From assembly GCF_030296555.1 (NCBI RefSeq), contig NZ_AP027728.1:1798001-1862000 (forward strand): DNA of 64,000 nt, in the 5' to 3' direction. The stretch is from Microbacterium suwonense. Lineage in GTDB: Bacteria > Actinomycetota > Actinomycetes > Actinomycetales > Microbacteriaceae. A model generated the notes under the pieces. It saw only the letters and a list, made by a program, of their open reading frames with translations, had not been told where the DNA came from and made no database searches. A program made the translations under genes and the position numbers. Below are positions 1-64,000 of this stretch, in pieces (within the stretch, counting starts at the first letter, position 1; every line of letters begins with the position of its first letter).

Positions 1-602
1 CCGAGCGCGGGGGCTTCGTCGATGATGGTGAACGGAGCGCCCGCCTGCATCAGACGATAGCCGGCGGCGATGCCGGAGACCCCGGCGCCGATCACGAGCG
101 TCCGGAACTCACGCGAACCCGCGAGGTCGGCGTAGACGAAGTCCGGAGCGCCGTTCTTATCTGGTGCGAGGCCGAGTTCGTGCTTGAGAGACGGCCAGTA
201 CTCGGCCCGTCCGTTCGTGAGGAAATCGAGGATCGCGTCGACCTGCTCGCGGGGCAGGATGCCGACGGATCGGATGCCGCTGTCGCGCAGCCGCACCAGC
301 GCGGCGAGCGCCACCTCCCGCCCGCGTTCCACCTGCGCCGACGTCATCCCGCCGTGCGGATGTCCGAACGTGTCGACGAGAGTGAGCGGTGGGCGCAGCC
401 CCGGCTCGAGGATCGACGGATCGCCGAGCGCAGCGGCGAGCGCAGCGAGCAGCGCCGGCAGATCGGCGCGCTCGACGATCGCCGCGAGCTCGGCGTCGGT
501 CTCGACGATGGGATCGTACTCGTCGCGCCAGAACAGGTCATCGAACGGCACGCGAAGCGGTGCCGGGAGTTCTGCGGTCGGACGTGCGGCACCGGGCATC
601 AT
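1..602 (-). CDS. Baeyer-Villiger monooxygenase, HAPMO-like (N-terminal part)
   Basis: Partial gene running off the left edge; about 200 N-terminal residues are present. A Rossmann FAD-binding motif GAGVSG lies at residues 172-177 after a long N-terminal extension. Typical flavin Baeyer-Villiger monooxygenases have this motif near residue 10-20. A roughly 150-170 residue extension is characteristic of 4-hydroxyacetophenone monooxygenase (HAPMO), which inserts oxygen next to an aryl ketone to give an ester. The start ATG overlaps the stop of the upstream hydroxylase by 4 bp, behind GGAGGA, so it is the last visible gene of the ABC-transporter operon. Family is well supported; substrate is inference because the C-terminal half is outside the window. 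Confidence 0.8.
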   Translation of the reverse strand, partial: MMPGAARPTAELPAPLRVPFDDLFWRDEYDPIVETDAELAAIVERADLPALLAALAAALGDPSILEPGLRPPLTLVDTFGHPHGGMTSAQVERGREVALAALVRLRDSGIRSVGILPREQVDAILDFLTNGRAEYWPSLKHELGLAPDKNGAPDFVYADLAGSREFRTLVIGAGVSGIAAGYRLMQAGAPFTIIDEAPAL

Positions 603-2259
603 GATTCCTCCTGGCGGACCAGGACCGGCGGCGCCTCGTACTCGCGCAGGCCGGCGATGATCCGGTTCTCGTCTCCGGGCACGATGACCGCGGCGACGTA
701 CTTGTCTGGTCGGACGAGCAGTGTCACTGCCTGCGCTCCGGCTGTGCGGGCTTCGCGGCACAGGGACACCACGGTGTCGGCTGTCTCGACGACGTCGGCG
801 ACGTCGGCTTCCGCGACGCTCGCGACCCGGGTACCCGCGGGGAGCACGCGTACGCGACGCACGCCCAGCCCGTCCCAGTAGGGATGCCGTGTGTCGACGC
901 CGATGCCCTGCCCGATCTGCACAAGCGCCCACTCGCCGCCCAGCGCGCGGTCGAGACCCCGGTCTCGCCGTTCGCGAAGACCACCGTCGGCTGACCGAGC
1001 GGACGGCCGACGGCATCCGCAAGCGGCGATCGGCGACTCGGCGCCCGCACCGCCACTCCATCGGCGTAATTCGGCGGGGTGATGAAGCGCATGTAGCGCA
1101 GGTAGTCGTACACGGGCGGAACGACGCTGATCGCGCGGAAGAGCAGGTCGCGCAGGCGGGTACGGGCGGCGCCGATGGCCATCACGACATCCCCGGTGCG
1201 GCGCGACACGGTGACCATCTTCGCGCCGTGCGCGCGCCGCTCGGCCTCGTAGCTGTCCAGCAGCGCATCCGTGCCGCGGCCCGCGAGCACGTCGAGGATC
1301 TTCCAGGCGATGTTGTTCGCGTCGCGCAGGCCGGCGTTCAGGCCCTGCCCGCTGAACGGCGGCATCAGATGAGCGGCGTCCCCGACGAGGAACGCGCGCC
1401 CGCGACGGTAGTGCTCGGCCACGCGCTGATGGGCGACGTAGACGACCGCCCGCCGGATGTCCTCCGGGCGAACGCCGGACTCGATCGGCTCGCAGAGGGC
1501 GATGATCTTCTCCGGCGCGCACATCGCATCGCCGTCCTCGCCGTCGAAGAGCATGAACTCGATCCGGAGGCGATTCTTCACGCCCGGCACGAGCACGTAG
1601 GGGCGCCGACCGTTGCCGTAGAACTCGGCATACGGCTCGCGCGGGGTCATGACATTCACCAGATCGACGACGATCCAGCGCTCCTGCTGGGTCGAACCCA
1701 CCAGTCGCGTGCCGATGGCGCTGCGCACGAACGACTTGCCGCCGTCCGCGCCGATCAGGAAGGAGGCGACGAGCAGCTCGGACTGCGTGTCCTCCCCCGC
1801 AGGGCGCACCTCGACCGAGACGCGGTCGCTGCTCTGCGCGACGCCCACGGCCCGCATGCCGGTGCGGAAATCGATGCGCTCGTGCGCGACGGCACGATCC
1901 CACAGCAGCTTCTCGAGGACCGGCTGATCGAACTGGCTCTTGGCAGGATGCCCGCTGCGGCTGGGCAGGGGCTTCGACGCGGCGAGCAGGCGGTCGTTCA
2001 GACCGAAGTACCGACTGCCGGTGTCGAGCAGCGTCTCGGATCTGAGCTCCTCGCAGATCGTCAGGAAGTCCATGATGCGGAACGTCTCGTCGGCGATGCT
2101 GATCGCCCGAGGCAGATCACCGGGGGCGGTCTGCTGCTCGATGACGGTGACCGCCGCGCCGCCGTCGGCGAGCCACAGGGCTGCCGTCAACCCGACGGGC
2201 CCGCCGCCGACGACGATGACATCGCGAAGCTCGGCATCATTCCTGTCGCGCCTTCTCAT
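599..2259 (-). pseudogene. FAD-dependent aromatic hydroxylase (MhpA/PheA-like), frameshifted
   Basis: Flavoprotein monooxygenase of the PHBH class that hydroxylates phenolic rings with NAD(P)H and O2. The N-terminal dinucleotide motif GGGPVG, the mid-chain DG motif (IGADGGKS) and the GD motif (VGDAAHLMPPFSGQG) are all present. The frame breaks near 957-960: codons up to FANGETG are in one frame, and GLDRALGGEWALVQIG to the C terminus are in another. Adding one G to the GGGG run joins them into about 553 residues, the normal family length. The C-terminal thioredoxin-like domain is therefore intact if the base is missing through error. It overlaps both neighbours by 4 bp. Confidence 0.85.
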
Positions 2260-3098
2260 GCCGCGCTTCCGGTGCGAGCACCACCCGCGTTCGTCTTCGC
2301 GAACTGCACTTCCTCGTACACCTGTGTGCGCAGCTCGGCGAAACGCGGCAGTGAGCGGGTGCCGATCTGGTCGCGCTCATCCGGCAGATCGACAGCGATG
2401 TCGTTCTGGATGATCGTCGGCGAGCTCGAGAGCACGAGCACGCGGCTGCCCAGGTACACGGATTCGTCGATGTCGTGCGTGATGAACAGGATCGTCATGT
2501 TGTGCTCGCGCCAGACCTTGCGCACGAGATCTTCGAGTTCGCCGCGCGTCTGCGCGTCGACGGCCGCGAACGGCTCGTCCATCAGCAGCACGGTCGGGCG
2601 GGATGCCACCGCGCGAGCGATCGCCACGCGCTGCTGCATGCCGCCGGACAGCTGCCACGGGTACGACCTCATCGCGTGCCCGAGCGAGACGGCGTTGAGC
2701 GCGTCGAGCACACGCGCCCGGCGTTCGGCGCGCGGCACGCCCGCCACCTTCAGCGGCAGCTCGACATTGGCCTCGACCGACATCCAGGGGAAGAGGCTGC
2801 GCGCGTACTCCTGGAACACGACCGCCAGGCCCTTCGCCGGCCCGCGCACGCGCTTTCCGTCGAGCACGACGGTTCCTCCGGTGGGCTCGAGCAGGCCCGA
2901 GATCATCTTCAGCAGCGTCGTCTTGCCCGAGCCCGAGGGGCCGACCAGGCAGGCGAACTCGCCCTGGTGCAGGTCGAAGGTGAGGCTGCGAACGGCTTCC
3001 ACCGCACCCGCACGCCCGTTGTAGGTCTTGCTCAGATTCTCGACACGCAGGAGGACATCGTCGCCCGTGCTCGGGGTGTCGTTCATGTCAATTGCCAT
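2256..3098 (-). CDS. ABC transporter ATP-binding protein (SsuB/TauB type)
   Basis: Cytoplasmic ATPase of a nitrate/sulfonate/taurine-type importer. Walker A GPSGSGKTT, signature LSGGMQQR, Walker B LLMDEPFAA and the H-loop ITHDIDE are all intact. I chose the ATG at 3098, which overlaps the permease stop; an in-frame ATG at 3086 is an alternative, and the longer open frame upstream of these is not gene-like. Its partners are the two permeases and the lipoprotein just upstream. Because the operon also encodes an aromatic hydroxylase and a Baeyer-Villiger enzyme, an aromatic acid or ketone is a likelier cargo than sulfonate (inference). Confidence 0.93.
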   Translation of the reverse strand: MAIDMNDTPSTGDDVLLRVENLSKTYNGRAGAVEAVRSLTFDLHQGEFACLVGPSGSGKTTLLKMISGLLEPTGGTVVLDGKRVRGPAKGLAVVFQEYARSLFPWMSVEANVELPLKVAGVPRAERRARVLDALNAVSLGHAMRSYPWQLSGGMQQRVAIARAVASRPTVLLMDEPFAAVDAQTRGELEDLVRKVWREHNMTILFITHDIDESVYLGSRVLVLSSSPTIIQNDIAVDLPDERDQIGTRSLPRFAELRTQVYEEVQFAKTNAGGARTGSAA

Positions 3099-3861
3099 CA
3101 GCCGCCGCCTTGAGTCCGTCGTACCACTTGAGAACGCCCTTCTGAACAAGGGCGAAGATCGCCGAGAGCACCACACCGACGACGCCGAGCAGCAGCACGC
3201 CGCTCCACATCTCGGGCACCGCCACACGGTTCTGGAAGTTCGTGATGAGTGTGCCGATGCCGTTCGCCGAGGCGAACATCTCAGACACCACCATCAGGAT
3301 GAGGCCCACGGCGAGGCTCTGTCGCACGCCCGCCATGATCGCCGGTGAGGCACCGGGGAGCACCAGGTGCCAGACCCGGCCCCAGCCGTGGACGCCGTAC
3401 ACCTTCGCGGAGTTCGACAGCACTTCGTCGAGAGAGCGCACGCCCGTGATCGTGTTGAGGAGCACGGGCCAGATGCTGCCGAGCACGATCACCGTGATCC
3501 GCATGTTGTCGTTGAGTCCGACCACCAGCAGGAGGACCGGGATCATGATCGTCGACGGGATCGCCCGCAGGAACTCGAACAGCGGCTCGAAGAACCAGCG
3601 CGCCGAGCGGAACGATCCGATCAGCACTCCGAGCACGACACCGAGGACGATCGAGATGGCCAGGGCCAGCAGCAGGCGCCCGATGCTCGGCAGCACGTCG
3701 GTGAGAAGGTTCTCGCCGAGCCACACCGAGACGAACTTCTCCCACAGCGGCAGTGGCCGCGGAACGAACGGGCTGATGTCTCCCATCGTGGCGAAGTGCC
3801 AGATGAGGATGAGGATGATGGGCAGGCCCAGCCAGTAGGCGAGGTTCTTCAGAATGTTCAC
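3088..3861 (-). CDS. ABC transporter permease (SsuC/TauC type), second subunit
   Basis: Integral membrane subunit of the importer, 257 residues with about six hydrophobic helices. It carries the binding-protein-dependent transport (BPD) loop with the EAA-like pattern near SAKVYGVHGWGRVWHLVLPGASPAI. The start is GTG at 3861: GGAGG lies 7 bases upstream and the GTGA overlaps the stop of the preceding permease. A much longer open frame upstream has no permease features and overlaps the real neighbour, so it is not used. Together with the 3858-4703 product it should form the membrane channel. Confidence 0.92.
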   Translation of the reverse strand: MNILKNLAYWLGLPIILILIWHFATMGDISPFVPRPLPLWEKFVSVWLGENLLTDVLPSIGRLLLALAISIVLGVVLGVLIGSFRSARWFFEPLFEFLRAIPSTIMIPVLLLVVGLNDNMRITVIVLGSIWPVLLNTITGVRSLDEVLSNSAKVYGVHGWGRVWHLVLPGASPAIMAGVRQSLAVGLILMVVSEMFASANGIGTLITNFQNRVAVPEMWSGVLLLGVVGVVLSAIFALVQKGVLKWYDGLKAAADGN

Positions 3862-4703
3862 GCCGGAACCTCCGCTCGAACGGACTCGTGCCAGAACAGC
3901 GCCTTGCGCTCGGCGATCTTGGCTCCGGTGTTGATGATGATGCCGAGCACACCGGCTGTGACGATGAGGGCGTACATGGCGACGGGTGCGCCGTTGAGCT
4001 GTGCCTGAGCGACCGACTGTCCGAGACCGGGGGTGCCGATGATGAGCTCTGCGGAGACCGCGAGGATCAGCGAGATGGTGGCCGAGAGCCGCACACCGGT
4101 GAAGAAGTACGGCAGCAGTGTCGGGACGACGAGGTGCCGCGCCCGCTGCCCCCAGTTCAGGCCCATGGTCAGTGTCGTCTCGTGCGCGACGCGGTCGACA
4201 TCGGCGACGCCGTAGAGGGTCTGGATGAGCACGACGAAGAAGCAGCCGTAGATGATCACGAGCAGCTCCGCTTCGAGCTGCGGGCCGAAGGCGAGGGCGG
4301 CGATCGGGATGAGCGCGACCGACGGGATCGGACGCAGGAACTCGATCACCGTGAACGTCGCCCGGCGCAGGAATCGGCTGGAGCCGATGATGACTCCCAG
4401 GACGAGGCCCGCGATGGCGGAGATCACAAGACCGAGGAACCATGCCCACAGCGTGGCGCCGACGGATGCCCAGAACGAGGTCAGTGCGAAGTTGCCGAAG
4501 AACTGTCCGATCACCTCTGCCGGGTACGGCAGGTACTCGTTCGACACCGGCCCGAACTGCGCGTAGAGCTGCCAGGCGATGAGGAACGTGACGACGCCGG
4601 CGGTGCCGAGGACGACGGGCCCGACCTGCGCCCAGCGATCCTGTCGTACCGTCTTGGCGACGCGGAGTACCTGCGTCTCAGTGACGGGAGGAGGAGTGAC
4701 CAT
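3858..4703 (-). CDS. ABC transporter permease (SsuC/TauC type), first subunit
   Basis: 281-residue inner-membrane permease with an N-terminal cytoplasmic tail of about 30 residues and then six or so helices. The BPD-transport loop is visible around the GLNWGQRARHLVVPTLLPY segment. It belongs to the same family as the following permease but is clearly divergent, so the transporter is probably heterodimeric, an arrangement seen in ThiX/RibX and aromatic-acid importers. It lies about 75 bp downstream of the binding-protein gene and overlaps the next permease by 4 bp. Confidence 0.92.
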   Translation of the reverse strand: MVTPPPVTETQVLRVAKTVRQDRWAQVGPVVLGTAGVVTFLIAWQLYAQFGPVSNEYLPYPAEVIGQFFGNFALTSFWASVGATLWAWFLGLVISAIAGLVLGVIIGSSRFLRRATFTVIEFLRPIPSVALIPIAALAFGPQLEAELLVIIYGCFFVVLIQTLYGVADVDRVAHETTLTMGLNWGQRARHLVVPTLLPYFFTGVRLSATISLILAVSAELIIGTPGLGQSVAQAQLNGAPVAMYALIVTAGVLGIIINTGAKIAERKALFWHESVRAEVPA

Positions 4704-4777
4704 GTCGCTTCATCCATCTTTCATTGGGGCCGATGCGGAGATGCGGTGCGAGCGCACCGCATCTCCGCCTGATCACG

Positions 4778-5764
4778 TCAGTGCTTCCAGATGATCGCAT
4801 CCATGTCGGGCTCGTTGGAGACGATCTCGTAGCGGGTCATCAGCTCTGCGAAGGTTCCGAGCACGGCCGGGTCGACCTCAGCGGAGTAGAGGGTCCACAC
4901 CTGGTTCTTGGCAGCCGCCTCAGGGATGCTGAGCAGTTCGGGCAGCATGGCTGCGAGCGCGTCGTGGTTCTCGTTGGCGTACTCGTAGGTCTCCTCGAGC
5001 GCGGCGATGAAGTCCTCCGCCTTCTCGGGGTTGTCCTTGAGGAAAGTGCCGTTGCCGGCGATCACGAGCTCGTTCTTTCCGAGACCGTCCTCCTGGATGA
5101 AGTCGCTGAGCACCGAGCCGCCGGCGGCCTCGACCTGTCCGATCCACGGAGCGCCGGTCATACCGGCATCGATCTCGCCCGACTCGAGAGCTGCCGGCAC
5201 GTCACCGAGCGCGAGCTGGATGTACTGGATCGTGCTCGGGTCGCCGCCGTCGGCCTCGACCGCGGCGTTGATGCCGATCTCACCGATCGATCCGAGCGCG
5301 TTGATCGAGACCTTCTTGCCTTCGAGGTCCTTGGGGCTCTTCAGCGGGGAGTCCGCGCCGACGAGCAGGGCGGTGGAATCGTTGACCGTGTCGGGGTCGT
5401 TCTGGGCGTAGCCCGCGACGATCTGCACATCGAGCCCCTGAGTGTTCGCGAGGATCGGCGTGACGGGGCTGGCGAGGAGGAACTGGATCTTGCCGCTGTC
5501 GAGCGCCGGCAGCTGTGCAGCCGAGGAAGCAGCCTGGATGACCTCGATGTCGAAGCCGTGCTCCTCGAAGAACCCCTGCTCCACACCCGCCTGGATCACG
5601 GCGACCGACGGCGAGGTGAAGACGCCGAGCGAGATCGGTGTGAGACCTTCCTGGGTCTCCTTCACGGTGCTGCCATCGACCGAACCCGACGAGCAGCCGA
5701 GAAGGCCGACCGCAAGAGCGACGGTGACAGTGGTGGTTCCGAGAACGCGTGATAGCGACATCAT
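4778..5764 (-). CDS. ABC transporter substrate-binding lipoprotein (NMT1/SsuA type)
   Basis: Extracytoplasmic solute-binding protein of the importer. The N terminus is a lipoprotein signal peptide (hydrophobic TVALAVGLLG then Cys in the lipobox, GLLGC) and the mature part is a two-lobe NMT1/THI5-like domain. Two adjacent ATG codons (5764, 5761) follow an AAGAGG ribosome site; a TTG at 5767 is less likely. It is the first gene of the importer operon, and a perfect inverted repeat with an AT-rich promoter region lies just upstream. The ligand cannot be read from sequence. Confidence 0.92.
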   Translation of the reverse strand: MMSLSRVLGTTTVTVALAVGLLGCSSGSVDGSTVKETQEGLTPISLGVFTSPSVAVIQAGVEQGFFEEHGFDIEVIQAASSAAQLPALDSGKIQFLLASPVTPILANTQGLDVQIVAGYAQNDPDTVNDSTALLVGADSPLKSPKDLEGKKVSINALGSIGEIGINAAVEADGGDPSTIQYIQLALGDVPAALESGEIDAGMTGAPWIGQVEAAGGSVLSDFIQEDGLGKNELVIAGNGTFLKDNPEKAEDFIAALEETYEYANENHDALAAMLPELLSIPEAAAKNQVWTLYSAEVDPAVLGTFAELMTRYEIVSNEPDMDAIIWKH

Positions 5765-5787
5765 CAAACCTCTTCTTTGAGTCCGGG

Positions 5788-5850
5788 TCGACCTTGTCGG
5801 TCGATAAGTACATAATACACGTTTAGATACAGATTAAGTGAATAATATTT
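5788..5850 (-). promoter_or_regulatory. Promoter and putative operator of the importer operon
   Basis: A perfect inverted repeat TCGACC-N5-GGTCGA lies at 5788-5804, between the binding-protein start and an unusually AT-rich stretch (about 5806-5860). On the minus strand a -10-like TATTAT (5812-5817) and a weak TTCACT (5837-5842) sit upstream of the repeat. A repressor bound at the repeat would block transcription just downstream of the start. The repeat is seen directly; its role is inferred. Confidence 0.5.
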
Positions 5851-5880
5851 TCTTATGTTCCAGGGGTGATGCGGAAGGCT

Positions 5881-7527
5881 CTAAGCGAGGGAAGCCGGCT
5901 GACGCACGCGGATGCTGGCCGCCTCGAACACACGATCGAGCACCTCCCGCACCTCCTGGGCGAGGCACTCCGCCGCCACGACATGGTCCGGTCGCACGAT
6001 CACGGCGCCGACCGGTCGCGCGTCGAACCAGGCCTGCAGACTCGCCTCTCCTCCGAGGTCGCCGACGATGGTCACGTCCGCCGCGGCGTGCGCACGCACC
6101 CACGGCAGCTGCGACCTCGGCACGACCTGCACGAGGCGTCCTCCGAGGTCCGCGATGGTGCGAGCCTGTTCGGGCGTCACGAACTTCGAAGGATCGTTGT
6201 TCCACATGATCACGCGCCAGCCCTGACCGGTGGCATCGTCGAGGAGCATCTCCACGCCGTCGGCATCGGTGGCCTGCGGCTGCGGGAAGATCGACCCGGC
6301 CATCCGCGGCACGTCACGTGCCGGCAGCGTCTTGAACTCCGGCAGGGGTGTGTGCACGACGACGCCCGCATCGAACTTCGGCTGCGGCTTGAACTTCTGC
6401 TGGGCCTGCGCGGCGCGCTCCTCCGGAGTCCGGTTGGCAGCGATCCTGTCGCGCTCGGCGGCCGCCGCGGGATCGTGATCGGTCATCTCCTTCGCCATGC
6501 CCAGCGAGACGGCGACCATCTGTGCGACATGCCCCAGACGCTCCTGCTCGTAGGTGTCGAGCAGGGCGGCATCCGCCTGTCCCTTCACGACGGCGGCGAG
6601 CTTCCAGCCCAGGTTGAACGCATCGCGGATGCCGGAGTTCCACCCCTGGCCGCCGACGACGGGCATCACGTGGGCGGCGTCCCCGGCGAGGATGATCCGC
6701 CCGACCTTGAACGCGCCGGCGACACGGGCGTGGTGGCGGTACACGCGGCTGCGGATGATGTCGAGCTTCGACGGATCGGGCACGTGCGGCGCGAGCAGCG
6801 AGCGCGCGAACTCCTCAGTGACCTCGGCCTCCTCGCCCTCGAAGAGCGTGAACTCCCAGCGGCGGATGCCGTGCGGCAGCGAGATGGAGGCGTAGCTGCG
6901 CTTCGGGTCGCCGCCGAACACCGCATGCGGTGTCCCGATCGGGTCGTTCGCCACGTCGATCACGAGCCCGTCGGAGGGGCGCGTCTCGCCCTCGAACGAC
7001 AACTCGAGGCGCTTGCGCGTGGGGGATGCCCCACCCTCGGCCGCAACGACCCAGCGCGCACGGACGGTCTCGCCGTTCGCGAGCGTGGCTGCGACGCCGT
7101 CGGCATCCTCCACGAGATCGGTGACCTCGGCGCCGAAGCGGACGCTGACACGGGGGAAGCGCTCGAGCCCTTCCAGCAGCACGCGATCGACGAGCGGCTG
7201 CACGAAGCCGTTTCGGCGCGGCCAGCCGAACTCGCGGGTGGTGGGGTTGACCTCCGACAGGATGAGCCGGTCGCCGTTGACCATGTAGATCTTCTGATCG
7301 GGGATGGTGTGCGGCAGCACCTCGCCGACGATGTCGGCGGTCTGCATGACGCGCAGCGCCTCGTCATCGATGCCGACGGCCCGCGGGTAGCTGATGAGCT
7401 CGTCCTCCTTCTCGACGAGCAGCACCTCGATCCCCTGCTGACCGAGCAGGTTGGCAAGCGTGAGTCCCACCGGGCCCGCGCCGATGATGAGGACGTCGAA
7501 GACGGCGGATGCGGAGTTCAGAGCCAT
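5881..7527 (-). CDS. mhpA: 3-(3-hydroxyphenyl)propionate 2-hydroxylase-like FAD monooxygenase
   Basis: 548-residue class A flavoprotein hydroxylase. It has the FAD motif GAGPVG near residue 16, an EGG-type variant at the usual DG site (AAEGGASPT), the GD motif (AGDAAHVMPVVGGQGWNSG) and a C-terminal thioredoxin-like domain. Length and layout fit MhpA, which makes the 2,3-dihydroxyphenyl substrate of the extradiol dioxygenase encoded upstream in the same operon. It overlaps the aldolase by 10 bp and ends the ring-cleavage operon. It is only moderately similar to the second hydroxylase at 599-2259, so the two may act on different phenols. Enzyme class is firm; exact substrate is inference. Confidence 0.88.
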   Translation of the reverse strand: MALNSASAVFDVLIIGAGPVGLTLANLLGQQGIEVLLVEKEDELISYPRAVGIDDEALRVMQTADIVGEVLPHTIPDQKIYMVNGDRLILSEVNPTTREFGWPRRNGFVQPLVDRVLLEGLERFPRVSVRFGAEVTDLVEDADGVAATLANGETVRARWVVAAEGGASPTRKRLELSFEGETRPSDGLVIDVANDPIGTPHAVFGGDPKRSYASISLPHGIRRWEFTLFEGEEAEVTEEFARSLLAPHVPDPSKLDIIRSRVYRHHARVAGAFKVGRIILAGDAAHVMPVVGGQGWNSGIRDAFNLGWKLAAVVKGQADAALLDTYEQERLGHVAQMVAVSLGMAKEMTDHDPAAAAERDRIAANRTPEERAAQAQQKFKPQPKFDAGVVVHTPLPEFKTLPARDVPRMAGSIFPQPQATDADGVEMLLDDATGQGWRVIMWNNDPSKFVTPEQARTIADLGGRLVQVVPRSQLPWVRAHAAADVTIVGDLGGEASLQAWFDARPVGAVIVRPDHVVAAECLAQEVREVLDRVFEAASIRVRQPASLA

Positions 7528-8294
7528 GACGCACTCCCGGAGGATCGCGCTGCGGTCAGCGCGGAGATGGTGTCGCCGAACGCGCGGTTCAGCAGGACGA
7601 GATCGATGCCGAGGCCGACGTAGTCGATCAGCCCCTCGGCGAGGAGGGCGGCCGTGTAGTCGGCGCGGCCGGAGTAGATGCCGAGCGTGAGGCCGTGGGC
7701 ATCCGTCAGCTCGCGCAGGTGCACGATCGCGTCTTTCACCGGACCGTCCTCCCAGTCGCCGCGGCCGGGCAGCCCGTAGGAGACGGCCAGATCGGCCGGA
7801 CCGATGTAGATCGAGTCGAGACCGGGCGTCGAGACGATCGCTTCGGCGTTGTCGACGCCGATCTGCGTCTCGATCTGAGCGATGGTCGACACGGCGAGAT
7901 TGCCGGCGTCGGCGTAGGAGTCGCCGCTGTAGAGTGCGGGCCGAGACGGCCCCAGGCTGCGGTTGCCGACCGGCAGGTACTTGGTCGCCGCGACGAGTGC
8001 CTCGGTGGCCTCACGGGTCTCGACGGTCGGGGCGATGATGCCTCGCGCGCCGCTGTCGAGCAGGCGCAGGATCGGCGCGGTGTCGATCGACCCGACCCGC
8101 GCGTACGCGTAGGCGTTCCCGCGGGGAAGGGAGCGGAGGATGCCGCAGGCCGCCTCCACACCGAGTTCGCCGTGCTGCAGATCGAGGATGACGCCGTCGT
8201 AGCCCGCGGCCAGGGCCCACTCGGGCTCGGAGAATGAGGGCAGGGACTGGTGGAACAGCACCGGCTGCGCGCCACCGCGTGCGGCAGCCTTCAT
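7518..8294 (-). CDS. HpcH/HpaI family aldolase (class II, 4-hydroxy-2-oxoacid)
   Basis: 258-residue metal-dependent pyruvate aldolase. It has the family features DLQHGE near residue 38, the EARGIIAP-like loop (SGARGIIAPTVE), IAQIET with the metal-binding Glu, and the YIGPADLA segment. Its likely role is to cleave the 4-hydroxy-2-oxo acid made by the MhpD-type hydratase into pyruvate and an aldehyde. Classical mhp operons use the unrelated MhpE for this step, so it appears to be a functional replacement. It overlaps the SnoaL-like gene by 4 bp. Confidence 0.87.
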   Translation of the reverse strand: MKAAARGGAQPVLFHQSLPSFSEPEWALAAGYDGVILDLQHGELGVEAACGILRSLPRGNAYAYARVGSIDTAPILRLLDSGARGIIAPTVETREATEALVAATKYLPVGNRSLGPSRPALYSGDSYADAGNLAVSTIAQIETQIGVDNAEAIVSTPGLDSIYIGPADLAVSYGLPGRGDWEDGPVKDAIVHLRELTDAHGLTLGIYSGRADYTAALLAEGLIDYVGLGIDLVLLNRAFGDTISALTAARSSGSASWL

Positions 8295-8761
8295 TGCGCC
8301 TGGTCCTTGCGATCGGCCAGCCGAGCCGCGTGGGCTGCGGCGGCGGTTCCGCCGAAGATCGGGGCGATCTCACGACGGGCGAAGAACCACCGGCCGTCGA
8401 CGCGACGGTAGACCTCGCGGAACTCGCCGACCGATGCGGGCTGGGTCTGCGGGTCATTCGCGTCGCGGAACGTCAGGTACTGGACGGTGCCGTGCACCTC
8501 GTCGTCGTCTGCTCCGGGAACGAGGCGGATCGCTCCGATGAAGTGGCGGCCGACGATGTCGGTCTGCAGGGCGCGCTTGGCTCCCCATGCTTTCATCCCT
8601 TCACGACCCATCTGCCCCATCGGACCGACCGAGACGCCGTCCTCGGTGTAGAGCTCCCAGGTGGTGTCGGCCTGGTTGTGGTCGAGGCGGTACAGCATCT
8701 CGGAGATCAGCTGCTCGATCTCGACGCGGGTGATCGCGGGTACGGGCGTGTAGGCGCTCAT
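8291..8761 (-). CDS. SnoaL/NTF2-like protein
   Basis: 156-residue single-domain alpha+beta barrel protein of the SnoaL-like/NTF2 superfamily. The pattern is an N-terminal helix (EIEQLISEMLYRLD), a short strand with the ELYTEDG motif, and a C-terminal sheet with GEFREVYRRVDGRWFFARRE. Members include isomerases, dehydratases and small subunits of aromatic oxygenases. Nothing here identifies the reaction. Its place between the hydratase and aldolase genes suggests a helper step in the meta-cleavage pathway. Confidence 0.8.
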   Translation of the reverse strand: MSAYTPVPAITRVEIEQLISEMLYRLDHNQADTTWELYTEDGVSVGPMGQMGREGMKAWGAKRALQTDIVGRHFIGAIRLVPGADDDEVHGTVQYLTFRDANDPQTQPASVGEFREVYRRVDGRWFFARREIAPIFGGTAAAAHAARLADRKDQAQ

Positions 8762-8774
8762 GATTCAGATCTCC

Positions 8775-9569
8775 TCAGGCCTTCGAGTCGACGGTCGCGG
8801 TGACGCGACCGAGTCCGGTGATCGTGGCGACGCACTCGACGTCGGCGGGCCACGGTTCGATGTATCCGATCGAGCCCGACAGCAGCACCTCTCCGGCACG
8901 CAGCGGATGCCCGGTGGTGATCGCCGTCTCGGCGAGCCATTGCACGGCATTGACCGGGTCGCCGAGCACGTTGCTGCCGACGCCGCGGGTGATCTCGGTG
9001 TCACCGGCGGTGATCACCATCTCGACGGCCGTGAGGTCGACGTCGCCGTAGGGGTGCTTCTCCTCGCCGAGGACGAGTCCACTGCATCCGGCGTTGTCGG
9101 CGATCGTGTCGACGATCTGTCCGACGCTGCCGCCGTAGCGGAAGTCGACGATCTCGAACGCCGGGGTGACGTAGTCGATCGCCGCGACGATGCTCTCAAG
9201 GGACGGATCGAGGATGTCGTTCTTGAGCACGAAGGCGACCTCGGCCTCGATGAGCAGCCGGTTGTAGCGGGATGCGGGCAGCACGACGCCGGACTGGAAG
9301 ACCATGTCGTCGTGGATGATGCCGTAGTCGGGTTCGAACACTCCGACGCGCTTCTGCACGAGCGGGTTGGTCAGCCCGACCTTGCGTCCGACGCGGCGCA
9401 CGCCGAGCTCGCTCTCGCGGAGTGAGGCGAATGCCTCCGAGATCGCGTAGGCGGAGTCGAGGTCGTGCTCGGGAAGCCGCGGACTCACATACGGAACGGT
9501 GTAGGTGCCGTTCTTGGCGTCATGCAGCTCGCGGGCGATCTCGACGATGGTCTGAGCGTCGACGGTCAC
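8775..9569 (-). CDS. mhpD: 2-keto-4-pentenoate hydratase-like protein
   Basis: 264-residue member of the fumarylacetoacetase/2-oxopent-4-enoate hydratase family. It would add water to the 2-hydroxypentadienoate released by the MhpC hydrolase, giving 4-hydroxy-2-oxovalerate or a homologue. The metal ligands appear in EAEVAFVLK (residues about 107-115) followed by the conserved AFEIVD. The start is GTG at 9569, overlapping the hydrolase stop as GTGA; the longer open frame upstream is a shadow of the hydrolase gene. Length matches MhpD. Confidence 0.9.
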   Translation of the reverse strand: MTVDAQTIVEIARELHDAKNGTYTVPYVSPRLPEHDLDSAYAISEAFASLRESELGVRRVGRKVGLTNPLVQKRVGVFEPDYGIIHDDMVFQSGVVLPASRYNRLLIEAEVAFVLKNDILDPSLESIVAAIDYVTPAFEIVDFRYGGSVGQIVDTIADNAGCSGLVLGEEKHPYGDVDLTAVEMVITAGDTEITRGVGSNVLGDPVNAVQWLAETAITTGHPLRAGEVLLSGSIGYIEPWPADVECVATITGLGRVTATVDSKA

Positions 9570-10462
9570 TGGTCGCTCCCTTCTGAGTGGCGGGCGAGAA
9601 ACGCCGTGGCGGCCGCGTTGAACGCGTCCGCTCCCTCCCACTGCGGCCAGTGGGCGGCGCCCTCGACGAGCAGGAACTCGTTGTCGGGGATGAGCCCGGC
9701 CAGGCGTCTGCCCTCCTCGGCGTCGCCGGTCGGCTCGTTGTCGGTCCAGACGAACAGCGCGGGCACCCCGATGGAGGCGAAGTCCTCGTCGGTGACGCGG
9801 TTGCGCCAGCGCGGCTCGGGCCGGCGCAGCGCCGAGACGTGCGCCATGTTCGCCCCGCTCGGATCCTGGCTGTAGATCGCGCGGCGCACCTTCACGAGCT
9901 CGTCGGTGATGTTCTCGGGATCGTGGATGACCACCTGCAGGCGCTTCTTCACGTTCTCGAAGGTCGGCTCGGTGACGGCCTGCACACTGACGGACTGCGC
10001 CTTGTCGACCTTCTGCTCTCCGACCACGCGCCCGCCGGGAGCGCTGAGGATCACGGTGCGCAGGCGCTCCGGGTGGTGCGCAGCGAACTTCACGGCGAGC
10101 CAGCCGCCGAGCGACTCGCCTGCCAGGTGCACCCGGTCGAGGCCGAGCGTGTCCAGCAGACCGAGGAGGTGCTGCTCGTACTCGGGGATCTCGAGGTCGT
10201 GGTCGGTCAGGGTCGTGTAGCCGTGGCCCGGGTAGTCGTAGCCGACGACGCGGAACCCCGCCACGGCCAGCGCGCGGACGTTCTGCGTCCACGCCTCGAT
10301 GTGGCCGCTGGTGCCGTTGGCGAGCACGACGACCTCAGCCGTCGACGAACCGCCCTGCGGTTCGATCTCGAGCACGCGCGTGCGCCACGGGCCCACCTGG
10401 ACGTAGTGCAGGACGTGCGGGAGGTCGGCGATGGCCTCCCAGAAGGTCGACAGTGCGGTCAT
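9566..10462 (-). CDS. mhpC: Meta-cleavage product hydrolase (alpha/beta fold)
   Basis: 298-residue serine hydrolase that cleaves the C-C bond in the ring-fission product of the extradiol dioxygenase. The nucleophile elbow is GESLGG, the oxyanion region is NGTSGH, and a catalytic Asp (TDNEP region) and His (GAAHWPQWE) follow in the usual order. The WPQWE motif after the catalytic His is typical of MhpC/BphD-type hydrolases. It overlaps the dioxygenase gene by 4 bp on one side and the hydratase by 4 bp on the other. Confidence 0.9.
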   Translation of the reverse strand: MTALSTFWEAIADLPHVLHYVQVGPWRTRVLEIEPQGGSSTAEVVVLANGTSGHIEAWTQNVRALAVAGFRVVGYDYPGHGYTTLTDHDLEIPEYEQHLLGLLDTLGLDRVHLAGESLGGWLAVKFAAHHPERLRTVILSAPGGRVVGEQKVDKAQSVSVQAVTEPTFENVKKRLQVVIHDPENITDELVKVRRAIYSQDPSGANMAHVSALRRPEPRWRNRVTDEDFASIGVPALFVWTDNEPTGDAEEGRRLAGLIPDNEFLLVEGAAHWPQWEGADAFNAAATAFLARHSEGSDQ

Positions 10463-11393
10463 GACGTGCGTGCCGCCTGGATCGCGAAGCCGGCGGCCCA
10501 GCCCTTGACGGCCCAGTAGTGATCGACGTCGAACCCGTAGGGGCCGGCGGTCGACAGCGCAGCATACGCGGCGAGCCAGCTGCGCATCTCGTGTGCGGCC
10601 GAGCCCCCTCGGCGAGGAACCAGGAGTTGTCCCACTCGTCGGCCGGCGTCAGATCGCCCGAGCGGAACGTGTCGAGCAGAAGGGTGTCCCACTCCTCGTT
10701 CAGCGGGTCGCTGTTGCCGCCGCCGTCGGCGATCTTCTGGATCGCGGTGACGATCGCGTTCTCGCGTGCCATCCGCTCGTCGCGGCTGGGTGCATAGTCG
10801 ATGAGGCGCTCCTGGAGTGTGCCCGGGGCGCCCTCCCAGCGCGGGATCGGCGGGTCGTGCGAGATGCCGCCGGACGCGATGAAGAGCACGCGCTTGTCGA
10901 GCTGCTGCGCGGCGCGGCCGAATGCCTCGCCCATCAGGCGGACGCGGTTCATGGGGGTCAGCGGGATGCCGAGCGAATTGACGAACACCGGGATGATCGG
11001 CTGCGTGAACTCGGTGCCGAACAGGAAGTTCACCGGCTGCATCACACCGTGGTCGACCTTCATGCGCTCGGAGCGGCCGATGTCGATGCCCTGCTCGAGG
11101 ACAAGACGGTGCAGCTCGCGGGCCGTCTCGCTGTCCACCCGGATCGGCCCCTCGGTGGTGCCGTAGTCGCCGATCCCCTCGGCCTGCGCGCCGACCACCC
11201 ACGGGGAGATGTTCGAGTACAGCTGGCCGTTGAAGTGGTCGGGGCCGAAGACGACGATGACCTCCGGGTCGAAGTCGGCGATGAACGCCTTGACCTCGTC
11301 GATGGCGGCAGTGATCTCGGCGAACGTGTTCCCTCCGGGGTCGACGTTCCCGAAGGACGGAGCGTGTGAAAGCGCGGCGACTGCGAGCGACAT
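10459..11393 (-). pseudogene. mhpB: 2,3-dihydroxyphenylpropionate 1,2-dioxygenase-like (MhpB, LigB family), frameshifted
   Basis: Type II extradiol ring-cleavage dioxygenase with Fe(II) site. FGPDHFNGQ, KVDHGVMQP and ASGGISHDPP carry the expected His residues. The frame breaks at 10604-10608: the first part ends at NSWFLAEG and the rest (SAAHEMRSWLAAYAAL to the C terminus) is in another frame. One extra G in the GGGGG run gives about 311 residues, close to the 314 of E. coli MhpB. ATG at 11393 follows AGGAGA. First gene of the ring-cleavage operon, divergent from a TetR regulator. The catechol cleaved is probably a 2,3-dihydroxyphenyl alkanoate or a related compound. Confidence 0.85.
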
Positions 11394-11456
11394 GGGTTCT
11401 CCTTCTGCCTGGTGCCGACGGTGGCTCGGACTCGCATCGACAGGTGCGAATACATA

Positions 11457-11478
11457 TTCTGGAATCAAGATTCTAGAA
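11457..11478. promoter_or_regulatory. Operator-like inverted repeat in mhpB-tetR divergent promoter
   Basis: Half-sites TTCTGGAATC (11457-11466) and GATTCTAGAA (11469-11478) form a nearly perfect 22-bp palindrome with one mismatched pair. It lies centrally in the 153-bp gap between the ring-cleavage operon and the TetR gene. A TATTAT -10-like element follows at about 11487 on the plus strand. The most economical reading is that the adjacent TetR protein binds here and controls both directions. Confidence 0.6.
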
Positions 11479-11546
11479 CTTGCAGCTATTATGATCGGTG
11501 GACCGCGCGATGTCAAGCGGTCGCAGAGCTCGATGGAGGAAATGCC

Positions 11547-12179
11547 ATGGCGACACGAAAGGGCGAGCATCACGGCTCGGCGGCATCCAAGCGAGCGATC
11601 CTGGAGGCCGTTCTCTCCCGCGCTCTGGAAGCGGGGTACGAGGGAACGACGATGGTCGACGTCGCCCGCGCCTCGGGATTGCCCATCGGATCGGTCTACT
11701 GGCACTTCCAGAACAAGGAGCAGCTCTTCGCCGAGCTTCTGGACTACTGCTTCGAGATCTGGAAAGACGCGAACCCTCCGTCGCGCTCGATGCGCGAGCG
11801 GCTGCGCATCAGCATCGGCACCTCAGCAGCCGCATCGGCCGGATCGGCTGATCCCGCGGCGGCGTTCTGGAGCATCGGTCTCATCTTCGCCCTGCGCCGT
11901 TTCGACGACAACGCCGCACGGCAGCGCTACCTGGGCATCCGCGCGGAGATGTTCACCCTCATGGCCGAGCGGCTGCGCGCGGAGTTCCCCGCGCTTCCCG
12001 AGGACGAGGCGAACAAGCTGGCACGGGACATCACCGGCATGGCGCGAGCCGTCACGGACGGGTTCCGCATCGCGGCTGCGGCCGGCGATGACACCGATTT
12101 CGAACATGCCGCCGCCATGGCCGCGGATGCCCTGGAGCATCTGATCAGAACCCGTGTCTCGGAGCTCACCGATGCCTGA
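11547..12179 (+). CDS. TetR/AcrR family transcriptional regulator
   Basis: 210-residue regulator with an N-terminal helix-turn-helix (RAILEAVLSRALEAGYEGTTM, then DVARASGLPIGSVYWHFQNKEQLF) and a variable ligand-binding C-terminal domain. The start ATG at 11547 is set by GGAGG 7 bases upstream; the open frame extends further up but through the operator region. It is divergent from the extradiol dioxygenase operon and shares the palindrome at 11457-11478. It probably senses an aromatic pathway intermediate (inference). The downstream SDR gene overlaps its end by 8 bp. Confidence 0.9.
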   Translation: MATRKGEHHGSAASKRAILEAVLSRALEAGYEGTTMVDVARASGLPIGSVYWHFQNKEQLFAELLDYCFEIWKDANPPSRSMRERLRISIGTSAAASAGSADPAAAFWSIGLIFALRRFDDNAARQRYLGIRAEMFTLMAERLRAEFPALPEDEANKLARDITGMARAVTDGFRIAAAAGDDTDFEHAAAMAADALEHLIRTRVSELTDA

Positions 12180-12891
12180 GCAGTCCACTCCGCCGGTCGC
12201 GATCATCGTCGGGGCCGGCGCCGGGATCGGGGCGGCCGCTGTCCGGGAGTTCGCCGAGAACGGCTACCGCGTCGTCGCGATGTCGCCGTCCGGGCGCGGA
12301 CGTCAGCTCGCGGAGTCTCTCGGGGGCGAGGGGATCGATGGCGCGAACACCGACCCCGAGGCGCTGCGCGCGGTCGTCGACCTCGCCGTCTCACGCTACG
12401 GGCGCATCGACGCGGTCGTGAACAGCAGCGGCCATGCCGCGCGCGGACCGCTGCTGGAGGTCACCGACGACGAGTGGTTCACCGGCATGGACCTGTACCT
12501 CATGAACGTCGTGCGCATGGCGCGCCTCGTGACGCCCCACTTCCTGGCCGCCGGCGGCGGTGCGATCGTCAATGTGTCCACGGCGTCCGCTCTGGAGCCG
12601 AGCGCTTCCTTTCCCGTGTCGGCGACGGTGCGCGCCGCCCTCGCCGCGTTCACGAAGCTCTACGCCACGGAGTACGGTCCGCACGGCATCCGGATGAACA
12701 ATGTGCTCCCCGGGTTCACGACGGACGACCCTGCGACCGTATCCCCGCAATGGACGCAGCGCATACCGCTGCGGCGAGCGCAGAGCACCAGGGAACTCGC
12801 CCGCGTGATCCGATTCCTCGCCGGCAGTGATTCGGGCTACATCACCGGTCAGAACCTCCGCGCGGACGGGGGCGAGACGCGCTCCCTCTGA
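12172..12891 (+). CDS. SDR family protein with altered catalytic site
   Basis: 239-residue Rossmann-fold short-chain dehydrogenase. The cofactor motif is GAGAGIG near the N terminus, NSSG replaces NNAG, and the catalytic Ser region is VNVSTAS. The usual YxxxK is missing: the matching segment reads FPVSATVRAALAAF, so Tyr and Lys are both replaced by Val. The protein may be non-catalytic or use another mechanism, as in some divergent SDRs. It is co-transcribed with the TetR gene and convergent with pcaR, so a role in aromatic metabolism is plausible but unproven. Confidence 0.82.
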   Translation: MPEQSTPPVAIIVGAGAGIGAAAVREFAENGYRVVAMSPSGRGRQLAESLGGEGIDGANTDPEALRAVVDLAVSRYGRIDAVVNSSGHAARGPLLEVTDDEWFTGMDLYLMNVVRMARLVTPHFLAAGGGAIVNVSTASALEPSASFPVSATVRAALAAFTKLYATEYGPHGIRMNNVLPGFTTDDPATVSPQWTQRIPLRRAQSTRELARVIRFLAGSDSGYITGQNLRADGGETRSL

Positions 12892-12924
12892 ACGGGCTCG
12901 CGCTGATCAGCCGACCGCCGCCGG

Positions 12925-13722
12925 TCAGAGGGCTACCCGCAGTTCGGCCTCGATCGCCGTCGCGGTCTGCGTCAGCGCAGGGAGCAGCGCTCGACGCGTC
13001 TCGTCGGCCGATTCACGACCGGTGCTGGTCGACACATTGACGGCCGCGACGACCTCGCCCCTCGACCGCAGCGGCACGGCGATCGAGCGAAGGCCCTCCT
13101 CCAGCTCGCCGTCGACCATGGCCCAGCCCTGCTCACGCACCACGCGGATCTCGGTCGTCAGTTCGGCGCTGTCCACTCGCGTGCGCGGTGTGTAGGGCGG
13201 GCGCTCGGAGCTGTCGATGAGCGAGAGCGCCTCCGTCTCGGGACGAGCCGACAGGAGCACTCGTCCCATACTCGTCGCGAAAGCGGGCAACCGCGTGCCG
13301 ATGGTGATCCGGACGCTGATGATGCGCCGACCGGCGGCACGGGCGACGTAGACGATCTCATCGCCGTCGAGCACCGCGACCGACACCGACTCGCCGACCT
13401 GGCGGGAGAGATCCTCGAGATGGGGTTGCACGATCTCGGGGAGCGACAGTGACGAGAGATAGCCGTAGCCGAGCTCGAGCACCCGCGGGGTCATCGCGTA
13501 TCGCCCCTCGGGCACGGCGCGCAGATAGCCGAGCTGCTCGAGGGTGCGCAGGAAGCGTCGGGCGGCGGCACGAGGAATGCCCGCACGGCGCGCGACCTCG
13601 GCCAGCGAGAGGGCCGCGGGCTCGCCGTCGAACGCCTTGATCACAGCCAGCCCTCGCGCGAGGGATTGGACGAAGTCCCCGCCGGGAGAGCTCGCAGCGG
13701 GGGATTCGTCGGTCGCAGTCAC
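12925..13722 (-). CDS. pcaR: IclR family regulator, PcaR/PobR type
   Basis: 265-residue IclR regulator with an N-terminal winged HTH (FVQSLARGLAVIKAF, then LSLAEVARRAGIPRAAARRFLRTLEQLGYL) and a C-terminal effector domain ending in TATAIEAELRVAL. The FVQSLARGL start and the ARRFL recognition helix are characteristic of the PcaR/PcaU/CatR beta-ketoadipate group. It sits directly downstream of pcaF in the same orientation, so it is probably part of the pca operon and controls it. A short GC hairpin lies in the gap to the convergent SDR gene. Confidence 0.88.
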   Translation of the reverse strand: MTATDESPAASSPGGDFVQSLARGLAVIKAFDGEPAALSLAEVARRAGIPRAAARRFLRTLEQLGYLRAVPEGRYAMTPRVLELGYGYLSSLSLPEIVQPHLEDLSRQVGESVSVAVLDGDEIVYVARAAGRRIISVRITIGTRLPAFATSMGRVLLSARPETEALSLIDSSERPPYTPRTRVDSAELTTEIRVVREQGWAMVDGELEEGLRSIAVPLRSRGEVVAAVNVSTSTGRESADETRRALLPALTQTATAIEAELRVAL

Positions 13723-13731
13723 ATCGAAACC

Positions 13732-14900
13732 CTAGCGCTCGAGCACGACCGCGAGGCCCTGCCCGACGCCGATGCAGATCGCGGCGATCGCGACTCCCCT
13801 CCGCGCCGCCGCAGCTCGTGCGCGGCGTGTCCCAGGATGCGGCCGCCGGAGGCGCCGAGCGGATGCCCGATCGCGAGGGCACCGCCGTGGATGTTGAGCT
13901 TCTCGGGGTCGAGATCCGGCCAGCCGCGCAGGCAGGCGAGCGACTGCGATGCGAACGCCTCGTTCAGCTCGACGACGTCGACGTCCGCCCAGGTGCGGCC
14001 GGCACGCGCGAGCGCCTTGTTCGCGGCTTCGATCGGCGCGATGGGAAAGTCCTCCGGATCCACGCCGTGCGCGGCGCGTCCGGTGATCCGGGCCAGCGGC
14101 TCGTGATCGAGCACGCCCTCCGCGCCGAGCAGCACGGCTGACGCGCCGTCGTTGATCGAGGACGAATTGCCCGCCGTGACGCTGCCGCCGTCGGCGAACA
14201 GAGCGCGCAGCCCGGCGAGCTTCTCGAGCGTCGACTCCTCGCGGATGCCCTCATCCCTGATGAGCGCCGCCCCCTCGACCTGCACGATCTCGTCGTCGTA
14301 GATGCCGTCGGCCCAGGCCTTGGCAGCCCGCTGATGCGACCTCAGAGCGAATGCATCCTGGTCCTCCCGGGTGATGCCCGCGTTCACCGCGATCCGCTCG
14401 GCCGCCTCGCCGTTGGAGATGGCCCAGGCTGCGGGCAGGGCAGGATTGACCATGCGCGCGCCGATCGCTGTGTTCCACATGGTCTGGTTCCCGGTCGCCG
14501 GAAACGCCTTGGCGGACTTCTCCACCACGTAGGGGGCACGGCTCATGGACTCCACTCCGCCCGCGAGGATGATCTCCGCATCCCCCGACTCGATGGCTCG
14601 TGACCCCTGGATGACGGCCTCCAGACTGGATGCGCACAGCCGGTTCACCGTCACCCCCGTCACCGACGTGGGAAATCCGGCGAGCAGAGCGCCGAATCGC
14701 GCGACATTGCGGTTGTCTTCGCCGGCCTGATTGGCGTCGCCGAAGATCACGTCGTCGATGCGTGCCGCGTCGAGGCCGGTGCGCTCGACGCTTGCGCGCA
14801 TGACGGCGGCGGCGAGGTCATCGGCGCGGATGCCGGAGAGGGCGCCGCCTGAGCGGCCGAACGGCGTGCGCACTGCGTCGTAGATGTGGGTGACTCTCAT
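13732..14900 (-). pseudogene. pcaF: Beta-ketoadipyl-CoA thiolase, frameshifted near C terminus
   Basis: Thiolase that splits 3-oxoadipyl-CoA into succinyl-CoA and acetyl-CoA, the last step of the beta-ketoadipate pathway. It has the active-site Cys in VNRLCASSLEAV, the NEAFASQ motif and the GGALAIGHPLGASGGR block. Near 13796-13799 the frame breaks; one extra G in the GGGG run restores the usual last motif with the second catalytic Cys (VAIAAICIGVGQG) and the end VVLER. Length is then about 390 residues, normal for PcaF. It overlaps pcaJ by 4 bp. Confidence 0.87.
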
Positions 14901-15532
14901 GACAGCTCCAGTCCGGTGAGTTCTTCCAAGGCTCGGATGGTGTTGTCGCCGAAGGCCTCACGCACGCGGAAACCGCCTGCAGTGACCTCGAAGACGGCGT
15001 GATCGGTGTAGACGCGGCTGACGCAGCCGACGCCGGTGAGCGGGTAGGTGCACGCGGAGACGAGTTTGGATGCGCCGTCCCTCGTGAGCAGGTCTGTCAT
15101 CACGTACACGTCCTTGGCGCCGATGGCGAGGTCCATGGCACCGCCGACGGCCGGGATCGCCCCGGGCGCCCCCGTCGACCAGTTGGCGAGATCGCCGTTC
15201 TCCGCGACCTGGAAGGCCCCGAGCACGCAGATGTCGAGGTGTCCTCCGCGCATCATCGCGAACGAGTCCGCGTGGTGGAAGTAGGACGCTCCGGCGAGCG
15301 CCGTCACCGCCTGCTTGCCGGCGTTGATGAGATCTGGGTCGACCCGTCCCTGCGCCGGCGCCGGCCCCATACCCAGCAGCCCATTCTCGGTGTGCAGGAG
15401 AATCTCGAGATCGGCGGGCAGATAGTCGGCCACCAGCGTCGGCGCACCGATGCCCAGGTTGACGACGGCGCCCTCGGGGATATCGGCGGCGACGCGCGCG
15501 GCCAACTCGTCACGGGTGATACGGCTGCTCAT
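14897..15532 (-). CDS. pcaJ: 3-oxoadipate CoA-transferase subunit B
   Basis: 211-residue beta subunit of a family I CoA-transferase. The catalytic Glu lies in HTENGLLGMG near residue 49, and the GGAMDL/KDVYVMTDLLT region is typical of PcaJ/ScoB. With PcaI it moves CoA from succinyl-CoA to 3-oxoadipate, producing the substrate of the thiolase encoded next. It overlaps pcaI by 4 bp at one end and pcaF by 4 bp at the other. Confidence 0.93.
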   Translation of the reverse strand: MSSRITRDELAARVAADIPEGAVVNLGIGAPTLVADYLPADLEILLHTENGLLGMGPAPAQGRVDPDLINAGKQAVTALAGASYFHHADSFAMMRGGHLDICVLGAFQVAENGDLANWSTGAPGAIPAVGGAMDLAIGAKDVYVMTDLLTRDGASKLVSACTYPLTGVGCVSRVYTDHAVFEVTAGGFRVREAFGDNTIRALEELTGLELS

Positions 15533-16296
15533 CGCTTCTCGCCCTCGGTCACGACATCCGTCTCGTCGGCATGCAGCGGGCGGCCCTCCAGGTCGACCCC
15601 GCCGATGAACTCGCCCTCACGCAACCAGTTCCGTGCTCCGACGGCGACGAGGCGGTCGACGAACATGCCCGGCGTGACGACGTGCTCCGGATCGATCGCC
15701 CCGAGCGGGACCACCTCGTCGACCTGCGCGATCGTCGTCGTGGCAGCGGTGGCCATGATGGGTCCAAAATTGCGGGCGGTCGCACGATAGGTCAGGTTGC
15801 CCCAGCGGTCGCCCCGGAGCGCGCTGATGAGGGCGAAGTCGGCTTTGAGCGGATACTCGAGAACGTAGCGGCGGCCGTCGATGGTCCGCTCCTCCTTTCC
15901 GCGGGCGAGCTCGGTGCCCACGCCCGTGGGAGAGAAGAACGCGCCGATGCCTGCGCCGGCGGCGCGGATGCGCTCGGCGAGGTTGCCCTGCGGGACGAGC
16001 TCGAGCTCGATCTCTCCTGCGCGGTACAGGCGGTCGAAGACCATCGAGTCGCTCTGGCGCGGAAAGGAGCACACGATCTTGCGCACCAGGCCGCGCGCGA
16101 GGAGGGCGGCGAGACCCGTTTCACCGTTGCCGGCATTGTTGTTCACGATCGTGAGGTCGCGGGGCCCGTGCGCGATGAGCGCGTCGATGAGCTCGACGGG
16201 CTGTCCGGCCCGCCCGAAACCGCCGATCATCACGGTCGCACCGTCCGGGATGTCCGCGACCGCGACCGCGGCATCCGACATCGTCTTGTCGATCAC
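15529..16296 (-). CDS. pcaI: 3-oxoadipate CoA-transferase subunit A
   Basis: 255-residue alpha subunit of the family I CoA-transferase. It has the oxyanion loop GGFGRAGQP near residue 23, GLAALLARG, and FFSPTGVGTELARGKEE. The start is GTG at 16296 (VIDKT, as in other PcaI proteins) with GAGGAG 5-6 bases upstream. The open frame continues much further upstream, but that part holds the promoter and operator and shows no transferase features. First gene of pcaIJF-pcaR. Confidence 0.93.
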   Translation of the reverse strand: MIDKTMSDAAVAVADIPDGATVMIGGFGRAGQPVELIDALIAHGPRDLTIVNNNAGNGETGLAALLARGLVRKIVCSFPRQSDSMVFDRLYRAGEIELELVPQGNLAERIRAAGAGIGAFFSPTGVGTELARGKEERTIDGRRYVLEYPLKADFALISALRGDRWGNLTYRATARNFGPIMATAATTTIAQVDEVVPLGAIDPEHVVTPGMFVDRLVAVGARNWLREGEFIGGVDLEGRPLHADETDVVTEGEKR

Positions 16297-16321
16297 GGAT
16301 CTCCTCAAGAGTGTTCGCTGT

Positions 16322-16352
16322 GCGAACGTACGTTCGCTTAATGAACAGAATA
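16322..16352 (-). promoter_or_regulatory. Promoter and palindromic operator of the pca operon
   Basis: GCGAACGTACGTTCGC at 16322-16337 is a perfect 16-bp palindrome 26 bases upstream of the pcaI start. A minus-strand TATTCT (16347-16352) just upstream can serve as -10, which places the palindrome at the transcription start. It resembles the two palindromes next to the TetR gene at 17.2 kb (common core GAACG-NN-CGTTC), so either PcaR or that TetR protein may bind it. Confidence 0.6.
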
Positions 16353-16641
16353 GCAGAGCGCCCGCTCGCCGCTTCGCCGCGCACCGTACGTTGTTCGCGC
16401 TGCTGCTCTCAGCATCCGCGCCAGTGATATGCGCAGCACAAGCAGGATTCAGCAACGCGAACGGATGCTGCGCCCGGCCGAGCCCGAGCACCAGGGCACC
16501 GATCAGCAGCGCCAGGTGCGGGCCGAACGCCGACTCCATGAAGCCCACTGCCAGACCGAGCGCGGCCACCGCGACCAGAACCACGACCGACGCGGTTCGC
16601 GGACCGGCGCGGCCGTCGATATCAGACGCACCCTTGGCCAT
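16353..16641 (-). other. Possible remnant of a membrane-protein gene
   Basis: In the gap between the pca promoter and the TetR gene, a minus-strand frame starting ATG at 16641 encodes a peptide with two hydrophobic stretches (VVVLVAVAALGLAVGFM and LALLIGALVLGLG) separated by a short loop. No ribosome site is obvious, and the frame runs into the pca operator and on into pcaI without its own stop. It could be a decayed transporter end or chance. I see no other gene in this interval. Confidence 0.25.
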
Positions 16642-16658
16642 CACATAGCGGACGAGCG

Positions 16659-17225
16659 TCACGCCGTGCGGAGCGAAGCGTCGATGAGGACTTCGGCGGC
16701 CGACCTCGCCTGCTCGGCCGCGATGGGATCACCGGAGATCGCCGCCGTGCTCTGCGCCCCCTCGGCGAGGATGGAGAGCTGTGCAGCCAGCAGCTCGCTG
16801 CCTCCCTTCTCCGCCACGAGGTCCGCCATGTACTGCTGGAAGGAGTTCTTGTGATCGCGCACGATCCCGGCGATCTCCGGGTCCGTGCCGCCCAGCTCAC
16901 CGAACGCGTTGATGAACGCGCAACCGCGGAAATCGTCCGCGCCGAACCAGTCCTGCAGATAGGCGAAGACGGCTGTCAGCTGTTCGCGCGCCGACGGCCC
17001 CGCCGCGTCCACACGGCTTCTCAGACCCTCCTCCCACTGCTCATGGGTGCGCGCGAGGACGCCCTTGACGATGTCGGACTTCGACGGGAACTCGCCGTAG
17101 AGCCGTCGCAGTGACACACCGGCCGCCGAGCGCAGCTCATCCATGCCGACGGCTGCGTAGCCCTTGCGGTAGTACAGGTCTCCGGCTGCCGAGAGGATGT
17201 TCTCGCGTGTCTCGTCATCAGTCAT
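16659..17225 (-). CDS. TetR family regulator
   Basis: 188-residue TetR regulator. The N-terminal HTH is clear (ENILSAAGDLYYRKGYAAVGM, then DELRSAAGVSLRRLYGEFPSKSDIV), and the C-terminal domain contains WFGADDFRGCAFINAFGELG, common in regulators of redox or organic-solvent stress genes. I prefer ATG at 17225 over GTG at 17231. No ribosome site is visible, so the mRNA may be leaderless. It is divergent from the haloperoxidase-like gene, and a perfect palindrome lies between that gene's -35 and -10. Confidence 0.9.
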   Translation of the reverse strand: MTDDETRENILSAAGDLYYRKGYAAVGMDELRSAAGVSLRRLYGEFPSKSDIVKGVLARTHEQWEEGLRSRVDAAGPSAREQLTAVFAYLQDWFGADDFRGCAFINAFGELGGTDPEIAGIVRDHKNSFQQYMADLVAEKGGSELLAAQLSILAEGAQSTAAISGDPIAAEQARSAAEVLIDASLRTA

Positions 17226-17238
17226 ACGCACAGTCTAC

Positions 17239-17267
17239 TTGACATGAGAACGATCGTTCTCTACTGT
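17239..17267 (+). promoter_or_regulatory. Sigma-70-type promoter with embedded operator O1
   Basis: TTGACA (17239-17244), a 17-bp spacer and TACTGT (17262-17267) make a textbook housekeeping promoter. The spacer contains the perfect palindrome GAGAACGATCGTTCTC at 17246-17261, so a bound repressor would cover the RNA polymerase site. It drives the hydrolase gene at 17344. Confidence 0.75.
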
Positions 17268-17277
17268 GAGGGAATAG

Positions 17278-18186
<909 letters not shown>

Positions 18187-18193
18187 CCGAAGC

Positions 18194-18224
18194 GGAGGTC
18201 GGGGGCGCGTGTTCCCCGACCTCC
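18194..18224 (+). terminator. Terminator hairpin after haloperoxidase gene
   Basis: GGAGGTCGGGG (18194-18204) pairs perfectly with CCCCGACCTCC (18214-18224) across a short loop, 8 bases after the stop codon. There is no T-run, as is usual in high-GC actinobacteria. Confidence 0.7.
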
Positions 18225-18713
18225 ACGACAGCAGGCCTGCAGTCCCGCGCATCGGAACGTGAGCACGCCGGCGGCACCTCGCGGCTTTGCGTCTCATTCG
18301 CGGCCGGGCAGGCGTCCCCACCCTCCCGCGCGAGCGACCCCCGCCCTCTCGGAGAGCGGGGGTCGACTCGTCGTGGCCGTGAGCGCGACTCAAGGTCGTG
18401 CCCTGCGCTCCCCACACGGGCACGTCGTACCTCGTGGCAGAGATCCCACGCGCACAGGCGACGCTCAGGTAGCGGGAGTTCGCTTCCGACGGAGCGGATC
18501 GCGTACGGCGCTGTAAATACGTCGCGCGACGTCTCCCGTCAATGCCCTCCGCGATGACGCCGCCGCTGATTAGCCTCGATCGTCCAGCCGAACCGGTTCC
18601 CCGCCGGCCGCGCGCCATCACGATCAAGGAGCAGCCAGTGATCACCCCTATGCGACCCCGACCCGGATCGTCCTCGTCGTGACGGCAGTCCCGAGTCCGG
18701 TGGAGGTGGTCCG
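18225..18713. other. Non-coding gap with second hairpin
   Basis: About 490 bases without a convincing gene. A second strong hairpin lies at 18335-18365 (CGACCCCCGC paired with GCGGGGGTCG, loop partly self-complementary). The end of the interval carries the leader and GGAGG ribosome site of the alcohol dehydrogenase gene. Short frames here have no recognisable domains. Confidence 0.5.
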
Positions 18714-19862
18714 GTGAGAGCCATGGCGTACCGCGGACCGTACAAGATCCGCGTGGAAGAGAAGCCGAGGCCGACGATCCAGCATCCGAACGACGCCATC
18801 GTCCGGGTGACGCGCGCCGCCGTCTGCGGCTCGGATCTCCACCTGTTCCACGGCATGATGCCGGACACGCGCATCGGCCACACGTTCGGTCACGAGATCG
18901 TCGGGATCGTCGAGGAGGTCGGCCCTTCCGTCGAGACGCTGCAGCGCGGCGACCGGGTGATGGTGCCCTTCAACATCTACTGCGGCTCCTGCTATTTCTG
19001 CAGCCGCGGGCTGTTCTCCAACTGTCACAACGTGAACCCGAACGCCACGGCGGTAGGAGGCATCTACGGCTACTCGCACACGACCGGCGGGTACGACGGC
19101 GGGCAGGCGGAGTACGTGCGGGTGCCGTTCGCGGATGTGGGGCCGTCGATCATTCCGGAGTGGCTGAGCTCGGAGGACGCCCTCATGCTCACCGATGCGT
19201 TCTCGACCGGCTACTTCGGCGCTCAGCTCGGAGACATCGCGATGCACGACACCGTCGTCGTCTTCGGTGCCGGACCGGTGGGCCTGGCAGCCGCCCGGTC
19301 GGCGTGGTTCCTCGGCGCGGGCCGCGTGATCGTCGTCGACCACATCGACTACCGGCTGGAGAAGGCGAGAAGCTTCGCGTTCGCGGAGACGATCCACCTC
19401 TCGGAGGTGAATGACATCGTGCTCGCGCTGAAGAAGATGACGGGCCACCTGGGAGCCGACGTCGTCATCGATGCGGTCGGCGCCGAGGCTGACGGCAGTG
19501 TCCTGCAGCACGTCACGGGAGCGAAGCTGAAGCTTCAGGGCGGGTCACCGGTGGCGGTCAACTGGGCGATCGACTCGGCACGCAAGGGCGGGACCGTCTC
19601 GCTGATCGGCGCATACGGCCCGCTGGTCTCCTCCGTCCGACTGGGCGACATCGTCAACAAGGGTCTGACGGTGCGGGCGAATCAGGCACCCGTCAAGCGT
19701 CAGTGGCCTCGGCTGCTCGAGCACATCCGCGAAGGACATGTGAACCCCGGCGAGCTCCTCACGCACCGCTTTCCCCTGGAACACATCGCCGAGGCCTACC
19801 ACGTGTTCTCGGCAAAGCTCGATGGCTGCATCAAACCCGTCATCGTGGTCGGAGAGGAGTGA
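18714..19862 (+). CDS. Zinc-dependent alcohol dehydrogenase
   Basis: 382-residue medium-chain dehydrogenase. The catalytic zinc ligands are in CGSDLH and GHE; four Cys around residues 91-105 (CGSCYFCSRGLFSNC) bind the structural zinc; the NAD site is GAGPVGLAA near residue 187. It resembles the glutathione-independent formaldehyde/threonine-type dehydrogenase group. Start GTG 18714 follows GGAGG by 7 bases; an ATG at 18723 is an alternative. A small gene of unknown function follows 2 bases later. Confidence 0.9.
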   Translation: MRAMAYRGPYKIRVEEKPRPTIQHPNDAIVRVTRAAVCGSDLHLFHGMMPDTRIGHTFGHEIVGIVEEVGPSVETLQRGDRVMVPFNIYCGSCYFCSRGLFSNCHNVNPNATAVGGIYGYSHTTGGYDGGQAEYVRVPFADVGPSIIPEWLSSEDALMLTDAFSTGYFGAQLGDIAMHDTVVVFGAGPVGLAAARSAWFLGAGRVIVVDHIDYRLEKARSFAFAETIHLSEVNDIVLALKKMTGHLGADVVIDAVGAEADGSVLQHVTGAKLKLQGGSPVAVNWAIDSARKGGTVSLIGAYGPLVSSVRLGDIVNKGLTVRANQAPVKRQWPRLLEHIREGHVNPGELLTHRFPLEHIAEAYHVFSAKLDGCIKPVIVVGEE

Positions 19863-19864
19863 TC

Positions 19865-20437
19865 ATGCCGTACGAGTCAGCGAAGCCCGACCTCACGCCG
19901 TCGACAGAGGAACTGCGGGCGAGGATCCCGGGGTGGGGCGCAGACAACGCACCGGAGCATCGTCGAACCTGGCAGCAGCGAGACGACCTCGGGCCGACGG
20001 GCGCCCACTGGAGCTTCCCCGAGCGTCAGCCGGACAGTCCGAGCCGCGAACGCTCGATCGAACACGCGATGCTGACACCCGTGTACGGGACGGCCCAGCC
20101 GCTGCACGGCGTCTCCGGCCGCATCCGCCGGTTCGCCTACGATCACCTCAGCGAGACGAAGAACCTCCGATGGCTGATCCTCGTGCTCGGCGACCGCACG
20201 GAATCCGTCGGCGCCCACGTACGCTCGCTGTTCACCCGGCGCCCTGACCAGCCCTTCACGCAGACGGGCATCCTGGCCGAAGGCCGTCATCACCCGATCG
20301 GGTCACGCTTCGGCCGCGGCCGCCTCGACATCAGGCACACCTGGCTCGACCCCATCATCGTCGTCGGGCCCTGGGTGGGGGCCGTCGCCGCTGTGGTCTG
20401 CGCACTCCGGTTCGCGGCGAGCCGGCTCCGCGGGTGA
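19865..20437 (+). CDS. Hypothetical protein linked to alcohol dehydrogenase
   Basis: 190-residue protein of unknown function. The N-terminal half is hydrophilic with many Arg, Pro and Glu. A hydrophobic segment near the C terminus (DPIIVVGPWVGAVAAVVCALRF) is a probable membrane anchor, followed by a basic tail. Start ATG at 19865 follows GGAGAGGAG. It directly follows the alcohol dehydrogenase gene, so the two are probably co-transcribed. Confidence 0.65.
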   Translation: MPYESAKPDLTPSTEELRARIPGWGADNAPEHRRTWQQRDDLGPTGAHWSFPERQPDSPSRERSIEHAMLTPVYGTAQPLHGVSGRIRRFAYDHLSETKNLRWLILVLGDRTESVGAHVRSLFTRRPDQPFTQTGILAEGRHHPIGSRFGRGRLDIRHTWLDPIIVVGPWVGAVAAVVCALRFAASRLRG

Positions 20438-20484
20438 CAGAGTGGGCATCGGAGGCGGATCGTCGGGGCGAGCCCGGATACGAC

Positions 20485-20507
20485 AAAACCCCCGGAAATC
20501 CGGGGGT
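20485..20507 (-). terminator. Rho-independent terminator on minus strand
   Basis: CCCCCGG (20489-20495) pairs with CCGGGGG (20500-20506); read on the minus strand the hairpin is followed by TTTT. It lies 10 bases beyond the tRNA-Met 3' end and is probably the original tRNA terminator. Confidence 0.75.
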
Positions 20508-20516
20508 CCTCCGCTG

Positions 20517-20565
20517 TAGCGGAGGCGGGACTCGAACCCGCGACCTCACGATTATGAGTCGTGCG
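20517..20565 (-). other. Truncated tRNA-Met (CAT) 3' part, probable attachment-site scar
   Basis: On the minus strand the sequence folds as the 3' part of an elongator tRNA-Met: anticodon stem-loop CACGA-CTCATAA-TCGTG (anticodon CAT at 20554-20556), T-arm GCGGG-TTCGAGT-CCCGC, the 3' acceptor strand CTCCGCT and discriminator A. The matching 5' acceptor strand AGCGGAG and D-arm are absent; the sequence beyond about 20565 is unrelated. A 3' tRNA fragment like this is what integration at a tRNA gene leaves at the distal end of an element. The intact copy is not in the window. Confidence 0.75.
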
Positions 20566-21166
20566 CGGGCTACATCTGGTCTTCTGGTCTCGTTCCTGTT
20601 TGTCCCGGAATCCGCGGAATCATGCGGATCCGGAGACCGTCCGACGCCTGCTCATGCGGACCAATCAGGCCTGATTCCGTTTGGTTCGTGGGCAAAATGT
20701 GGGCAGACGGGAGTGGGCCAAGTGTGGGAAGTCCGTCGTAGCCTGGAGCGTTGAGGCGCATGACCCTAGCAGGGTGGTGCGCTCGGGCCAATCATCGATT
20801 GGCTTCATCGCTCCAGTCCCCTTTCAACGACTGGGAAGCCCGTGTTTCCGCGGCATTTTGGAGGCGGGCCCCCATGCTCGTCACGCTCGGAAGACACAGC
20901 GAAACTCGTCAGAAACGCCATCCTCGGGATGCTCCGGACACTTTTGGGACACCTAGTGACGCGCCAGATGAGGATGGGCTCTGAACCCGAAACTCTGAGA
21001 TGCTCCTGGATCTCGTTCATCGCACCTCAAGCTCGACGAGTTCGCTGACCAGCCGTTCGATCCTGCCGCTAGTCGAGCGGACGGCTCGTCACCCCGGCTT
21101 GCGGGGTCGTTGAATTCCCCGTACTCGTAGCGATTCCCCGGGAAGCGAGTAGCTAAGCTCCACTTA
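20566..21166. other. Non-coding stretch with GTGGGC repeats
   Basis: About 600 bases of lower GC than the flanks, with no convincing gene. GTGGGC occurs three times in direct orientation at 20688, 20699 and 20713 (GTGGGCA in the first two), spaced like integrase arm-binding sites. No integrase gene is seen. I find nothing else of note before the DUF2971 gene. Confidence 0.4.
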
Positions 21167-22099
21167 ATGATTGACTTTCCTTGGGAGCGCGCGCTCCCAG
21201 ACTCTCGGCCTCGTCCGTCAGGCCGGCTAATCTGGCACTATACGTCAGCCCAATCGTTGGCTGCCATCACTCGATCGAATATCTGGCGCGCCTCGTCCTT
21301 AGAGACGATGAACGACACTGCCGAGATTGCGACTGGGCAACAAGTGATTGTCCGCGAGGTACTGCGCTACGCTCAACGGGCTGGCGAGATCGATGGCGAC
21401 GTGCAGGATGCGATCGAGGACGCGGTTAGCAACACGTTCGAACGCAGCGCTTTCGCGATCTCATTTAGTCGCTCTGGCGATGACGTCTCTCAGTGGCAGA
21501 GATATGCCGGGGTTGGAGGCGTGGCTATCGCATGGAAGAAGTGGCACTATCCGGTCGTACTCGATCGTACCGGGGTCTATGAGTCCACCGTCAACACGGA
21601 GATCGCCGACTATCCGCTTCATTGGCACCGAATGATCTACTCAGAGAAGAAACAGGCTCGCGCTTCGAGGCAAGCACTCAAGCGGGCCGCCGAACTGATG
21701 CAGTTCGGAGCCGCGGCCGCGGCTTCCTTCTCTCAGTGGCAGTATGCGAATGTCTGGGCTGCAGACGCAATCACGACCGTGATTCATGGCTCCAAGAATC
21801 GTAGCTTTCGTTCGGAGCGTGAGATCCGCTACGCCGTCGGCGATCCCCTAGATCTCAACCTGGTGCACGAATCACTTTCGGGGCGAAAGTACGTCGAGTT
21901 AACGGGCGGGAGGGAACTCCATGCCAAAAGAATCAGATCCCCTGAGTACTCCACCAGATCTCCATCGCCGCTTCCTATCGCAGCCGTGCGTCTCGGTCCT
22001 GGCGTCGATCGAGACACAGAGTCCCTCGTCCAAGACGCAATGTATCCGGACTATCTGCACGCCCCGATCCTTCGCTCCAGCAGCACACTTCGGACATAG
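21167..22099 (+). CDS. DUF2971-like protein
   Basis: 310-residue protein with the DUF2971 pattern: an early WHYTSAQSLAAIT segment, then an IWRASSLETMNDTAE motif, and a central FAISFSRSGDDVSQWQRYA block. The family is widespread in mobile and defence-associated loci; its biochemical role is not established. GC content is clearly lower than in neighbouring operons. With the tRNA scar 0.6 kb upstream this points to acquired DNA. No ribosome site is obvious in front of the ATG. Confidence 0.75.
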   Translation: MIDFPWERALPDSRPRPSGRLIWHYTSAQSLAAITRSNIWRASSLETMNDTAEIATGQQVIVREVLRYAQRAGEIDGDVQDAIEDAVSNTFERSAFAISFSRSGDDVSQWQRYAGVGGVAIAWKKWHYPVVLDRTGVYESTVNTEIADYPLHWHRMIYSEKKQARASRQALKRAAELMQFGAAAAASFSQWQYANVWAADAITTVIHGSKNRSFRSEREIRYAVGDPLDLNLVHESLSGRKYVELTGGRELHAKRIRSPEYSTRSPSPLPIAAVRLGPGVDRDTESLVQDAMYPDYLHAPILRSSSTLRT

Positions 22100-22255
22100 C
22101 TTTACCGCGCAACGGCCGCGAAAGCGTGCATCGTCCTGCGCATTCTCAATGGGGTCGCACCGCACACTCCCGGCGCGATCACGTCTGACGGGCTGCAGCG
22201 CTGCCGGGAACTCCGCTACGCCCGACTGGGCTCGGCCGCGAGACCTGCCATCCCG

Positions 22256-22289
22256 CATGAGACGGCAAGCCCCGCGGGGCAGTCTCATG
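22256..22289 (-). terminator. Terminator hairpin of ppsA
   Basis: CATGAGAC (22256-22263) pairs with GTCTCATG (22282-22289), and an inner GCCCC/GGGGC stem stacks inside. It overlaps the ppsA stop codon. Confidence 0.6.
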
Positions 22290-24708
22290 CTGGACGAAGC
22301 CTCAGAACCCTGTCACGCCGACTGCAGAGAGGGGCCGCGACGCGCTGCGCCAGCCGCATCCAGGTCTCCACGACCGTGTCGGGGTTGAGTGACATCGACT
22401 CGATCCCCTGATCGAGCAGCCAGTCGGCAAGGTCGGGGTGGTCCGAGGGTCCCTGCCCGCAGATGCCGACGTACTTGCCGCGGCGCAGGCAGGCCTCGAT
22501 GGCCATGGCGAGCATCTTCTTCACCGCAGGGTCGCGCTCATCGAACGTGGCCGCGACCAGCGCCGAATCACGATCGAGCCCGAGGGTGAGCTGGGTCATG
22601 TCGTTGGAGCCGATGGAGAATCCGTCGAAGTGGTCGAGGAACTCGTCCGCCAGCAGCGCGTTCGAGGGCACCTCGCACATCATCACCACCTCGAGCCCGT
22701 TCTCCCCGCGACGCAGACCATTCTCGGCGAGCAGCTCGATGACCGCGGCACCCTCGGCGACCGTGCGGACGAACGGGATCATGATCTTCACGTTCGTGAG
22801 CCCCATGTCGTCGCGCACCCGGCGCAGCGCCTCGCACTCCATGTCGAAGCACTCACGGAAGTCTGCCGAGATGTACCGCGATGCTCCGCGGTACCCGATC
22901 ATCGGGTTCTCCTCATGCGGCTCGTAGCGGTCGCCGCCGAGCAGGTTCGCGTACTCGTTCGACTTGAAGTCGCTCATCCGCACGATCACCGGCTCCGGGG
23001 CGAACGCCGCTGCCAGCATCGAGACGCCTTCGGTCACGCGCTGCACGAAGAACTCGCGCGGCGACGGGTACGCCGCGATGCGCTCGGCGACCTGGTCGTG
23101 GAGGTCGGCGGGCAGGTCGTCGAAGTCGAGCAGCGCCCGCGGGTGGATGCCGATCTGACGGTTGATGATGAACTCCAGCCGCGCGAGCCCCACACCGCGG
23201 TTGGGCAGGCGGGAGAACGAGAAGGCCTGGTCGGGGGTGCCGACGTTCATCATGATCTTGACCGGCACCTCCGGCATCCGATCCAGGTGCGTCTGCTCCT
23301 CGCGGAACTCGAGCAGACCCTCGTAGACGAAGCCGTCATCGCCCTCGGCGCAGGACACGGTGACGTCGAGTCCGTCGGGCAGCACCCGTGTGGCATCCCC
23401 CGTGCCGACGACCGCGGGGATGCCGAGCTCGCGGGCGATGATCGCGGCGTGACAGGTGCGCCCACCGCGATCGGTGACGATGGCGGAGGCCTTCTTCATG
23501 ATCGGCTCCCAGTCGGGGTCGGTCATGTCGGCCACCAGCACGTCACCGGCGCGGAAGCGCGCCATGTCCTCGATGCCGCGCAGCACGCTGACGGCGCCCG
23601 ATCCGATCTTCTGCCCGATCGCCCGTCCGGTGGCGAGCACATCGCTGCGCTCTGTCAGCACGAACCGCCTCATCACGTTCGCATCCGCCCGTGAGACGAC
23701 CGTCTCCGGTCGCGCCTGAAGGATGTAGAGCTTGCCGTCGCCGCCGTCGCGCGCCCATTCGATGTCCATCGGGCGCCCGTAGTGCTGCTCGATCGTGACG
23801 GCGTGACGAGCGAGTTCCTCGACCTCGGCATCCGTGATGCTGAACAGCCGGCGCCGGTCGGCCGGGACGTCCTCGAAGACGGTCGTCCCGCCCACCTGAT
23901 CGCTGTCCGTGTACCGCATCGCGATCGCCTTCTCCCCCACCGCGCGCTTCAGGATCGCGGGGCGGGAGGCTGCGAGCGCAGGCTTGTAGACGTAGAACTC
24001 GTCGGGGTTCACGGCGCCCTGCACCACGGCTTCACCGAGGCCGTAGGAGCTGGTGATGAACACGGCGTCCGGGAAGCCGGACTCGGTGTCGACGGTGAAC
24101 ATCACCCCGGACGCTCCGATGTCGGAGCGGACCATCCGTTGAACGCCCACCGACAGCGCGACGTCGTGGTGGTCGAAGCCGTTGTGCACCCGGTAGGCGA
24201 TCGCGCGGTCGTTGTAGAGAGAGGAGAAGACCTGCCTGACGGCCTGCAGGATGTTGTCGACGCCGGAGATGTTGAGGAAGGTCTCCTGCTGGCCCGCGAA
24301 CGATGCATCGGGGAGATCCTCGGCGGTGGCGGAGGAGCGCACCGCCCAGGAGACGTCGTCCGGAGCGGGGTCGTTGTCGACGAGTCGCGTGCAGGCGGCG
24401 CGGATGTCGCGCTCGATGTCGGCCGGCAACGGCTGCTGCTCGATCCACTCGCGCACGACGGCACCGACCCGGGAGAGCTGGGTGACGTCATCGACGTCGA
24501 TCTCCTCCACGGCGGTGCGGATGCGGGTGTCCAGCCCGTCGGAGGCGAGGAAGGCGCGATAGGCATCCGCGGTCGTCGCGAACCCACCGGGCACGCGCAC
24601 GCCGAGGTCGGCGAGGTTCGAGACCATCTCGCCGAGCGAGGCGTTCTTGCCGCCGACCTGGGGCAGGTCGGCCATGCCGACCTCGTCGAACCAGAGGATG
24701 TTGCTCAT
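22285..24708 (-). CDS. ppsA: Phosphoenolpyruvate synthase
   Basis: 807-residue pyruvate, water dikinase making PEP from pyruvate and ATP. Domains in order: N-terminal ATP-grasp ([28 protein letters not shown], and IEWARDG with the ATP-binding Glu), a swivelling domain with the phospho-histidine in [17 protein letters not shown], and a C-terminal TIM barrel with NPMIGYRG and CGQGPSD. All catalytic blocks are complete and the length is close to the 792 of E. coli. It is 22 bp downstream of the regulatory-protein gene, in the same orientation. It supports growth on substrates that yield pyruvate or acetyl-CoA, such as those of the catabolic clusters here. Confidence 0.96.
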
Positions 24709-24730
24709 AGCGCTTCTTCTTTCGATCGGG

Positions 24731-25555
24731 TCACGCGCGCAGCTTCATGGTCTGCATGATGACCGCGGACATCTCCTCGACACTTTTGGTCGAGGAGTTC
24801 AGGAAGGGGACACGGTTGCGCCGGTAGAGGTCTTCGGCACGGCGCAGCTCGATCGTGCACTGCTCCAGGCTGGAATAGCGCGAGCTCGGGCGACGCTCAT
24901 GGCGCACCTGGCTCAGTCGCAGCGGCGTGGTCGTCAGGCCGAAGCAGCGCGCGCCGTACTTCGCGACCGAGCGCGGCAGGCCCTCGGTCGGGAAATCATC
25001 GTCGGTGAGCGGGTAGTTCGCCACCCGCAGGCCGTGCTGCAGGGCGAGATACATGGTCGTCGGAGTCTTGCCGCAGCGCGACGGCGCGATGAGGACGACG
25101 TCGGCCTGGTCCAGGGCGCGGGAGCTCTGCCCGTCGTCGTGCTCGATCGCGTACTCGACAGCCCGCATCCGTGCGAAGTAGCGGTCGGTGTCGCCGAGGC
25201 CGTGATACGCGCCGAGCTGCTCGGATGCCGTCACACCGAGCGCCTGCTCGAGCTCGGTCAGGTGCCCGGCGAGCAGGTCGATGACCGTGGCTTCGGAGGC
25301 CCCGAGGATGCTGCGCAGCGCCGCCTGTTTCACCGTGATGAACAGAAGCGGTTCGCGGCCCGCTGCCGCGTCCTTGTCGATGCTGGCGACGACCGCGCGC
25401 GCCTCAGCGTCCGTGTCGACGAACGGGATGGTGTGCTTGAGGAAGCGGAAGCCCGGGAAGTTCGCCAGGAGGGCGTTGCCCAGGGTTTCAGCGGTGACAC
25501 CCGTGCTGTCCGACACGAAGTACGCGGCGCGGGTGGCATCGACGATCTCGGTCAT
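24731..25555 (-). CDS. PEP synthase regulatory protein (kinase/pyrophosphorylase, DUF299)
   Basis: 274-residue PPSR-type protein that switches PEP synthase off and on by phosphorylating an active-site Thr and removing the phosphate with Pi. The start has the typical [14 protein letters not shown], the P-loop-like [15 protein letters not shown] is in the second half, and ANYPL follows. It is encoded just upstream of its target in one operon. An inverted repeat AGAACGC-N12-GCGTTCT (25594-25619) lies 39 bases upstream of the start and may be an operator. Confidence 0.93.
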
Positions 25556-25668
25556 ACGAGCACCCTATGAAGCTTCCGAGGTTTCCAATGCCTAGAACGC
25601 GCGAAGGAATAAGCGTTCTTTCGTAATCGGCAACCATCCCGCACGACAGCCCCTTTCCACCTCTGTCA

Positions 25669-25707
25669 TTGCGCCTTGCTCATTTTCTCGTTATCATACG
25701 CATAGAT
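25669..25707 (+). promoter_or_regulatory. Promoter of the tandem NTF2-like genes
   Basis: TTGCGC (25669-25674), a 17-bp spacer and TATCAT (25692-25697) precede the gene at 25760. The 16-mer TATCATACGCATAGAT (25692-25707) recurs exactly, on the minus strand, in front of the P450 gene at 34845-34860. This suggests shared control. Confidence 0.6.
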
Positions 25708-25759
25708 CGAATGATCAGTTTCAATCCGAATGCAATGAAGCACGTAGGGAGCCGATTCG

Positions 25760-26254
25760 ATGTCCACCGAGACAGTGAAGCCGCACTTGACAAGGGAGTG
25801 GGCCGAGAACAATCTCCGCCTGTTCTCCGTGAGCGCCGACGATGTGATCGCCCAGTGGGCGGATGAGGTGATGTTCGAGGATCCGATCCTCGAACAGGTG
25901 CACCACGACCGCGAGGTGCTGCGCCAGTCGTTCATCCGCTACTCCAACAAGGACCCGGAAAACGGCATCGGCATCCACACGTTCACCGTCGAGGAGTTCC
26001 TCTCCGAGCCCGGTCAGAACCCGATCGTCTACCGCTGGAAGTGGGTGCTGAAGCACGCGTCGGACTTCCTTGGCGTTCCGACGAATGGCAAGACGATTGT
26101 GACGACGGGCGTGAACATCGATTGGTTCGATGACGACGGCAAGGTCGTCCGCGAAGTCGCGTACTGGGACTTCGTCAAGCCGGCACTCGACCTCGGGCTA
26201 CCGGTTCTCAATTCCGAATACTGGGAAGAAGAAGCAAAGGAGCAACAGAAATGA
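25760..26254 (+). CDS. NTF2-like protein, tandem copy A
   Basis: 164-residue alpha+beta barrel protein of the SnoaL/NTF2/limonene-epoxide-hydrolase fold class. Characteristic parts are WADEVMFEDP after the first helix, IVYRWKWVLKHAS in the sheet, and GVNIDWFDDDGKVVREVAYWDFV near the end. It is a paralogue of the next gene and overlaps it by 4 bp, so the two may form a heterodimer. The promoter motif is shared with the P450 gene of this island. A ring-opening, isomerase or dehydratase step on a terpenoid-like intermediate is a reasonable guess, not shown. Confidence 0.78.
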   Translation: MSTETVKPHLTREWAENNLRLFSVSADDVIAQWADEVMFEDPILEQVHHDREVLRQSFIRYSNKDPENGIGIHTFTVEEFLSEPGQNPIVYRWKWVLKHASDFLGVPTNGKTIVTTGVNIDWFDDDGKVVREVAYWDFVKPALDLGLPVLNSEYWEEEAKEQQK

Positions 26255-26739
26255 ACAAGGAATGGGCCGAGAACTACCTCGCATCGTTCGCGACGAAGGA
26301 TCTCGTCGTCGACACGTTGTGGGCGGACGATGAGAAGTTCCAGACGGAGAACCCCATCACCGGTGAGGTTCACTACGGCAAGGAGATCTATCGCGAAGGC
26401 TTCACGCCGTACGCGAACGACGACCCTGACAACGGTGTCGGCATCCACAAGTTCACCCTGGTGGAGTTCTTCTCGGGACCGAACCCCGCGGTCTACCGCT
26501 GGCGTTGGGATTGCACTGGTGCCAAGTCGTTCCTCGGGCTCCCGACAAACGGCAAAGACATCGTCACCACGGGCGTGAACACCGACTGGTTCGATGAGGA
26601 CGGCAAGGTCATCCGCGAGGTCGCGTACTTCGACTTCCTCACTCCGTCGATCGAGACCGGCAACCTCGGCTACGCCGTGCGCGACCCGCTGCTCGCCGGC
26701 GGACGCCTGGATGACGAGGAGACGTCAGCCACCGCGTGA
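26251..26739 (+). CDS. NTF2-like protein, tandem copy B
   Basis: 162-residue paralogue of the preceding protein. Conserved stretches include EWAENYL at the N terminus, DDPDNGVGIHKFT, the LGLPTNGKDIVTTGVN turn and TDWFDEDGKVIREVAYFDF. The start overlaps the previous stop as ATGA and follows AAGGAG. A perfect 18-bp terminator hairpin follows. Function unknown; it is likely the partner of copy A. Confidence 0.78.
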   Translation: MNKEWAENYLASFATKDLVVDTLWADDEKFQTENPITGEVHYGKEIYREGFTPYANDDPDNGVGIHKFTLVEFFSGPNPAVYRWRWDCTGAKSFLGLPTNGKDIVTTGVNTDWFDEDGKVIREVAYFDFLTPSIETGNLGYAVRDPLLAGGRLDDEETSATA

Positions 26740-26753
26740 TCCAGGGCTGGATG

Positions 26754-26796
26754 AGAGGGCCCCGACCTGCACAACGAATGCAGGTCGGGGCCCTCT
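26754..26796. terminator. Strong bidirectional terminator
   Basis: An 18-bp perfect stem (26754-26771 with 26779-26796, core GGGCCCCGACCTGCA) and 7-base loop separates the NTF2-like pair from the convergent SMR genes. Confidence 0.9.
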
Positions 26797-26839
26797 GTCT
26801 GCAACGACTTACCTTCTGCGACGAGTCTCGCCTCAGTCG

Positions 26840-27154
26840 TCACTCCAGGTGGATGATCACGACGCCCGCGACGATCAGCCCGATCCCGAATATCATGCGT
26901 GGCGGGAGGTCGTCACCGAACAGCACCTTGGCGAGAACGACGACGACAGCGACTCCGACGCCGGCCCAGATGCCATACGCGATGCCCACCGGCATCCCCA
27001 TCGCCAACGCGGCCCAGAGGAGCAGGTAAGCCGCAGTGTAGCCCGCGGTCACGGGCGCGACATAGCGCCGGTCCTCGAAACCCTTGGACGCATTCAGTGC
27101 AAGAGTCGCCGCAACCTCACAGGCGATCGCACCGGCAAGCACGAACCACATCAT
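26840..27154 (-). CDS. SMR family transporter, subunit 2
   Basis: 104-residue four-helix small multidrug resistance protein. The membrane-embedded acidic residue is in the first helix (GAIACEVAATLAL), and AYGIWAGVGVA in the third helix matches the family packing motif. It overlaps its partner gene by 4 bp. Paired SMR genes usually form heterodimeric pumps for quaternary amines, guanidinium compounds or polyamines. The link with the catabolic island is unclear; it could export a toxic intermediate. Confidence 0.88.
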   Translation of the reverse strand: MMWFVLAGAIACEVAATLALNASKGFEDRRYVAPVTAGYTAAYLLLWAALAMGMPVGIAYGIWAGVGVAVVVVLAKVLFGDDLPPRMIFGIGLIVAGVVIIHLE

Positions 27155-27495
27155 TGGGCTCCGCTCGTGGACTCGCCGCGCGATCCGAACTCGACGAGTG
27201 CGACTCCCCCGACGATCAGTCCGATCCCGAGCGCATCACTCCAGGTGAGCAGCTCACCGAAGATCACGGCGGCGGCAACAGCGGTGAGCACGATGCCGCA
27301 CGCCGACCAGATTCCGTAGGCGACGCCGATCTTCATCCCCGCCCTCAGCGTCAGCGCGAGAAAGAAGAATGCCGCCACGTAGCCGACCGCGGCCACCGCC
27401 AGCCAAGGCGCGCTGTCGTTCGCCGCACGCAGGCTCAACGTCGCACAGACCTCAGCGACGATCGCTCCTGAGAGAAGAACTCTGCCCCTGCGCAT
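27151..27495 (-). CDS. SMR family transporter, subunit 1
   Basis: 114-residue four-helix SMR protein with GAIVAEVCATLSL (acidic residue in helix 1) and AYGIWSACGIV in helix 3. A short hydrophilic C-terminal tail (EFGSRGESTSGAQ) follows helix 4. It is the first gene of a two-gene operon with the 26840-27154 product and is divergent from the ferredoxin reductase gene; the 92-bp gap between them carries AT-rich promoter sequence. Confidence 0.88.
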   Translation of the reverse strand: MRRGRVLLSGAIVAEVCATLSLRAANDSAPWLAVAAVGYVAAFFFLALTLRAGMKIGVAYGIWSACGIVLTAVAAAVIFGELLTWSDALGIGLIVGGVALVEFGSRGESTSGAQ

Positions 27496-27587
27496 GGCAC
27501 CCCCTCGACGTTGAGAAGCATATCGGATGTATGGATCTATCTATGTTCATGATAATCTTAGTTATTCGTCAATGGAGAGGAAGCGGA

Positions 27588-28787
27588 ATGGACCGCATCG
27601 TGATCGCCGGCGCATCTATCGCCGGCGTGTCCGCAGCGCGAGAGCTGCGCCGCCACGGTTACCAGGGTTCGATCGCCCTGATCGACCAGGATCCGCTCGT
27701 CGCCTACCGGCGACCAGAAGTCTCCAAGGGCCTCCTGAGCGGCGCGGTATCGACCGAAACCATGAAGGTGCCGACTCCGGCGGACCTCGATCTAGCGCTC
27801 ATGTCGGGCGCGACTCTCGAGGGCCTGGACCCGCAGGCCCAGACGGTCCACGTCGCCGACATCGAGGGTGTGACTCAGAAGGTCGGGTATGACCGGCTCG
27901 TGATCGCGACGGGTTCTGAAGCCCGCCCCAGCCCGTTCTCTCCGACCCTGCAACGCGTGCACACACTGCGCACAAGCGCCGACGCGCTCGCGATGAAGGC
28001 GGACCTCGATCGCGCCAAAGACGTCGTCATCGTCGGCGCGGGATTCATCGGTCTCGAAGTCGCCGCCGTCGCTCGTTCCCTCGGAAAGTCCGTCACGGTC
28101 ATCGAGGCAGCCGAGATCCCGCTGTCGCGAGTGCTGGGTGACACCTTCGGCACGCACATCGCTCAGAAGCACCGCACCGCCGGGGTGAATCTCGTGCTCG
28201 GCGACGGCGTGGCGCGACTCGGCAGCGGAGGCGACGGAACAGTCTCCCACGTCGAGCTCACAAGTGGCGGGATCGTCCCCGCCGACGTCGTCCTCGTCGC
28301 GATCGGATCCCGCCCCGCCACAGCCTGGCTCGAGAACTCAGGGCTCCCGCTCGGCGACGGCGTCGAACTCGACGAGACGTGTGCAGTGCACGGCTTCGAG
28401 GGCACGATCGTGGCTGCGGGAGACGTCGCGTCATGGACGAACCCGCTCTACGAGCGTCGCATGCGCGTCGAGCACTGGACCAACGCCATCGAGCAGGCGG
28501 CCTATGCCGCCCGCCGGATCCACGGCGCGCACGACCCAGCGGGCTTCAGCAGCGCGCCATACTTCTGGTCTGATCAGTTCGGCCAGAAGATTCAGAGCAT
28601 CGGCTCTTCCTTCGGGTTCACCGACGAGACCGTGCTCGACCAGACGGACGACGCCATTCTCGTCGCGTACAGCCGAGGCGACCGGTTGCTGTCGATCGCC
28701 GGCATGAACGCCGGCACTCGAGTGATGATGATGCGCAAGCACGTGCTCGACGGAGTGCCCGTCGACTCGCTCGAGGTTGCCGCCTGA
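27588..28787 (+). CDS. Ferredoxin reductase (NAD(P)H, FAD-dependent)
   Basis: 399-residue putidaredoxin-reductase/rubredoxin-reductase type flavoprotein. The FAD motif is GASIAGVSAA (residues 7-16), the NAD motif is VVIVGAGFIGLEVAA in the middle, and GDVAS in the C-terminal third is the second FAD contact. The start ATG follows GGAGAGGAAG. It most likely passes electrons to the [3Fe-4S] ferredoxin at 33.4 kb and then to the P450, giving a complete class I system inside the island. The upstream sequence GTTCATGATAATC (27545-27557) is similar to elements upstream of other island genes. Confidence 0.92.
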   Translation: MDRIVIAGASIAGVSAARELRRHGYQGSIALIDQDPLVAYRRPEVSKGLLSGAVSTETMKVPTPADLDLALMSGATLEGLDPQAQTVHVADIEGVTQKVGYDRLVIATGSEARPSPFSPTLQRVHTLRTSADALAMKADLDRAKDVVIVGAGFIGLEVAAVARSLGKSVTVIEAAEIPLSRVLGDTFGTHIAQKHRTAGVNLVLGDGVARLGSGGDGTVSHVELTSGGIVPADVVLVAIGSRPATAWLENSGLPLGDGVELDETCAVHGFEGTIVAAGDVASWTNPLYERRMRVEHWTNAIEQAAYAARRIHGAHDPAGFSSAPYFWSDQFGQKIQSIGSSFGFTDETVLDQTDDAILVAYSRGDRLLSIAGMNAGTRVMMMRKHVLDGVPVDSLEVAA

Positions 28788-28811
28788 GAACACAGCGGTG
28801 ACGCTGCCCGG

Positions 28812-28855
28812 CGCAATGAAGGGGACGAGGTGTGAACCTCGCCCCCTTCATTGCG
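28812..28855. terminator. Bidirectional terminator after ferredoxin reductase gene
   Basis: CGCAATGAAGGGG and CCCCTTCATTGCG, with inner CGAGGT/ACCTCG, form a long stem with one mismatch around a 4-base loop, between two convergent genes. Confidence 0.85.
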
Positions 28856-28870
28856 TGAATCCCTTATCGA

Positions 28871-29763
28871 TCAGTCACGTATGCCCGCACGTTCGAGCAC
28901 CAGCTGAGCTACGCGGTAGTCCGGCATGGTCACGACGCGACCGTCCACGACTGCAGCCGGCTTGCCTTCGCTGAGGGCGCTCTCATACGCGCTGCTGGTC
29001 GCGCGCGCACGCTCCACCGCACTCGGCGACGGACGCATGACCTCGTTGATGATCGGCAGATGCGCCGGAGTCACCGCGATGCACGCGGTGTAGCCGAGGT
29101 CGGCCCAGGTGCGCACCAGCTGGGCGACCTTCGTCGTGTCCTTGTAGTCGGGTATGAGTGAGCCACCGGTCGCGAACAGACCGTGAGCCGCAGCGGCGAC
29201 CGCGATGCGCGAGCGCGCATATCCCGTCGTCAGCTCCGACAGCGCGCCGTCGTCGTCGAACGGTCGCGAGCCCATTTCCGCGGCGAGATCGACGTACCCG
29301 TAGTGCAGCCCGTCGACTGCTGCGTGCGCTGCCACGCGGTCGACTTCGGTCAGGGCACGCGGGGTCTCGATCATCACATGCAGGCCACGTCGCCGGCCCC
29401 CGCCTCCAGAATTCCGGCGACGGCGTCGAGTTCGTCGACCTCGTCGAGTTTCGGATAGGAGACCACGAAGTCGGTGTCGACGGCGGCGAGCGCTTCGAGA
29501 TCATCGCGTCCCCACGGACTCGCGAGGTTGTTGCAGCGAACGATGATGCGCCGTCCGCCGAAGTAATCCGGTTCACGCAGCGCCGCCACGATGGCGTCGC
29601 GCGCCGCTGCCTTCGTCGACGGCGCAGCGGAGTCCTCGAGGTCGAGCATGATCGCATCGACCGCAAGCTCCGGCACCTTCGACCAGTACTTGTCGTTGAG
29701 AATGGGGACTTCTATGACACTCACCATCGAGGCGTACGCCCGCCGGGCTTCCTTCTGCGTCAC
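28871..29763 (-). pseudogene. CitE/HpcH-type CoA-ester lyase, frameshifted
   Basis: TIM-barrel lyase of the CitE-like family (malyl-, citramalyl- or hydroxyacyl-CoA lyases). Present are AIMLDLEDSA with the metal-ligand Asp, RRIIVRCNN with the CoA-binding Arg, MIETPRAL with the second metal ligand, and the GGSLIPDYKD and CIAVTPAHLPIIN region. The frame breaks at the CCCCC run 29397-29401; one extra base gives a continuous reading through LEAGG to VMIETPRAL and about 297 residues. Start GTG 29763 follows GAGGGG. It is the last gene of the CoA-module operon. Confidence 0.83.
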
Positions 29764-29764
29764 G

Positions 29765-30607
29765 TCACTGCCCCTCGGCGAAATGCGCCTGGAGCTCCTC
29801 GAGGAACTTGTCGGGCTGCTCACGAGGAACGTAGTGTCCCGTCTCGAACCAGACGGCGCGCGCGTTCGGCATGACGGTCGTCATCCGCTCCACGAGCGCC
29901 TCGTCCAGCACGTTGCTGGTGCGTCCAACCATCAACAGCGTGGGCATCGTCGCTTTCGCGGACATGTCCCAGAGATACGGGATGTCCGGAAGGCTTGCCG
30001 AGCCGGTGATCCACTGCACGTCGGGATCCGCCTTCAGCACGAGTTTGCCGGCCCAGTTGCGCCGCAGCTGGTGCTCGACATGAAGGTCGATGAGCTCTTC
30101 GACCCACTCCGGGTGCTCATTCTTGTAGTAGTCCCACGCCTCCTGTGCATTGCGGAATCCGCGAATGGACACCGTCCTCTGAATAAAGTCGCGCATGTAC
30201 TCGGCGCCCGCCCGCGTTGTCTCGGGACCTGCGTCGGACAGCGACAGAGTCTTCACCCGGTCAGCGTGCTCCCCGGCGTAGGCGATGGCCACGCGCACGC
30301 CCGCGGAGTGGCCAACCAGATGGAAGGGAGCGACGATGCCGAGTTCGTCGACGAGGGCCGCGATGTCGTTCATCAGCGTGCGAACGCGATACCCGTTCTT
30401 GCTCCAGTCGCTCTCGCCGTGACCACGCAGATCCGGAGCGATCACTCGATGATCCTTTGCGAGCCCGCGGGCGACCAGGTCCCACGTATGCGCCTGCACG
30501 TTGAGACCGTGGATCAGGATCACGGGCTCTTTGCTGGGGTCTCCCCACTCGACGTAGTGAATACGAGTACCGCCTGCGTTGACGTAACCGTCCTGGTAGT
30601 CCTTCAC
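29765..30607 (-). CDS. Alpha/beta hydrolase
   Basis: 280-residue serine hydrolase. The oxyanion motif is HGLNVQAHTW, the nucleophile elbow GHSAGV, the acid is in VGRTSNVLDEA or nearby, and the His in ETGHYVPREQPD. The layout is like epoxide hydrolases, ring-fission hydrolases and haloperoxidases, so the reaction could be C-C, ester or lactone hydrolysis. In this island a lactone or enol-lactone produced after ring cleavage would be a natural substrate (inference). It is separated from the CoA-transferase gene by only 28 bp. Confidence 0.88.
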   Translation of the reverse strand: MKDYQDGYVNAGGTRIHYVEWGDPSKEPVILIHGLNVQAHTWDLVARGLAKDHRVIAPDLRGHGESDWSKNGYRVRTLMNDIAALVDELGIVAPFHLVGHSAGVRVAIAYAGEHADRVKTLSLSDAGPETTRAGAEYMRDFIQRTVSIRGFRNAQEAWDYYKNEHPEWVEELIDLHVEHQLRRNWAGKLVLKADPDVQWITGSASLPDIPYLWDMSAKATMPTLLMVGRTSNVLDEALVERMTTVMPNARAVWFETGHYVPREQPDKFLEELQAHFAEGQ

Positions 30608-30635
30608 GTGCTCTTCCCTCTCGTTGGTTTCTTCT

Positions 30636-31850
30636 TCAGATCACACCGGCTGTGCGCAGCCGATCGAGTTCTTCCGCGCTTCGCGCCAGCATCTCTCCGT
30701 AGACCTGCTGATTGTGCTCACCCAGCGCAGGTGCGGAATGCCGCACAGCGCCCGGGTGATTGACCATGCGCGGCACGACGTTCTGCATGCGCACCTCACC
30801 CAGATCGGGGTCATCCACGGTGACGACAGCATCGAGCTCGCGGTAAGTCGGATCCTTGAGGATGTCCTCGACGGAAAAAATGGCGGATGCCACTACTTCG
30901 AGGCGCTCCATCTCATCCAGGCACTCTGCGAGCGTGTGCGCGGAGATCCACTCCGCGAGCAGTGCATCCAGGTGCTCTCGCCGCTCGGCCTGCATGGCTG
31001 AGGTCGCGTAGTCCTCCACATGCTGCCCGAGCAGCTCGGCGACGTTGCGGACGGACCGCGGGGTCCCGGATGTCACGGTCATCCACTCGCCGTCACCCGT
31101 CCGGAACGTGTTGATCACCGCGGCGGGCGCGGCCTGAAGGCTGTTGCCCACGCGTTCCGGGCTCCGCCCGAGCTGGTCGTGGAAGATGACCTGCCATTCG
31201 ATGAGCCTGTAGAGCGACTCGAACAGCGACAGGTCGATCCACTCGCCCTGGAAATCGGGATCGTGGTCCCGTCGGTACAGCGCTGCCATGATCGCGTAGG
31301 CGCCCATGAGACCCGTGACTGAGTCGCCATGGGAGAAGCCGGTGTGCACCGGCGGGCCGTCCGGGAATCCGGTGATGTTCACGACGCCGCTCATCGCCTC
31401 GCCGACCTTGCCGAATCCGGGGCTGTTGCGCTTGCTCGACACCAATCCGAATCCGGTGACCTGCAGCATGATCAACCGAGGGTTGATGCGCTGCAGGCTG
31501 GTGAAATCGAGTTGCCAGCGCTCGAGTGTCGCCGCGCGGAAGTTCACGATGACGACGTCGGCCCAGCGCACCAGATCCCGTGCGAGCTCACGCCCCTCCT
31601 CGTTGCGGAGATCCAGAGTCACCGAACGCTTGTTCCGCGCTGACACCTTCCACCAGAGATGAATGCCGTTCTTCGTCGGGCCCGCTTTGCGCTGCGGGTC
31701 GCCGTGCGCGGGGTCCTCCACGTGCACGACGTCCGCGCCGAGGTCCGCCAGCAGCGTGCCCGCCAGCGGGCCGGCGATCACATGGGCGAACTCGACGACC
31801 TTCAACCCGCTCAGCGTGGCGTTGTCTTTTCCCTTGTCAGTGATATTCAT
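30636..31850 (-). CDS. Family III (CaiB/BaiF) CoA-transferase
   Basis: 404-residue CoA-transferase with the N-terminal VVEFAHVIAGPLAGTLLADLGADVVHVE block, the KRSVTLDLRNEEG stretch, and the GEWIDLSLFES segment typical of the family. Family III enzymes activate carboxylates such as carnitine, oxalate, mesaconate, itaconate or benzylsuccinate using another CoA thioester. Neighbours are a mesaconyl-CoA-hydratase-like MaoC protein and two CitE-type lyases, the same trio used for itaconate or mesaconate breakdown. Start ATG 31850; the longer open frame has no homology-like content. Confidence 0.92.
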   Translation of the reverse strand: MNITDKGKDNATLSGLKVVEFAHVIAGPLAGTLLADLGADVVHVEDPAHGDPQRKAGPTKNGIHLWWKVSARNKRSVTLDLRNEEGRELARDLVRWADVVIVNFRAATLERWQLDFTSLQRINPRLIMLQVTGFGLVSSKRNSPGFGKVGEAMSGVVNITGFPDGPPVHTGFSHGDSVTGLMGAYAIMAALYRRDHDPDFQGEWIDLSLFESLYRLIEWQVIFHDQLGRSPERVGNSLQAAPAAVINTFRTGDGEWMTVTSGTPRSVRNVAELLGQHVEDYATSAMQAERREHLDALLAEWISAHTLAECLDEMERLEVVASAIFSVEDILKDPTYRELDAVVTVDDPDLGEVRMQNVVPRMVNHPGAVRHSAPALGEHNQQVYGEMLARSAEELDRLRTAGVI

Positions 31851-31894
31851 TGATCCATTCCCATCCGTTTCGCGTGCGGCTCTCCGTCGAGCCG

Positions 31895-32425
31895 TCACAC
31901 CGCCCAGTCCGACACCGGATCAGGGAAGACACTCGCCGCCTGAGGTGCGGTGCGCCGGTACATCATGAATGTCCGCAGGTACTGCACGACGGTCTCGCCG
32001 CGCTGGTTGATCCCTCGCGTGCGGATCGAGACGATCCCCTGGTGCGGCCGCGACTGCGATTCGCGTTTGCCTATGACCTCGCTCTCAGACCAGAGGGTGT
32101 CGCCGGCGAACACCGGCGTAGGCATCGAGATCGAGTCCCATGCGAGGTTGGCCATGGCGTTCTCACTCGTATCCGCGACGGAGAGACCGACCACGATCGA
32201 CAGAGTCAGGCACGAATTGACCAGCGGCTCCTTGAACTCGGTCTTCGCCGCGAACTCCGCGTTGAAGTGCACCTGGTTCGTGTTTCCGGTCAACAGGGTG
32301 AACCAGGTGTTGTCGACCTGATCGATCGTGCGTCCGAGCCGGCTCCGGTAGACGTCGCCCACTTCCATGTCTTCGAAGTACCGCCCGCGCCATTCCTTGG
32401 GCGCCATCGGCTCCATCTCATCCAT
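31895..32425 (-). CDS. MaoC-family hydratase, mesaconyl-CoA hydratase-like
   Basis: 176-residue hot-dog fold hydratase. The segments NTNQVHFNAEFAAKTEF, PLVNSCLTLSIVVGLSVADT, TPVFAGDTLWSESEV and RESQSRPHQGIVSIRTRGIN follow the pattern I know from mesaconyl-CoA and related hydratases that sit next to CitE-like lyases. It would hydrate a branched enoyl-CoA so that the lyase can cleave the resulting hydroxyacyl-CoA. It overlaps the upstream lyase gene by 8 bp. Subfamily assignment rests on motif memory, not on a search. Confidence 0.85.
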   Translation of the reverse strand: MDEMEPMAPKEWRGRYFEDMEVGDVYRSRLGRTIDQVDNTWFTLLTGNTNQVHFNAEFAAKTEFKEPLVNSCLTLSIVVGLSVADTSENAMANLAWDSISMPTPVFAGDTLWSESEVIGKRESQSRPHQGIVSIRTRGINQRGETVVQYLRTFMMYRRTAPQAASVFPDPVSDWAV

Positions 32426-33265
32426 TTCGTTCTGCCTCCTCCATCCGTCGCGCCCGCGCGAGGATCTGTTGGGCCCGCATGATCACGGGTCGATCGACAA
32501 ATGCTCCATCGGGAGCGATACCCACGCCGGAGACGCTCTCCGCCATTGCGCGCGCGATCTCGACCACTTCACGGGCTCGATCGACGGTCGCGATGTTCGG
32601 GGTGTGCTCGTCGTTCGCGATCCCGACCTGGTCGGGATGAATGCATGCTTTCGCGCTGAACCCCAACGCACTCCCCCGCCGCGTCGACACGCGCATGCCC
32701 TCGGGGTCTCTGACATCGAGATGCACGGCGTCGATGGGTGCCTCGATTCCCGCCGCTGCTGATGCCATCGCGAGTCTGGCGCGCGGGTAGGCGAGTTCGG
32801 TCTCCGCAAGGGTGAGCTCCAGCCCGAGATCGGCTGCGAGGTCCGCCGAGCCCAGCATGAGTCTGCGGACTCGGGGTCCTGCGCGACGGCCAGCGCCTCC
32901 TCTACACCGATCGCCGTTTCGATCAGGGCGATCAGGGGCCCCGGCACCTCGCTTGCGTTCGGAAGGCCGGAACGCGATGCCTTCGGCACCATGACGGCGG
33001 CCAGACCTCCGAGTTCCTCCATCAGGTCCCGATCGTCGGCCCACCATGCTGTGTCGACGCCGTTAGGTCGGATCACGATCGGCTTGAGCCCCCACGCGGA
33101 GGTGTCGAGGCGTCGAAGCACCGCGCGCGCCTCACTCTTCATCTCGGGGTGAACGGCATCCTCCAGGTCGATCACCACCGCATCGGCAGGGCTCCGGAGC
33201 GCCTTCTCGATGCGCCCCTCGTCGATCGCTGAGACGAAGAGCAATGATCGCCACCCGTACTCCAC
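32418..33265 (-). pseudogene. CitE-like hydroxyacyl-CoA lyase, frameshifted
   Basis: Second CitE/HpcH-type lyase of the operon. Seen are RSLLFVSA at the N terminus, VVIDLEDAVHPEMK (metal ligand), KPIVIRPNG, LIALIETAIGVEEAL, LMLGSADLAADLG and the late KACIHPDQVGIAN. The frame breaks at the GGGG run 32873-32876; one added base reads QDPRVRRLMLGSADLAAD and gives about 282 residues. Start GTG 33265 has a near-perfect AGGAGGT seven bases upstream. First gene of the five-gene CoA module; GATAATGATAAT sits upstream as a probable -10 region. Confidence 0.85.
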
Positions 33266-33380
33266 TGTTAACACCTCCTGTTCCGAATTATCATTATCAC
33301 GAATTTTTGGACACACGATCCCGCCGTTCTCCAGACCGAAACAGGCTCGCGCCGCTCACCGGCGCCGGGTCATTCCTTGA

Positions 33381-33572
33381 CTAGCTCTGGAGTTCGATGG
33401 CGAGGGCGGGGCACATCGCGGCAGCCCGCTCCACCTCGTCGAGGTCGCCCTCATCGATGACGTCCTGCTTGAGGATGACGAGACCGTCGTCATCGAGGTC
33501 GAAGTACTTGGGCGATACTGCCACGCAGTTACCGGCGCCGATGCAGCGCTCTCGGAAGATCTCGATTGCCAT
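33381..33572 (-). CDS. [3Fe-4S] ferredoxin of P450 system
   Basis: 63-residue bacterial ferredoxin. The cluster ligands are C10, C16 and C54 in CIGAGNC and MCPALAI; the position of the usual second Cys is Ala13, the signature of a three-iron cluster. It is encoded 31 bp downstream of the P450 in the same orientation, as in many actinobacterial CYP105-type systems, and should carry electrons from the reductase at 27.6 kb. Confidence 0.94.
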   Translation of the reverse strand: MAIEIFRERCIGAGNCVAVSPKYFDLDDDGLVILKQDVIDEGDLDEVERAAAMCPALAIELQS

Positions 33573-33603
33573 GATTGCCTTTCTGAGTATGGGGTGCGCG
33601 AAG

Positions 33604-34833
33604 TCACCACGTGATCGGGAGCGCCTTGACGCCGTAGATCATCGAATTGCGGAACTCGATCTGCCCTTCAGGCACAGCGAGCGCGAGATTCGGGAAGCGC
33701 TTTAGCAGGCGCGTGAACGCCACCTGAAGTTCGAGTCGGGCAAGATTCTGCCCGAGGCACTGATGGATCCCGAAACCGAAAGCGACGTGGTCACGCGCGT
33801 CGCGAGTGATGTCAAACCGATGCGGGTCCGTGAAGACCTCTGGATCGTGGTTCGCCGCCGGAACCGGCGCGAGTATGCCCGACCCGGCAGGGATGACCTG
33901 ATCGCGGATGGCCACGTCCTCCGTGGCCACGCGCGAAGCGACGTGATGCGCGACGGACAGGTAGCGCAGCATCTCCTCGATCGCAGATGTCGCGAGGCCC
34001 TCGTCGGCGCGGAGCATCGCCGCCTGATCCGGGTGACGCAGCAACAGGATCGTACCGAGCGCGAGCATGTTCGCCGTCGTGTCGAAGCCGCCGACGATGA
34101 GCAGATTCAGGATGCCGAGCAGCCCCGAGTTCTCGATGTTGCCGGCCTCGAGCTGCTCGGTGACGAGCTTGCCGACCAGGTCGTCGGTGGGGTTCTTGAT
34201 GCGCTGCTGGACGAGGTCGTCGAGGTACGCGGTCATCTCGGCTGCTGCAGCGGCAGACACCGCAGGCGGGCTGTCCAGGTCCATCCAGCGGTTGACCATG
34301 TCGAGCAGACCCGGCCCCTCGCTCTCCGGGAGTCCGAGGATCTCGCAGATCGCGATCGAAGGAAGCGGCTCGGCGAACACGGTGAGGAAGTCGACAGGGG
34401 CACCGTCCGCGCCGAGCTCTGCCATACGGTCCAACAGCAGATCCACGACGCGCTCGACGAACGGACGCAGCTTCGCGACCTCGGGAACGGACAGGGCACG
34501 AGCGACCATCCGCCGCTGCCGAAGGTGCTCGGCGCCGTCCATGCGGATGAACCCGCGCTGAGATCCGCGCGAGGCCTCGTGGTTCGCGCTGGAGTTCGGA
34601 TACCCGGGGATGCTGGAATTCGCCGACATCGCGGGGTTGCGAAGCAGGTTGCGGATATCCTCATGCCGGGTGGCCATCCACGCCTGCGAGTCGTTCCACA
34701 GCCGCACTGGCGTCACACCGCCGGACGCGCGCGCCTCATCGAAATCCGGGGCCGGAAGCAGGGGATCCTGCCGGGTGAACGGCCACTTGTACTCTCGTGT
34801 TACCGCAGCGGATGCTTTTGTGCTGGTAGACAT
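33604..34833 (-). CDS. Cytochrome P450
   Basis: 409-residue soluble bacterial P450. Heme ligand Cys359 lies in FGFGIHQCLGQNLA, the I-helix oxygen-activation motif is GGFDTT (248-253), and ExxR is E287-R290. RMDGAEHLRQRRMVARAL is the usual C-helix region. Start ATG follows AGGAGACACCG. The gene is followed by its ferredoxin, and the island contains a 6-oxocamphor-hydrolase-like enzyme and carveol-dehydrogenase-like SDR. Hydroxylation of a cyclic terpenoid-like substrate is therefore the best hypothesis. The promoter shares a 16-mer with the promoter at 25.7 kb. Confidence 0.95.
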   Translation of the reverse strand: MSTSTKASAAVTREYKWPFTRQDPLLPAPDFDEARASGGVTPVRLWNDSQAWMATRHEDIRNLLRNPAMSANSSIPGYPNSSANHEASRGSQRGFIRMDGAEHLRQRRMVARALSVPEVAKLRPFVERVVDLLLDRMAELGADGAPVDFLTVFAEPLPSIAICEILGLPESEGPGLLDMVNRWMDLDSPPAVSAAAAAEMTAYLDDLVQQRIKNPTDDLVGKLVTEQLEAGNIENSGLLGILNLLIVGGFDTTANMLALGTILLLRHPDQAAMLRADEGLATSAIEEMLRYLSVAHHVASRVATEDVAIRDQVIPAGSGILAPVPAANHDPEVFTDPHRFDITRDARDHVAFGFGIHQCLGQNLARLELQVAFTRLLKRFPNLALAVPEGQIEFRNSMIYGVKALPITW

Positions 34834-34844
34834 CGGTGTCTCCT

Positions 34845-34870
34845 ATCTATGCGTATGATAGTACCATATA
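34845..34870 (-). promoter_or_regulatory. P450 promoter element in divergent region
   Basis: On the minus strand TATCAT (34855-34860) serves as -10 within the 16-mer shared with 25692-25707. The matching -35 region is weak, which suggests an activator. On the plus strand the same interval reads TATGAT and may serve the HtaA-domain gene at 34881. Confidence 0.5.
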
Positions 34871-34880
34871 TCGAGGGGTG

Positions 34881-35396
34881 ATGAACATGAACGCTTCCCA
34901 CGAGAACAGTGATCAGATGACCCGGGGACTGACGTGGAACGTCAAGGACTCACTGCTCGCGTACGTCTCACGGCTGGCCGACGGCGCCGTGCTCGTTGAC
35001 GGGGGTGCGGAGTTCACGGCCGATGGCAGCATCCGGTTCCCGCACTCCCCGGTTGCGAACGATGACGGCGCTGCATCCGGCCCCACGTTCACGTTCAGCG
35101 GTTCACTCACCCTCTCCGGACACGACGAGCTCCTCCATATCTCCATCGAAGGACCAGCAGTCAGCGTGATGGGCGACGAGATCGAGGTGAGCGGCGTGGA
35201 CGCGTTGACCGGCATGCGAGTCACGATCGCTCTGGGCACGGTGACGAGCCGACGAGAGACCGACGACGATCTCGTGGTCGAGGCCTCATCCCTCGCCCTC
35301 CAGGAGTCGGCGACCGAACTCTTCGCGCACCAATACCCCCTCGGCACGATCCTCTCGCCTCTGCTCATGTGCGTTCCTCTTCGCCGGCCCGTGTGA
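34881..35396 (+). CDS. HtaA-domain protein, cytoplasmic
   Basis: 171-residue single-domain protein. LTWNVKDSLLAYVSRLADGAVLV near the N terminus, FTFSGSLTLSGHDELLHISIEGPAV in the middle and the late VEASSLALQESATELF follow the HtaA pattern known from corynebacterial heme-uptake proteins. Those are secreted or membrane-anchored; this one has no signal peptide or membrane helix. It is divergent from the P450 gene with a 47-bp gap. A role in handling heme or a hydrophobic substrate for the P450 is possible but untested. Start ATG follows GAGGGG. Confidence 0.7.
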   Translation: MNMNASHENSDQMTRGLTWNVKDSLLAYVSRLADGAVLVDGGAEFTADGSIRFPHSPVANDDGAASGPTFTFSGSLTLSGHDELLHISIEGPAVSVMGDEIEVSGVDALTGMRVTIALGTVTSRRETDDDLVVEASSLALQESATELFAHQYPLGTILSPLLMCVPLRRPV

Positions 35397-35403
35397 CCGC
35401 GCC

Positions 35404-36749
35404 TCAGAGGCGCTCGGCGCCCTGAGTCACAGCTCCTGCCGCATCGTCGCGCACGTCTTCCCCCAGAGGATCGACCGCTCGACGACGCAGCACGACCACG
35501 CCGATCGCGGCGATGGCACTCACGGCCGCCGAGATGATCGCGAGCGTCGGCCATGATCCGCCCTCGGCGATTATCCAGGTCGCGACGAACGGCGTGAAAC
35601 CACCCGCCAGCGCCCCCAGTTGCATGCCGACCGAGATCCCGGTCACACGCACATCCGTGCGGAACATCTCGGAGTAGTACGCGGGCACCACACCGACGAT
35701 GGCGGCCTGGCCGAAGTTGAGTACGGCCATCATGCCCAGGAAGACCCAGAACGGCATGACCGTGTGAAGACTCAGGAAGAACGCGAACAGGAAGGCACTC
35801 TGCAGAATCAGCCCGATGATCAGCACGGGCTTTCGACCGATGCGATCGGAGAGCGCCCCCACAGGATCATCGCGACGACATTCGTCAGCGTGACGATGGT
35901 CAGCGAGTGCAGAAGATACTCGTTGACGAGGACGTCGATGCTGTAGGCGTAGTTCAGTGAGAAAACTGTCACGAGGTAGAACGCGATGTTCTGCGCCGCG
36001 AAGACGAACATGCTGACGAGGATCGCCTTCGGATGCTTGCGGAAAACCTCGACGAACGGCAGTCGCCGTACCTGCTTGTCCGTCGCGGCTTGCGCCTTGA
36101 CGAAGTCCTCCGGCTCGGCGATCGAGCGGCGGACGACGAAGCCGACGAGGAGCACGACGATGCTCGCCAGGAAGGGGATGCGCCACCCCCAGGCCGCGAA
36201 CTGGTCTTCGGGCAGAAGGACGACCATCGCGAATATGAACGATCCGAGCGCGGTACCGGCGTTGGTCCCGGCTGTCGAGAACGCGCCGAGGAAGCCGCGT
36301 CGTCGCCGCGGCGCCGCCTCGACCGCGAGCGCAGCCGCCCCGCCGAGCTCGCCGCCCGCGGCGAGCCCCTGGATGATGCGCAGCACCACAAGCAGAACTG
36401 GCGCAAGCAGGCCGACCTGCGCGTAACTGGGCAGCAGCCCCATGCAGAATGTCACGCCGCCCATTAGCCACAGCGTGAGCACCAGCATCCGCTTCCGGCC
36501 GTATCGGTCGCCGATGTGCCCGAACAGCACGGCGCCGGCGGGCCGGGCGAGGAAGGCCACACCGAACGTGGCGAACGCCGCGAGTGTGCCGGTGACGGGA
36601 TCGAGGTCGGGGAAGAACAACTTCGGGAAGACGAGCGCGGCTGCAGCCCCGTAGATGAAGAAGTCGTAGAACTCCATCACTCCGCCGACGAAGCTGGCCG
36701 CGGCTGATCGCTTCGCCTGAGAGCCGATCTGGCCCGTTCGATTTGTCAT
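35404..36749 (-). pseudogene. MHS-type MFS transporter, frameshifted
   Basis: Twelve-helix metabolite:H+ symporter of the shikimate/alpha-ketoglutarate (MHS) group. FDFFIYGAAAAL-like helix 1 (EFYDFFIYG), the loop GHIGDRYGRKRMLV between helices 2 and 3, RIIQGLAAGGELGGA, and the second-half repeat DRIGRKPVLI are visible. The frame breaks at the CCCCC run 35856-35860; one more base joins ILWG to ALSDRIGRKP and gives about 448 residues. It probably imports the island's substrate or an acid intermediate. It is convergent with the HtaA gene with a 7-bp gap. Confidence 0.88.
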
Positions 36750-36777
36750 GTGATTCTCCTCGTGTCGTCTTTGACCG

Positions 36778-37947
36778 TCAGTTGTCAGCCAGCACGCGCG
36801 CCGCGATGACTATCTGCTGAATCTCGTTCGTGCCCTCTCCGAGCACGAGCAGCGGAGCGTCGCGATACAGACGCTCGACCATGAACTCCTGGGAATACCC
36901 GTACCCGCCGTGGATGCGCATGGCCTCCGATGCGTTCTCCATCGCCACCTCGGTCGCGAAGAGCTTCGCCATGCCCGCTTCCAGGTCGGCACGCGCACCG
37001 GTCGCCTTCAGTTCCGCGGCTTCAAGCATGAGCAACTCCGCGGCGCGGAGGTTCGTCGCCATCTTGGCGATCTTCATCTGGATCGCCTGGTGCTTCGCGA
37101 TGGGCTTGCCGAAGGTCTCGCGCTCCTTCGCGTACTTGACGGCCTGCTCGAGTGCGCAGGTGGCCAAGCCCACCGCGCGCGCCGCGACATTCACCCGACC
37201 GAGTTCGACCGCCGCCATGAACTGCTTGAACCCCTGGCCGACCATCTCCTCGCCTCCGAGCACGGCTGTGGCCGGAACGCGGAACCCGTCGAACACGATC
37301 TCGGTGGACTCCACGCCCTTGTACCCCAGCTTCTTGAGCTGCGGAGGCACGGTGATGCCAGGCTGTTCCGACACCGACGGCTCCTTCTCGATGAGGAACG
37401 CCGTCATGCCTCGGTGGCGCGGCTCGGCCGTGGGGTCCGTGACGGTGAGGATCATGGCGAGGTCTGCGCGCAGGCCGTTCGTCGCCCACATCTTCTGGCC
37501 GGTGATCACGTATTCATCGCCGTCGCGCACCGCACGCGTGCGGATCGCCTGGACGTCGGACCCTGCATGCGGCTCGGTCATCGAGTACGCGCTGCGGCTC
37601 TCCCCGGTTGCCATGCGCGGGAGATACGTCGCCTTCTGCTCCTCAGTGCCGTAAGTCATCAGCATCCACGCCGCCATGAAGTGGGTGTTGATGACTCCCG
37701 AAAGCGAGATCCATCCGCGGGACAGTTCCCGCACGATCAGGGCATACGTGTACAGATCAAGGCCCAGGCCCCCGAACTCCTCGGGGATCGTGATGCCGAA
37801 CAGGCCGATCTCCTTCATCTGCTCGACGAGATCGGTAGGGAATTCGTCGGCGTGGTCGAACTTCGACGCGACCGGCAGAACCTCCCTGTCCACGAACTCG
37901 CGAACCAGGGCAACAAGTTCTTTTTGCTCGGCCGTCAATTCCTTCAT
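36778..37947 (-). CDS. Acyl-CoA dehydrogenase
   Basis: 389-residue FAD-dependent acyl-CoA dehydrogenase. AYSMTEPHAGSDVQAI and TGQKMWATNG are the FAD/substrate motifs, GVESTEIVFDGFRVP follows, and the C-terminal RIHGGYGYSQEFMVERLYRDAPLLVLGEGTNEIQQIVIA contains the usual catalytic Glu (GEGTNEIQ). It should introduce a double bond into a saturated acyl-CoA, giving an enoyl-CoA for the MaoC-type hydratase of the island. ATG follows AGGAG. It is 28 bp upstream of the MHS transporter gene. Confidence 0.93.
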   Translation of the reverse strand: MKELTAEQKELVALVREFVDREVLPVASKFDHADEFPTDLVEQMKEIGLFGITIPEEFGGLGLDLYTYALIVRELSRGWISLSGVINTHFMAAWMLMTYGTEEQKATYLPRMATGESRSAYSMTEPHAGSDVQAIRTRAVRDGDEYVITGQKMWATNGLRADLAMILTVTDPTAEPRHRGMTAFLIEKEPSVSEQPGITVPPQLKKLGYKGVESTEIVFDGFRVPATAVLGGEEMVGQGFKQFMAAVELGRVNVAARAVGLATCALEQAVKYAKERETFGKPIAKHQAIQMKIAKMATNLRAAELLMLEAAELKATGARADLEAGMAKLFATEVAMENASEAMRIHGGYGYSQEFMVERLYRDAPLLVLGEGTNEIQQIVIAARVLADN

Positions 37948-38043
37948 CGGAACGCTCCTGTCTGGCGCATGGAATCCTCGTCAATTTCATTGCTTCGTAC
38001 TATGATAATGGATCGATGGAACCAGAAATACCATTGGAGCGCA

Positions 38044-39336
38044 ATGTCTGCTGAAACCGAGCCCGCCCGCGCGGCGGCTGACCTCCTGCGCGGACGCTCT
38101 ACGGTCACGATCATGACCGCGATGTCACCGCAGGAACCGCATTCGGCGATCCGCAAGCTCCTGGCCGAGGCGCGCCGCTTCGACATCGAGGTCACCCTGT
38201 TGACGGCCTGCATCGATGGCTCGCTCGCGTACCTCACGGATGAGGACGTCATCTCGATCCGGGAGCGTCGGCTCCATCTGGTGACGCTGGCCGGCGGGGT
38301 TCCCCGAGCGCTCGGGGCGCTGGCCGACAGCATCCCCCAGTCGCTGTGGAACATCGATCGCATGCTGCAGGACGGGACGATCGCGTGCGACATCTATGTC
38401 GTGCGCGCGACCGCGACGCCCGAGGGCGGAATCGACGTCGGAGCCGCAGTCGCATTCACCCCCACGATGCTCGCCCAGCCGGCGGTGCAGACGATCGTCG
38501 AATTGGATGCGACGGGGCCGCACGGTCTCTGCGACGATAACCTCGACTGGAGTCGCTGCCTGGTCTGGGCATCGGATGAGCTTCACGGTGACGAAGCAGC
38601 ATCGCCGGAGCCTGCCGCGCGGGCGGGTTCGGCTGCCGACCCCGCGCAGGTGCGGATCGCCGAGCACGTCGCGCAATTGGTTCCCGAGGATGCGACGGTC
38701 CAACTGGGCATCGGGTCACTGGCGGATGCCATCGCGACGGCGCTGCGGACCGGTCCGTCGGCCGGCATCCATTGCGGCTCCGTTCCCGGCGGTGTGCTGA
38801 TGCGGATTCGCCAGGGCGAATTCGCCCGCGCGACCGACCACGCGGATGCCGGGCTGCAGATCGCCACCAGCCTCGCCGAGACGCCGGCGAGGTCGGGGCA
38901 CCGTGTCCCGGACAGCGTCCGGCTGCGACCGATCGGGTATACGCACGACCCGGAAGTGCTCGCCGGCATCCCCGTGCTGTGGGCGATCAACTCCGCCCTG
39001 AGCATCGACGTCCGGGGGCAGGTGAACTCGGAATGGATCTCCGGCGCTCGCGTGGCATCGGCTGGCGGGCTGAGGGACTTCACGGCCGGGGCGCAGCGCT
39101 CATCGGGCGGCGGGTCCGTCGTCGCGCTGCCGTCACGAACCCGTTCCGGTCACTCGCGCATCCTCGCGATGCTCGAAGCACCCGCGGCGGTGTCCGCGGG
39201 CGGTCACGAGGTCGGCTATCTGGTCACAGAGTACGGCGTCGCGACGCTGCACGGGCGCACGCAGGCGCAGCGAGCTGAGAGCATCATCGCCATCGCTCAT
39301 CCTGACGACCGCGATGCCCTCAGCCGCGGAGTCTGA
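38044..39336 (+). CDS. Acetyl-CoA hydrolase/transferase family protein
   Basis: 430-residue CoA-transferase of the Cat1/4-hydroxybutyrate CoA-transferase family. The N-terminal domain is relatively divergent; the C-terminal AcetylCoA_hyd_C domain is clear (GIHCGSVPGG, WAINSALSIDVRGQVNSEW, GGLRDFTAGAQRSSGGGSVVALP, GYLVTEYGVATLHGRT). It may recycle CoA from a product such as acetate or a branched acid. ATG at 38044 is preceded by GGAG; TATGATAATG at 38001 is a probable -10 region shared in style with other island promoters. Confidence 0.85.
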   Translation: MSAETEPARAAADLLRGRSTVTIMTAMSPQEPHSAIRKLLAEARRFDIEVTLLTACIDGSLAYLTDEDVISIRERRLHLVTLAGGVPRALGALADSIPQSLWNIDRMLQDGTIACDIYVVRATATPEGGIDVGAAVAFTPTMLAQPAVQTIVELDATGPHGLCDDNLDWSRCLVWASDELHGDEAASPEPAARAGSAADPAQVRIAEHVAQLVPEDATVQLGIGSLADAIATALRTGPSAGIHCGSVPGGVLMRIRQGEFARATDHADAGLQIATSLAETPARSGHRVPDSVRLRPIGYTHDPEVLAGIPVLWAINSALSIDVRGQVNSEWISGARVASAGGLRDFTAGAQRSSGGGSVVALPSRTRSGHSRILAMLEAPAAVSAGGHEVGYLVTEYGVATLHGRTQAQRAESIIAIAHPDDRDALSRGV

Positions 39337-39339
39337 CGG

Positions 39340-39639
39340 TTACCCCGTGGGGAAATCGGCCCCGGCGAGCGCGACGGGCTCGAGCGCGTGGATCCGGGCG
39401 CTCACTGCCACATGGTCGGGGTGCGCGAGATAGGCCGCCAAGCGCCCCTGGTCCTCGAACACACCATACAGAGCGATCTTGTGCTGCAGAGCGCCGTCGG
39501 CACCGCGCGCAACACCCGCGCTCAGCGAGACGACACCCGGAAGAGCTGACAGCGCATTGATGTCCGCGCAGATGTCGTGCAGCGCGGTCAGCTCCGCCGA
39601 CTTCGGGTCGTACTGGACGATCGCGAGGTGCGCGATCAC
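39340..39639 (-). CDS. Dabb-domain protein (stress-responsive A/B barrel)
   Basis: 99-residue dimeric alpha+beta barrel protein. The beginning IAHLAIVQYDPK, the GVVSLSAGV strand and the HPDHVAVS segment fit the Dabb family. Relatives include monooxygenases without cofactor and olivetolic-acid-cyclase-like cyclases, so a small catalytic role is possible. The GTG start overlaps the stop of the SDR gene as GTGA, and the end is 3 bp from the convergent CoA-hydrolase gene. It is the last gene of the long ABC/SDR operon. Confidence 0.75.
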   Translation of the reverse strand: MIAHLAIVQYDPKSAELTALHDICADINALSALPGVVSLSAGVARGADGALQHKIALYGVFEDQGRLAAYLAHPDHVAVSARIHALEPVALAGADFPTG

Positions 39640-40601
39640 AGCGTGGCCTCGCTTCCGATGCCCGCCTTCTGCAGGAGGCGGTACTCGAATGCGTTGTCCA
39701 CGGCCTCGTAGTAGTCGAGCAGTCGGTGATCCGCATCTTGCTGGCCCATGACCGCGCTCCAGTTGTCGCGCACCTTCTCGGGAGTGATGGTCGGGTCGGC
39801 GAATCCCAGCGGCGACGCGTAGACCAGAACGGCCACGCGGCCGCCGCTGATGCTGAACGCCTGGCCGGTGGCGGGGCACTCGTCCGACGCGAGGATACAC
39901 GCGCCGAGAGCGATGTGGTCGGGGCCGGTATATCGCTCCATGTAGTCGAGAGTGGTCGTGCCGGGGATCACCGGAGCGACCATCCGCGTCACGGCAAGCG
40001 GGAGAATCGCGTTGGCTTTGATGCCGTGCGCGGCACCGGCACCGGCCATCTGACGGGTGGCGGCGATCACCGCACCCTTGGCGATCGCGTACGAGCCGTA
40101 CCAGGTGCCGTCCGGCTGCACGAAACCAAGCGCGCCGGCGGAACTGGTGTTGACGATCCGGCCGTAACCCTGCGCCGCCATGTGCGGCCACGCGGCGCGC
40201 ACCGTCATCAGCTGGCCTTCGAGGTGAACGGCCATATGCGACTGGTAGGCGGGACCCGGCTCATCCTGAATGGCGTCGGCAGCGTTAATTCCGGCATTGT
40301 TGACGATGATGTCGATCCGGCCCCATTCGTCGATAGCCTGCTGCACCATCTCGTCGGCGCCTGCCGCGTCGGCGACGCTGCCGCGGTTGGCGATCGCCTC
40401 TCCGCCGAGAGCGACGATCTCGTCGACCACGGCCTGAGCACGATCGTCGTCCTCGGCCTCATTCTTGATCGACACCGCGTAGTCGTTGACCACGACCTTC
40501 GCCCCTCGTGAGGCGAGGGTCAGTGCGTGCGCTCGACCGATCCCGCCGCCAGCACCGGTGACGAGAGCCACTCGGCCGTCGAATCGAATCTCTGCTGACA
40601 T
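39636..40601 (-). CDS. SDR, 3-hydroxyacyl-CoA dehydrogenase (HSD17B4-like)
   Basis: 321-residue SDR. The cofactor motif is TGAGGGIGRAHAL, NNAG is intact, and the active site is Ser in NTSSAG with YAIAK. The long insert after strand 2 (NDYAVSIKNEAEDDDRAQ) and the C-terminal extension of about 50 residues resemble the dehydrogenase domain of multifunctional enzyme 2, which oxidises 3-hydroxyacyl-CoA. It could act after the MaoC-type hydratase. ATG follows GGGAG. Confidence 0.88.
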   Translation of the reverse strand: MSAEIRFDGRVALVTGAGGGIGRAHALTLASRGAKVVVNDYAVSIKNEAEDDDRAQAVVDEIVALGGEAIANRGSVADAAGADEMVQQAIDEWGRIDIIVNNAGINAADAIQDEPGPAYQSHMAVHLEGQLMTVRAAWPHMAAQGYGRIVNTSSAGALGFVQPDGTWYGSYAIAKGAVIAATRQMAGAGAAHGIKANAILPLAVTRMVAPVIPGTTTLDYMERYTGPDHIALGACILASDECPATGQAFSISGGRVAVLVYASPLGFADPTITPEKVRDNWSAVMGQQDADHRLLDYYEAVDNAFEYRLLQKAGIGSEATL

Positions 40602-40648
40602 TGCTGTCTCCCTCTGTTGGGCGGCGTCGCTCGGAGGCGCCGCATGAA

Positions 40649-41710
40649 CTACTTGACTACTCCGGTCTCCGACCGGCGCACCGTCACCAGGACTGCGAAC
40701 AGGACGATCACGCCGAAGATGACCGTCTGGTAGTTCGGATCGACCTGGGTCAGGGTCATGCCGTTGGTCACAATCCCGAGCGTAAGCACGCCGATGACCG
40801 TGCGCAACGGCCCGCCGCTGCCACCGCTGAGTGCCGTGCCACCCATGACTACCGCAGCGATCGCGTTGAGCAGGAAGGGGCCGCCCATGCCCGGCGATGA
40901 TCCGCCGCCCTGGCCGATGAGCATGAGGCCGCCGATTCCGGCGACCAGGCCCGAGAGCCCGAACATCCACAGCTTGGTGCGAGACACCGGCAATCCGGAG
41001 AGCCGCGCGACCCGCTCGTTGCCGCCGATCGCGTAGATGTGACGGCCGAACGGGGTGCGATATGCGATCACCGACATCACGATCAGCGCGAGCACGGCCC
41101 ACCAGATGACGTTTGGGATGCCGAGGACATCCGCCCCGTTGACGAGGCCGTCGAGCAGCGGATGATCCATGAACACCGCCGCTCCTCCCGTGAGACGCAG
41201 GGCCAAACCGTCGAAGATGAAGAGCGTGCCCAAGGTCGTCAGGAACGACGGGAGCTTCGCATACGCGACAAGCACACCGTTGACCAGGCCGCACACCAGA
41301 CCGATCGGCAGCGCGAGCCATATCAGCCCGGGGTTGCCAGCCGCGGTCATGATCACAGCGAGCGTGCCGGTGAGGGCCGCGACAGCGCCGACCGACAGGT
41401 CGATGCTTCCGGACAGGATCACGATAGTCGAGGACAGGGCGAGCACCATGAGCACAGACGACGCGCGCAGGATGTTGAGGAGGTTGTCGGGCGTGAGGAA
41501 CGCCGGGCTCAGCGCACTGAACAGAATCATGAGGCAGATGACGAGCGCGTACGGCAGCAGCCGGGCTCCCCACCGCCGCCAGAAGGACTCGCGGATCTGC
41601 CTCGTCGCGACGAGTCCGGTCGCCTCTCTAGGCTCGGGGAGGTGCGCGTCCTCAACGGGATGCTCCGCGGATTCCGCCGTGTTGATCGACTGCTCTGTCG
41701 ACATGGTCAT
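40649..41710 (-). CDS. ABC transporter permease (RbsC type)
   Basis: 353-residue permease of the ribose/xylose/autoinducer-2 importer family with 8-10 hydrophobic segments. Family marks are GSIDLSVGAV, the KLPSFLTTLGTLFIFDG stretch, and GGTALSGGSGGPLRTVIGV near the end. It overlaps the ATPase gene by 4 bp. Such carbohydrate-class importers also move polyols, furans and other hydrophilic small molecules. In this operon the cargo may be a glycoside or hydroxylated form of the catabolic substrate (inference). Confidence 0.93.
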   Translation of the reverse strand: MTMSTEQSINTAESAEHPVEDAHLPEPREATGLVATRQIRESFWRRWGARLLPYALVICLMILFSALSPAFLTPDNLLNILRASSVLMVLALSSTIVILSGSIDLSVGAVAALTGTLAVIMTAAGNPGLIWLALPIGLVCGLVNGVLVAYAKLPSFLTTLGTLFIFDGLALRLTGGAAVFMDHPLLDGLVNGADVLGIPNVIWWAVLALIVMSVIAYRTPFGRHIYAIGGNERVARLSGLPVSRTKLWMFGLSGLVAGIGGLMLIGQGGGSSPGMGGPFLLNAIAAVVMGGTALSGGSGGPLRTVIGVLTLGIVTNGMTLTQVDPNYQTVIFGVIVLFAVLVTVRRSETGVVK

Positions 41711-43254
41711 ACCATCCTCGCTACTATGGTCTCTTCTGTGAGCCCGGGGACCTCTGCGGTCCCCCACTCGTGCACCAATCGGCCGTCCTTCATGACTGCC
41801 AGACGATCGCTCATGCCGATGAGCTCACGCATATCGTCGCTGATCATCAGAATCGCGAGTCCTGCGGCGACAGATTCACGGAGGAGACTGTAGATCTCCT
41901 GGCGCGCTCCGACGTCGACGCCGCGTGTCGGATTGTCGAGCACCAGTACACGAGCACCCGACGACACGAGCCGGGCGAGCATCACCTTCTGCTGATTGCC
42001 GCCGCTTAGGGAGCCCACCAGCGTGCCATCGCCTGGGGCGACGATCCGGTGGCGGCTCATCGCCGTCGCGACATCCGCCTTCTCCCGCTTGGATGACAGC
42101 AGCCCTCCGCGAGTGAATCGCTTCAGGCTCGACCACGTCGTGTTCCAGCGGATCGACTGGAACATGCTCACGCCCTCGGCGTGCCGGTCCAGCGGCCCGT
42201 ATCCGATGACGCCGAGCCTCGACACGGCGCGCCCGCTGGGCATCGCCCGGCCGACCGCTTCGATCGCGCCGACCGAGCTGATATCGCCCGCAATGGCTCC
42301 CGCAAGGTGCGACTTGCCGCATCCTGTGAGACCGCCGATGCCGTAGATCTCTCCTGCACGCACGTCGAGCGTCACGTCGGCGAAATGACCGGGGACGCCG
42401 AGGCGATCGACTTTGAGCGCCACAGCACCGAAATCGCCGGTGCGCTTGTCTTCAAGATAGTGATTGGCTTCACGATCGCGGCCGACCATCAGCCGATGGA
42501 GTTCTTCCTCATTCGTGTCGGCTGAGGCGCGTTCAGCGACAACTTTCCCGTCCTTGAGCACATAGATGCGGTCGCAGATCTCGAGGATCTCGTTCAGGCG
42601 GTGGCTCACGAACACGTACGTCGCCGCGCCCCGCGTGGAGCGCACGAAGGAGAACAGTTCGGCGACCTCGTCCTGGTCGAGCGACGCTGTCGTCTCATCC
42701 AGCAGCACCACAGGATGGTCCTGGCCCAGAAGCTCTGCGACGGCGAACGCTCGGGTGATCTCGACGAGCTGCCGTTGGTCAAGGGCGAGTTCGCCGACCA
42801 TCGAGCGCGCATCGATTCCTGACCCGATCACGTCTCTGCCCGAGAGGTGTCGCTGCGCTGCCGCCCTCATCTGCCCCGTCTGCAGCACGCCAGCACGGGT
42901 GAAGTGGCGTTCGTGCCCGAGGTAGAGGTTCTCCGTCACCGAGAGATTACCGATCAGCCCCTGATCCTGGTGGGCACGGAACACACCGCGGCGGTTCGCC
43001 TCACCGTACGACCCGATGTCACGCACGCCGCCTGCGGTCTCGACGTATCCGGTCGAGGGCTGCTCGGAGCCCGACAGGATGCTCAGCAGCGTCGACTTGC
43101 CCGCGCCGTTCTCACCCACCAGGCCGATGATCTCGCCCCGACGAATGGCCAGCGATACGTCGTCGAGCGCACGAACCCCCGGGTAGACACGGCCCACCCC
43201 GTGGGCGGCGAGGACGGTGTCCACGTCGGTCGGGGCGATCGTCTGGCTATTCAT
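41707..43254 (-). CDS. ABC transporter ATP-binding protein (RbsA type)
   Basis: 515-residue protein with two fused nucleotide-binding domains. NBD1 has Walker A GENGAGKST, a poor signature (GELALDQRQLVEI) and Walker B VVLLDETTASLD. NBD2 has Walker A GLTGCGKSH, the strong signature LSGGNQQK and Walker B VLVLDNPTRGVD. Asymmetric domains of this kind are normal for RbsA. It overlaps the OCH-like hydrolase gene by ATGA and the permease gene by 4 bp. Confidence 0.94.
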   Translation of the reverse strand: MNSQTIAPTDVDTVLAAHGVGRVYPGVRALDDVSLAIRRGEIIGLVGENGAGKSTLLSILSGSEQPSTGYVETAGGVRDIGSYGEANRRGVFRAHQDQGLIGNLSVTENLYLGHERHFTRAGVLQTGQMRAAAQRHLSGRDVIGSGIDARSMVGELALDQRQLVEITRAFAVAELLGQDHPVVLLDETTASLDQDEVAELFSFVRSTRGAATYVFVSHRLNEILEICDRIYVLKDGKVVAERASADTNEEELHRLMVGRDREANHYLEDKRTGDFGAVALKVDRLGVPGHFADVTLDVRAGEIYGIGGLTGCGKSHLAGAIAGDISSVGAIEAVGRAMPSGRAVSRLGVIGYGPLDRHAEGVSMFQSIRWNTTWSSLKRFTRGGLLSSKREKADVATAMSRHRIVAPGDGTLVGSLSGGNQQKVMLARLVSSGARVLVLDNPTRGVDVGARQEIYSLLRESVAAGLAILMISDDMRELIGMSDRLAVMKDGRLVHEWGTAEVPGLTEETIVARMV

Positions 43255-44012
43255 CAGAGATCGAGGGCGGCAAGGGCCTCGAACGCGAGGCCGTGCCCGA
43301 GGTTCGTCTGCATCGTCGTCCGCAGGTCGCGGTTCAGCACTTCACGCGAGTAGCGCAGCGCGAGCATGCTCTTGGCCGCCATCTCGCCGGCGATCTCGAG
43401 CGCTCGCGACAGTGACTGCCCCTGCGGGACGACCTCGTTCACGACGCCTGCCGCCTTGGCCTCCGAAGCGCTGAGCTTCTCTCCCGTGAGCAGGAAGTAG
43501 CTCCCGCGACGCTGGCCCATCGCGTTGATCCACGCGGTGTGGACACCGTCCCCCGGCACGATCCCGTTGACGAAGTGCGCGGCATCCTGGAAGTACGTGT
43601 TCTCGGTCGCGACGACGACGTCCGCCAGGATCGCGATCTCCGAGTGGATGCTCGCGGGCCCGTTGACCGCGGATATGACCGGCACGCGGATCGCCAGCAG
43701 ATTGTTCAGAAGGCGCTGGCCCTCGTAGACGCTGTTGTCCCAGTCGAGCGGGCCATTGAGCACGAAGCTCGAGAAGTCGATGGCTTCGCAGTACGCGTCG
43801 CCCGCCCCGGTAAGCACGACGACCTTGGTCTCCGGGTCCGTGCCGATCTCGGCGAACGCGTACGCGAGCTCGTCATGGACAAGGCTGTCCCACACGAGGG
43901 ACCCGCCGTCGGTGTGCAGAGTGACGACGAGGATTCCCTGGTCGTCACGTTCCATCTTGATGCGCTTGTACTTGTTCTGGTACGCGGCCAGACGCGGGGC
44001 GACTGATGACAT
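43254..44012 (-). CDS. 6-oxocamphor hydrolase-like beta-diketone hydrolase (crotonase fold)
   Basis: 252-residue crotonase-superfamily protein. It matches my recollection of Rhodococcus 6-oxocamphor hydrolase (OCH/CamK) along its whole length. Every catalytic or pocket residue reported there recurs with a constant +1 offset: W41 (OCH W40), F83 (F82), H123 (H122), H146 (H145), D155 (D154) and E245 (E244). Signature stretches are HTDGGSLVWDS, HDELAYAF, EGQRLLNNLLAI and FVNGIVPGDGVH. OCH cleaves a non-enolisable beta-diketone by retro-Claisen hydrolysis and does not use CoA. ATG follows GAGGAG. The gene lies between a carveol-dehydrogenase-like SDR and ABC-transporter genes. Family highly likely; substrate inferred. 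Confidence 0.88.
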   Translation of the reverse strand: MSSVAPRLAAYQNKYKRIKMERDDQGILVVTLHTDGGSLVWDSLVHDELAYAFAEIGTDPETKVVVLTGAGDAYCEAIDFSSFVLNGPLDWDNSVYEGQRLLNNLLAIRVPVISAVNGPASIHSEIAILADVVVATENTYFQDAAHFVNGIVPGDGVHTAWINAMGQRRGSYFLLTGEKLSASEAKAAGVVNEVVPQGQSLSRALEIAGEMAAKSMLALRYSREVLNRDLRTTMQTNLGHGLAFEALAALDL

Positions 44013-44056
44013 TTCCGTTACTCCTCTGTGAGTGGATGAATGGCCGAGAGGGCGGG

Positions 44057-44887
44057 CTATCGCGCCATCACACCGGCGTCGACGGGGACGGCCAGACCCG
44101 TGACGTACTTGCTGTCGTCGGATGCGAGCCATGCCACGGCCGCACTGATCTCCTCAGGAGCGAGGAATCCGCTCACCGGCATGGGGAGCATCGGGGTGAA
44201 CGAGCCCGCGAACAGCTTCGCGTCCGCGCCTTCGCCCTGCAGCAGCGCTGGGCCGGTCTTGTCGGTCGTGAGCGGTGTGGCCACCGGACCGGGGTTGATC
44301 GTGTTGACGCGGATGCCGTGCTCGGCGAGCTCCTGCGCCGCCACGGCGGCGAGGCCCTGCACTCCGTGCTTCGACGCCGCATAGGCGCCGGTGAACGGCA
44401 GACCCTTGATGCCCGAGACGGAACTGATGATGATGATCGATCCACCACGCTTCGCCTCGACCATTCGAGGCGCGAACGCCTGAATGGTGTTGAAGGTGCC
44501 GGTCAGGTTCACGCCCATGACCTGATCCCACACCTCTATCGGAGTCTCGAGCACTCGCCCGTACGCTCCCATCCCTGCATTCGCGACGAGAATGTCGAGG
44601 TGGGGGAACTCTTCGGCGGTCTCGTCCGCCACCCGCGCGAGCGCTTCGCGGTCACGGATATCCGCCTGAGCGGTGTGCGCCTTGCGGCCCAGCTCCCGCA
44701 CCAGGCGCGCGGTCTCCTCGAGCTCTTCGTTCGTACCCAGCGGGTACGCGACGTTAAGCTTCTGCCCTGCCAGGTCGAGCGCGATGATGTCTGCGCCCTC
44801 CGACGCGAGCCGGATGGCGTGGGCGCGTCCTTGACCGTGGGCGGCACCGGTGATCAGGGCGGTCTTGCCCTCGAGTCGAGCGTTCAT
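44057..44887 (-). CDS. Mycofactocin-coupled SDR (carveol dehydrogenase-like)
   Basis: 276-residue SDR. GAAHGQGRAHAIRLASEGADII at the N terminus, and the insert with YPLGTNEELEETARLV after strand 2, are the signature of the mycofactocin-dependent SDR family, which includes rhodococcal carveol dehydrogenase. These hold NAD tightly and pass electrons to mycofactocin. The active site Ser (ISSVSG) and YAASK are intact. It may oxidise the P450-made alcohol to the ketone hydrolysed by the OCH-like enzyme encoded next. ATG at 44887 follows GGAGG. Confidence 0.9.
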   Translation of the reverse strand: MNARLEGKTALITGAAHGQGRAHAIRLASEGADIIALDLAGQKLNVAYPLGTNEELEETARLVRELGRKAHTAQADIRDREALARVADETAEEFPHLDILVANAGMGAYGRVLETPIEVWDQVMGVNLTGTFNTIQAFAPRMVEAKRGGSIIIISSVSGIKGLPFTGAYAASKHGVQGLAAVAAQELAEHGIRVNTINPGPVATPLTTDKTGPALLQGEGADAKLFAGSFTPMLPMPVSGFLAPEEISAAVAWLASDDSKYVTGLAVPVDAGVMAR

Positions 44888-44922
44888 GCGTTCCTCCAAT
44901 TGCTGGGTCTTGTGGTGCGGCG

Positions 44923-46284
44923 TCAGTTTCGCGCCCCGGCGAGCGACAGGGCGCCGAGGACGTTGCCCTGGAACTCCGTCTTCTCACGGACAGAGCCGTA
45001 CGGATCCTCGAACTTCGATTCCCACAGCGCGTTGAGCGCATCCAGGCCGCCGTCCGATTCGAGTGCGGTCTGGTACGCCTCGGGCCATGCCCACCCGGCC
45101 GGCTGCTCCGTCGGGTTGACGCCCGCAGGCCCCCACTCCGTCTCGGCAGGATTCGGGATGACGCAGTGGTGCGGCGTGATCCAGTCGTCGCCGTTGAGGT
45201 GGCGCGACATCTTCGCGGCATCCCACAGAACCGGCTTGTCTTCTCCGGTGAGCTCGAGCAGCGCGGCTGCCGCGTCGGGCGTGTCGATGATGATCGCGTC
45301 CGTATCGATGAACGTTTCCAGCGGGTTCATCTCCACGCCATTGATGTAGTCGAACAGTCGAACCGCTCCGAGCACGCCCGAGAAGGCGATGAGACCCGCG
45401 GACGTCGCAACGATGCGGTCCTCCTTCGCCATCATTGCGAGGAACCCGGGATCGCCATCCATGCCGCACAGCAGAGCAGTGGTGTTGCGAGCCGCCTTGA
45501 GCGCCGCAAGCGCGCCAAGCGCGACGCCATCGTTCAGGCAGAGGACGAACTTGACATCCGGGTTGGAGGGCAGCAGAGTCTCCAACGCTGTTTGCGCTTT
45601 AGTGATGTCCCAGTCGGTGTACGCGTTGGCAACCAGCTTGACATCGGGGAACTCCTCGATCGCCTTCATCGCTCCGAAGCGACGCGCGGTCTCCGACAGC
45701 CCGCCCTTGGGGCCGCCGAGCAGGATCAGATCACCGGCGCCGCCACCGCGCTCGAGCAGGATCTTCGTGACGACGTACGACTCGTCCGCGAACGGCCCAC
45801 CGACGTTGCCGAGGAAGTGCCCGTCGAACTTGGGGTCCGCAGGCGAGAACCAGGGCAGCCGGTTAGAGAGGTTCTGGTACGCGATGCCGTCGTCCGCGAG
45901 AACCTTCGCATACCGATCGATGCTCGCATCTGCGACGAGGTAATTGAAGACGCCCTTGACCTCGAGTGCGCGGAACTGCTGCGCCTGAGACAGCGCCTTC
46001 TGCATGTCGCCATCGTGCGAGGTGAACGAGTTCCGAGCACCCAGGGCCGCTGCGGCTGCCGCGAAAGCACGGTCCGTTGAGTCGAACGCGGGAACGTTGG
46101 CGATCAAGTGGTCCATGAGTAGTGGCCCGTTCGCAGCGCCGCCTCCGGATGAGCCTGCACTCCCGCCGGCTCCTGTCGTGGCGCACGAGGCGAGAAGCCC
46201 TGCGCCGAGGGCGGTGATGCCGGCGACGCCGGCGATCCGGAAGACGTCTCTGCGTGAGAAGTCTCGCGGTGAGATGGGATTCAT
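44923..46284 (-). CDS. ABC transporter substrate-binding lipoprotein (sugar-type, Tat signal)
   Basis: 453-residue binding protein with a twin-arginine lipoprotein signal (FSRRDVFRIAGVAG, hydrophobic core, lipobox LLASC). The mature domain is a periplasmic-binding-protein type I fold (Peripla_BP_4-like: LILLGGPKGG, VKFVLCLNDGVALGALAAL). A C-terminal extension of about 100 residues, rich in Trp and Pro, is longer than in ribose-binding proteins and may adapt the pocket. ATG at 46284 follows AAAGGAG. Partner of the RbsA- and RbsC-type proteins downstream. Confidence 0.9.
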   Translation of the reverse strand: MNPISPRDFSRRDVFRIAGVAGITALGAGLLASCATTGAGGSAGSSGGGAANGPLLMDHLIANVPAFDSTDRAFAAAAAALGARNSFTSHDGDMQKALSQAQQFRALEVKGVFNYLVADASIDRYAKVLADDGIAYQNLSNRLPWFSPADPKFDGHFLGNVGGPFADESYVVTKILLERGGGAGDLILLGGPKGGLSETARRFGAMKAIEEFPDVKLVANAYTDWDITKAQTALETLLPSNPDVKFVLCLNDGVALGALAALKAARNTTALLCGMDGDPGFLAMMAKEDRIVATSAGLIAFSGVLGAVRLFDYINGVEMNPLETFIDTDAIIIDTPDAAAALLELTGEDKPVLWDAAKMSRHLNGDDWITPHHCVIPNPAETEWGPAGVNPTEQPAGWAWPEAYQTALESDGGLDALNALWESKFEDPYGSVREKTEFQGNVLGALSLAGARN

Positions 46285-46343
46285 AACAAACTCCTTTGTT
46301 GTCATCAATGATGTGAGACGGGCGTTCGGGTCGCGCGTCCGGT

Positions 46344-46365
46344 GCGGCCTCGACGTCGAGGCCGC
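46344..46365 (-). terminator. Intra-operon palindromic hairpin
   Basis: A perfect 22-base palindrome, with half-site GCGGCCTCGAC, lies between the stop of the upstream SDR (46383) and the binding-protein gene. It could partly terminate transcription, or protect the 3' end of the upstream mRNA or the 5' end of the binding-protein mRNA. Confidence 0.55.
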
Positions 46366-46382
46366 AGGTCCCGCTGGGTTCG

Positions 46383-47153
46383 CTACTTGGCGACGAACCC
46401 TCCGTCGACCGGCAGCGCTACACCGGTGATGAAGCTCGCCCGATCGCTGGCGAGGAACAGCGCCGCGTTCGCGATCTCCTCGGGCCGGCCCCGGCGGCCG
46501 AGCGGGATGTCGTTCTCGACCCAGTTATTCAGCCGCTGATCCAGGTTCTCGGTCGTCTCACGAGACCAGAACTGGGGCAGCATCGGGGTGTCGATCGGCC
46601 CAGGGCAGATCACGTTGACGCGAATCTTGGGGGCCAGCGAGAGCGCGAGCGCCTTCGCGTACATCACGACGCCGCCCTTGGCGAGCGAGTAGAGCGGGCT
46701 CAGCCCCGAGCCGACGAGCCCTGCGGTCGACGCAGTGAACAGAATCGACCCGGTGTGCTCGGACTTCTGCAGCAGCGGAATGCTCTGCTGTGCGACGAAG
46801 TAGGAACCCGTCATGTTGACGCCGATAGAGAAGTCGTACTGCTCGATGCTCACTTCGTGGCCGGTGGCACCGGGCGTTCCGGCGTTCGCGTAGACGATGT
46901 CCAACTTGCCGAACTGTCGATCGATGTCATCGATCACGGCCTGGATACGGCTCACGTCCGTGACATCCATCGCCACGGCGATCGCAGAGTTTCCGGCAGC
47001 CTCGATCTCGCTGACCACGGCCTGCGCGCCCTCGATGTTGAGGTCTGCCACGACGACCGTGGCGCCTTCCTGAGCCATCAGCAGTGCGCTCGCACGCCCC
47101 ATGCCCGACGCTGCGCCCGTGATGAGTGCAATCCTGCCGTCGAGTTCCTTCAT
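46383..47153 (-). CDS. SDR family oxidoreductase
   Basis: 256-residue classical SDR. TGAASGMGRASA binds the cofactor, and ADLN at the end of strand 2 (acidic Asp) favours NAD. ANAGTPG, Ser in FTASTAG and YSLAKGG form the active site. PGPIDTPMLP and the end FITGVALPVDGGFVAK are standard. It could oxidise a hydroxylated ring to the ketone in the island pathway. AAGGAGG precedes the ATG at 47153. It lies between the aldehyde dehydrogenase and binding-protein genes. Confidence 0.9.
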   Translation of the reverse strand: MKELDGRIALITGAASGMGRASALLMAQEGATVVVADLNIEGAQAVVSEIEAAGNSAIAVAMDVTDVSRIQAVIDDIDRQFGKLDIVYANAGTPGATGHEVSIEQYDFSIGVNMTGSYFVAQQSIPLLQKSEHTGSILFTASTAGLVGSGLSPLYSLAKGGVVMYAKALALSLAPKIRVNVICPGPIDTPMLPQFWSRETTENLDQRLNNWVENDIPLGRRGRPEEIANAALFLASDRASFITGVALPVDGGFVAK

Positions 47154-47188
47154 CTGATCCTCCTTGATCCGGACGCGTCGTAGTCGCG

Positions 47189-48691
<1,503 letters not shown>

Positions 48692-48822
48692 GTCAGAGAC
48701 ACTACATGATCCATGCAATTCAAGACAACTATCGTGTTCATGAATATAGATTGATGAGCGGCGGGGACCCGCACTATGATTAGCATGAAAGCTACGAACG
48801 CAGAACTAGGATTGAGGTTGCA
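48692..48822. promoter_or_regulatory. Divergent promoter region of ALDH operon and gntR
   Basis: AT-rich 131-bp gap. TTCATGAA (48737-48744) is a palindrome inside GTTCATGAATA, similar to GTTCATGATAA in front of the ferredoxin reductase gene. On the minus strand TTGTCT-N16-TGTAGT is a plausible promoter ending close to the ALDH start. The FadR-type regulator encoded here is the obvious candidate binder. Confidence 0.5.
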
Positions 48823-49623
48823 GTGACAATTACGTCCCGAGCAGATTCCGCCAGTCCGCCTGCCGCTCGGTCGGATTGGTCCCTTACTGCCACATCAGGC
48901 GCCCTAGGTCGGCAAGTGAAGACAGCGGAACGCGTCGCCTCGGCTATCGTCACGATGATTGCCGACACCCGGATGCAACCTGGCGACCGACTGCCCAATG
49001 AGTCGGAGATGCTTGAGCAATTCGGCGTCGGCCGCGGCTCACTCCGCGAAGCGCTGCGCATCCTCGAGATCTACGGCCTCATCAATCTAAAGTCAGGTCC
49101 GGGCGGCGGACCGGTGCTGCTCAATGTCGAACCGGGTGACGTGAGTCGCAGCTTCTCCCTCTATCTCCACCTTCGTGGTGCGACCATACAGGAGCTCGCA
49201 GATACGCGCTTGATACTTGACCCTCTGGCTGCTCGAATGGCTGCCGAGTCGATCACGCCCGAATCAGCGGCGCTCCTGCGGTCCACCCTGGAGCGCGAAG
49301 CAGAGTCGATCGGACAGAACCAGTCGGTGTTTTTCGCGGCGAACGACGTTCACTACGTCCTGGCGACAATGACCGGAAACCGAGTGTTCGATTTGGTCGC
49401 CACCGCACTGAAAGAGATGTATACGTCGCGGCTAGCCTTCACGGCGTTGGGTGAACGAGTGGCGCGACCTGAGGTGCACAACGACCACAAGCTGATCGGG
49501 GAGGCCGTTCTCGATGGCGACGCGGACCGGGCGGAGGAGCTTATGCGCGATCACCTCATATCCAGCCTCGGAAAAGCTCTGGAGTCCCCAGGATTTGCAG
49601 CGAGCACGATCGGCTGGGCCTGA
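48823..49623 (+). CDS. GntR family regulator, FadR/FCD type
   Basis: 266-residue regulator. After a 30-residue variable N terminus comes the winged HTH (RVASAIVTMIADTRMQPGDRLPNESEMLEQFGVGRGSLREALRILEIYGLI), then an all-helical FCD ligand domain (LADTRLILDPLAARMAAE, NDVHYVLATMTGNRVFDLV, DHKLIGEAVLDGDADRAEELMRDHLI) with the usual metal-binding Asp/His residues. Such proteins sense carboxylic acids and usually repress their own catabolic genes. It is at the end of the island and divergent from its longest operon, so it is the likely island regulator. GTG start. Confidence 0.92.
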   Translation: MTITSRADSASPPAARSDWSLTATSGALGRQVKTAERVASAIVTMIADTRMQPGDRLPNESEMLEQFGVGRGSLREALRILEIYGLINLKSGPGGGPVLLNVEPGDVSRSFSLYLHLRGATIQELADTRLILDPLAARMAAESITPESAALLRSTLEREAESIGQNQSVFFAANDVHYVLATMTGNRVFDLVATALKEMYTSRLAFTALGERVARPEVHNDHKLIGEAVLDGDADRAEELMRDHLISSLGKALESPGFAASTIGWA

Positions 49624-49883
49624 GCTCAAGGGTTGAGGATCGTCGACCACCACGTTCCGGGCAGTCGGCGTTACCAGCCGCCATGACTTAAGTGGTCAAT
49701 CCCGAGGGCGTCGGCTGGGCGTTCAGGCTTGAAGCCGGCTCCACCTCTGCATCCGCAACTGCTGCGGCCCGCGGCGGAGAGGGCACGTATACCTTCGAAG
49801 GCGTCTGCACTATCGCACCTGAGGACACACTCGCTGTGGACGAGGACGTCGGTGTCGGGTTCAGCGGGCGATCGAAGCGACTA
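49624..49883. other. Gap between regulator and IS remnant
   Basis: 260 bases with no supported gene. Both strands stay open for about 60 codons; the minus-strand reading is Pro/Ser/Thr-rich and ends at 49688, which might be the tail of a secreted protein cut by the insertion sequence. I cannot support this further. Confidence 0.3.
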
Positions 49884-50417
49884 GGCCGTGTTGCTAAAGC
49901 TGTTTCGCTCCCGCGTGCGTGAGTCTGGATGTTGTGTCGCGTGATGTGATTTCTGACGAGGCTTGGGCTGTGATCGGGCCGTTGTTCCCGCACGCGAAGG
50001 TCACTGGGCGGCCGCCTGAGGATCGTCGCACGGTGGTCGAGGCGACCGCGTGGCGGTTCCGGACCGGGGCGCCATGGCGGGACGTACCGGAGCGGTTCGG
50101 GAACTGGAACACGATCTACAAGAACTTCAACCGGTGGGTGGACGCCGCGGTCTGCGCGAAGGTGCTGGAGAAGACCCAGTCTCTCGCACAGCAGGCCGGG
50201 GACCTGGACTGGGGGACCTCGATCGACTCCACGATCGTGCGCGTGCACCAGCACGGCGCCACCCTCCCGCGCACCACAGCGGGCTCACCTGAGATGCAGG
50301 AAAATCGGGGCGGAGCCGCCTGATCACGCGATCGGCCGCTCCCGCGGCGGGCTGACGACGAAGAACCACCTCGTCTGCGACGGGAAGGGTCGTGCTCTCG
50401 CGTTCGCTCTGGAGCCT
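49884..50417 (+). mobile_element. Truncated IS5-family insertion sequence with transposase
   Basis: A left-end sequence GGCCGTGTTGCTAAAG (about 49884-49899) precedes a transposase frame starting GTG 49919. ISDEAWAVIGPLFP, GRPPEDRRTVVEATAWRFRTGAPWRDVPERFGNWNTIYKNFNRW and DSTIVRVHQHGA (first catalytic Asp) identify the IS5/IS427-type DDE transposase orfA, ending at 50323. The second frame continues with HAIGRSRGGLTTKNHLVCDGKG, as in two-frame IS5 elements, but stops matching after LAFALEP near 50417. The C-terminal catalytic part and right end are missing, so it is inactive. Confidence 0.85.
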
Positions 50418-50423
50418 GTCGGC

Positions 50424-50590
50424 GATGCCGGCCCGTTCACGTTCGTCGCCGACGCCCACAATGAAAGTCCGAAAAGGCGAACGGGTGATCAACACCGTGG
50501 TGATCGCAACTGGCGTCAACGCCGACGGATGCGACGAGGTTCTCGACCTGCGCGTCGCGACTTCGCCGCCACACACGACCTCAATAGGCA
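50424..50590 (+). pseudogene. IS256-family transposase fragment
   Basis: Immediately after the IS5 remnant, GPFTFVADA and, after a frame change, MKVRKGERVINTVVIATGVNADGCDEVLDLRVATS match the central block of IS256-type transposases (pattern PFTFVAxDAL, KVREGGRV, ATGVNADGYREVLG). Only about 55 codons remain. The abrupt junction with the IS5 piece shows at least two rearrangements at this point. No gene is seen between here and 50707. Confidence 0.7.
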
Positions 50591-50706
50591 TCAGTGATCG
50601 ACTAAGACTCAGCGTCACCCCCACAACTTACCGGCCAACCATGGGCTCAAATCCCTCGCATGTTCGGCCCCGAGCCTGTGCAACTGCAATTGGGGTAGAA
50701 CCCGCG

Positions 50707-51022
50707 TCATATCTCCCCGATCTCCTGCCCGAGCCTTAGATAGATCTCGGTGACCGCCTCATCATTGACGCGGTACCTGACCCACTCCCCGCTTGCGCTC
50801 CGCGCGAGGCGGAACTGCGAGCAGCAGCCCAGCAGCCTCCAGCTCTCCGAGATACGGCACGAGGGTCGACGCCGGCACTTGCAGCGCGTCGGCGACAACT
50901 TTCCGCCCGACGTCCGGGGTCTTCCGCAGCTGGCGGATGATGCCGGCCATCACGCGGTTGCCGAGGATGGCGAGAGGGCCCTCGGCTCCGTCTCCGTCTG
51001 CAGGACGCGAGTATTTCGGCAT
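50707..51022 (-). pseudogene. Small winged-HTH regulator (ArsR-like), frameshifted
   Basis: About 105-residue HTH protein: GNRVMAGIIRQLRKTPDVGRKVVADALQVPASTLVPYLGELEAAGLLLAVP is a winged helix-turn-helix, and the tail RYRVNDEAVTEIYLRLGQEIGEI is a wing plus dimer helix typical of ArsR-type regulators. The tail is in a different frame; the break lies in the CCCC run near 50788. The ATG at 51022 has GGGAGG directly in front, so the start is uncertain. The palindrome at 51091-51113 upstream suggests autoregulation and possible control of the divergent conjugation operon. Confidence 0.65.
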
Positions 51023-51090
51023 CCTCCCATTGTGCTCGTGCTCCGCGGGCGCGTCCAGACTAAGCACACGAATTACCCGTTTACTTTCAG

Positions 51091-51113
51091 ACTGAACGGG
51101 TGTACCGTTCAGT
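51091..51113. promoter_or_regulatory. Perfect inverted-repeat operator
   Basis: ACTGAACGG (51091-51099) and CCGTTCAGT (51105-51113) form a perfect 9-bp inverted repeat with a 5-base spacer, in the 278-bp gap between the HTH gene and the conjugation operon. It is probably the binding site of the adjacent HTH protein. Confidence 0.65.
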
Positions 51114-51300
51114 GCATGTTTGAGAAGGCGCTGCAGGTTCCGCTTCATTTCGGGAGTGGTTCTGTGCGCTTGTCCCCCAAATGGCCTACAGACGTCGTCA
51201 ACCGAACCGGAGTATCGTCCACACCGTCACTGCGGCGCATGCCGGCTCAGTGCAGTCCGCGCATCGTCGCCATCCTGGATCTTCGGGAGGGCTGACCATC

Positions 51301-52035
51301 GTGGCCAGGGAGCGGGAGCGAGGACGCCACCTGCTGTGGGCGTGGATCGGCGGCGCAGTCCTGGTCGCGGGCATCATCGCCATCCTCATCAGCTCGATTC
51401 TGAGCTCTCCCGGCCCGGCACCCACAGCCACCGAGACGGCACCGACGACGACGCCGACGTCCGCACCACCGAGCAACGAACCGTCCGATGTCGTCGACAG
51501 TTCAGTCACGGATCGTGGATGGGTTCCTGAGCCGATCACCACCGACGCGGATGCGTACATCCGCAGTGCGCTCGAGGCAGCGGCGACGTTCGACACCCAG
51601 CTCAGTGACCGTGACGCCTGGCTGACCTACCTCGACACCTGGTTCACTCCCGACACGCGCTACACCTCCGAAGCCGACCGGGAGGATGCGCTCGCTCTGG
51701 TCCGACTCACGATGCGTCAGGCAGTCGTGCTTCCTGAGGACGACTGGAACTCACTCGCAAGCGAGAAAGGCCGCGTCCGCGCCACGGTGAAGGGCGACAT
51801 TGACTACTCGCCGGTGTCCGAGGACCCGACCGGGCTGATGAAGATCGGCACCGTCGACGTCACCCTCACGTTCACCCGCGCGGACAACAACGGCACCGAG
51901 AACTCCTACGACGAGCACGCCCGCGTCAGCGTGCAAGTTCTGTGCGGCGGAGAGACCGTCCCCACACCTGACAGCGACCAGCAGCCCGGCGATTGCAAGA
52001 TCGTCCGCTACTTCTCGGAGCCGATGGAGCCCTGA
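51301..52035 (+). CDS. Conjugation membrane protein, VirB8/TcpC-like
   Basis: 244-residue protein with one N-terminal membrane helix (LLWAWIGGAVLVAGIIAILISSIL), a Pro/Thr-rich linker of about 40 residues, and an extracytoplasmic alpha+beta domain. The topology, and its place as first gene of a conjugation operon, fit VirB8/TcpC-type scaffold proteins, but similarity is not obvious by eye. GTG at 51301 follows GGGAGGG; the open frame extends further upstream without protein-like sequence. Confidence 0.7.
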   Translation: MARERERGRHLLWAWIGGAVLVAGIIAILISSILSSPGPAPTATETAPTTTPTSAPPSNEPSDVVDSSVTDRGWVPEPITTDADAYIRSALEAAATFDTQLSDRDAWLTYLDTWFTPDTRYTSEADREDALALVRLTMRQAVVLPEDDWNSLASEKGRVRATVKGDIDYSPVSEDPTGLMKIGTVDVTLTFTRADNNGTENSYDEHARVSVQVLCGGETVPTPDSDQQPGDCKIVRYFSEPMEP

Positions 52036-52036
52036 C

Positions 52037-52654
52037 GTGGGCGCGCCGCTGCTACTCCTGTCGGGACTCGCGAAAGCGAGGACCGCACGCCGGATAGTGG
52101 TCGCATTCTTCGTCACCGTGCTGCTGGTCGTGCTGGTTGCCTTCAGCCCGCTGATCGTGGTTCCCCTGGCGCTTGCCGGATTCCCTGCCCCCGCTGCGCA
52201 ATCCGCACTTCCTGGCTCGCCACCCGTCACGAGTGGCCAGTGGGGGTATCCGCTGGCTGGTGATTACCGCAAGGGACGCGGGTTCGGACACAACCCCGTC
52301 AGCGGATGCAGCTACTGCTCGACCGAGCACAAGGGCTATGACATGGTGCAGGGCTGCGGAAGCACCGTCTTCGCCGCGGGCGCCGGTGTTGTGATCACTG
52401 CCGGGTCCTACTTCGGCTGGGGCAACACCGTGCGCGTCGACCACGGTGATGGCGTCGAGACCCTCTACGGGCACATGCAATGGGACTCGCTCCGCGTCGC
52501 CGTCGGTCAGCACGTCGACGTCGGGGCTCCACTCGGCGCAGAAGGCAGCACCGGTCATTCCACAGGCTGTCACCTGCACTACGAAGTCCGCCGCCACGGC
52601 GTCGCCATCGACCCGCAACCATTCATGGCCGTGCTCGGCCTGCCGCTGAAGTGA
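52037..52654 (+). CDS. M23 family peptidase of conjugation system
   Basis: 205-residue membrane-anchored LytM-type endopeptidase. One helix (VVAFFVTVLLVVLVAFSPLIVVPLAL) is followed by the peptidase domain with zinc ligands H98 and D102 (HKGYD) and H179/H181 (CHLHYE). It would open peptidoglycan for the transfer channel, as VirB1-type enzymes do. The start GTG is one base after the previous stop. Confidence 0.9.
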   Translation: MGAPLLLLSGLAKARTARRIVVAFFVTVLLVVLVAFSPLIVVPLALAGFPAPAAQSALPGSPPVTSGQWGYPLAGDYRKGRGFGHNPVSGCSYCSTEHKGYDMVQGCGSTVFAAGAGVVITAGSYFGWGNTVRVDHGDGVETLYGHMQWDSLRVAVGQHVDVGAPLGAEGSTGHSTGCHLHYEVRRHGVAIDPQPFMAVLGLPLK

Positions 52655-52671
52655 TCCAAAGGAGAATCATC

Positions 52672-52959
52672 GTGAAGCTGCCATCCGACGTCGACGTCCC
52701 GGATATCAACCCGGACTTCTCAGCCCCGTTCTTCCAGGGCTTTCAACTCATCGCCTCCTATATCCTCGCCGGCGCGATGCTCGTGGTCCTGATCATGCTG
52801 ATCCTCGCCGGCGCCGCACTCGCGTTCCGCGGCCTCGCCTCCGATCGCGTGAGAACGTGGGCCGGCGAGAACATCCTCTGGATCTTCATTGCCGCGGCGA
52901 TCCTGGGCGCAGCCAGCGGCCTGTTCGCCTGGTTCGTGAACTTCGACTTCGGCTTCTGA
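52672..52959 (+). CDS. Small two-helix membrane protein (DUF6112/VirB2-like)
   Basis: 95-residue protein with an N-terminal hydrophilic part of about 20 residues and two helices (LIASYILAGAMLVVLIMLILAGAALAF and ILWIFIAAAILGAASGLFAWFV). Such proteins precede TrbL-like genes in actinobacterial conjugative elements and may be pilin-like. The start is GTG at 52672 behind AAAGGAG. It overlaps the next gene by 1 bp (TGATG). Confidence 0.75.
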   Translation: MKLPSDVDVPDINPDFSAPFFQGFQLIASYILAGAMLVVLIMLILAGAALAFRGLASDRVRTWAGENILWIFIAAAILGAASGLFAWFVNFDFGF

Positions 52960-54413
52960 TGCACACCATCCGCACGGCCACCGCAGGAATCCTCCTGGGA
53001 GTCCTCGCGGTACTGTGCGCGATCGGTCCGGCGGATGCCGCAACGCTGTCATCACCCGCTGCTGCCGTGCAACCGCACACTCAGCTGAACAACGTGAATG
53101 GCGAGTCCTGGTCGGCACCGGCATACCCGGTGACCTGCAACGAGGCCTCCGGCCAAGTCTCGTGCACACCAACGAACCCCAGCGACGTCAAGCCCCAAGC
53201 CTGTTTCGCGAAGGTCCTCATGAGGGGCGCCACTGTCACCGTCTGCACGACCTACGACGGCCACCACGCGGCGATCGTCTCTGCTGGCGGCGTCCCGCTC
53301 CTCGTCGATTACGGGTGCAGTTTCGGGGACGCCGTGTGCGCCACGTTCGAGAACGCCGGACGGGGAATGGCCCTCACGGCGACTTCCGCGATGATGCTGG
53401 TCGCCTCGAGCATGAGGTTCGACACGAGCAGCGTCTTGTGGACGGCCGCCGTGAACGAGTGGTCGTTCTGGCAGTGGGCGGTGCTGGTCGTGCTGTTCGC
53501 GGCCATGGTCTGGTCGATCGCCGCAGCAGTCGTCTCCGGTGACCGTGACGAGCTCGTCGGGGTGATCATCCGGAGCTTCCTCGCGGTTCCTGCCGTGCCA
53601 CTCACGCTATGGATGCTGGGGCATCTGCTCAACTCGGTCGATGACCTCACCTGGTACATCCTCAACCGTGACGGCCCGGCCGTCCTGTTCCGCACGTTGC
53701 AGAAGGTGATGTGGGCTGGCGGACACGCGAACTACTTCTTCGCGTTCCTCATTCACGGGATGTTGCTGCTCTCGATGCTGCTGCTGGTTCTCGTCTTCAC
53801 CTTCCGCAACATCGCGCTGGCCGCGCTGATCACCGTCGGTCCGGTCGCCTGGATGCTGTTCCCGGTCAAGAGCATCGGACCGCAGTGGGTGGTGCGCTAC
53901 GTATCCGCCACGGTCGCGCTGCTGTTGTCGGGTCCGTTGACGATCGGGTTCGTGACGTTGATCATCAACGGGCTCGCCCAGGTGAAGACGATTTGGGATC
54001 CGCAGTCCTGGCCGCTGATGATCGGCCTTGCTCTTGCCGCGTTCGCCCCGTTCGCCGTCTTCGGGTTGTTCAACTTCGTGGGCGCGTCAGCGTCCGACGC
54101 GCTCGGATCACGCCTGGGGTCGGGGGCCGGGCGTGCCGCGTCGGGTGCGGCGCGTTCCGCAGCCCGCCTGCCATCGCGACTCGGGTCGCTGCCGTCTGGA
54201 GTGACACGGGCCGCAGTTCCCGCCCGCGCCGCCGCCCAAGCCGGTTCCACCTCCGCGCGACGCGGCGTCGCCCGACCTGCAGGCACGAGCACTACGGGGT
54301 CGCGGCCGGCAGCATCCGCTTCTTCCGCCGCACCGAAGAAGCCGACCTCGCCCCGTCCGGCGTCACCGCCCACATCCGCACCCGCTCCTAGACCTGAGGG
54401 GAAGCAGTCATGA
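52959..54413 (+). CDS. TrbL/VirB6-like conjugal transfer membrane protein
   Basis: 484-residue polytopic protein. It has a signal peptide (GILLGVLAVLCAIGPADA), an extracytoplasmic Cys-containing region of about 110 residues, five to six membrane helices in the middle, and a long Ala/Ser/Pro/Arg-rich cytoplasmic tail from about residue 380. This layout fits the inner-membrane channel component of type IV secretion systems. It overlaps the next gene by 4 bp. Confidence 0.82.
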   Translation: MHTIRTATAGILLGVLAVLCAIGPADAATLSSPAAAVQPHTQLNNVNGESWSAPAYPVTCNEASGQVSCTPTNPSDVKPQACFAKVLMRGATVTVCTTYDGHHAAIVSAGGVPLLVDYGCSFGDAVCATFENAGRGMALTATSAMMLVASSMRFDTSSVLWTAAVNEWSFWQWAVLVVLFAAMVWSIAAAVVSGDRDELVGVIIRSFLAVPAVPLTLWMLGHLLNSVDDLTWYILNRDGPAVLFRTLQKVMWAGGHANYFFAFLIHGMLLLSMLLLVLVFTFRNIALAALITVGPVAWMLFPVKSIGPQWVVRYVSATVALLLSGPLTIGFVTLIINGLAQVKTIWDPQSWPLMIGLALAAFAPFAVFGLFNFVGASASDALGSRLGSGAGRAASGAARSAARLPSRLGSLPSGVTRAAVPARAAAQAGSTSARRGVARPAGTSTTGSRPAASASSAAPKKPTSPRPASPPTSAPAPRPEGKQS

Positions 54414-55903
54414 CCTCCGCATCCGACAGCTCACGACCGGTCCGTCTCCCCGGGCGGTCCCGCCAGGGAATCGTGCTCGGGATGGACGGCTGGCAGCTGG
54501 CGTTCATCGCGGCCGCAGCGGTCGTCGTCCTCATCTTCGTCAACCGCTTCGGCCCGGTCGGCCTGCTCTATGCGGCACCGATCTACCTCGCACTGGGAGT
54601 CTCGGCTGTGGTCACGATCCACGGCATGTCCGCCCCGAGAATGGCGGGACTGTGGTTGATGAAGCAGCTGCGCCACACGATGGGCGCGACCGCGCAGACC
54701 TATCGGCCGGAGCGGCCGCAGCTGGTCGGGACCGTGAACCTTCCCGGCGTACGCGCATCCGTGCAGCTGTGGGATGTCGAAGGCGTCGCGTGCGTGTACG
54801 ACCCGCGCGGCCACACCGTCTCCGTCACTGCCGAGCTCGAGGTGCAGGGGTTCCTCATGCACGACGAGTCCGAGCGCCTCGACCTTGCTCAGCAATGGTC
54901 ACGCGTGCTCGCGTCGTTCACCCAGCGTCCCGGCATCAAGCGGGTGACCTTGCAGGAGCGCACCTTGCCCACGACCATCCGCAGCGCCCGCGACCACTAC
55001 GACACGGTGATCCAACAGCGTGAACTGGACCGCACGACCGTTCTCACCGACAACTACGAACGAGTGATGAACGACTCGGAGCGGTTCGCGGTCGCCCACC
55101 GCAACTACCTCACCTTCACGCTGGACCTGATCGCATTGAGTGCGCAGGTGAAAGCCCTCGGCGGAGGGCGCGAGGGGGCGCAGGCGCTGGCGTTCGTGGA
55201 AACGCGCACCCTCTCGGACGCGTTGAGCGCAGCGAAGATCGCGGTGCGGAACTGGCTGTCGCCGCGCGAGATAGCCGCCCTCACCCGGGTCGCCTTCGAT
55301 CCGGAGTTCGCGTCGACCATCCAGAATCGGACGGACGACCATGCCGGCGTCGATCTCGCCGCGATCGGGCCGATGTACCTGGAGGAGCCGCGCGGGGTGA
55401 ACCATCTCGTGCGTACCGACTCCGGCGTGCACACCACGATGTGGATCCACGAATGGCCCCGCTCCGACACCCACGTCGGATTCGTGTCCCCGATCGTGTT
55501 CGCCCGCCATCCCCACACCGGCGAAGCCATCACGCACATCCTCTCCCTGGTACTCACACCCGTGCCGTTGAAACGGGCACTGAAACGTGTGCGGGATGAG
55601 AAGAAGGTGTGGCGCGGCAATGAGCGGCTGCGCGCAAAGCGCGGCGTGGACGGTTCGGCCGCGGATGCCGCGGACTGGAACGCCCTGCAGAAAGAGGAGC
55701 AGGAACTCGTCGCCGGCCACGGCGAGTTCCGGTACGGCGGCTACCTCACCGTCACCGCCCCCGACGAGGAGCAGCTCGATCAAGCCCTCGCCGGCATGCG
55801 GAACGCACTCGCGCAAGCGGAGATGGAAGCGCAGATCCTGTATTGCCAGCAGGCCGAGGCACTCATGGTGAACGCGCTCCCGATGGGCTTGGGAATGAAG
55901 TAA
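54410..55903 (+). CDS. SCO6880-like conjugation protein
   Basis: 497-residue protein with two N-terminal membrane helices (LAFIAAAAVVVLIFV and LLYAAPIYLALGVSAVVTI), as in PrgI-type proteins, and a large cytoplasmic domain resembling the N-terminal half of VirB4 without an ATP site. In actinobacterial elements this protein is always followed by a separate VirB4-like ATPase, as here. TAATG joins it to the next gene. The family name is from memory of the SCO6880 group. Confidence 0.82.
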   Translation: MTSASDSSRPVRLPGRSRQGIVLGMDGWQLAFIAAAAVVVLIFVNRFGPVGLLYAAPIYLALGVSAVVTIHGMSAPRMAGLWLMKQLRHTMGATAQTYRPERPQLVGTVNLPGVRASVQLWDVEGVACVYDPRGHTVSVTAELEVQGFLMHDESERLDLAQQWSRVLASFTQRPGIKRVTLQERTLPTTIRSARDHYDTVIQQRELDRTTVLTDNYERVMNDSERFAVAHRNYLTFTLDLIALSAQVKALGGGREGAQALAFVETRTLSDALSAAKIAVRNWLSPREIAALTRVAFDPEFASTIQNRTDDHAGVDLAAIGPMYLEEPRGVNHLVRTDSGVHTTMWIHEWPRSDTHVGFVSPIVFARHPHTGEAITHILSLVLTPVPLKRALKRVRDEKKVWRGNERLRAKRGVDGSAADAADWNALQKEEQELVAGHGEFRYGGYLTVTAPDEEQLDQALAGMRNALAQAEMEAQILYCQQAEALMVNALPMGLGMK

Positions 55904-57485
55904 TGACGCGTCAACGCATCGACTTCGTGCCCGGCGGCCTCTCGCGCAAGGAGCGCCGCCAGGGTCGGCGCGCACGGGCGAACGACGCACGCGACTACGA
56001 ACCGCCCCGGGCCCGCCGCCGGGAGACGTCACTTCCCGAACCGGCCGTGTCCGGTCCGTTCGGCCCCGGGCTGACAGAGTCCGGGTATTGGAATCTCGCC
56101 GCGGTGAACATCCCACCTCACCAGGCGACGTCGCAGCACGTCGCCGGCATCTACCCCTTCGTCGCCGATGTCGGCCTCGGCCATCGCGGTCCGATCCTCG
56201 GCGTCGATCTGAACGCGGACGCGCTCTGGCATTTCTCCCCTGGGAGACCTACGCCGACACCACCGACCGAGGCTCGTTCTCCACGAACGTCCTGGTGCTC
56301 GGCGCCTACCGTGGAGGCAAGAGCGCCGTCATCAAAACGCTGGTCACCCGCTCGATGGCGTTCGGCCACCAGGCTGTCGTCCCCTCCGACCCGAAGGGGA
56401 ATGGAGCGCAGTCGCAGAAGCGATCCCGGGCGGCAACGTCATCCGACTCGGCGGCGCTTTCGATACCCGCCTCAACCCGCTCGACCGCGGGCCCCGCCGC
56501 ACCGGTGTCACCGACGAGCAGCACGAACTCATGGTCAAGCAGCGCCGCATCACCGTGCTCACCTCCTCGTTCAGGCCGCACTCCCCGGCGCACACCTCAC
56601 CGCCGTGGAGCACGCGGCGCTCCTGGAGGCACTCGATCGATGCATCGTCCATACCGACGATCAGCCCACCCTGCGTGGAGTATTCGCCGAACTCACACAG
56701 ATCAGCACCGAGACCAACAAAGATCGGCATCTGGCGCACGGCGCCATCCAACCGAGCTTCGTCCTTCGACGCTTCGTCAACGGCGATCTGTCCGGCCTGT
56801 TCGAGGACCACTCCACCGTGCGTTTCGACGACGACGCCCCGATCGTCGTCGTCGACACGTCCGAACTATTCGCCCGCGGCGACCTGGTCGCGCAACTGTC
56901 GCAGATCTGCACAACCGCGTGGAACCAGGCCGTAATCTCCGACCGCAACGCACACAAGACCCGGTACGTCATCCGCGAAGAGGGCTGGCGCGACATGACC
57001 TCACTCGCGTCCCTGCAGATGTACCAGCAGTGGTTGAAGCTGTCACGCCACTACGGGATCAGCAACATCGTCATCCTGCACAAGATGGGGGATCTGGATG
57101 CCGTCGGCGAAGCCGACTCCCAAGAACGCAACCTCGCCTACTCGATCGCCGGCGACATCGAGAACAAGTTCATCTTCCGCATCAACCAGCAGGAAAGCGC
57201 CAGCATCCAGCAGCGTCTCAGCGTGCCACCCGCGCACGCCGACATGGCCCGCCAACTGCGCAAGGGCGAGTTCCTCGCCTACGTCGGCCAGTACTCGTAC
57301 CTCGTCGACGCGTTCGCCACATCGACGGACTGGGAGTACGGGCTCTTCAAGACGGACGACGCGATGGAACTCCCCTATCTCGGGCCGGTGAACTGCAGTA
57401 CTTCGAGCCACCCGACCTCGATGCTGTCTGGCCGGCGGACACCGACGTGGACGGCTGGCTGACGTCAAGCAAGGAGCTGAAATGA
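55903..57485 (+). pseudogene. VirB4-like conjugation ATPase, multiply frameshifted
   Basis: ATPase of the transfer machinery. The pieces in order: N-terminal region up to LGVDLNADALWHFSP, Walker A VLVLGAYRGGKSAVIKTLV, SDPKGEWSAVAEAIPGGNVIRLGGAFDTRLNPLD, ALLEALDRCIVHTDDQPTL, FDDDAPIVVVDTSEL (Walker B region), IREEGWRDMTSLASLQMYQQWLKLSRHYGISNIVILHKMGDLDA, and the end LQYFEPPDLDAVWP. Four breaks, near 56237-56240, 56396-56399, 56565 and 57386-57389, are each repaired by one added G or C, giving about 528 residues. Probably intact in the cell. Confidence 0.82.
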
Positions 57486-58759
57486 CCATCGACACCACTC
57501 CCCGCGCCTATGCGACCGTCACCGGCGCGGGCGCCACCTTCATCGCACCAGACGGACACAGCGAACCCATCACGGCATCCCCCGATGAGGACATCCGCCG
57601 CGTCATCGTCCAACGGGCAGCTGCCGAAGCCCGGCGGACCGGCACCGCCCTGGAACTCATCACCTCCGGCGACCGCGGCGACCACCATCTCCTCGTCGAC
57701 AGCACCGGCGAACTGACCGCCGTCCCCGTCATGCCCGTCACCAGGCGGAGACGCGACGACAGCGCTCCGGTGCAGGCATCGGACGCCGGCGAGCCCCCGG
57801 CCGAGGTGACTCCAGGACCTGAGGACGAGCCGCACCGTGCATCGTTCATCACCGCGGATTCTCCCGACCACAGGCGGAGCACGGGCTGGCGCGGGACCTC
57901 CTCCCGGCTCGGCATCCAGATCCCCGAATCAGCACGCCGCCGCCAGCGCCAGGTCAACGAGGTGAATGTGTCACGGCATTGGGCCGGCTACCGGGCGATC
58001 GCCGTCGCGAACGGCAAGGGCGGGGTCGGAAAGACCATGACCACGGCGATGCTCGCATCCGTGTTCGCTCGCCTCGGTGGAGGCAACGTCCTCGCCTGGG
58101 ACAACAATGACACCCGCGGCACGCTCGGCTGGAGAACAGAGCAGGGCACGTACGACACGACCGTCCGCGACTTGCTGCCCGTGACCGGTGACCTGCTCGC
58201 CCGGGAGGCGACAGTCTCGGACATCTCCCGCTTCGTGCACCATCAGTCCGCCGACAGGTACGACGTGCTGCGCTCGAACCCCGAGCTGCTCGCGACGCAT
58301 CAACGCATCGAGTCCGCCGAGTTCGGCGAGCTGATGAGGGTCGCTACCCGCTACTACCGGCTCGTGGTCTTCGATTCCGGCAACGACGAGTCCGCCGACC
58401 GGTGGCTGCGCATGATCGACGCGTCCCACCAACTCGTCATCCCCACCCTCCCCTCCCCCGAATCCGCAGAATCCGCCGCACTGCTGCTCGAAGCCCTCCG
58501 CGACAGAGACGAGCACTCCGCACGCCTCGCCGACAATGCCGTGCTCGTCGTCACCCAGCCCGAAGCCGGAGCGCGCCGAGCCCCGAAGACCATCGCGACA
58601 GGGTTTGACGGTCAGGTGCGAGCCGTGGAGACCGTCCCGTTCGATCCTGCGTTGAAGAGCGGCCCGCTGCGATTCGACTCCTCCGCCCCCGCACCCGCGA
58701 TGCCTGGCTCGGCGTCGCCAGCGCCGTCAGCTCCGGACTGGATTGAGGTGCCACCATGA
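57482..58759 (+). CDS. ParA/MinD-like ATPase of conjugation operon
   Basis: 425-residue protein. The first 165 residues are hydrophilic and poorly conserved; the deviant Walker A NGKGGVGKT is at 178-186, WDNNDTRGTLGW is the switch region and VVFDSGNDES the Walker B region. The Asp usually found in the switch is in an Asn-rich variant (DNNDT). It may localise the transfer apparatus or partition the element. It overlaps both neighbours by 4 bp. Confidence 0.87.
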   Translation: MTIDTTPRAYATVTGAGATFIAPDGHSEPITASPDEDIRRVIVQRAAAEARRTGTALELITSGDRGDHHLLVDSTGELTAVPVMPVTRRRRDDSAPVQASDAGEPPAEVTPGPEDEPHRASFITADSPDHRRSTGWRGTSSRLGIQIPESARRRQRQVNEVNVSRHWAGYRAIAVANGKGGVGKTMTTAMLASVFARLGGGNVLAWDNNDTRGTLGWRTEQGTYDTTVRDLLPVTGDLLAREATVSDISRFVHHQSADRYDVLRSNPELLATHQRIESAEFGELMRVATRYYRLVVFDSGNDESADRWLRMIDASHQLVIPTLPSPESAESAALLLEALRDRDEHSARLADNAVLVVTQPEAGARRAPKTIATGFDGQVRAVETVPFDPALKSGPLRFDSSAPAPAMPGSASPAPSAPDWIEVPP

Positions 58760-60594
58760 ACACCGGATGGGCTGGAAAGGCCGCGGCGGTCCTCCTAGCC
58801 GCAGGCTTCGCACTGAGCTTGGTGACCGCACTGATCGCGGAAGCCGTCACCGCGCTCGTCTGCGGGGAACGACCGCAACCGGCCAGTGTGTTTGCCGGCC
58901 TCCTGCTCGGCGTCACCGGCGACGCATCCCAATACACGTCCTCGTGCCCGATGCCGGTGTGGCAGATCCGCGCACTGGACCTCCTGCTCCTGCTGCTGGT
59001 GGCCGGCACGGTGATCGCCCTGTTCGTGCTCTACCGGCGCTACAAGAGCTCCGACCGGGCCTTCATCGCCGATCTGCGCGGCCGGCCCGGATTCGCGAGC
59101 GCCTCGGAAGTGCGCCAGCACCTGTCCGCCCGGGCAGTTCTGCACCGCGCACGGCAACTGCGACCGGATATCGACAAACCCCAACCCACCGACGTCGGAT
59201 GGCGCGTCGGCCGCTCCCGCGGCCGCGACGTCTACGTCTCCATCGAAGACTCCGTCGCCCTTGAAGGACCGCCCCGCTCCGGCAAGGGATACCGAGTCCT
59301 GATCTCCGCGATCCTGGACTGGTCCGGCCCCCTCATTACCACCTCCACAACCAACGACAACCTCACCGCGACAATGCGGCTGCGCCAGGAACGCGGCGAC
59401 GTCCACGTGTTCGACCCGCAAGGACTATCCGGCGTCCGTCACCCGCTGCGCGTGAGCCCCCTCGCCGGATGCGAAGACCCCCTCGTCGCGATGCAGCGCG
59501 GCAACGCGATCATCACCGGCACCGCACTCGGCGCCTCGACGACCAACGGAGAGTGGGCACAGGCATCCGGCGTCGTCCTCGGCCGGCTCCTGCACGCCGC
59601 CGCGATCGGAGACCGCACCATCGAGGACGTGTACGACTGGGGATCCAGCCCCGCCTTCGCCCGCACCGCCGTCGACGTGCTCCGCTCAGACGGCGCCCCC
59701 GGATGGGGCGACAACCTCGAGGCCACGATCAGCGGCGACGAGAAACTCGTCTCCTCCATCTGGTTCGGCGTCCAAGGCGCCGTCGCCCCACTCGCCGTCC
59801 CCCAGATCCGCGACGCCCTCATGCCACGCCCCGGCGACCCCACCCTCGACCCCCGCGAATTCCTGGACGGCGCCAACTCGCTCTACCTGATCGGATCGTC
59901 CTCGGGAGCAGCCGCCATGGGCGGGTTCCTCGGCGCGCTCCTCGACGACATCGTCGAAGTCGCCCGCGCCCGAGCCCTCGCCTCCCCAGGATCACGGCTC
60001 GTGCACCCGCTCGGCCTCATCCTCGACGAGATCGCCAACATCTTCCGCTGGGACGCCCTGCCGCGAACCATGGCCGACGGCGGCGGACGAGGAATCTGCA
60101 CCTTCGTCGTCCTCCAAGCCCTGTCCCAAGCAGAAACCGCCTGGTCCCGCGCCGAAGCAGACACCATCTGGGCCGCCGCAACCGCGAAAGTACTCCTCGG
60201 CGGCGCATCCCACGTCGCCCACCTCCGCGACATCGAAGCACTGCTCGGCGCACGCGAAGCGCGACGCACCGAACGCTCCTGGAACACCGAACAGCAGGGC
60301 CACCACACCAGCGAACGCCAGGAAAGACTGCCCCTGATGTCCGTCGATGAGATCCGCCGCATGCCCGAAACCCTCGGGCTGCTCGCCTACCGCAACCGAC
60401 GCGGCGTGCTTCTCGACCTCGCCGGATGGGACGCGCGACGCGACGCGAAAGCGATCCAGCAGGGCAAGACCAGCACCGAAGCCGAACAGCGCCTCGTCTT
60501 CGGTGCCACCAACCGGCGCACCCCTCTCCCGCAGCACCACGAGGACACCGAGGAAACGACCCCGCAACCCGCGGAGGCGGTGAACGACGAATGA
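58756..60594 (+). CDS. TraG/VirD4-type coupling protein
   Basis: 612-residue type IV coupling protein. Two membrane helices near the N terminus (about 10-30 and 74-93) are followed by Walker A EGPPRSGKGYR (170-180), HVFDPQGLSG, LGLILDEIANI (Walker B) and the GGRGICTFVVLQALSQAE block (sensor region), a typical VirD4/TraG motor that recruits relaxase-bound DNA. A hydrophilic Glu/Thr-rich tail ends the protein. It overlaps the ParA-like and HNH genes by 4 bp. Confidence 0.92.
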   Translation: MNTGWAGKAAAVLLAAGFALSLVTALIAEAVTALVCGERPQPASVFAGLLLGVTGDASQYTSSCPMPVWQIRALDLLLLLLVAGTVIALFVLYRRYKSSDRAFIADLRGRPGFASASEVRQHLSARAVLHRARQLRPDIDKPQPTDVGWRVGRSRGRDVYVSIEDSVALEGPPRSGKGYRVLISAILDWSGPLITTSTTNDNLTATMRLRQERGDVHVFDPQGLSGVRHPLRVSPLAGCEDPLVAMQRGNAIITGTALGASTTNGEWAQASGVVLGRLLHAAAIGDRTIEDVYDWGSSPAFARTAVDVLRSDGAPGWGDNLEATISGDEKLVSSIWFGVQGAVAPLAVPQIRDALMPRPGDPTLDPREFLDGANSLYLIGSSSGAAAMGGFLGALLDDIVEVARARALASPGSRLVHPLGLILDEIANIFRWDALPRTMADGGGRGICTFVVLQALSQAETAWSRAEADTIWAAATAKVLLGGASHVAHLRDIEALLGAREARRTERSWNTEQQGHHTSERQERLPLMSVDEIRRMPETLGLLAYRNRRGVLLDLAGWDARRDAKAIQQGKTSTEAEQRLVFGATNRRTPLPQHHEDTEETTPQPAEAVNDE

Positions 60595-60980
60595 CCAATC
60601 GACGCAGAACCGGACTGAAGAACCTGTACCGGAACGAGTTCCTTCGCTCACCGGCATGGTTCGCCCGCCGCGACCGCTGGTTCCGAAACTGCACCAACAA
60701 CGGCACGGTGGCCTGCGCTGCCTGCGGAGTGGTGACAGCCAAGGCAGAGTTGGAGCTGCACCATCGCGACTACCAGGGCGTCCGCATCGTGCAGGGAACC
60801 TGGCAGGCGTGGGAAGACGACGAGGACCTCATCCCCCTGCACCCTAGCTGCCACGAGCTCCTGCACCGACTGATCGACCGCGACGTCGTACTCGCACAGC
60901 ACCGCACCCGTCGCGACGCCTCCGACCACGCACTGCGAACGCTGCAGCTGAAGCTCCAGAACGTGGAGGCCGCGTCATGA
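60591..60980 (+). CDS. HNH-motif protein
   Basis: 129-residue basic protein with a zinc-type CAAC pair (CAACG near residue 44), LELHHRDYQG and LIPLHPSCHELLH, which together match an HNH endonuclease core (His-His, Asn replaced by Pro-Ser in the last part). It might nick DNA during transfer or be a remnant. The ATG overlaps the coupling protein stop. The longer open frame upstream is a shadow. Confidence 0.75.
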   Translation: MTNRRRTGLKNLYRNEFLRSPAWFARRDRWFRNCTNNGTVACAACGVVTAKAELELHHRDYQGVRIVQGTWQAWEDDEDLIPLHPSCHELLHRLIDRDVVLAQHRTRRDASDHALRTLQLKLQNVEAAS

Positions 60981-61456
60981 GCAGATACGACCGGGAAGAC
61001 GTCGACGCCCTGCTCGCCCAAGAACTCAGCGGACTCAACCTGAGCTCCCGCTCCGTCGGGTCAGGCATGATCGGCGGCGCAGTCACGAACTGGCGTGAAC
61101 TCACCGACGGTGAAGCCGCCGAACACTGGCAGGCACTGCGTGCATGGGTCGAGTGGTTCGCCACCCGCTACAACATCCCCGTCAGCATCGTCCCCGACTG
61201 CTGGTGGAGACACGGCCCCCTCGTCGAAGAACTCTCCGCCCTCCACACCGCGCACGTCGCCGCGTTCGACCCCAGCGACAGCGGATTCGGCCCGATCGGC
61301 TGGCACGAACGCCTCGCCATCGCGATCCCCCGCCTCAACCGCTCCTACGGAGGCGGCTGCAACAACGGACACAAGCCCACAAGACCCCGCTCCTGGGTCA
61401 ACGCGACCGACGAGCAGGAATGGGAGGCATGGACCACCCAGGCCCACGCCGAGTGA
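60977..61456 (+). CDS. DUF4913-like protein
   Basis: 159-residue protein with WVEWFATRYNIP, VPDCWWRHGPLVEELSALHTAHVAAFDP and WHERLAIAIPRL, a pattern common in small proteins of actinobacterial plasmids and integrative elements. Function is unknown. It is encoded between the HNH gene (4-bp overlap) and ssb (36 bp away). Confidence 0.72.
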   Translation: MSRYDREDVDALLAQELSGLNLSSRSVGSGMIGGAVTNWRELTDGEAAEHWQALRAWVEWFATRYNIPVSIVPDCWWRHGPLVEELSALHTAHVAAFDPSDSGFGPIGWHERLAIAIPRLNRSYGGGCNNGHKPTRPRSWVNATDEQEWEAWTTQAHAE

Positions 61457-61492
61457 GGGCGCACCGCGCGTCCGCGACGAAAGGAATGAACG

Positions 61493-61897
61493 ATGACCAC
61501 CAAGATCCCGGTCACGCTGGAGGGCAACCTCACAGCCGACCCCGACCACGGCGCTGGCGAAACGGGCAACGAGTACGCCCGCTTCACCCTCGCCGTCAAC
61601 GACCGCAGGCTCAACGAGGAGACCGGACGATGGGAGGACGCCGGCACCGTGTTCCACCGCGTCGTCGTGTTCAACCAGCAGTCCCGCCACGTCACCGATT
61701 CGCTCCACAAGGGCGACTCCGCGATCGTCGTCGGCGACCTCCGCTTCGGCAGCTACACCGACAAGGAGACCGGCCAGACGCGCGAGACCCGCGACGTCAT
61801 CGCCGACAACGTCGGCGCCTCACTGAAGTTCGCCGACGTCTCCGTGAACCGCGCCCCAAAGCTAGCGGCCCCGCAGCAGACGCTTCGGGGCCGGTAG
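61493..61897 (+). CDS. ssb: Single-stranded DNA-binding protein
   Basis: 134-residue OB-fold SSB (VTLEGNLTADPD, ARFTLAVNDR, FHRVVVFNQQSRHVTDSLHKGDSAIVVGDL). It lacks the acidic C-terminal tail of chromosomal SSB, as is common for plasmid versions. It would coat transferred strands in the recipient. AAAGGA lies upstream and a perfect terminator downstream, so it ends the conjugation operon. Confidence 0.92.
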   Translation: MTTKIPVTLEGNLTADPDHGAGETGNEYARFTLAVNDRRLNEETGRWEDAGTVFHRVVVFNQQSRHVTDSLHKGDSAIVVGDLRFGSYTDKETGQTRETRDVIADNVGASLKFADVSVNRAPKLAAPQQTLRGR

Positions 61898-61950
61898 CAG
61901 CACCGGCCTCGTACGCCGGTGCAGGTGTCGCGCGCTGAGATTCCAGACAG

Positions 61951-61984
61951 AAGCGGACGGGAGTGATGCTACTCCCGTCCGCTT
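61951..61984. terminator. Terminator after ssb
   Basis: AAGCGGACGGGAGT (61951-61964) pairs perfectly with ACTCCCGTCCGCTT (61971-61984) across 6 bases, between the convergent ssb and AAA genes. Confidence 0.9.
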
Positions 61985-62063
61985 CTTGGTGCGAGAGTCC
62001 CGCAGTGCTGAGCTGCACGACCACAGTGCCCAGGCGGCGACTAGTGGATTCTGCGAGGCTCCA

Positions 62064-63299
62064 CTACTTCTTCTCCTCGGCGAGCAAGTTGGCCAATAGC
62101 TCATCCCAATCAACATCAGGATCTGGAGCGAACAACTCACTCACGTAGTCCTCGGGGATGAGGTTCCCGGCGATGCCCGACAAGAGAGCGTACGGCGGCA
62201 GTAGCGGGTCACGGAACCTGTAACGGAAGTTGCGTTCCACGCCGATGCGTTGCAGCACCGAACCACGCTCGATCGACATGAATGCGTTCAGGTGCCGCGC
62301 GAACGCAGGAATCTCGTACCTGCGGCCCATGATCCTGGACAAGGGTTCACGGACAGCGCCCGCGGTGAAATACCCAAGCCCGTCCTTCGGAGTGAGTGCG
62401 CATGCCACCAGCACCTGAGCGTAGAGACTGTCGGACCGCGAGCTTTGGACTGCGCCCGAGTATGCCGCCATGCTCATGTGGCTGTCCAGAACGTCCGCAA
62501 CTGCCGCATCCACATGCGTGAGCGACACCGTCGATTCATCCAGATCGATCGCTCGATGTCCCGCCTTGAGTGCGAGGAGGTGCGCATAGGTGGGCAAGCC
62601 CTCAGCGATCTTGGTTACTCGGATCAGCGCGTCATCTTCTATGTTCATACCCACCTCGCGAAAACCGCGGTCGACGATGGACATGATTTCCAGTCGGCTC
62701 ATTCGGGGCATCTGTACTTCTTCGACAGCCCGTTTCACTGACTCGTGTTCACCAACGAGCGCTTCGATAGAGTCCGACACACCGACGATGACGAGTTTGG
62801 TCTGCACGACATGGTCGGACAGCGTCTTAAGCGTGTCTGCCATTGCCGAGAGTGTCTCATCGTCGTCGATCCGGTCGTACTCATCGAACACGATCACCAT
62901 CGATGGAGTTAGTCCCGACAGGGCGATGCGAATGTCATCGGGGTTCGGAGCACCGTAGGACCATTCCTCAGGGATCTCCAGATCGAGTGCTTGGAATGCC
63001 CTCCGCCAAATGCTTCGGAACGTGTCGCCCGCATTGCACGTAATTCGCTTCGCGAACTCTCTTCGACCCGACCCCACGGGCACGAGAAGTTCGGAAAGGA
63101 TATTGGCCAAGGACGTCTTCCCGACTCCCCGTTCGCCATACAAAATGACGTGACGCCCGGGCTCAGAAACTGCGGTGACCACGTCCGTTATCTGCTGAAA
63201 CCTGCCTGAGAACGCGTCACGGCGACTTACGGGCGCAGCGGGGGTGAACGTGCGCGATAACGCCATCTTGCGGTCAAGCTTGGCCTGAAAGTCGGTCAT
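62064..63299 (-). CDS. AAA ATPase, Orc1/Cdc6-like
   Basis: 411-residue P-loop ATPase. Walker A is YGERGVGKTSLA near residue 56, Walker B VIVFDEYDRIDD, and sensor 1 LVIVGVSDSIEAL; a C-terminal winged-helix-like part follows with FRYRFRDPLLPPY. The order resembles Orc1/Cdc6 or STAND-type ATPases of accessory DNA. It could act in element replication, partition or defence; I cannot decide. It is convergent with ssb and transcribed toward the conjugation operon. Start ATG at 63299; the open frame upstream is not gene-like. Confidence 0.8.
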   Translation of the reverse strand: MTDFQAKLDRKMALSRTFTPAAPVSRRDAFSGRFQQITDVVTAVSEPGRHVILYGERGVGKTSLANILSELLVPVGSGRREFAKRITCNAGDTFRSIWRRAFQALDLEIPEEWSYGAPNPDDIRIALSGLTPSMVIVFDEYDRIDDDETLSAMADTLKTLSDHVVQTKLVIVGVSDSIEALVGEHESVKRAVEEVQMPRMSRLEIMSIVDRGFREVGMNIEDDALIRVTKIAEGLPTYAHLLALKAGHRAIDLDESTVSLTHVDAAVADVLDSHMSMAAYSGAVQSSRSDSLYAQVLVACALTPKDGLGYFTAGAVREPLSRIMGRRYEIPAFARHLNAFMSIERGSVLQRIGVERNFRYRFRDPLLPPYALLSGIAGNLIPEDYVSELFAPDPDVDWDELLANLLAEEKK

Positions 63300-63487
63300 G
63301 CAATGACTATATGCGAACGCTGTAGAAAACTCATACACGAGGCCACCACGCTGTCCGCACGCGAATGACGTCTTCACGCTATCGTGCGCACACGCGTGCG
63401 TCGGGCGGTGCGAATCTCGCATGTACTCGATCAGGAGAACGGCGCGAGTGGCCAAAAACCCAGTCCTGCTACGACGCGTAGATGCCG

Positions 63488-63997
63488 TTATCGGAGCCAG
63501 CTACCCATGTCGGGTCCGGTCGCTGCAACTTGGTGTGGAGATGCCGCATCCCAGCCGGTATTGCGTCGTTTGGCGATATCTTCCGCTCGCGTGACGATGC
63601 GGTGACGCATCGCGTTGAGGCGCTGGTTGACGATTCGTGTAACCTCGTCGTCCAGGCGAGACTTCACCTCCTGCTCAACTTCATACGGAGGCAGACCCCG
63701 TAGCTCCCGCGCAATCGAGTCAAGTCGAATCTCCTCTCGGAGCCGCGCCTCGTTGCGCTGCCGGTGGTGCTCGTATATCTGCGGGCGCTCGGCGCGAATC
63801 TTGTCGACAAGTCTGTCGTGTGACTCCTTCAGCGCTTGCAGATCTCGCGCACGACGCCACCGAATCACCTCCGGGGGCACGTCGCCGCTTACGCGCCAAG
63901 CGCTGGGGTCACGCTCGAGTGGCATCACCTGATCTCTCAGCACAACTCGCCTGCGTATTGCGACCGCTTTGGGGACGTCGAGTCCGAACCCATCCAC
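63488..63997 (-). CDS. Hypothetical protein, charged and helical (possibly partial)
   Basis: At least 169 residues, rich in Arg, Glu and Asp, mostly helical by eye (WRRARDLQALKESHDRLVDKIRAE and EARLREEIRLDSIARELRG), no membrane segment. GTG at 63997 could be the start, but the frame touches the window edge, so the gene may continue. It is about 190 bp upstream of the AAA ATPase gene in the same direction; the two could form a unit. I do not recognise the family. Confidence 0.55.
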   Translation of the reverse strand: MDGFGLDVPKAVAIRRRVVLRDQVMPLERDPSAWRVSGDVPPEVIRWRRARDLQALKESHDRLVDKIRAERPQIYEHHRQRNEARLREEIRLDSIARELRGLPPYEVEQEVKSRLDDEVTRIVNQRLNAMRHRIVTRAEDIAKRRNTGWDAASPHQVAATGPDMGSWLR

Positions 63998-64000
63998 CGC

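Follow-up and report, generated by a model that had tools for sequence, protein, structure and literature searches.

A predicted beta-diketone hydrolase appears to carry out the CoA-free ring opening in a catabolic pathway encoded by a conserved cluster in the 64,000-nucleotide stretch of Microbacterium suwonense DNA analysed here (the window). The enzyme belongs to the branch of the crotonase superfamily that holds 6-oxocamphor hydrolase (OCH) and the Anabaena beta-diketone hydrolase ABDH (ALR4455). We consider this reading, with the full pathway as proposed below, to be probable, at roughly two chances in three. OCH acts by retro-Claisen hydrolysis of a cyclic beta-diketone, and to our knowledge few enzymes open carbocycles by CoA-free beta-diketone hydrolysis. 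The cluster comprises the following genes.

27369-28787, plus strand: ferredoxin reductase
28871-29823, minus strand: second HpcH/HpaI lyase-like gene, divided between two reading frames
29765-30607, minus strand: alpha/beta hydrolase, nearest to PcaD-type models, below cut-off
30636-31898, minus strand: class III CoA transferase
31895-32425, minus strand: MaoC-type hydratase, nearest to RipB/Ich (190 bits, cut-off 340)
32483-33316, minus strand: HpcH/HpaI lyase-like gene with internal frame changes, nearest NCBIfam model RipC/Ccl, far below cut-off
33381-33572, minus strand: ferredoxin-like protein of 63 residues, identified visually and from its counterparts in two of the clusters, with nothing in NCBIfam at 1e-10
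33604-34833, minus strand: cytochrome P450, nearest solved relatives presumably CYP105-type
35404-36749, minus strand: MFS transporter, whose gene runs across two reading frames as assembled here
36778-37947, minus strand: acyl-CoA dehydrogenase
37951-39336, plus strand: CoA transferase/hydrolase with an AcetylCoA_hyd_C domain, start not fixed
39340-39639, minus strand: Dabb (stress-responsive alpha/beta barrel) domain protein
39636-40601, minus strand: short-chain dehydrogenase, SDR3
40649-41767, minus strand: ABC permease, BPD_transp_2 by Pfam
41707-43254, minus strand: ABC transporter double ATPase of sugar (RbsA/AraG) type, whose ATG shares bases with the stop codon of the hydrolase gene (TGATG)
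43254-44012, minus strand: putative OCH-type beta-diketone hydrolase of 252 residues, predicted crotonase fold
44057-44899, minus strand: SDR1, mycofactocin-coupled type
44923-46308, minus strand: ABC substrate-binding lipoprotein with a Tat-like signal (by eye) and a C-terminal extension
46383-47189, minus strand: SDR2, start not fixed
47189-48718, minus strand: aldehyde dehydrogenase, nearest to TIGR04284, below cut-off
48823-49623, plus strand: GntR/FCD regulator

The hydrolase ORF starts with ATG, is preceded by GAGGAG and coincides exactly with the gene of the original prediction, which had called its product an OCH homologue with six active-site residues (W, F, two His, Asp and Glu) at an offset of +1. 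Both statements proved right. In a phmmer search of the PDB, 136 of 251 aligned residues were identical to OCH chain 1o8u (54%; E 4.5e-85), followed by 1szo, the H122A mutant of OCH (1.1e-83), and ABDH 2j5g (5.2e-67), with hydratases ranking lower, from about 1e-21; of the 60 solved matches listed, only OCH and ABDH bear the name of beta-diketone hydrolases. On the 1o8u chain, W40, F82, H122, H145, D154 and E244 correspond to W41, F83, H123, H146, D155 and E245 of the hydrolase, and H45, E124 and D142 are also kept, as H46, E125 and D143. Of 7999 candidates scored in a homologue search, 2958 had E values no higher than 1e-3, and all nine positions were identical throughout the best 120, query included. 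The claim that OCH-type enzymes are rare was therefore dropped: the family is little characterised, yet not rare in sequence collections.

Pfam assigns the hydrolase to ECH_1, and the other crotonases offer a comparison. H123, H146 and D155 are each absent from all 12 other crotonase sequences compared (five from the same genome, two of them weak matches, and seven adjoining OCH relatives), and the H123 position is Gly in 13 of 13 when EchA15 is included. The catalytic Glu pair of enoyl-CoA hydratase (E144 and E164 in rat) is kept only in its first member, E125; the second is H146. In the tree with crotonase paralogues the hydrolase groups with OCH and ABDH (branch support 96/96, with long branches flagged by the program) and is not placed among CoA-dependent hydratases, and its predicted structure is much closer to OCH and ABDH than to hydratases. 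Thus sequence, residues, tree and predicted fold, as tests that are not fully independent, support membership of the OCH/ABDH branch; CoA-free hydrolysis of a beta-diketone is the reaction that this membership would suggest.

Within that branch the hydrolase lies in a separate clade of 19 sequences (support 100/100), which is a new point, apart from camphor OCH (1o8u/1szo), which groups with P0070 and P0115 (85% identical to OCH). Fixed differences from OCH in this clade are D42 (T in OCH, and adjoining W41), R17, R109 and L219, so that the substrate probably differs from that of OCH. OCH also differs in that the hydrolase lies in an operon with a sugar-type ABC importer. ABDH (2j5g/2j5s) is 47% identical and shares seven of the nine residues (H46, H123, E125, D143, H146, D155 and E245), but has F and L in place of W41 and F83. 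PMC3584854 gives D153, H144, E243 and H43 as catalytic residues of ABDH, and in it the EchA15-like protein 3q1t is a predicted beta-diketone hydrolase. The EchA15-type crotonase 3qk8 has the H46, D143, H146 and D155 pattern, but these crotonases (3qk8 and 3q1t) are only 27-29% identical to the hydrolase and have Gly at H123 and Val at E125. A curcumin beta-diketone hydrolase of Rhodococcus, CurH, which might belong to this family, is cited in PMC12981152.

The original prediction had also linked the hydrolase to a P450 system, SDRs and a CoA module. The linkage stands, and the gene set is now found in four other genomes. A scan of genome contigs gave nine loci with hydrolase relatives. By tblastn and blastp, the same genes surround the hydrolase in Arthrobacter sp. 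MA-N2 (hydrolase 77% identical), Acrocarpospora pleiomorpha (68%), A. macrocephala (67%) and Frankia canadensis (62%). All four have the aldehyde dehydrogenase, SDR2, binding protein, SDR1, hydrolase, ATPase and permease, together with the P450, ferredoxin reductase, class III CoA transferase, an HpcH/HpaI gene, the alpha/beta hydrolase and the acyl-CoA dehydrogenase, that of Frankia being recognised through counterparts of 74-79% identity in two of the others. An SDR adjoins the permease, at the place of SDR3, in all five cluster genomes. The finer comparison covered Arthrobacter, A. pleiomorpha and Frankia: the GntR regulator and MaoC were present in all three (MaoC at 82% in Arthrobacter and at 47-50% in A. 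pleiomorpha and Frankia), two of them had the small ferredoxin, and only Arthrobacter had the MFS transporter. The remaining five loci (hydrolase 54-57%) gave no permease or binding-protein match, and two of them gave weak ATPase matches (28-29%). According to PMC5023230, Arthrobacter sp. MA-N2 came from a methylamine enrichment of Lake Washington. In the three clusters of the finer comparison, nothing of 45% identity or more corresponded to an HtaA-domain ORF between the P450 and MFS genes (34836-35396, plus strand, 57 bits) or to a pair of neighbouring SnoaL-like genes to the left of the M. suwonense cluster (25760-26739, plus strand).

The importer, which the original prediction did not mention, consists of the sugar-type ATPase, the permease and the binding lipoprotein, the last being of ribose/allose type. 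This coupling of a conserved cluster to an importer appears to be new; no description of the cluster was found in the open-licence PMC literature. The binding protein is one of a small family that accompanies the hydrolase clade; for its relatives P0135 and P0137 (48-49% identity) no contig counterpart was present among the best 120 of the 2958 hydrolase matches. Its C-terminal extension is barely covered by PDB matches, which does not by itself establish a new fold. Together, the hydrolase clade, the conserved cluster and the very small binding-protein family give a direct handle on the substrate. To judge from its genes, a cluster that is rarely seen but conserved and has its own importer points to an undescribed pathway for a ring-shaped compound.

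SDR1 scores 327 bits against TIGR03971 (curated cut-off 300), and the cluster SDR1 exceeds this cut-off in all five cluster genomes (304-327 bits); its nearest PDB chains are mycobacterial carveol dehydrogenases. MftC (TIGR03962) and the mycofactocin glycosyltransferase (TIGR03965) are above cut-off in A. pleiomorpha and F. canadensis. In the M. suwonense genome, Arthrobacter MA-N2 and A. macrocephala, where assembly gaps are possible, the glycosyltransferase is not above cut-off and MftC reaches 34.5, 51.3 and 95.2 bits, respectively (cut-off 265); 14 control genomes likewise give MftC matches below cut-off. The presence of SDR1 in a host without its cofactor genes is a new point. As reported in PMC5264612, SDRs of the TIGR03971 type have non-exchangeable NAD and occur only with mycofactocin markers, a published generalisation that such hosts put to the test.

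From these data we infer a reaction, a sequence of steps and a class of substrate, as follows. The importer would take up a small cyclic compound, which the P450, with ferredoxin and reductase, would hydroxylate. SDR1, of carveol-dehydrogenase type, and SDR2 and SDR3 might then oxidise the alcohols to a diketone. The hydrolase would add water to one carbonyl of this cyclic 1,3-diketone and cut the C-C bond in a retro-Claisen reaction that yields a keto acid and needs no CoA, and the aldehyde dehydrogenase, CoA transferases, acyl-CoA dehydrogenase, MaoC hydratase and HpcH/HpaI lyase could complete the breakdown. Family chemistry suggests that the last three may provide a way past a beta-methyl branch, from a beta-methyl acyl-CoA through a tertiary 3-hydroxy compound to a retro-aldol cut. 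MaoC and one HpcH gene are nearest to the RipB and RipC NCBIfam models of itaconate degradation, but both score far below the cut-offs, and the itaconate (Rip) pathway was rejected. The AcetylCoA_hyd_C protein matches other CoA-transferase models, also below cut-off.

Six crotonase matches were found in the M. suwonense genome, of which the hydrolase is the only one inside the window. Since no second crotonase lies there, one ring opening may suffice here. At loci L011, L013, L014, L015 and L016 (hydrolase relatives of 54-58%) a second crotonase has D/Y/N/W at the E125/H146/D155/E245 positions, a pattern that we take to resemble BadI/MenB-type enzymes; it is perhaps a second, CoA-dependent ring opener. 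L016 is on plasmid pR8L1 of Rhodococcus sp. 008, where the hydrolase is 58% identical and P450, ferredoxin and SDR genes are nearby; it differs in its thiolases, AMP-binding proteins and further crotonases, and no ABC importer appears in the gene table for the 30.7 kb covered, a table that is incomplete by its collection's account.

The wider proposal is more tentative, and we put it slightly short of an even chance: that this genome and four actinobacteria share an undescribed, horizontally spread pathway in which importer, P450 and mycofactocin-type SDR (without mycofactocin in three of the five hosts) feed a CoA-free retro-Claisen opening of a cyclic natural compound, with the hydrolases forming a new orthologous group of their own specificity. 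New retro-Claisenases would be useful for the synthesis of chiral keto acids.

In the 6-oxocamphor route, 6-hydroxylation is followed by oxidation to the 2,6-dione, whose ring is then opened, and the enzyme could be camphor 6-oxocamphor hydrolase itself, in a cluster for camphor, borneol or fenchone: it has the 54% identity and full residue set, and the P450, ferredoxin, reductase and carveol-type SDR are all at hand. However, it is separated from OCH, P0070 and P0115 by its own fully supported clade, the importer is of sugar type and a second crotonase is absent from the window. The P450, moreover, is nearest to the solved chains 2z36 and P450-SU1, which we take to be CYP105-type (CYP105 names also occur lower in the list), and no camphor or cineole P450 is named among the best 60 of its 504 solved matches. 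We regard this identity as improbable and have set it aside on the separate clade and gene context. The original reading of a ring-opening pathway thus survives in its OCH family and its linked P450, SDR and CoA genes, while its camphor- or cineole-like ketone is disfavoured by the clade, the importer and the missing crotonase. For comparison, PMC4097962 describes camphor degradation by a Pseudomonas Baeyer-Villiger route, and cineole routes too. The importer could also mean that the substrate is polar and resembles a cyclitol or sugar, perhaps a methylated one that loses its methyl to the P450, with the diketone arising by oxidation of ring hydroxyls; SDR2 passes a subfamily model named for glucose-1-dehydrogenase, and a ribose/allose-type binding protein would be odd for a hydrophobic terpenoid. 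Yet a terpenoid would be a better fit to the branched-acid-type CoA module and to an SDR of carveol type, the cluster genes scanned with Pfam include no sugar kinase or glycosidase family, and W41 and F83 are kept as in OCH, so that we find such a substrate quite improbable.

Two further readings concern the step and the strain. That the enzyme acts downstream of the CoA transferases, on a beta-diketone or beta-hydroxy acid in the form of its CoA thioester, as a hydratase or CoA-dependent hydrolase, would accord with the ECH_1 assignment, the many CoA genes nearby and the H146/D155 pattern of an EchA15-type crotonase; Gly at H123 in the other crotonases, the replacement of the second hydratase Glu by His, the predicted structure and the position of the gene within an import and oxidation operon make it distinctly improbable. 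Decay of the island, so that it no longer works in this strain, is unlikely, though less far-fetched: the frame breaks in the MFS gene and both HpcH/HpaI genes are directly observed, and relatives have single-frame counterparts. Against it, the other listed cluster ORFs read open, and the completeness of the assembly is 96.14% and its contamination 3.88%, against 99-100% and 0% (rounded) in 17 listed genomes of the genus, figures that suggest small insertion or deletion errors of assembly. Several observations weigh against our main reading: the fixed differences from OCH, the ribose/allose type of the binding protein, the missing contig counterpart for P0135 and P0137, the three frameshifted genes and the absence of the transporter from five of the nine loci.

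Beside the island, genes for an IS4/5-type transposase and then an M23 peptidase, an AAA_31/CbiA-type ATPase, a TraG/TraD-type coupling protein and SSB lie at 49919-61897 (plus strand), perhaps a conjugative or integrative element adjoining it. A tRNA scan found no tRNA genes in the window, and so no attachment site is shown. Two flavoproteins of the FAD_binding_3 family, at 724-14900 (minus strand) together with a thiolase and an alpha/beta hydrolase, perhaps mark a separate catabolic region of aromatic type.
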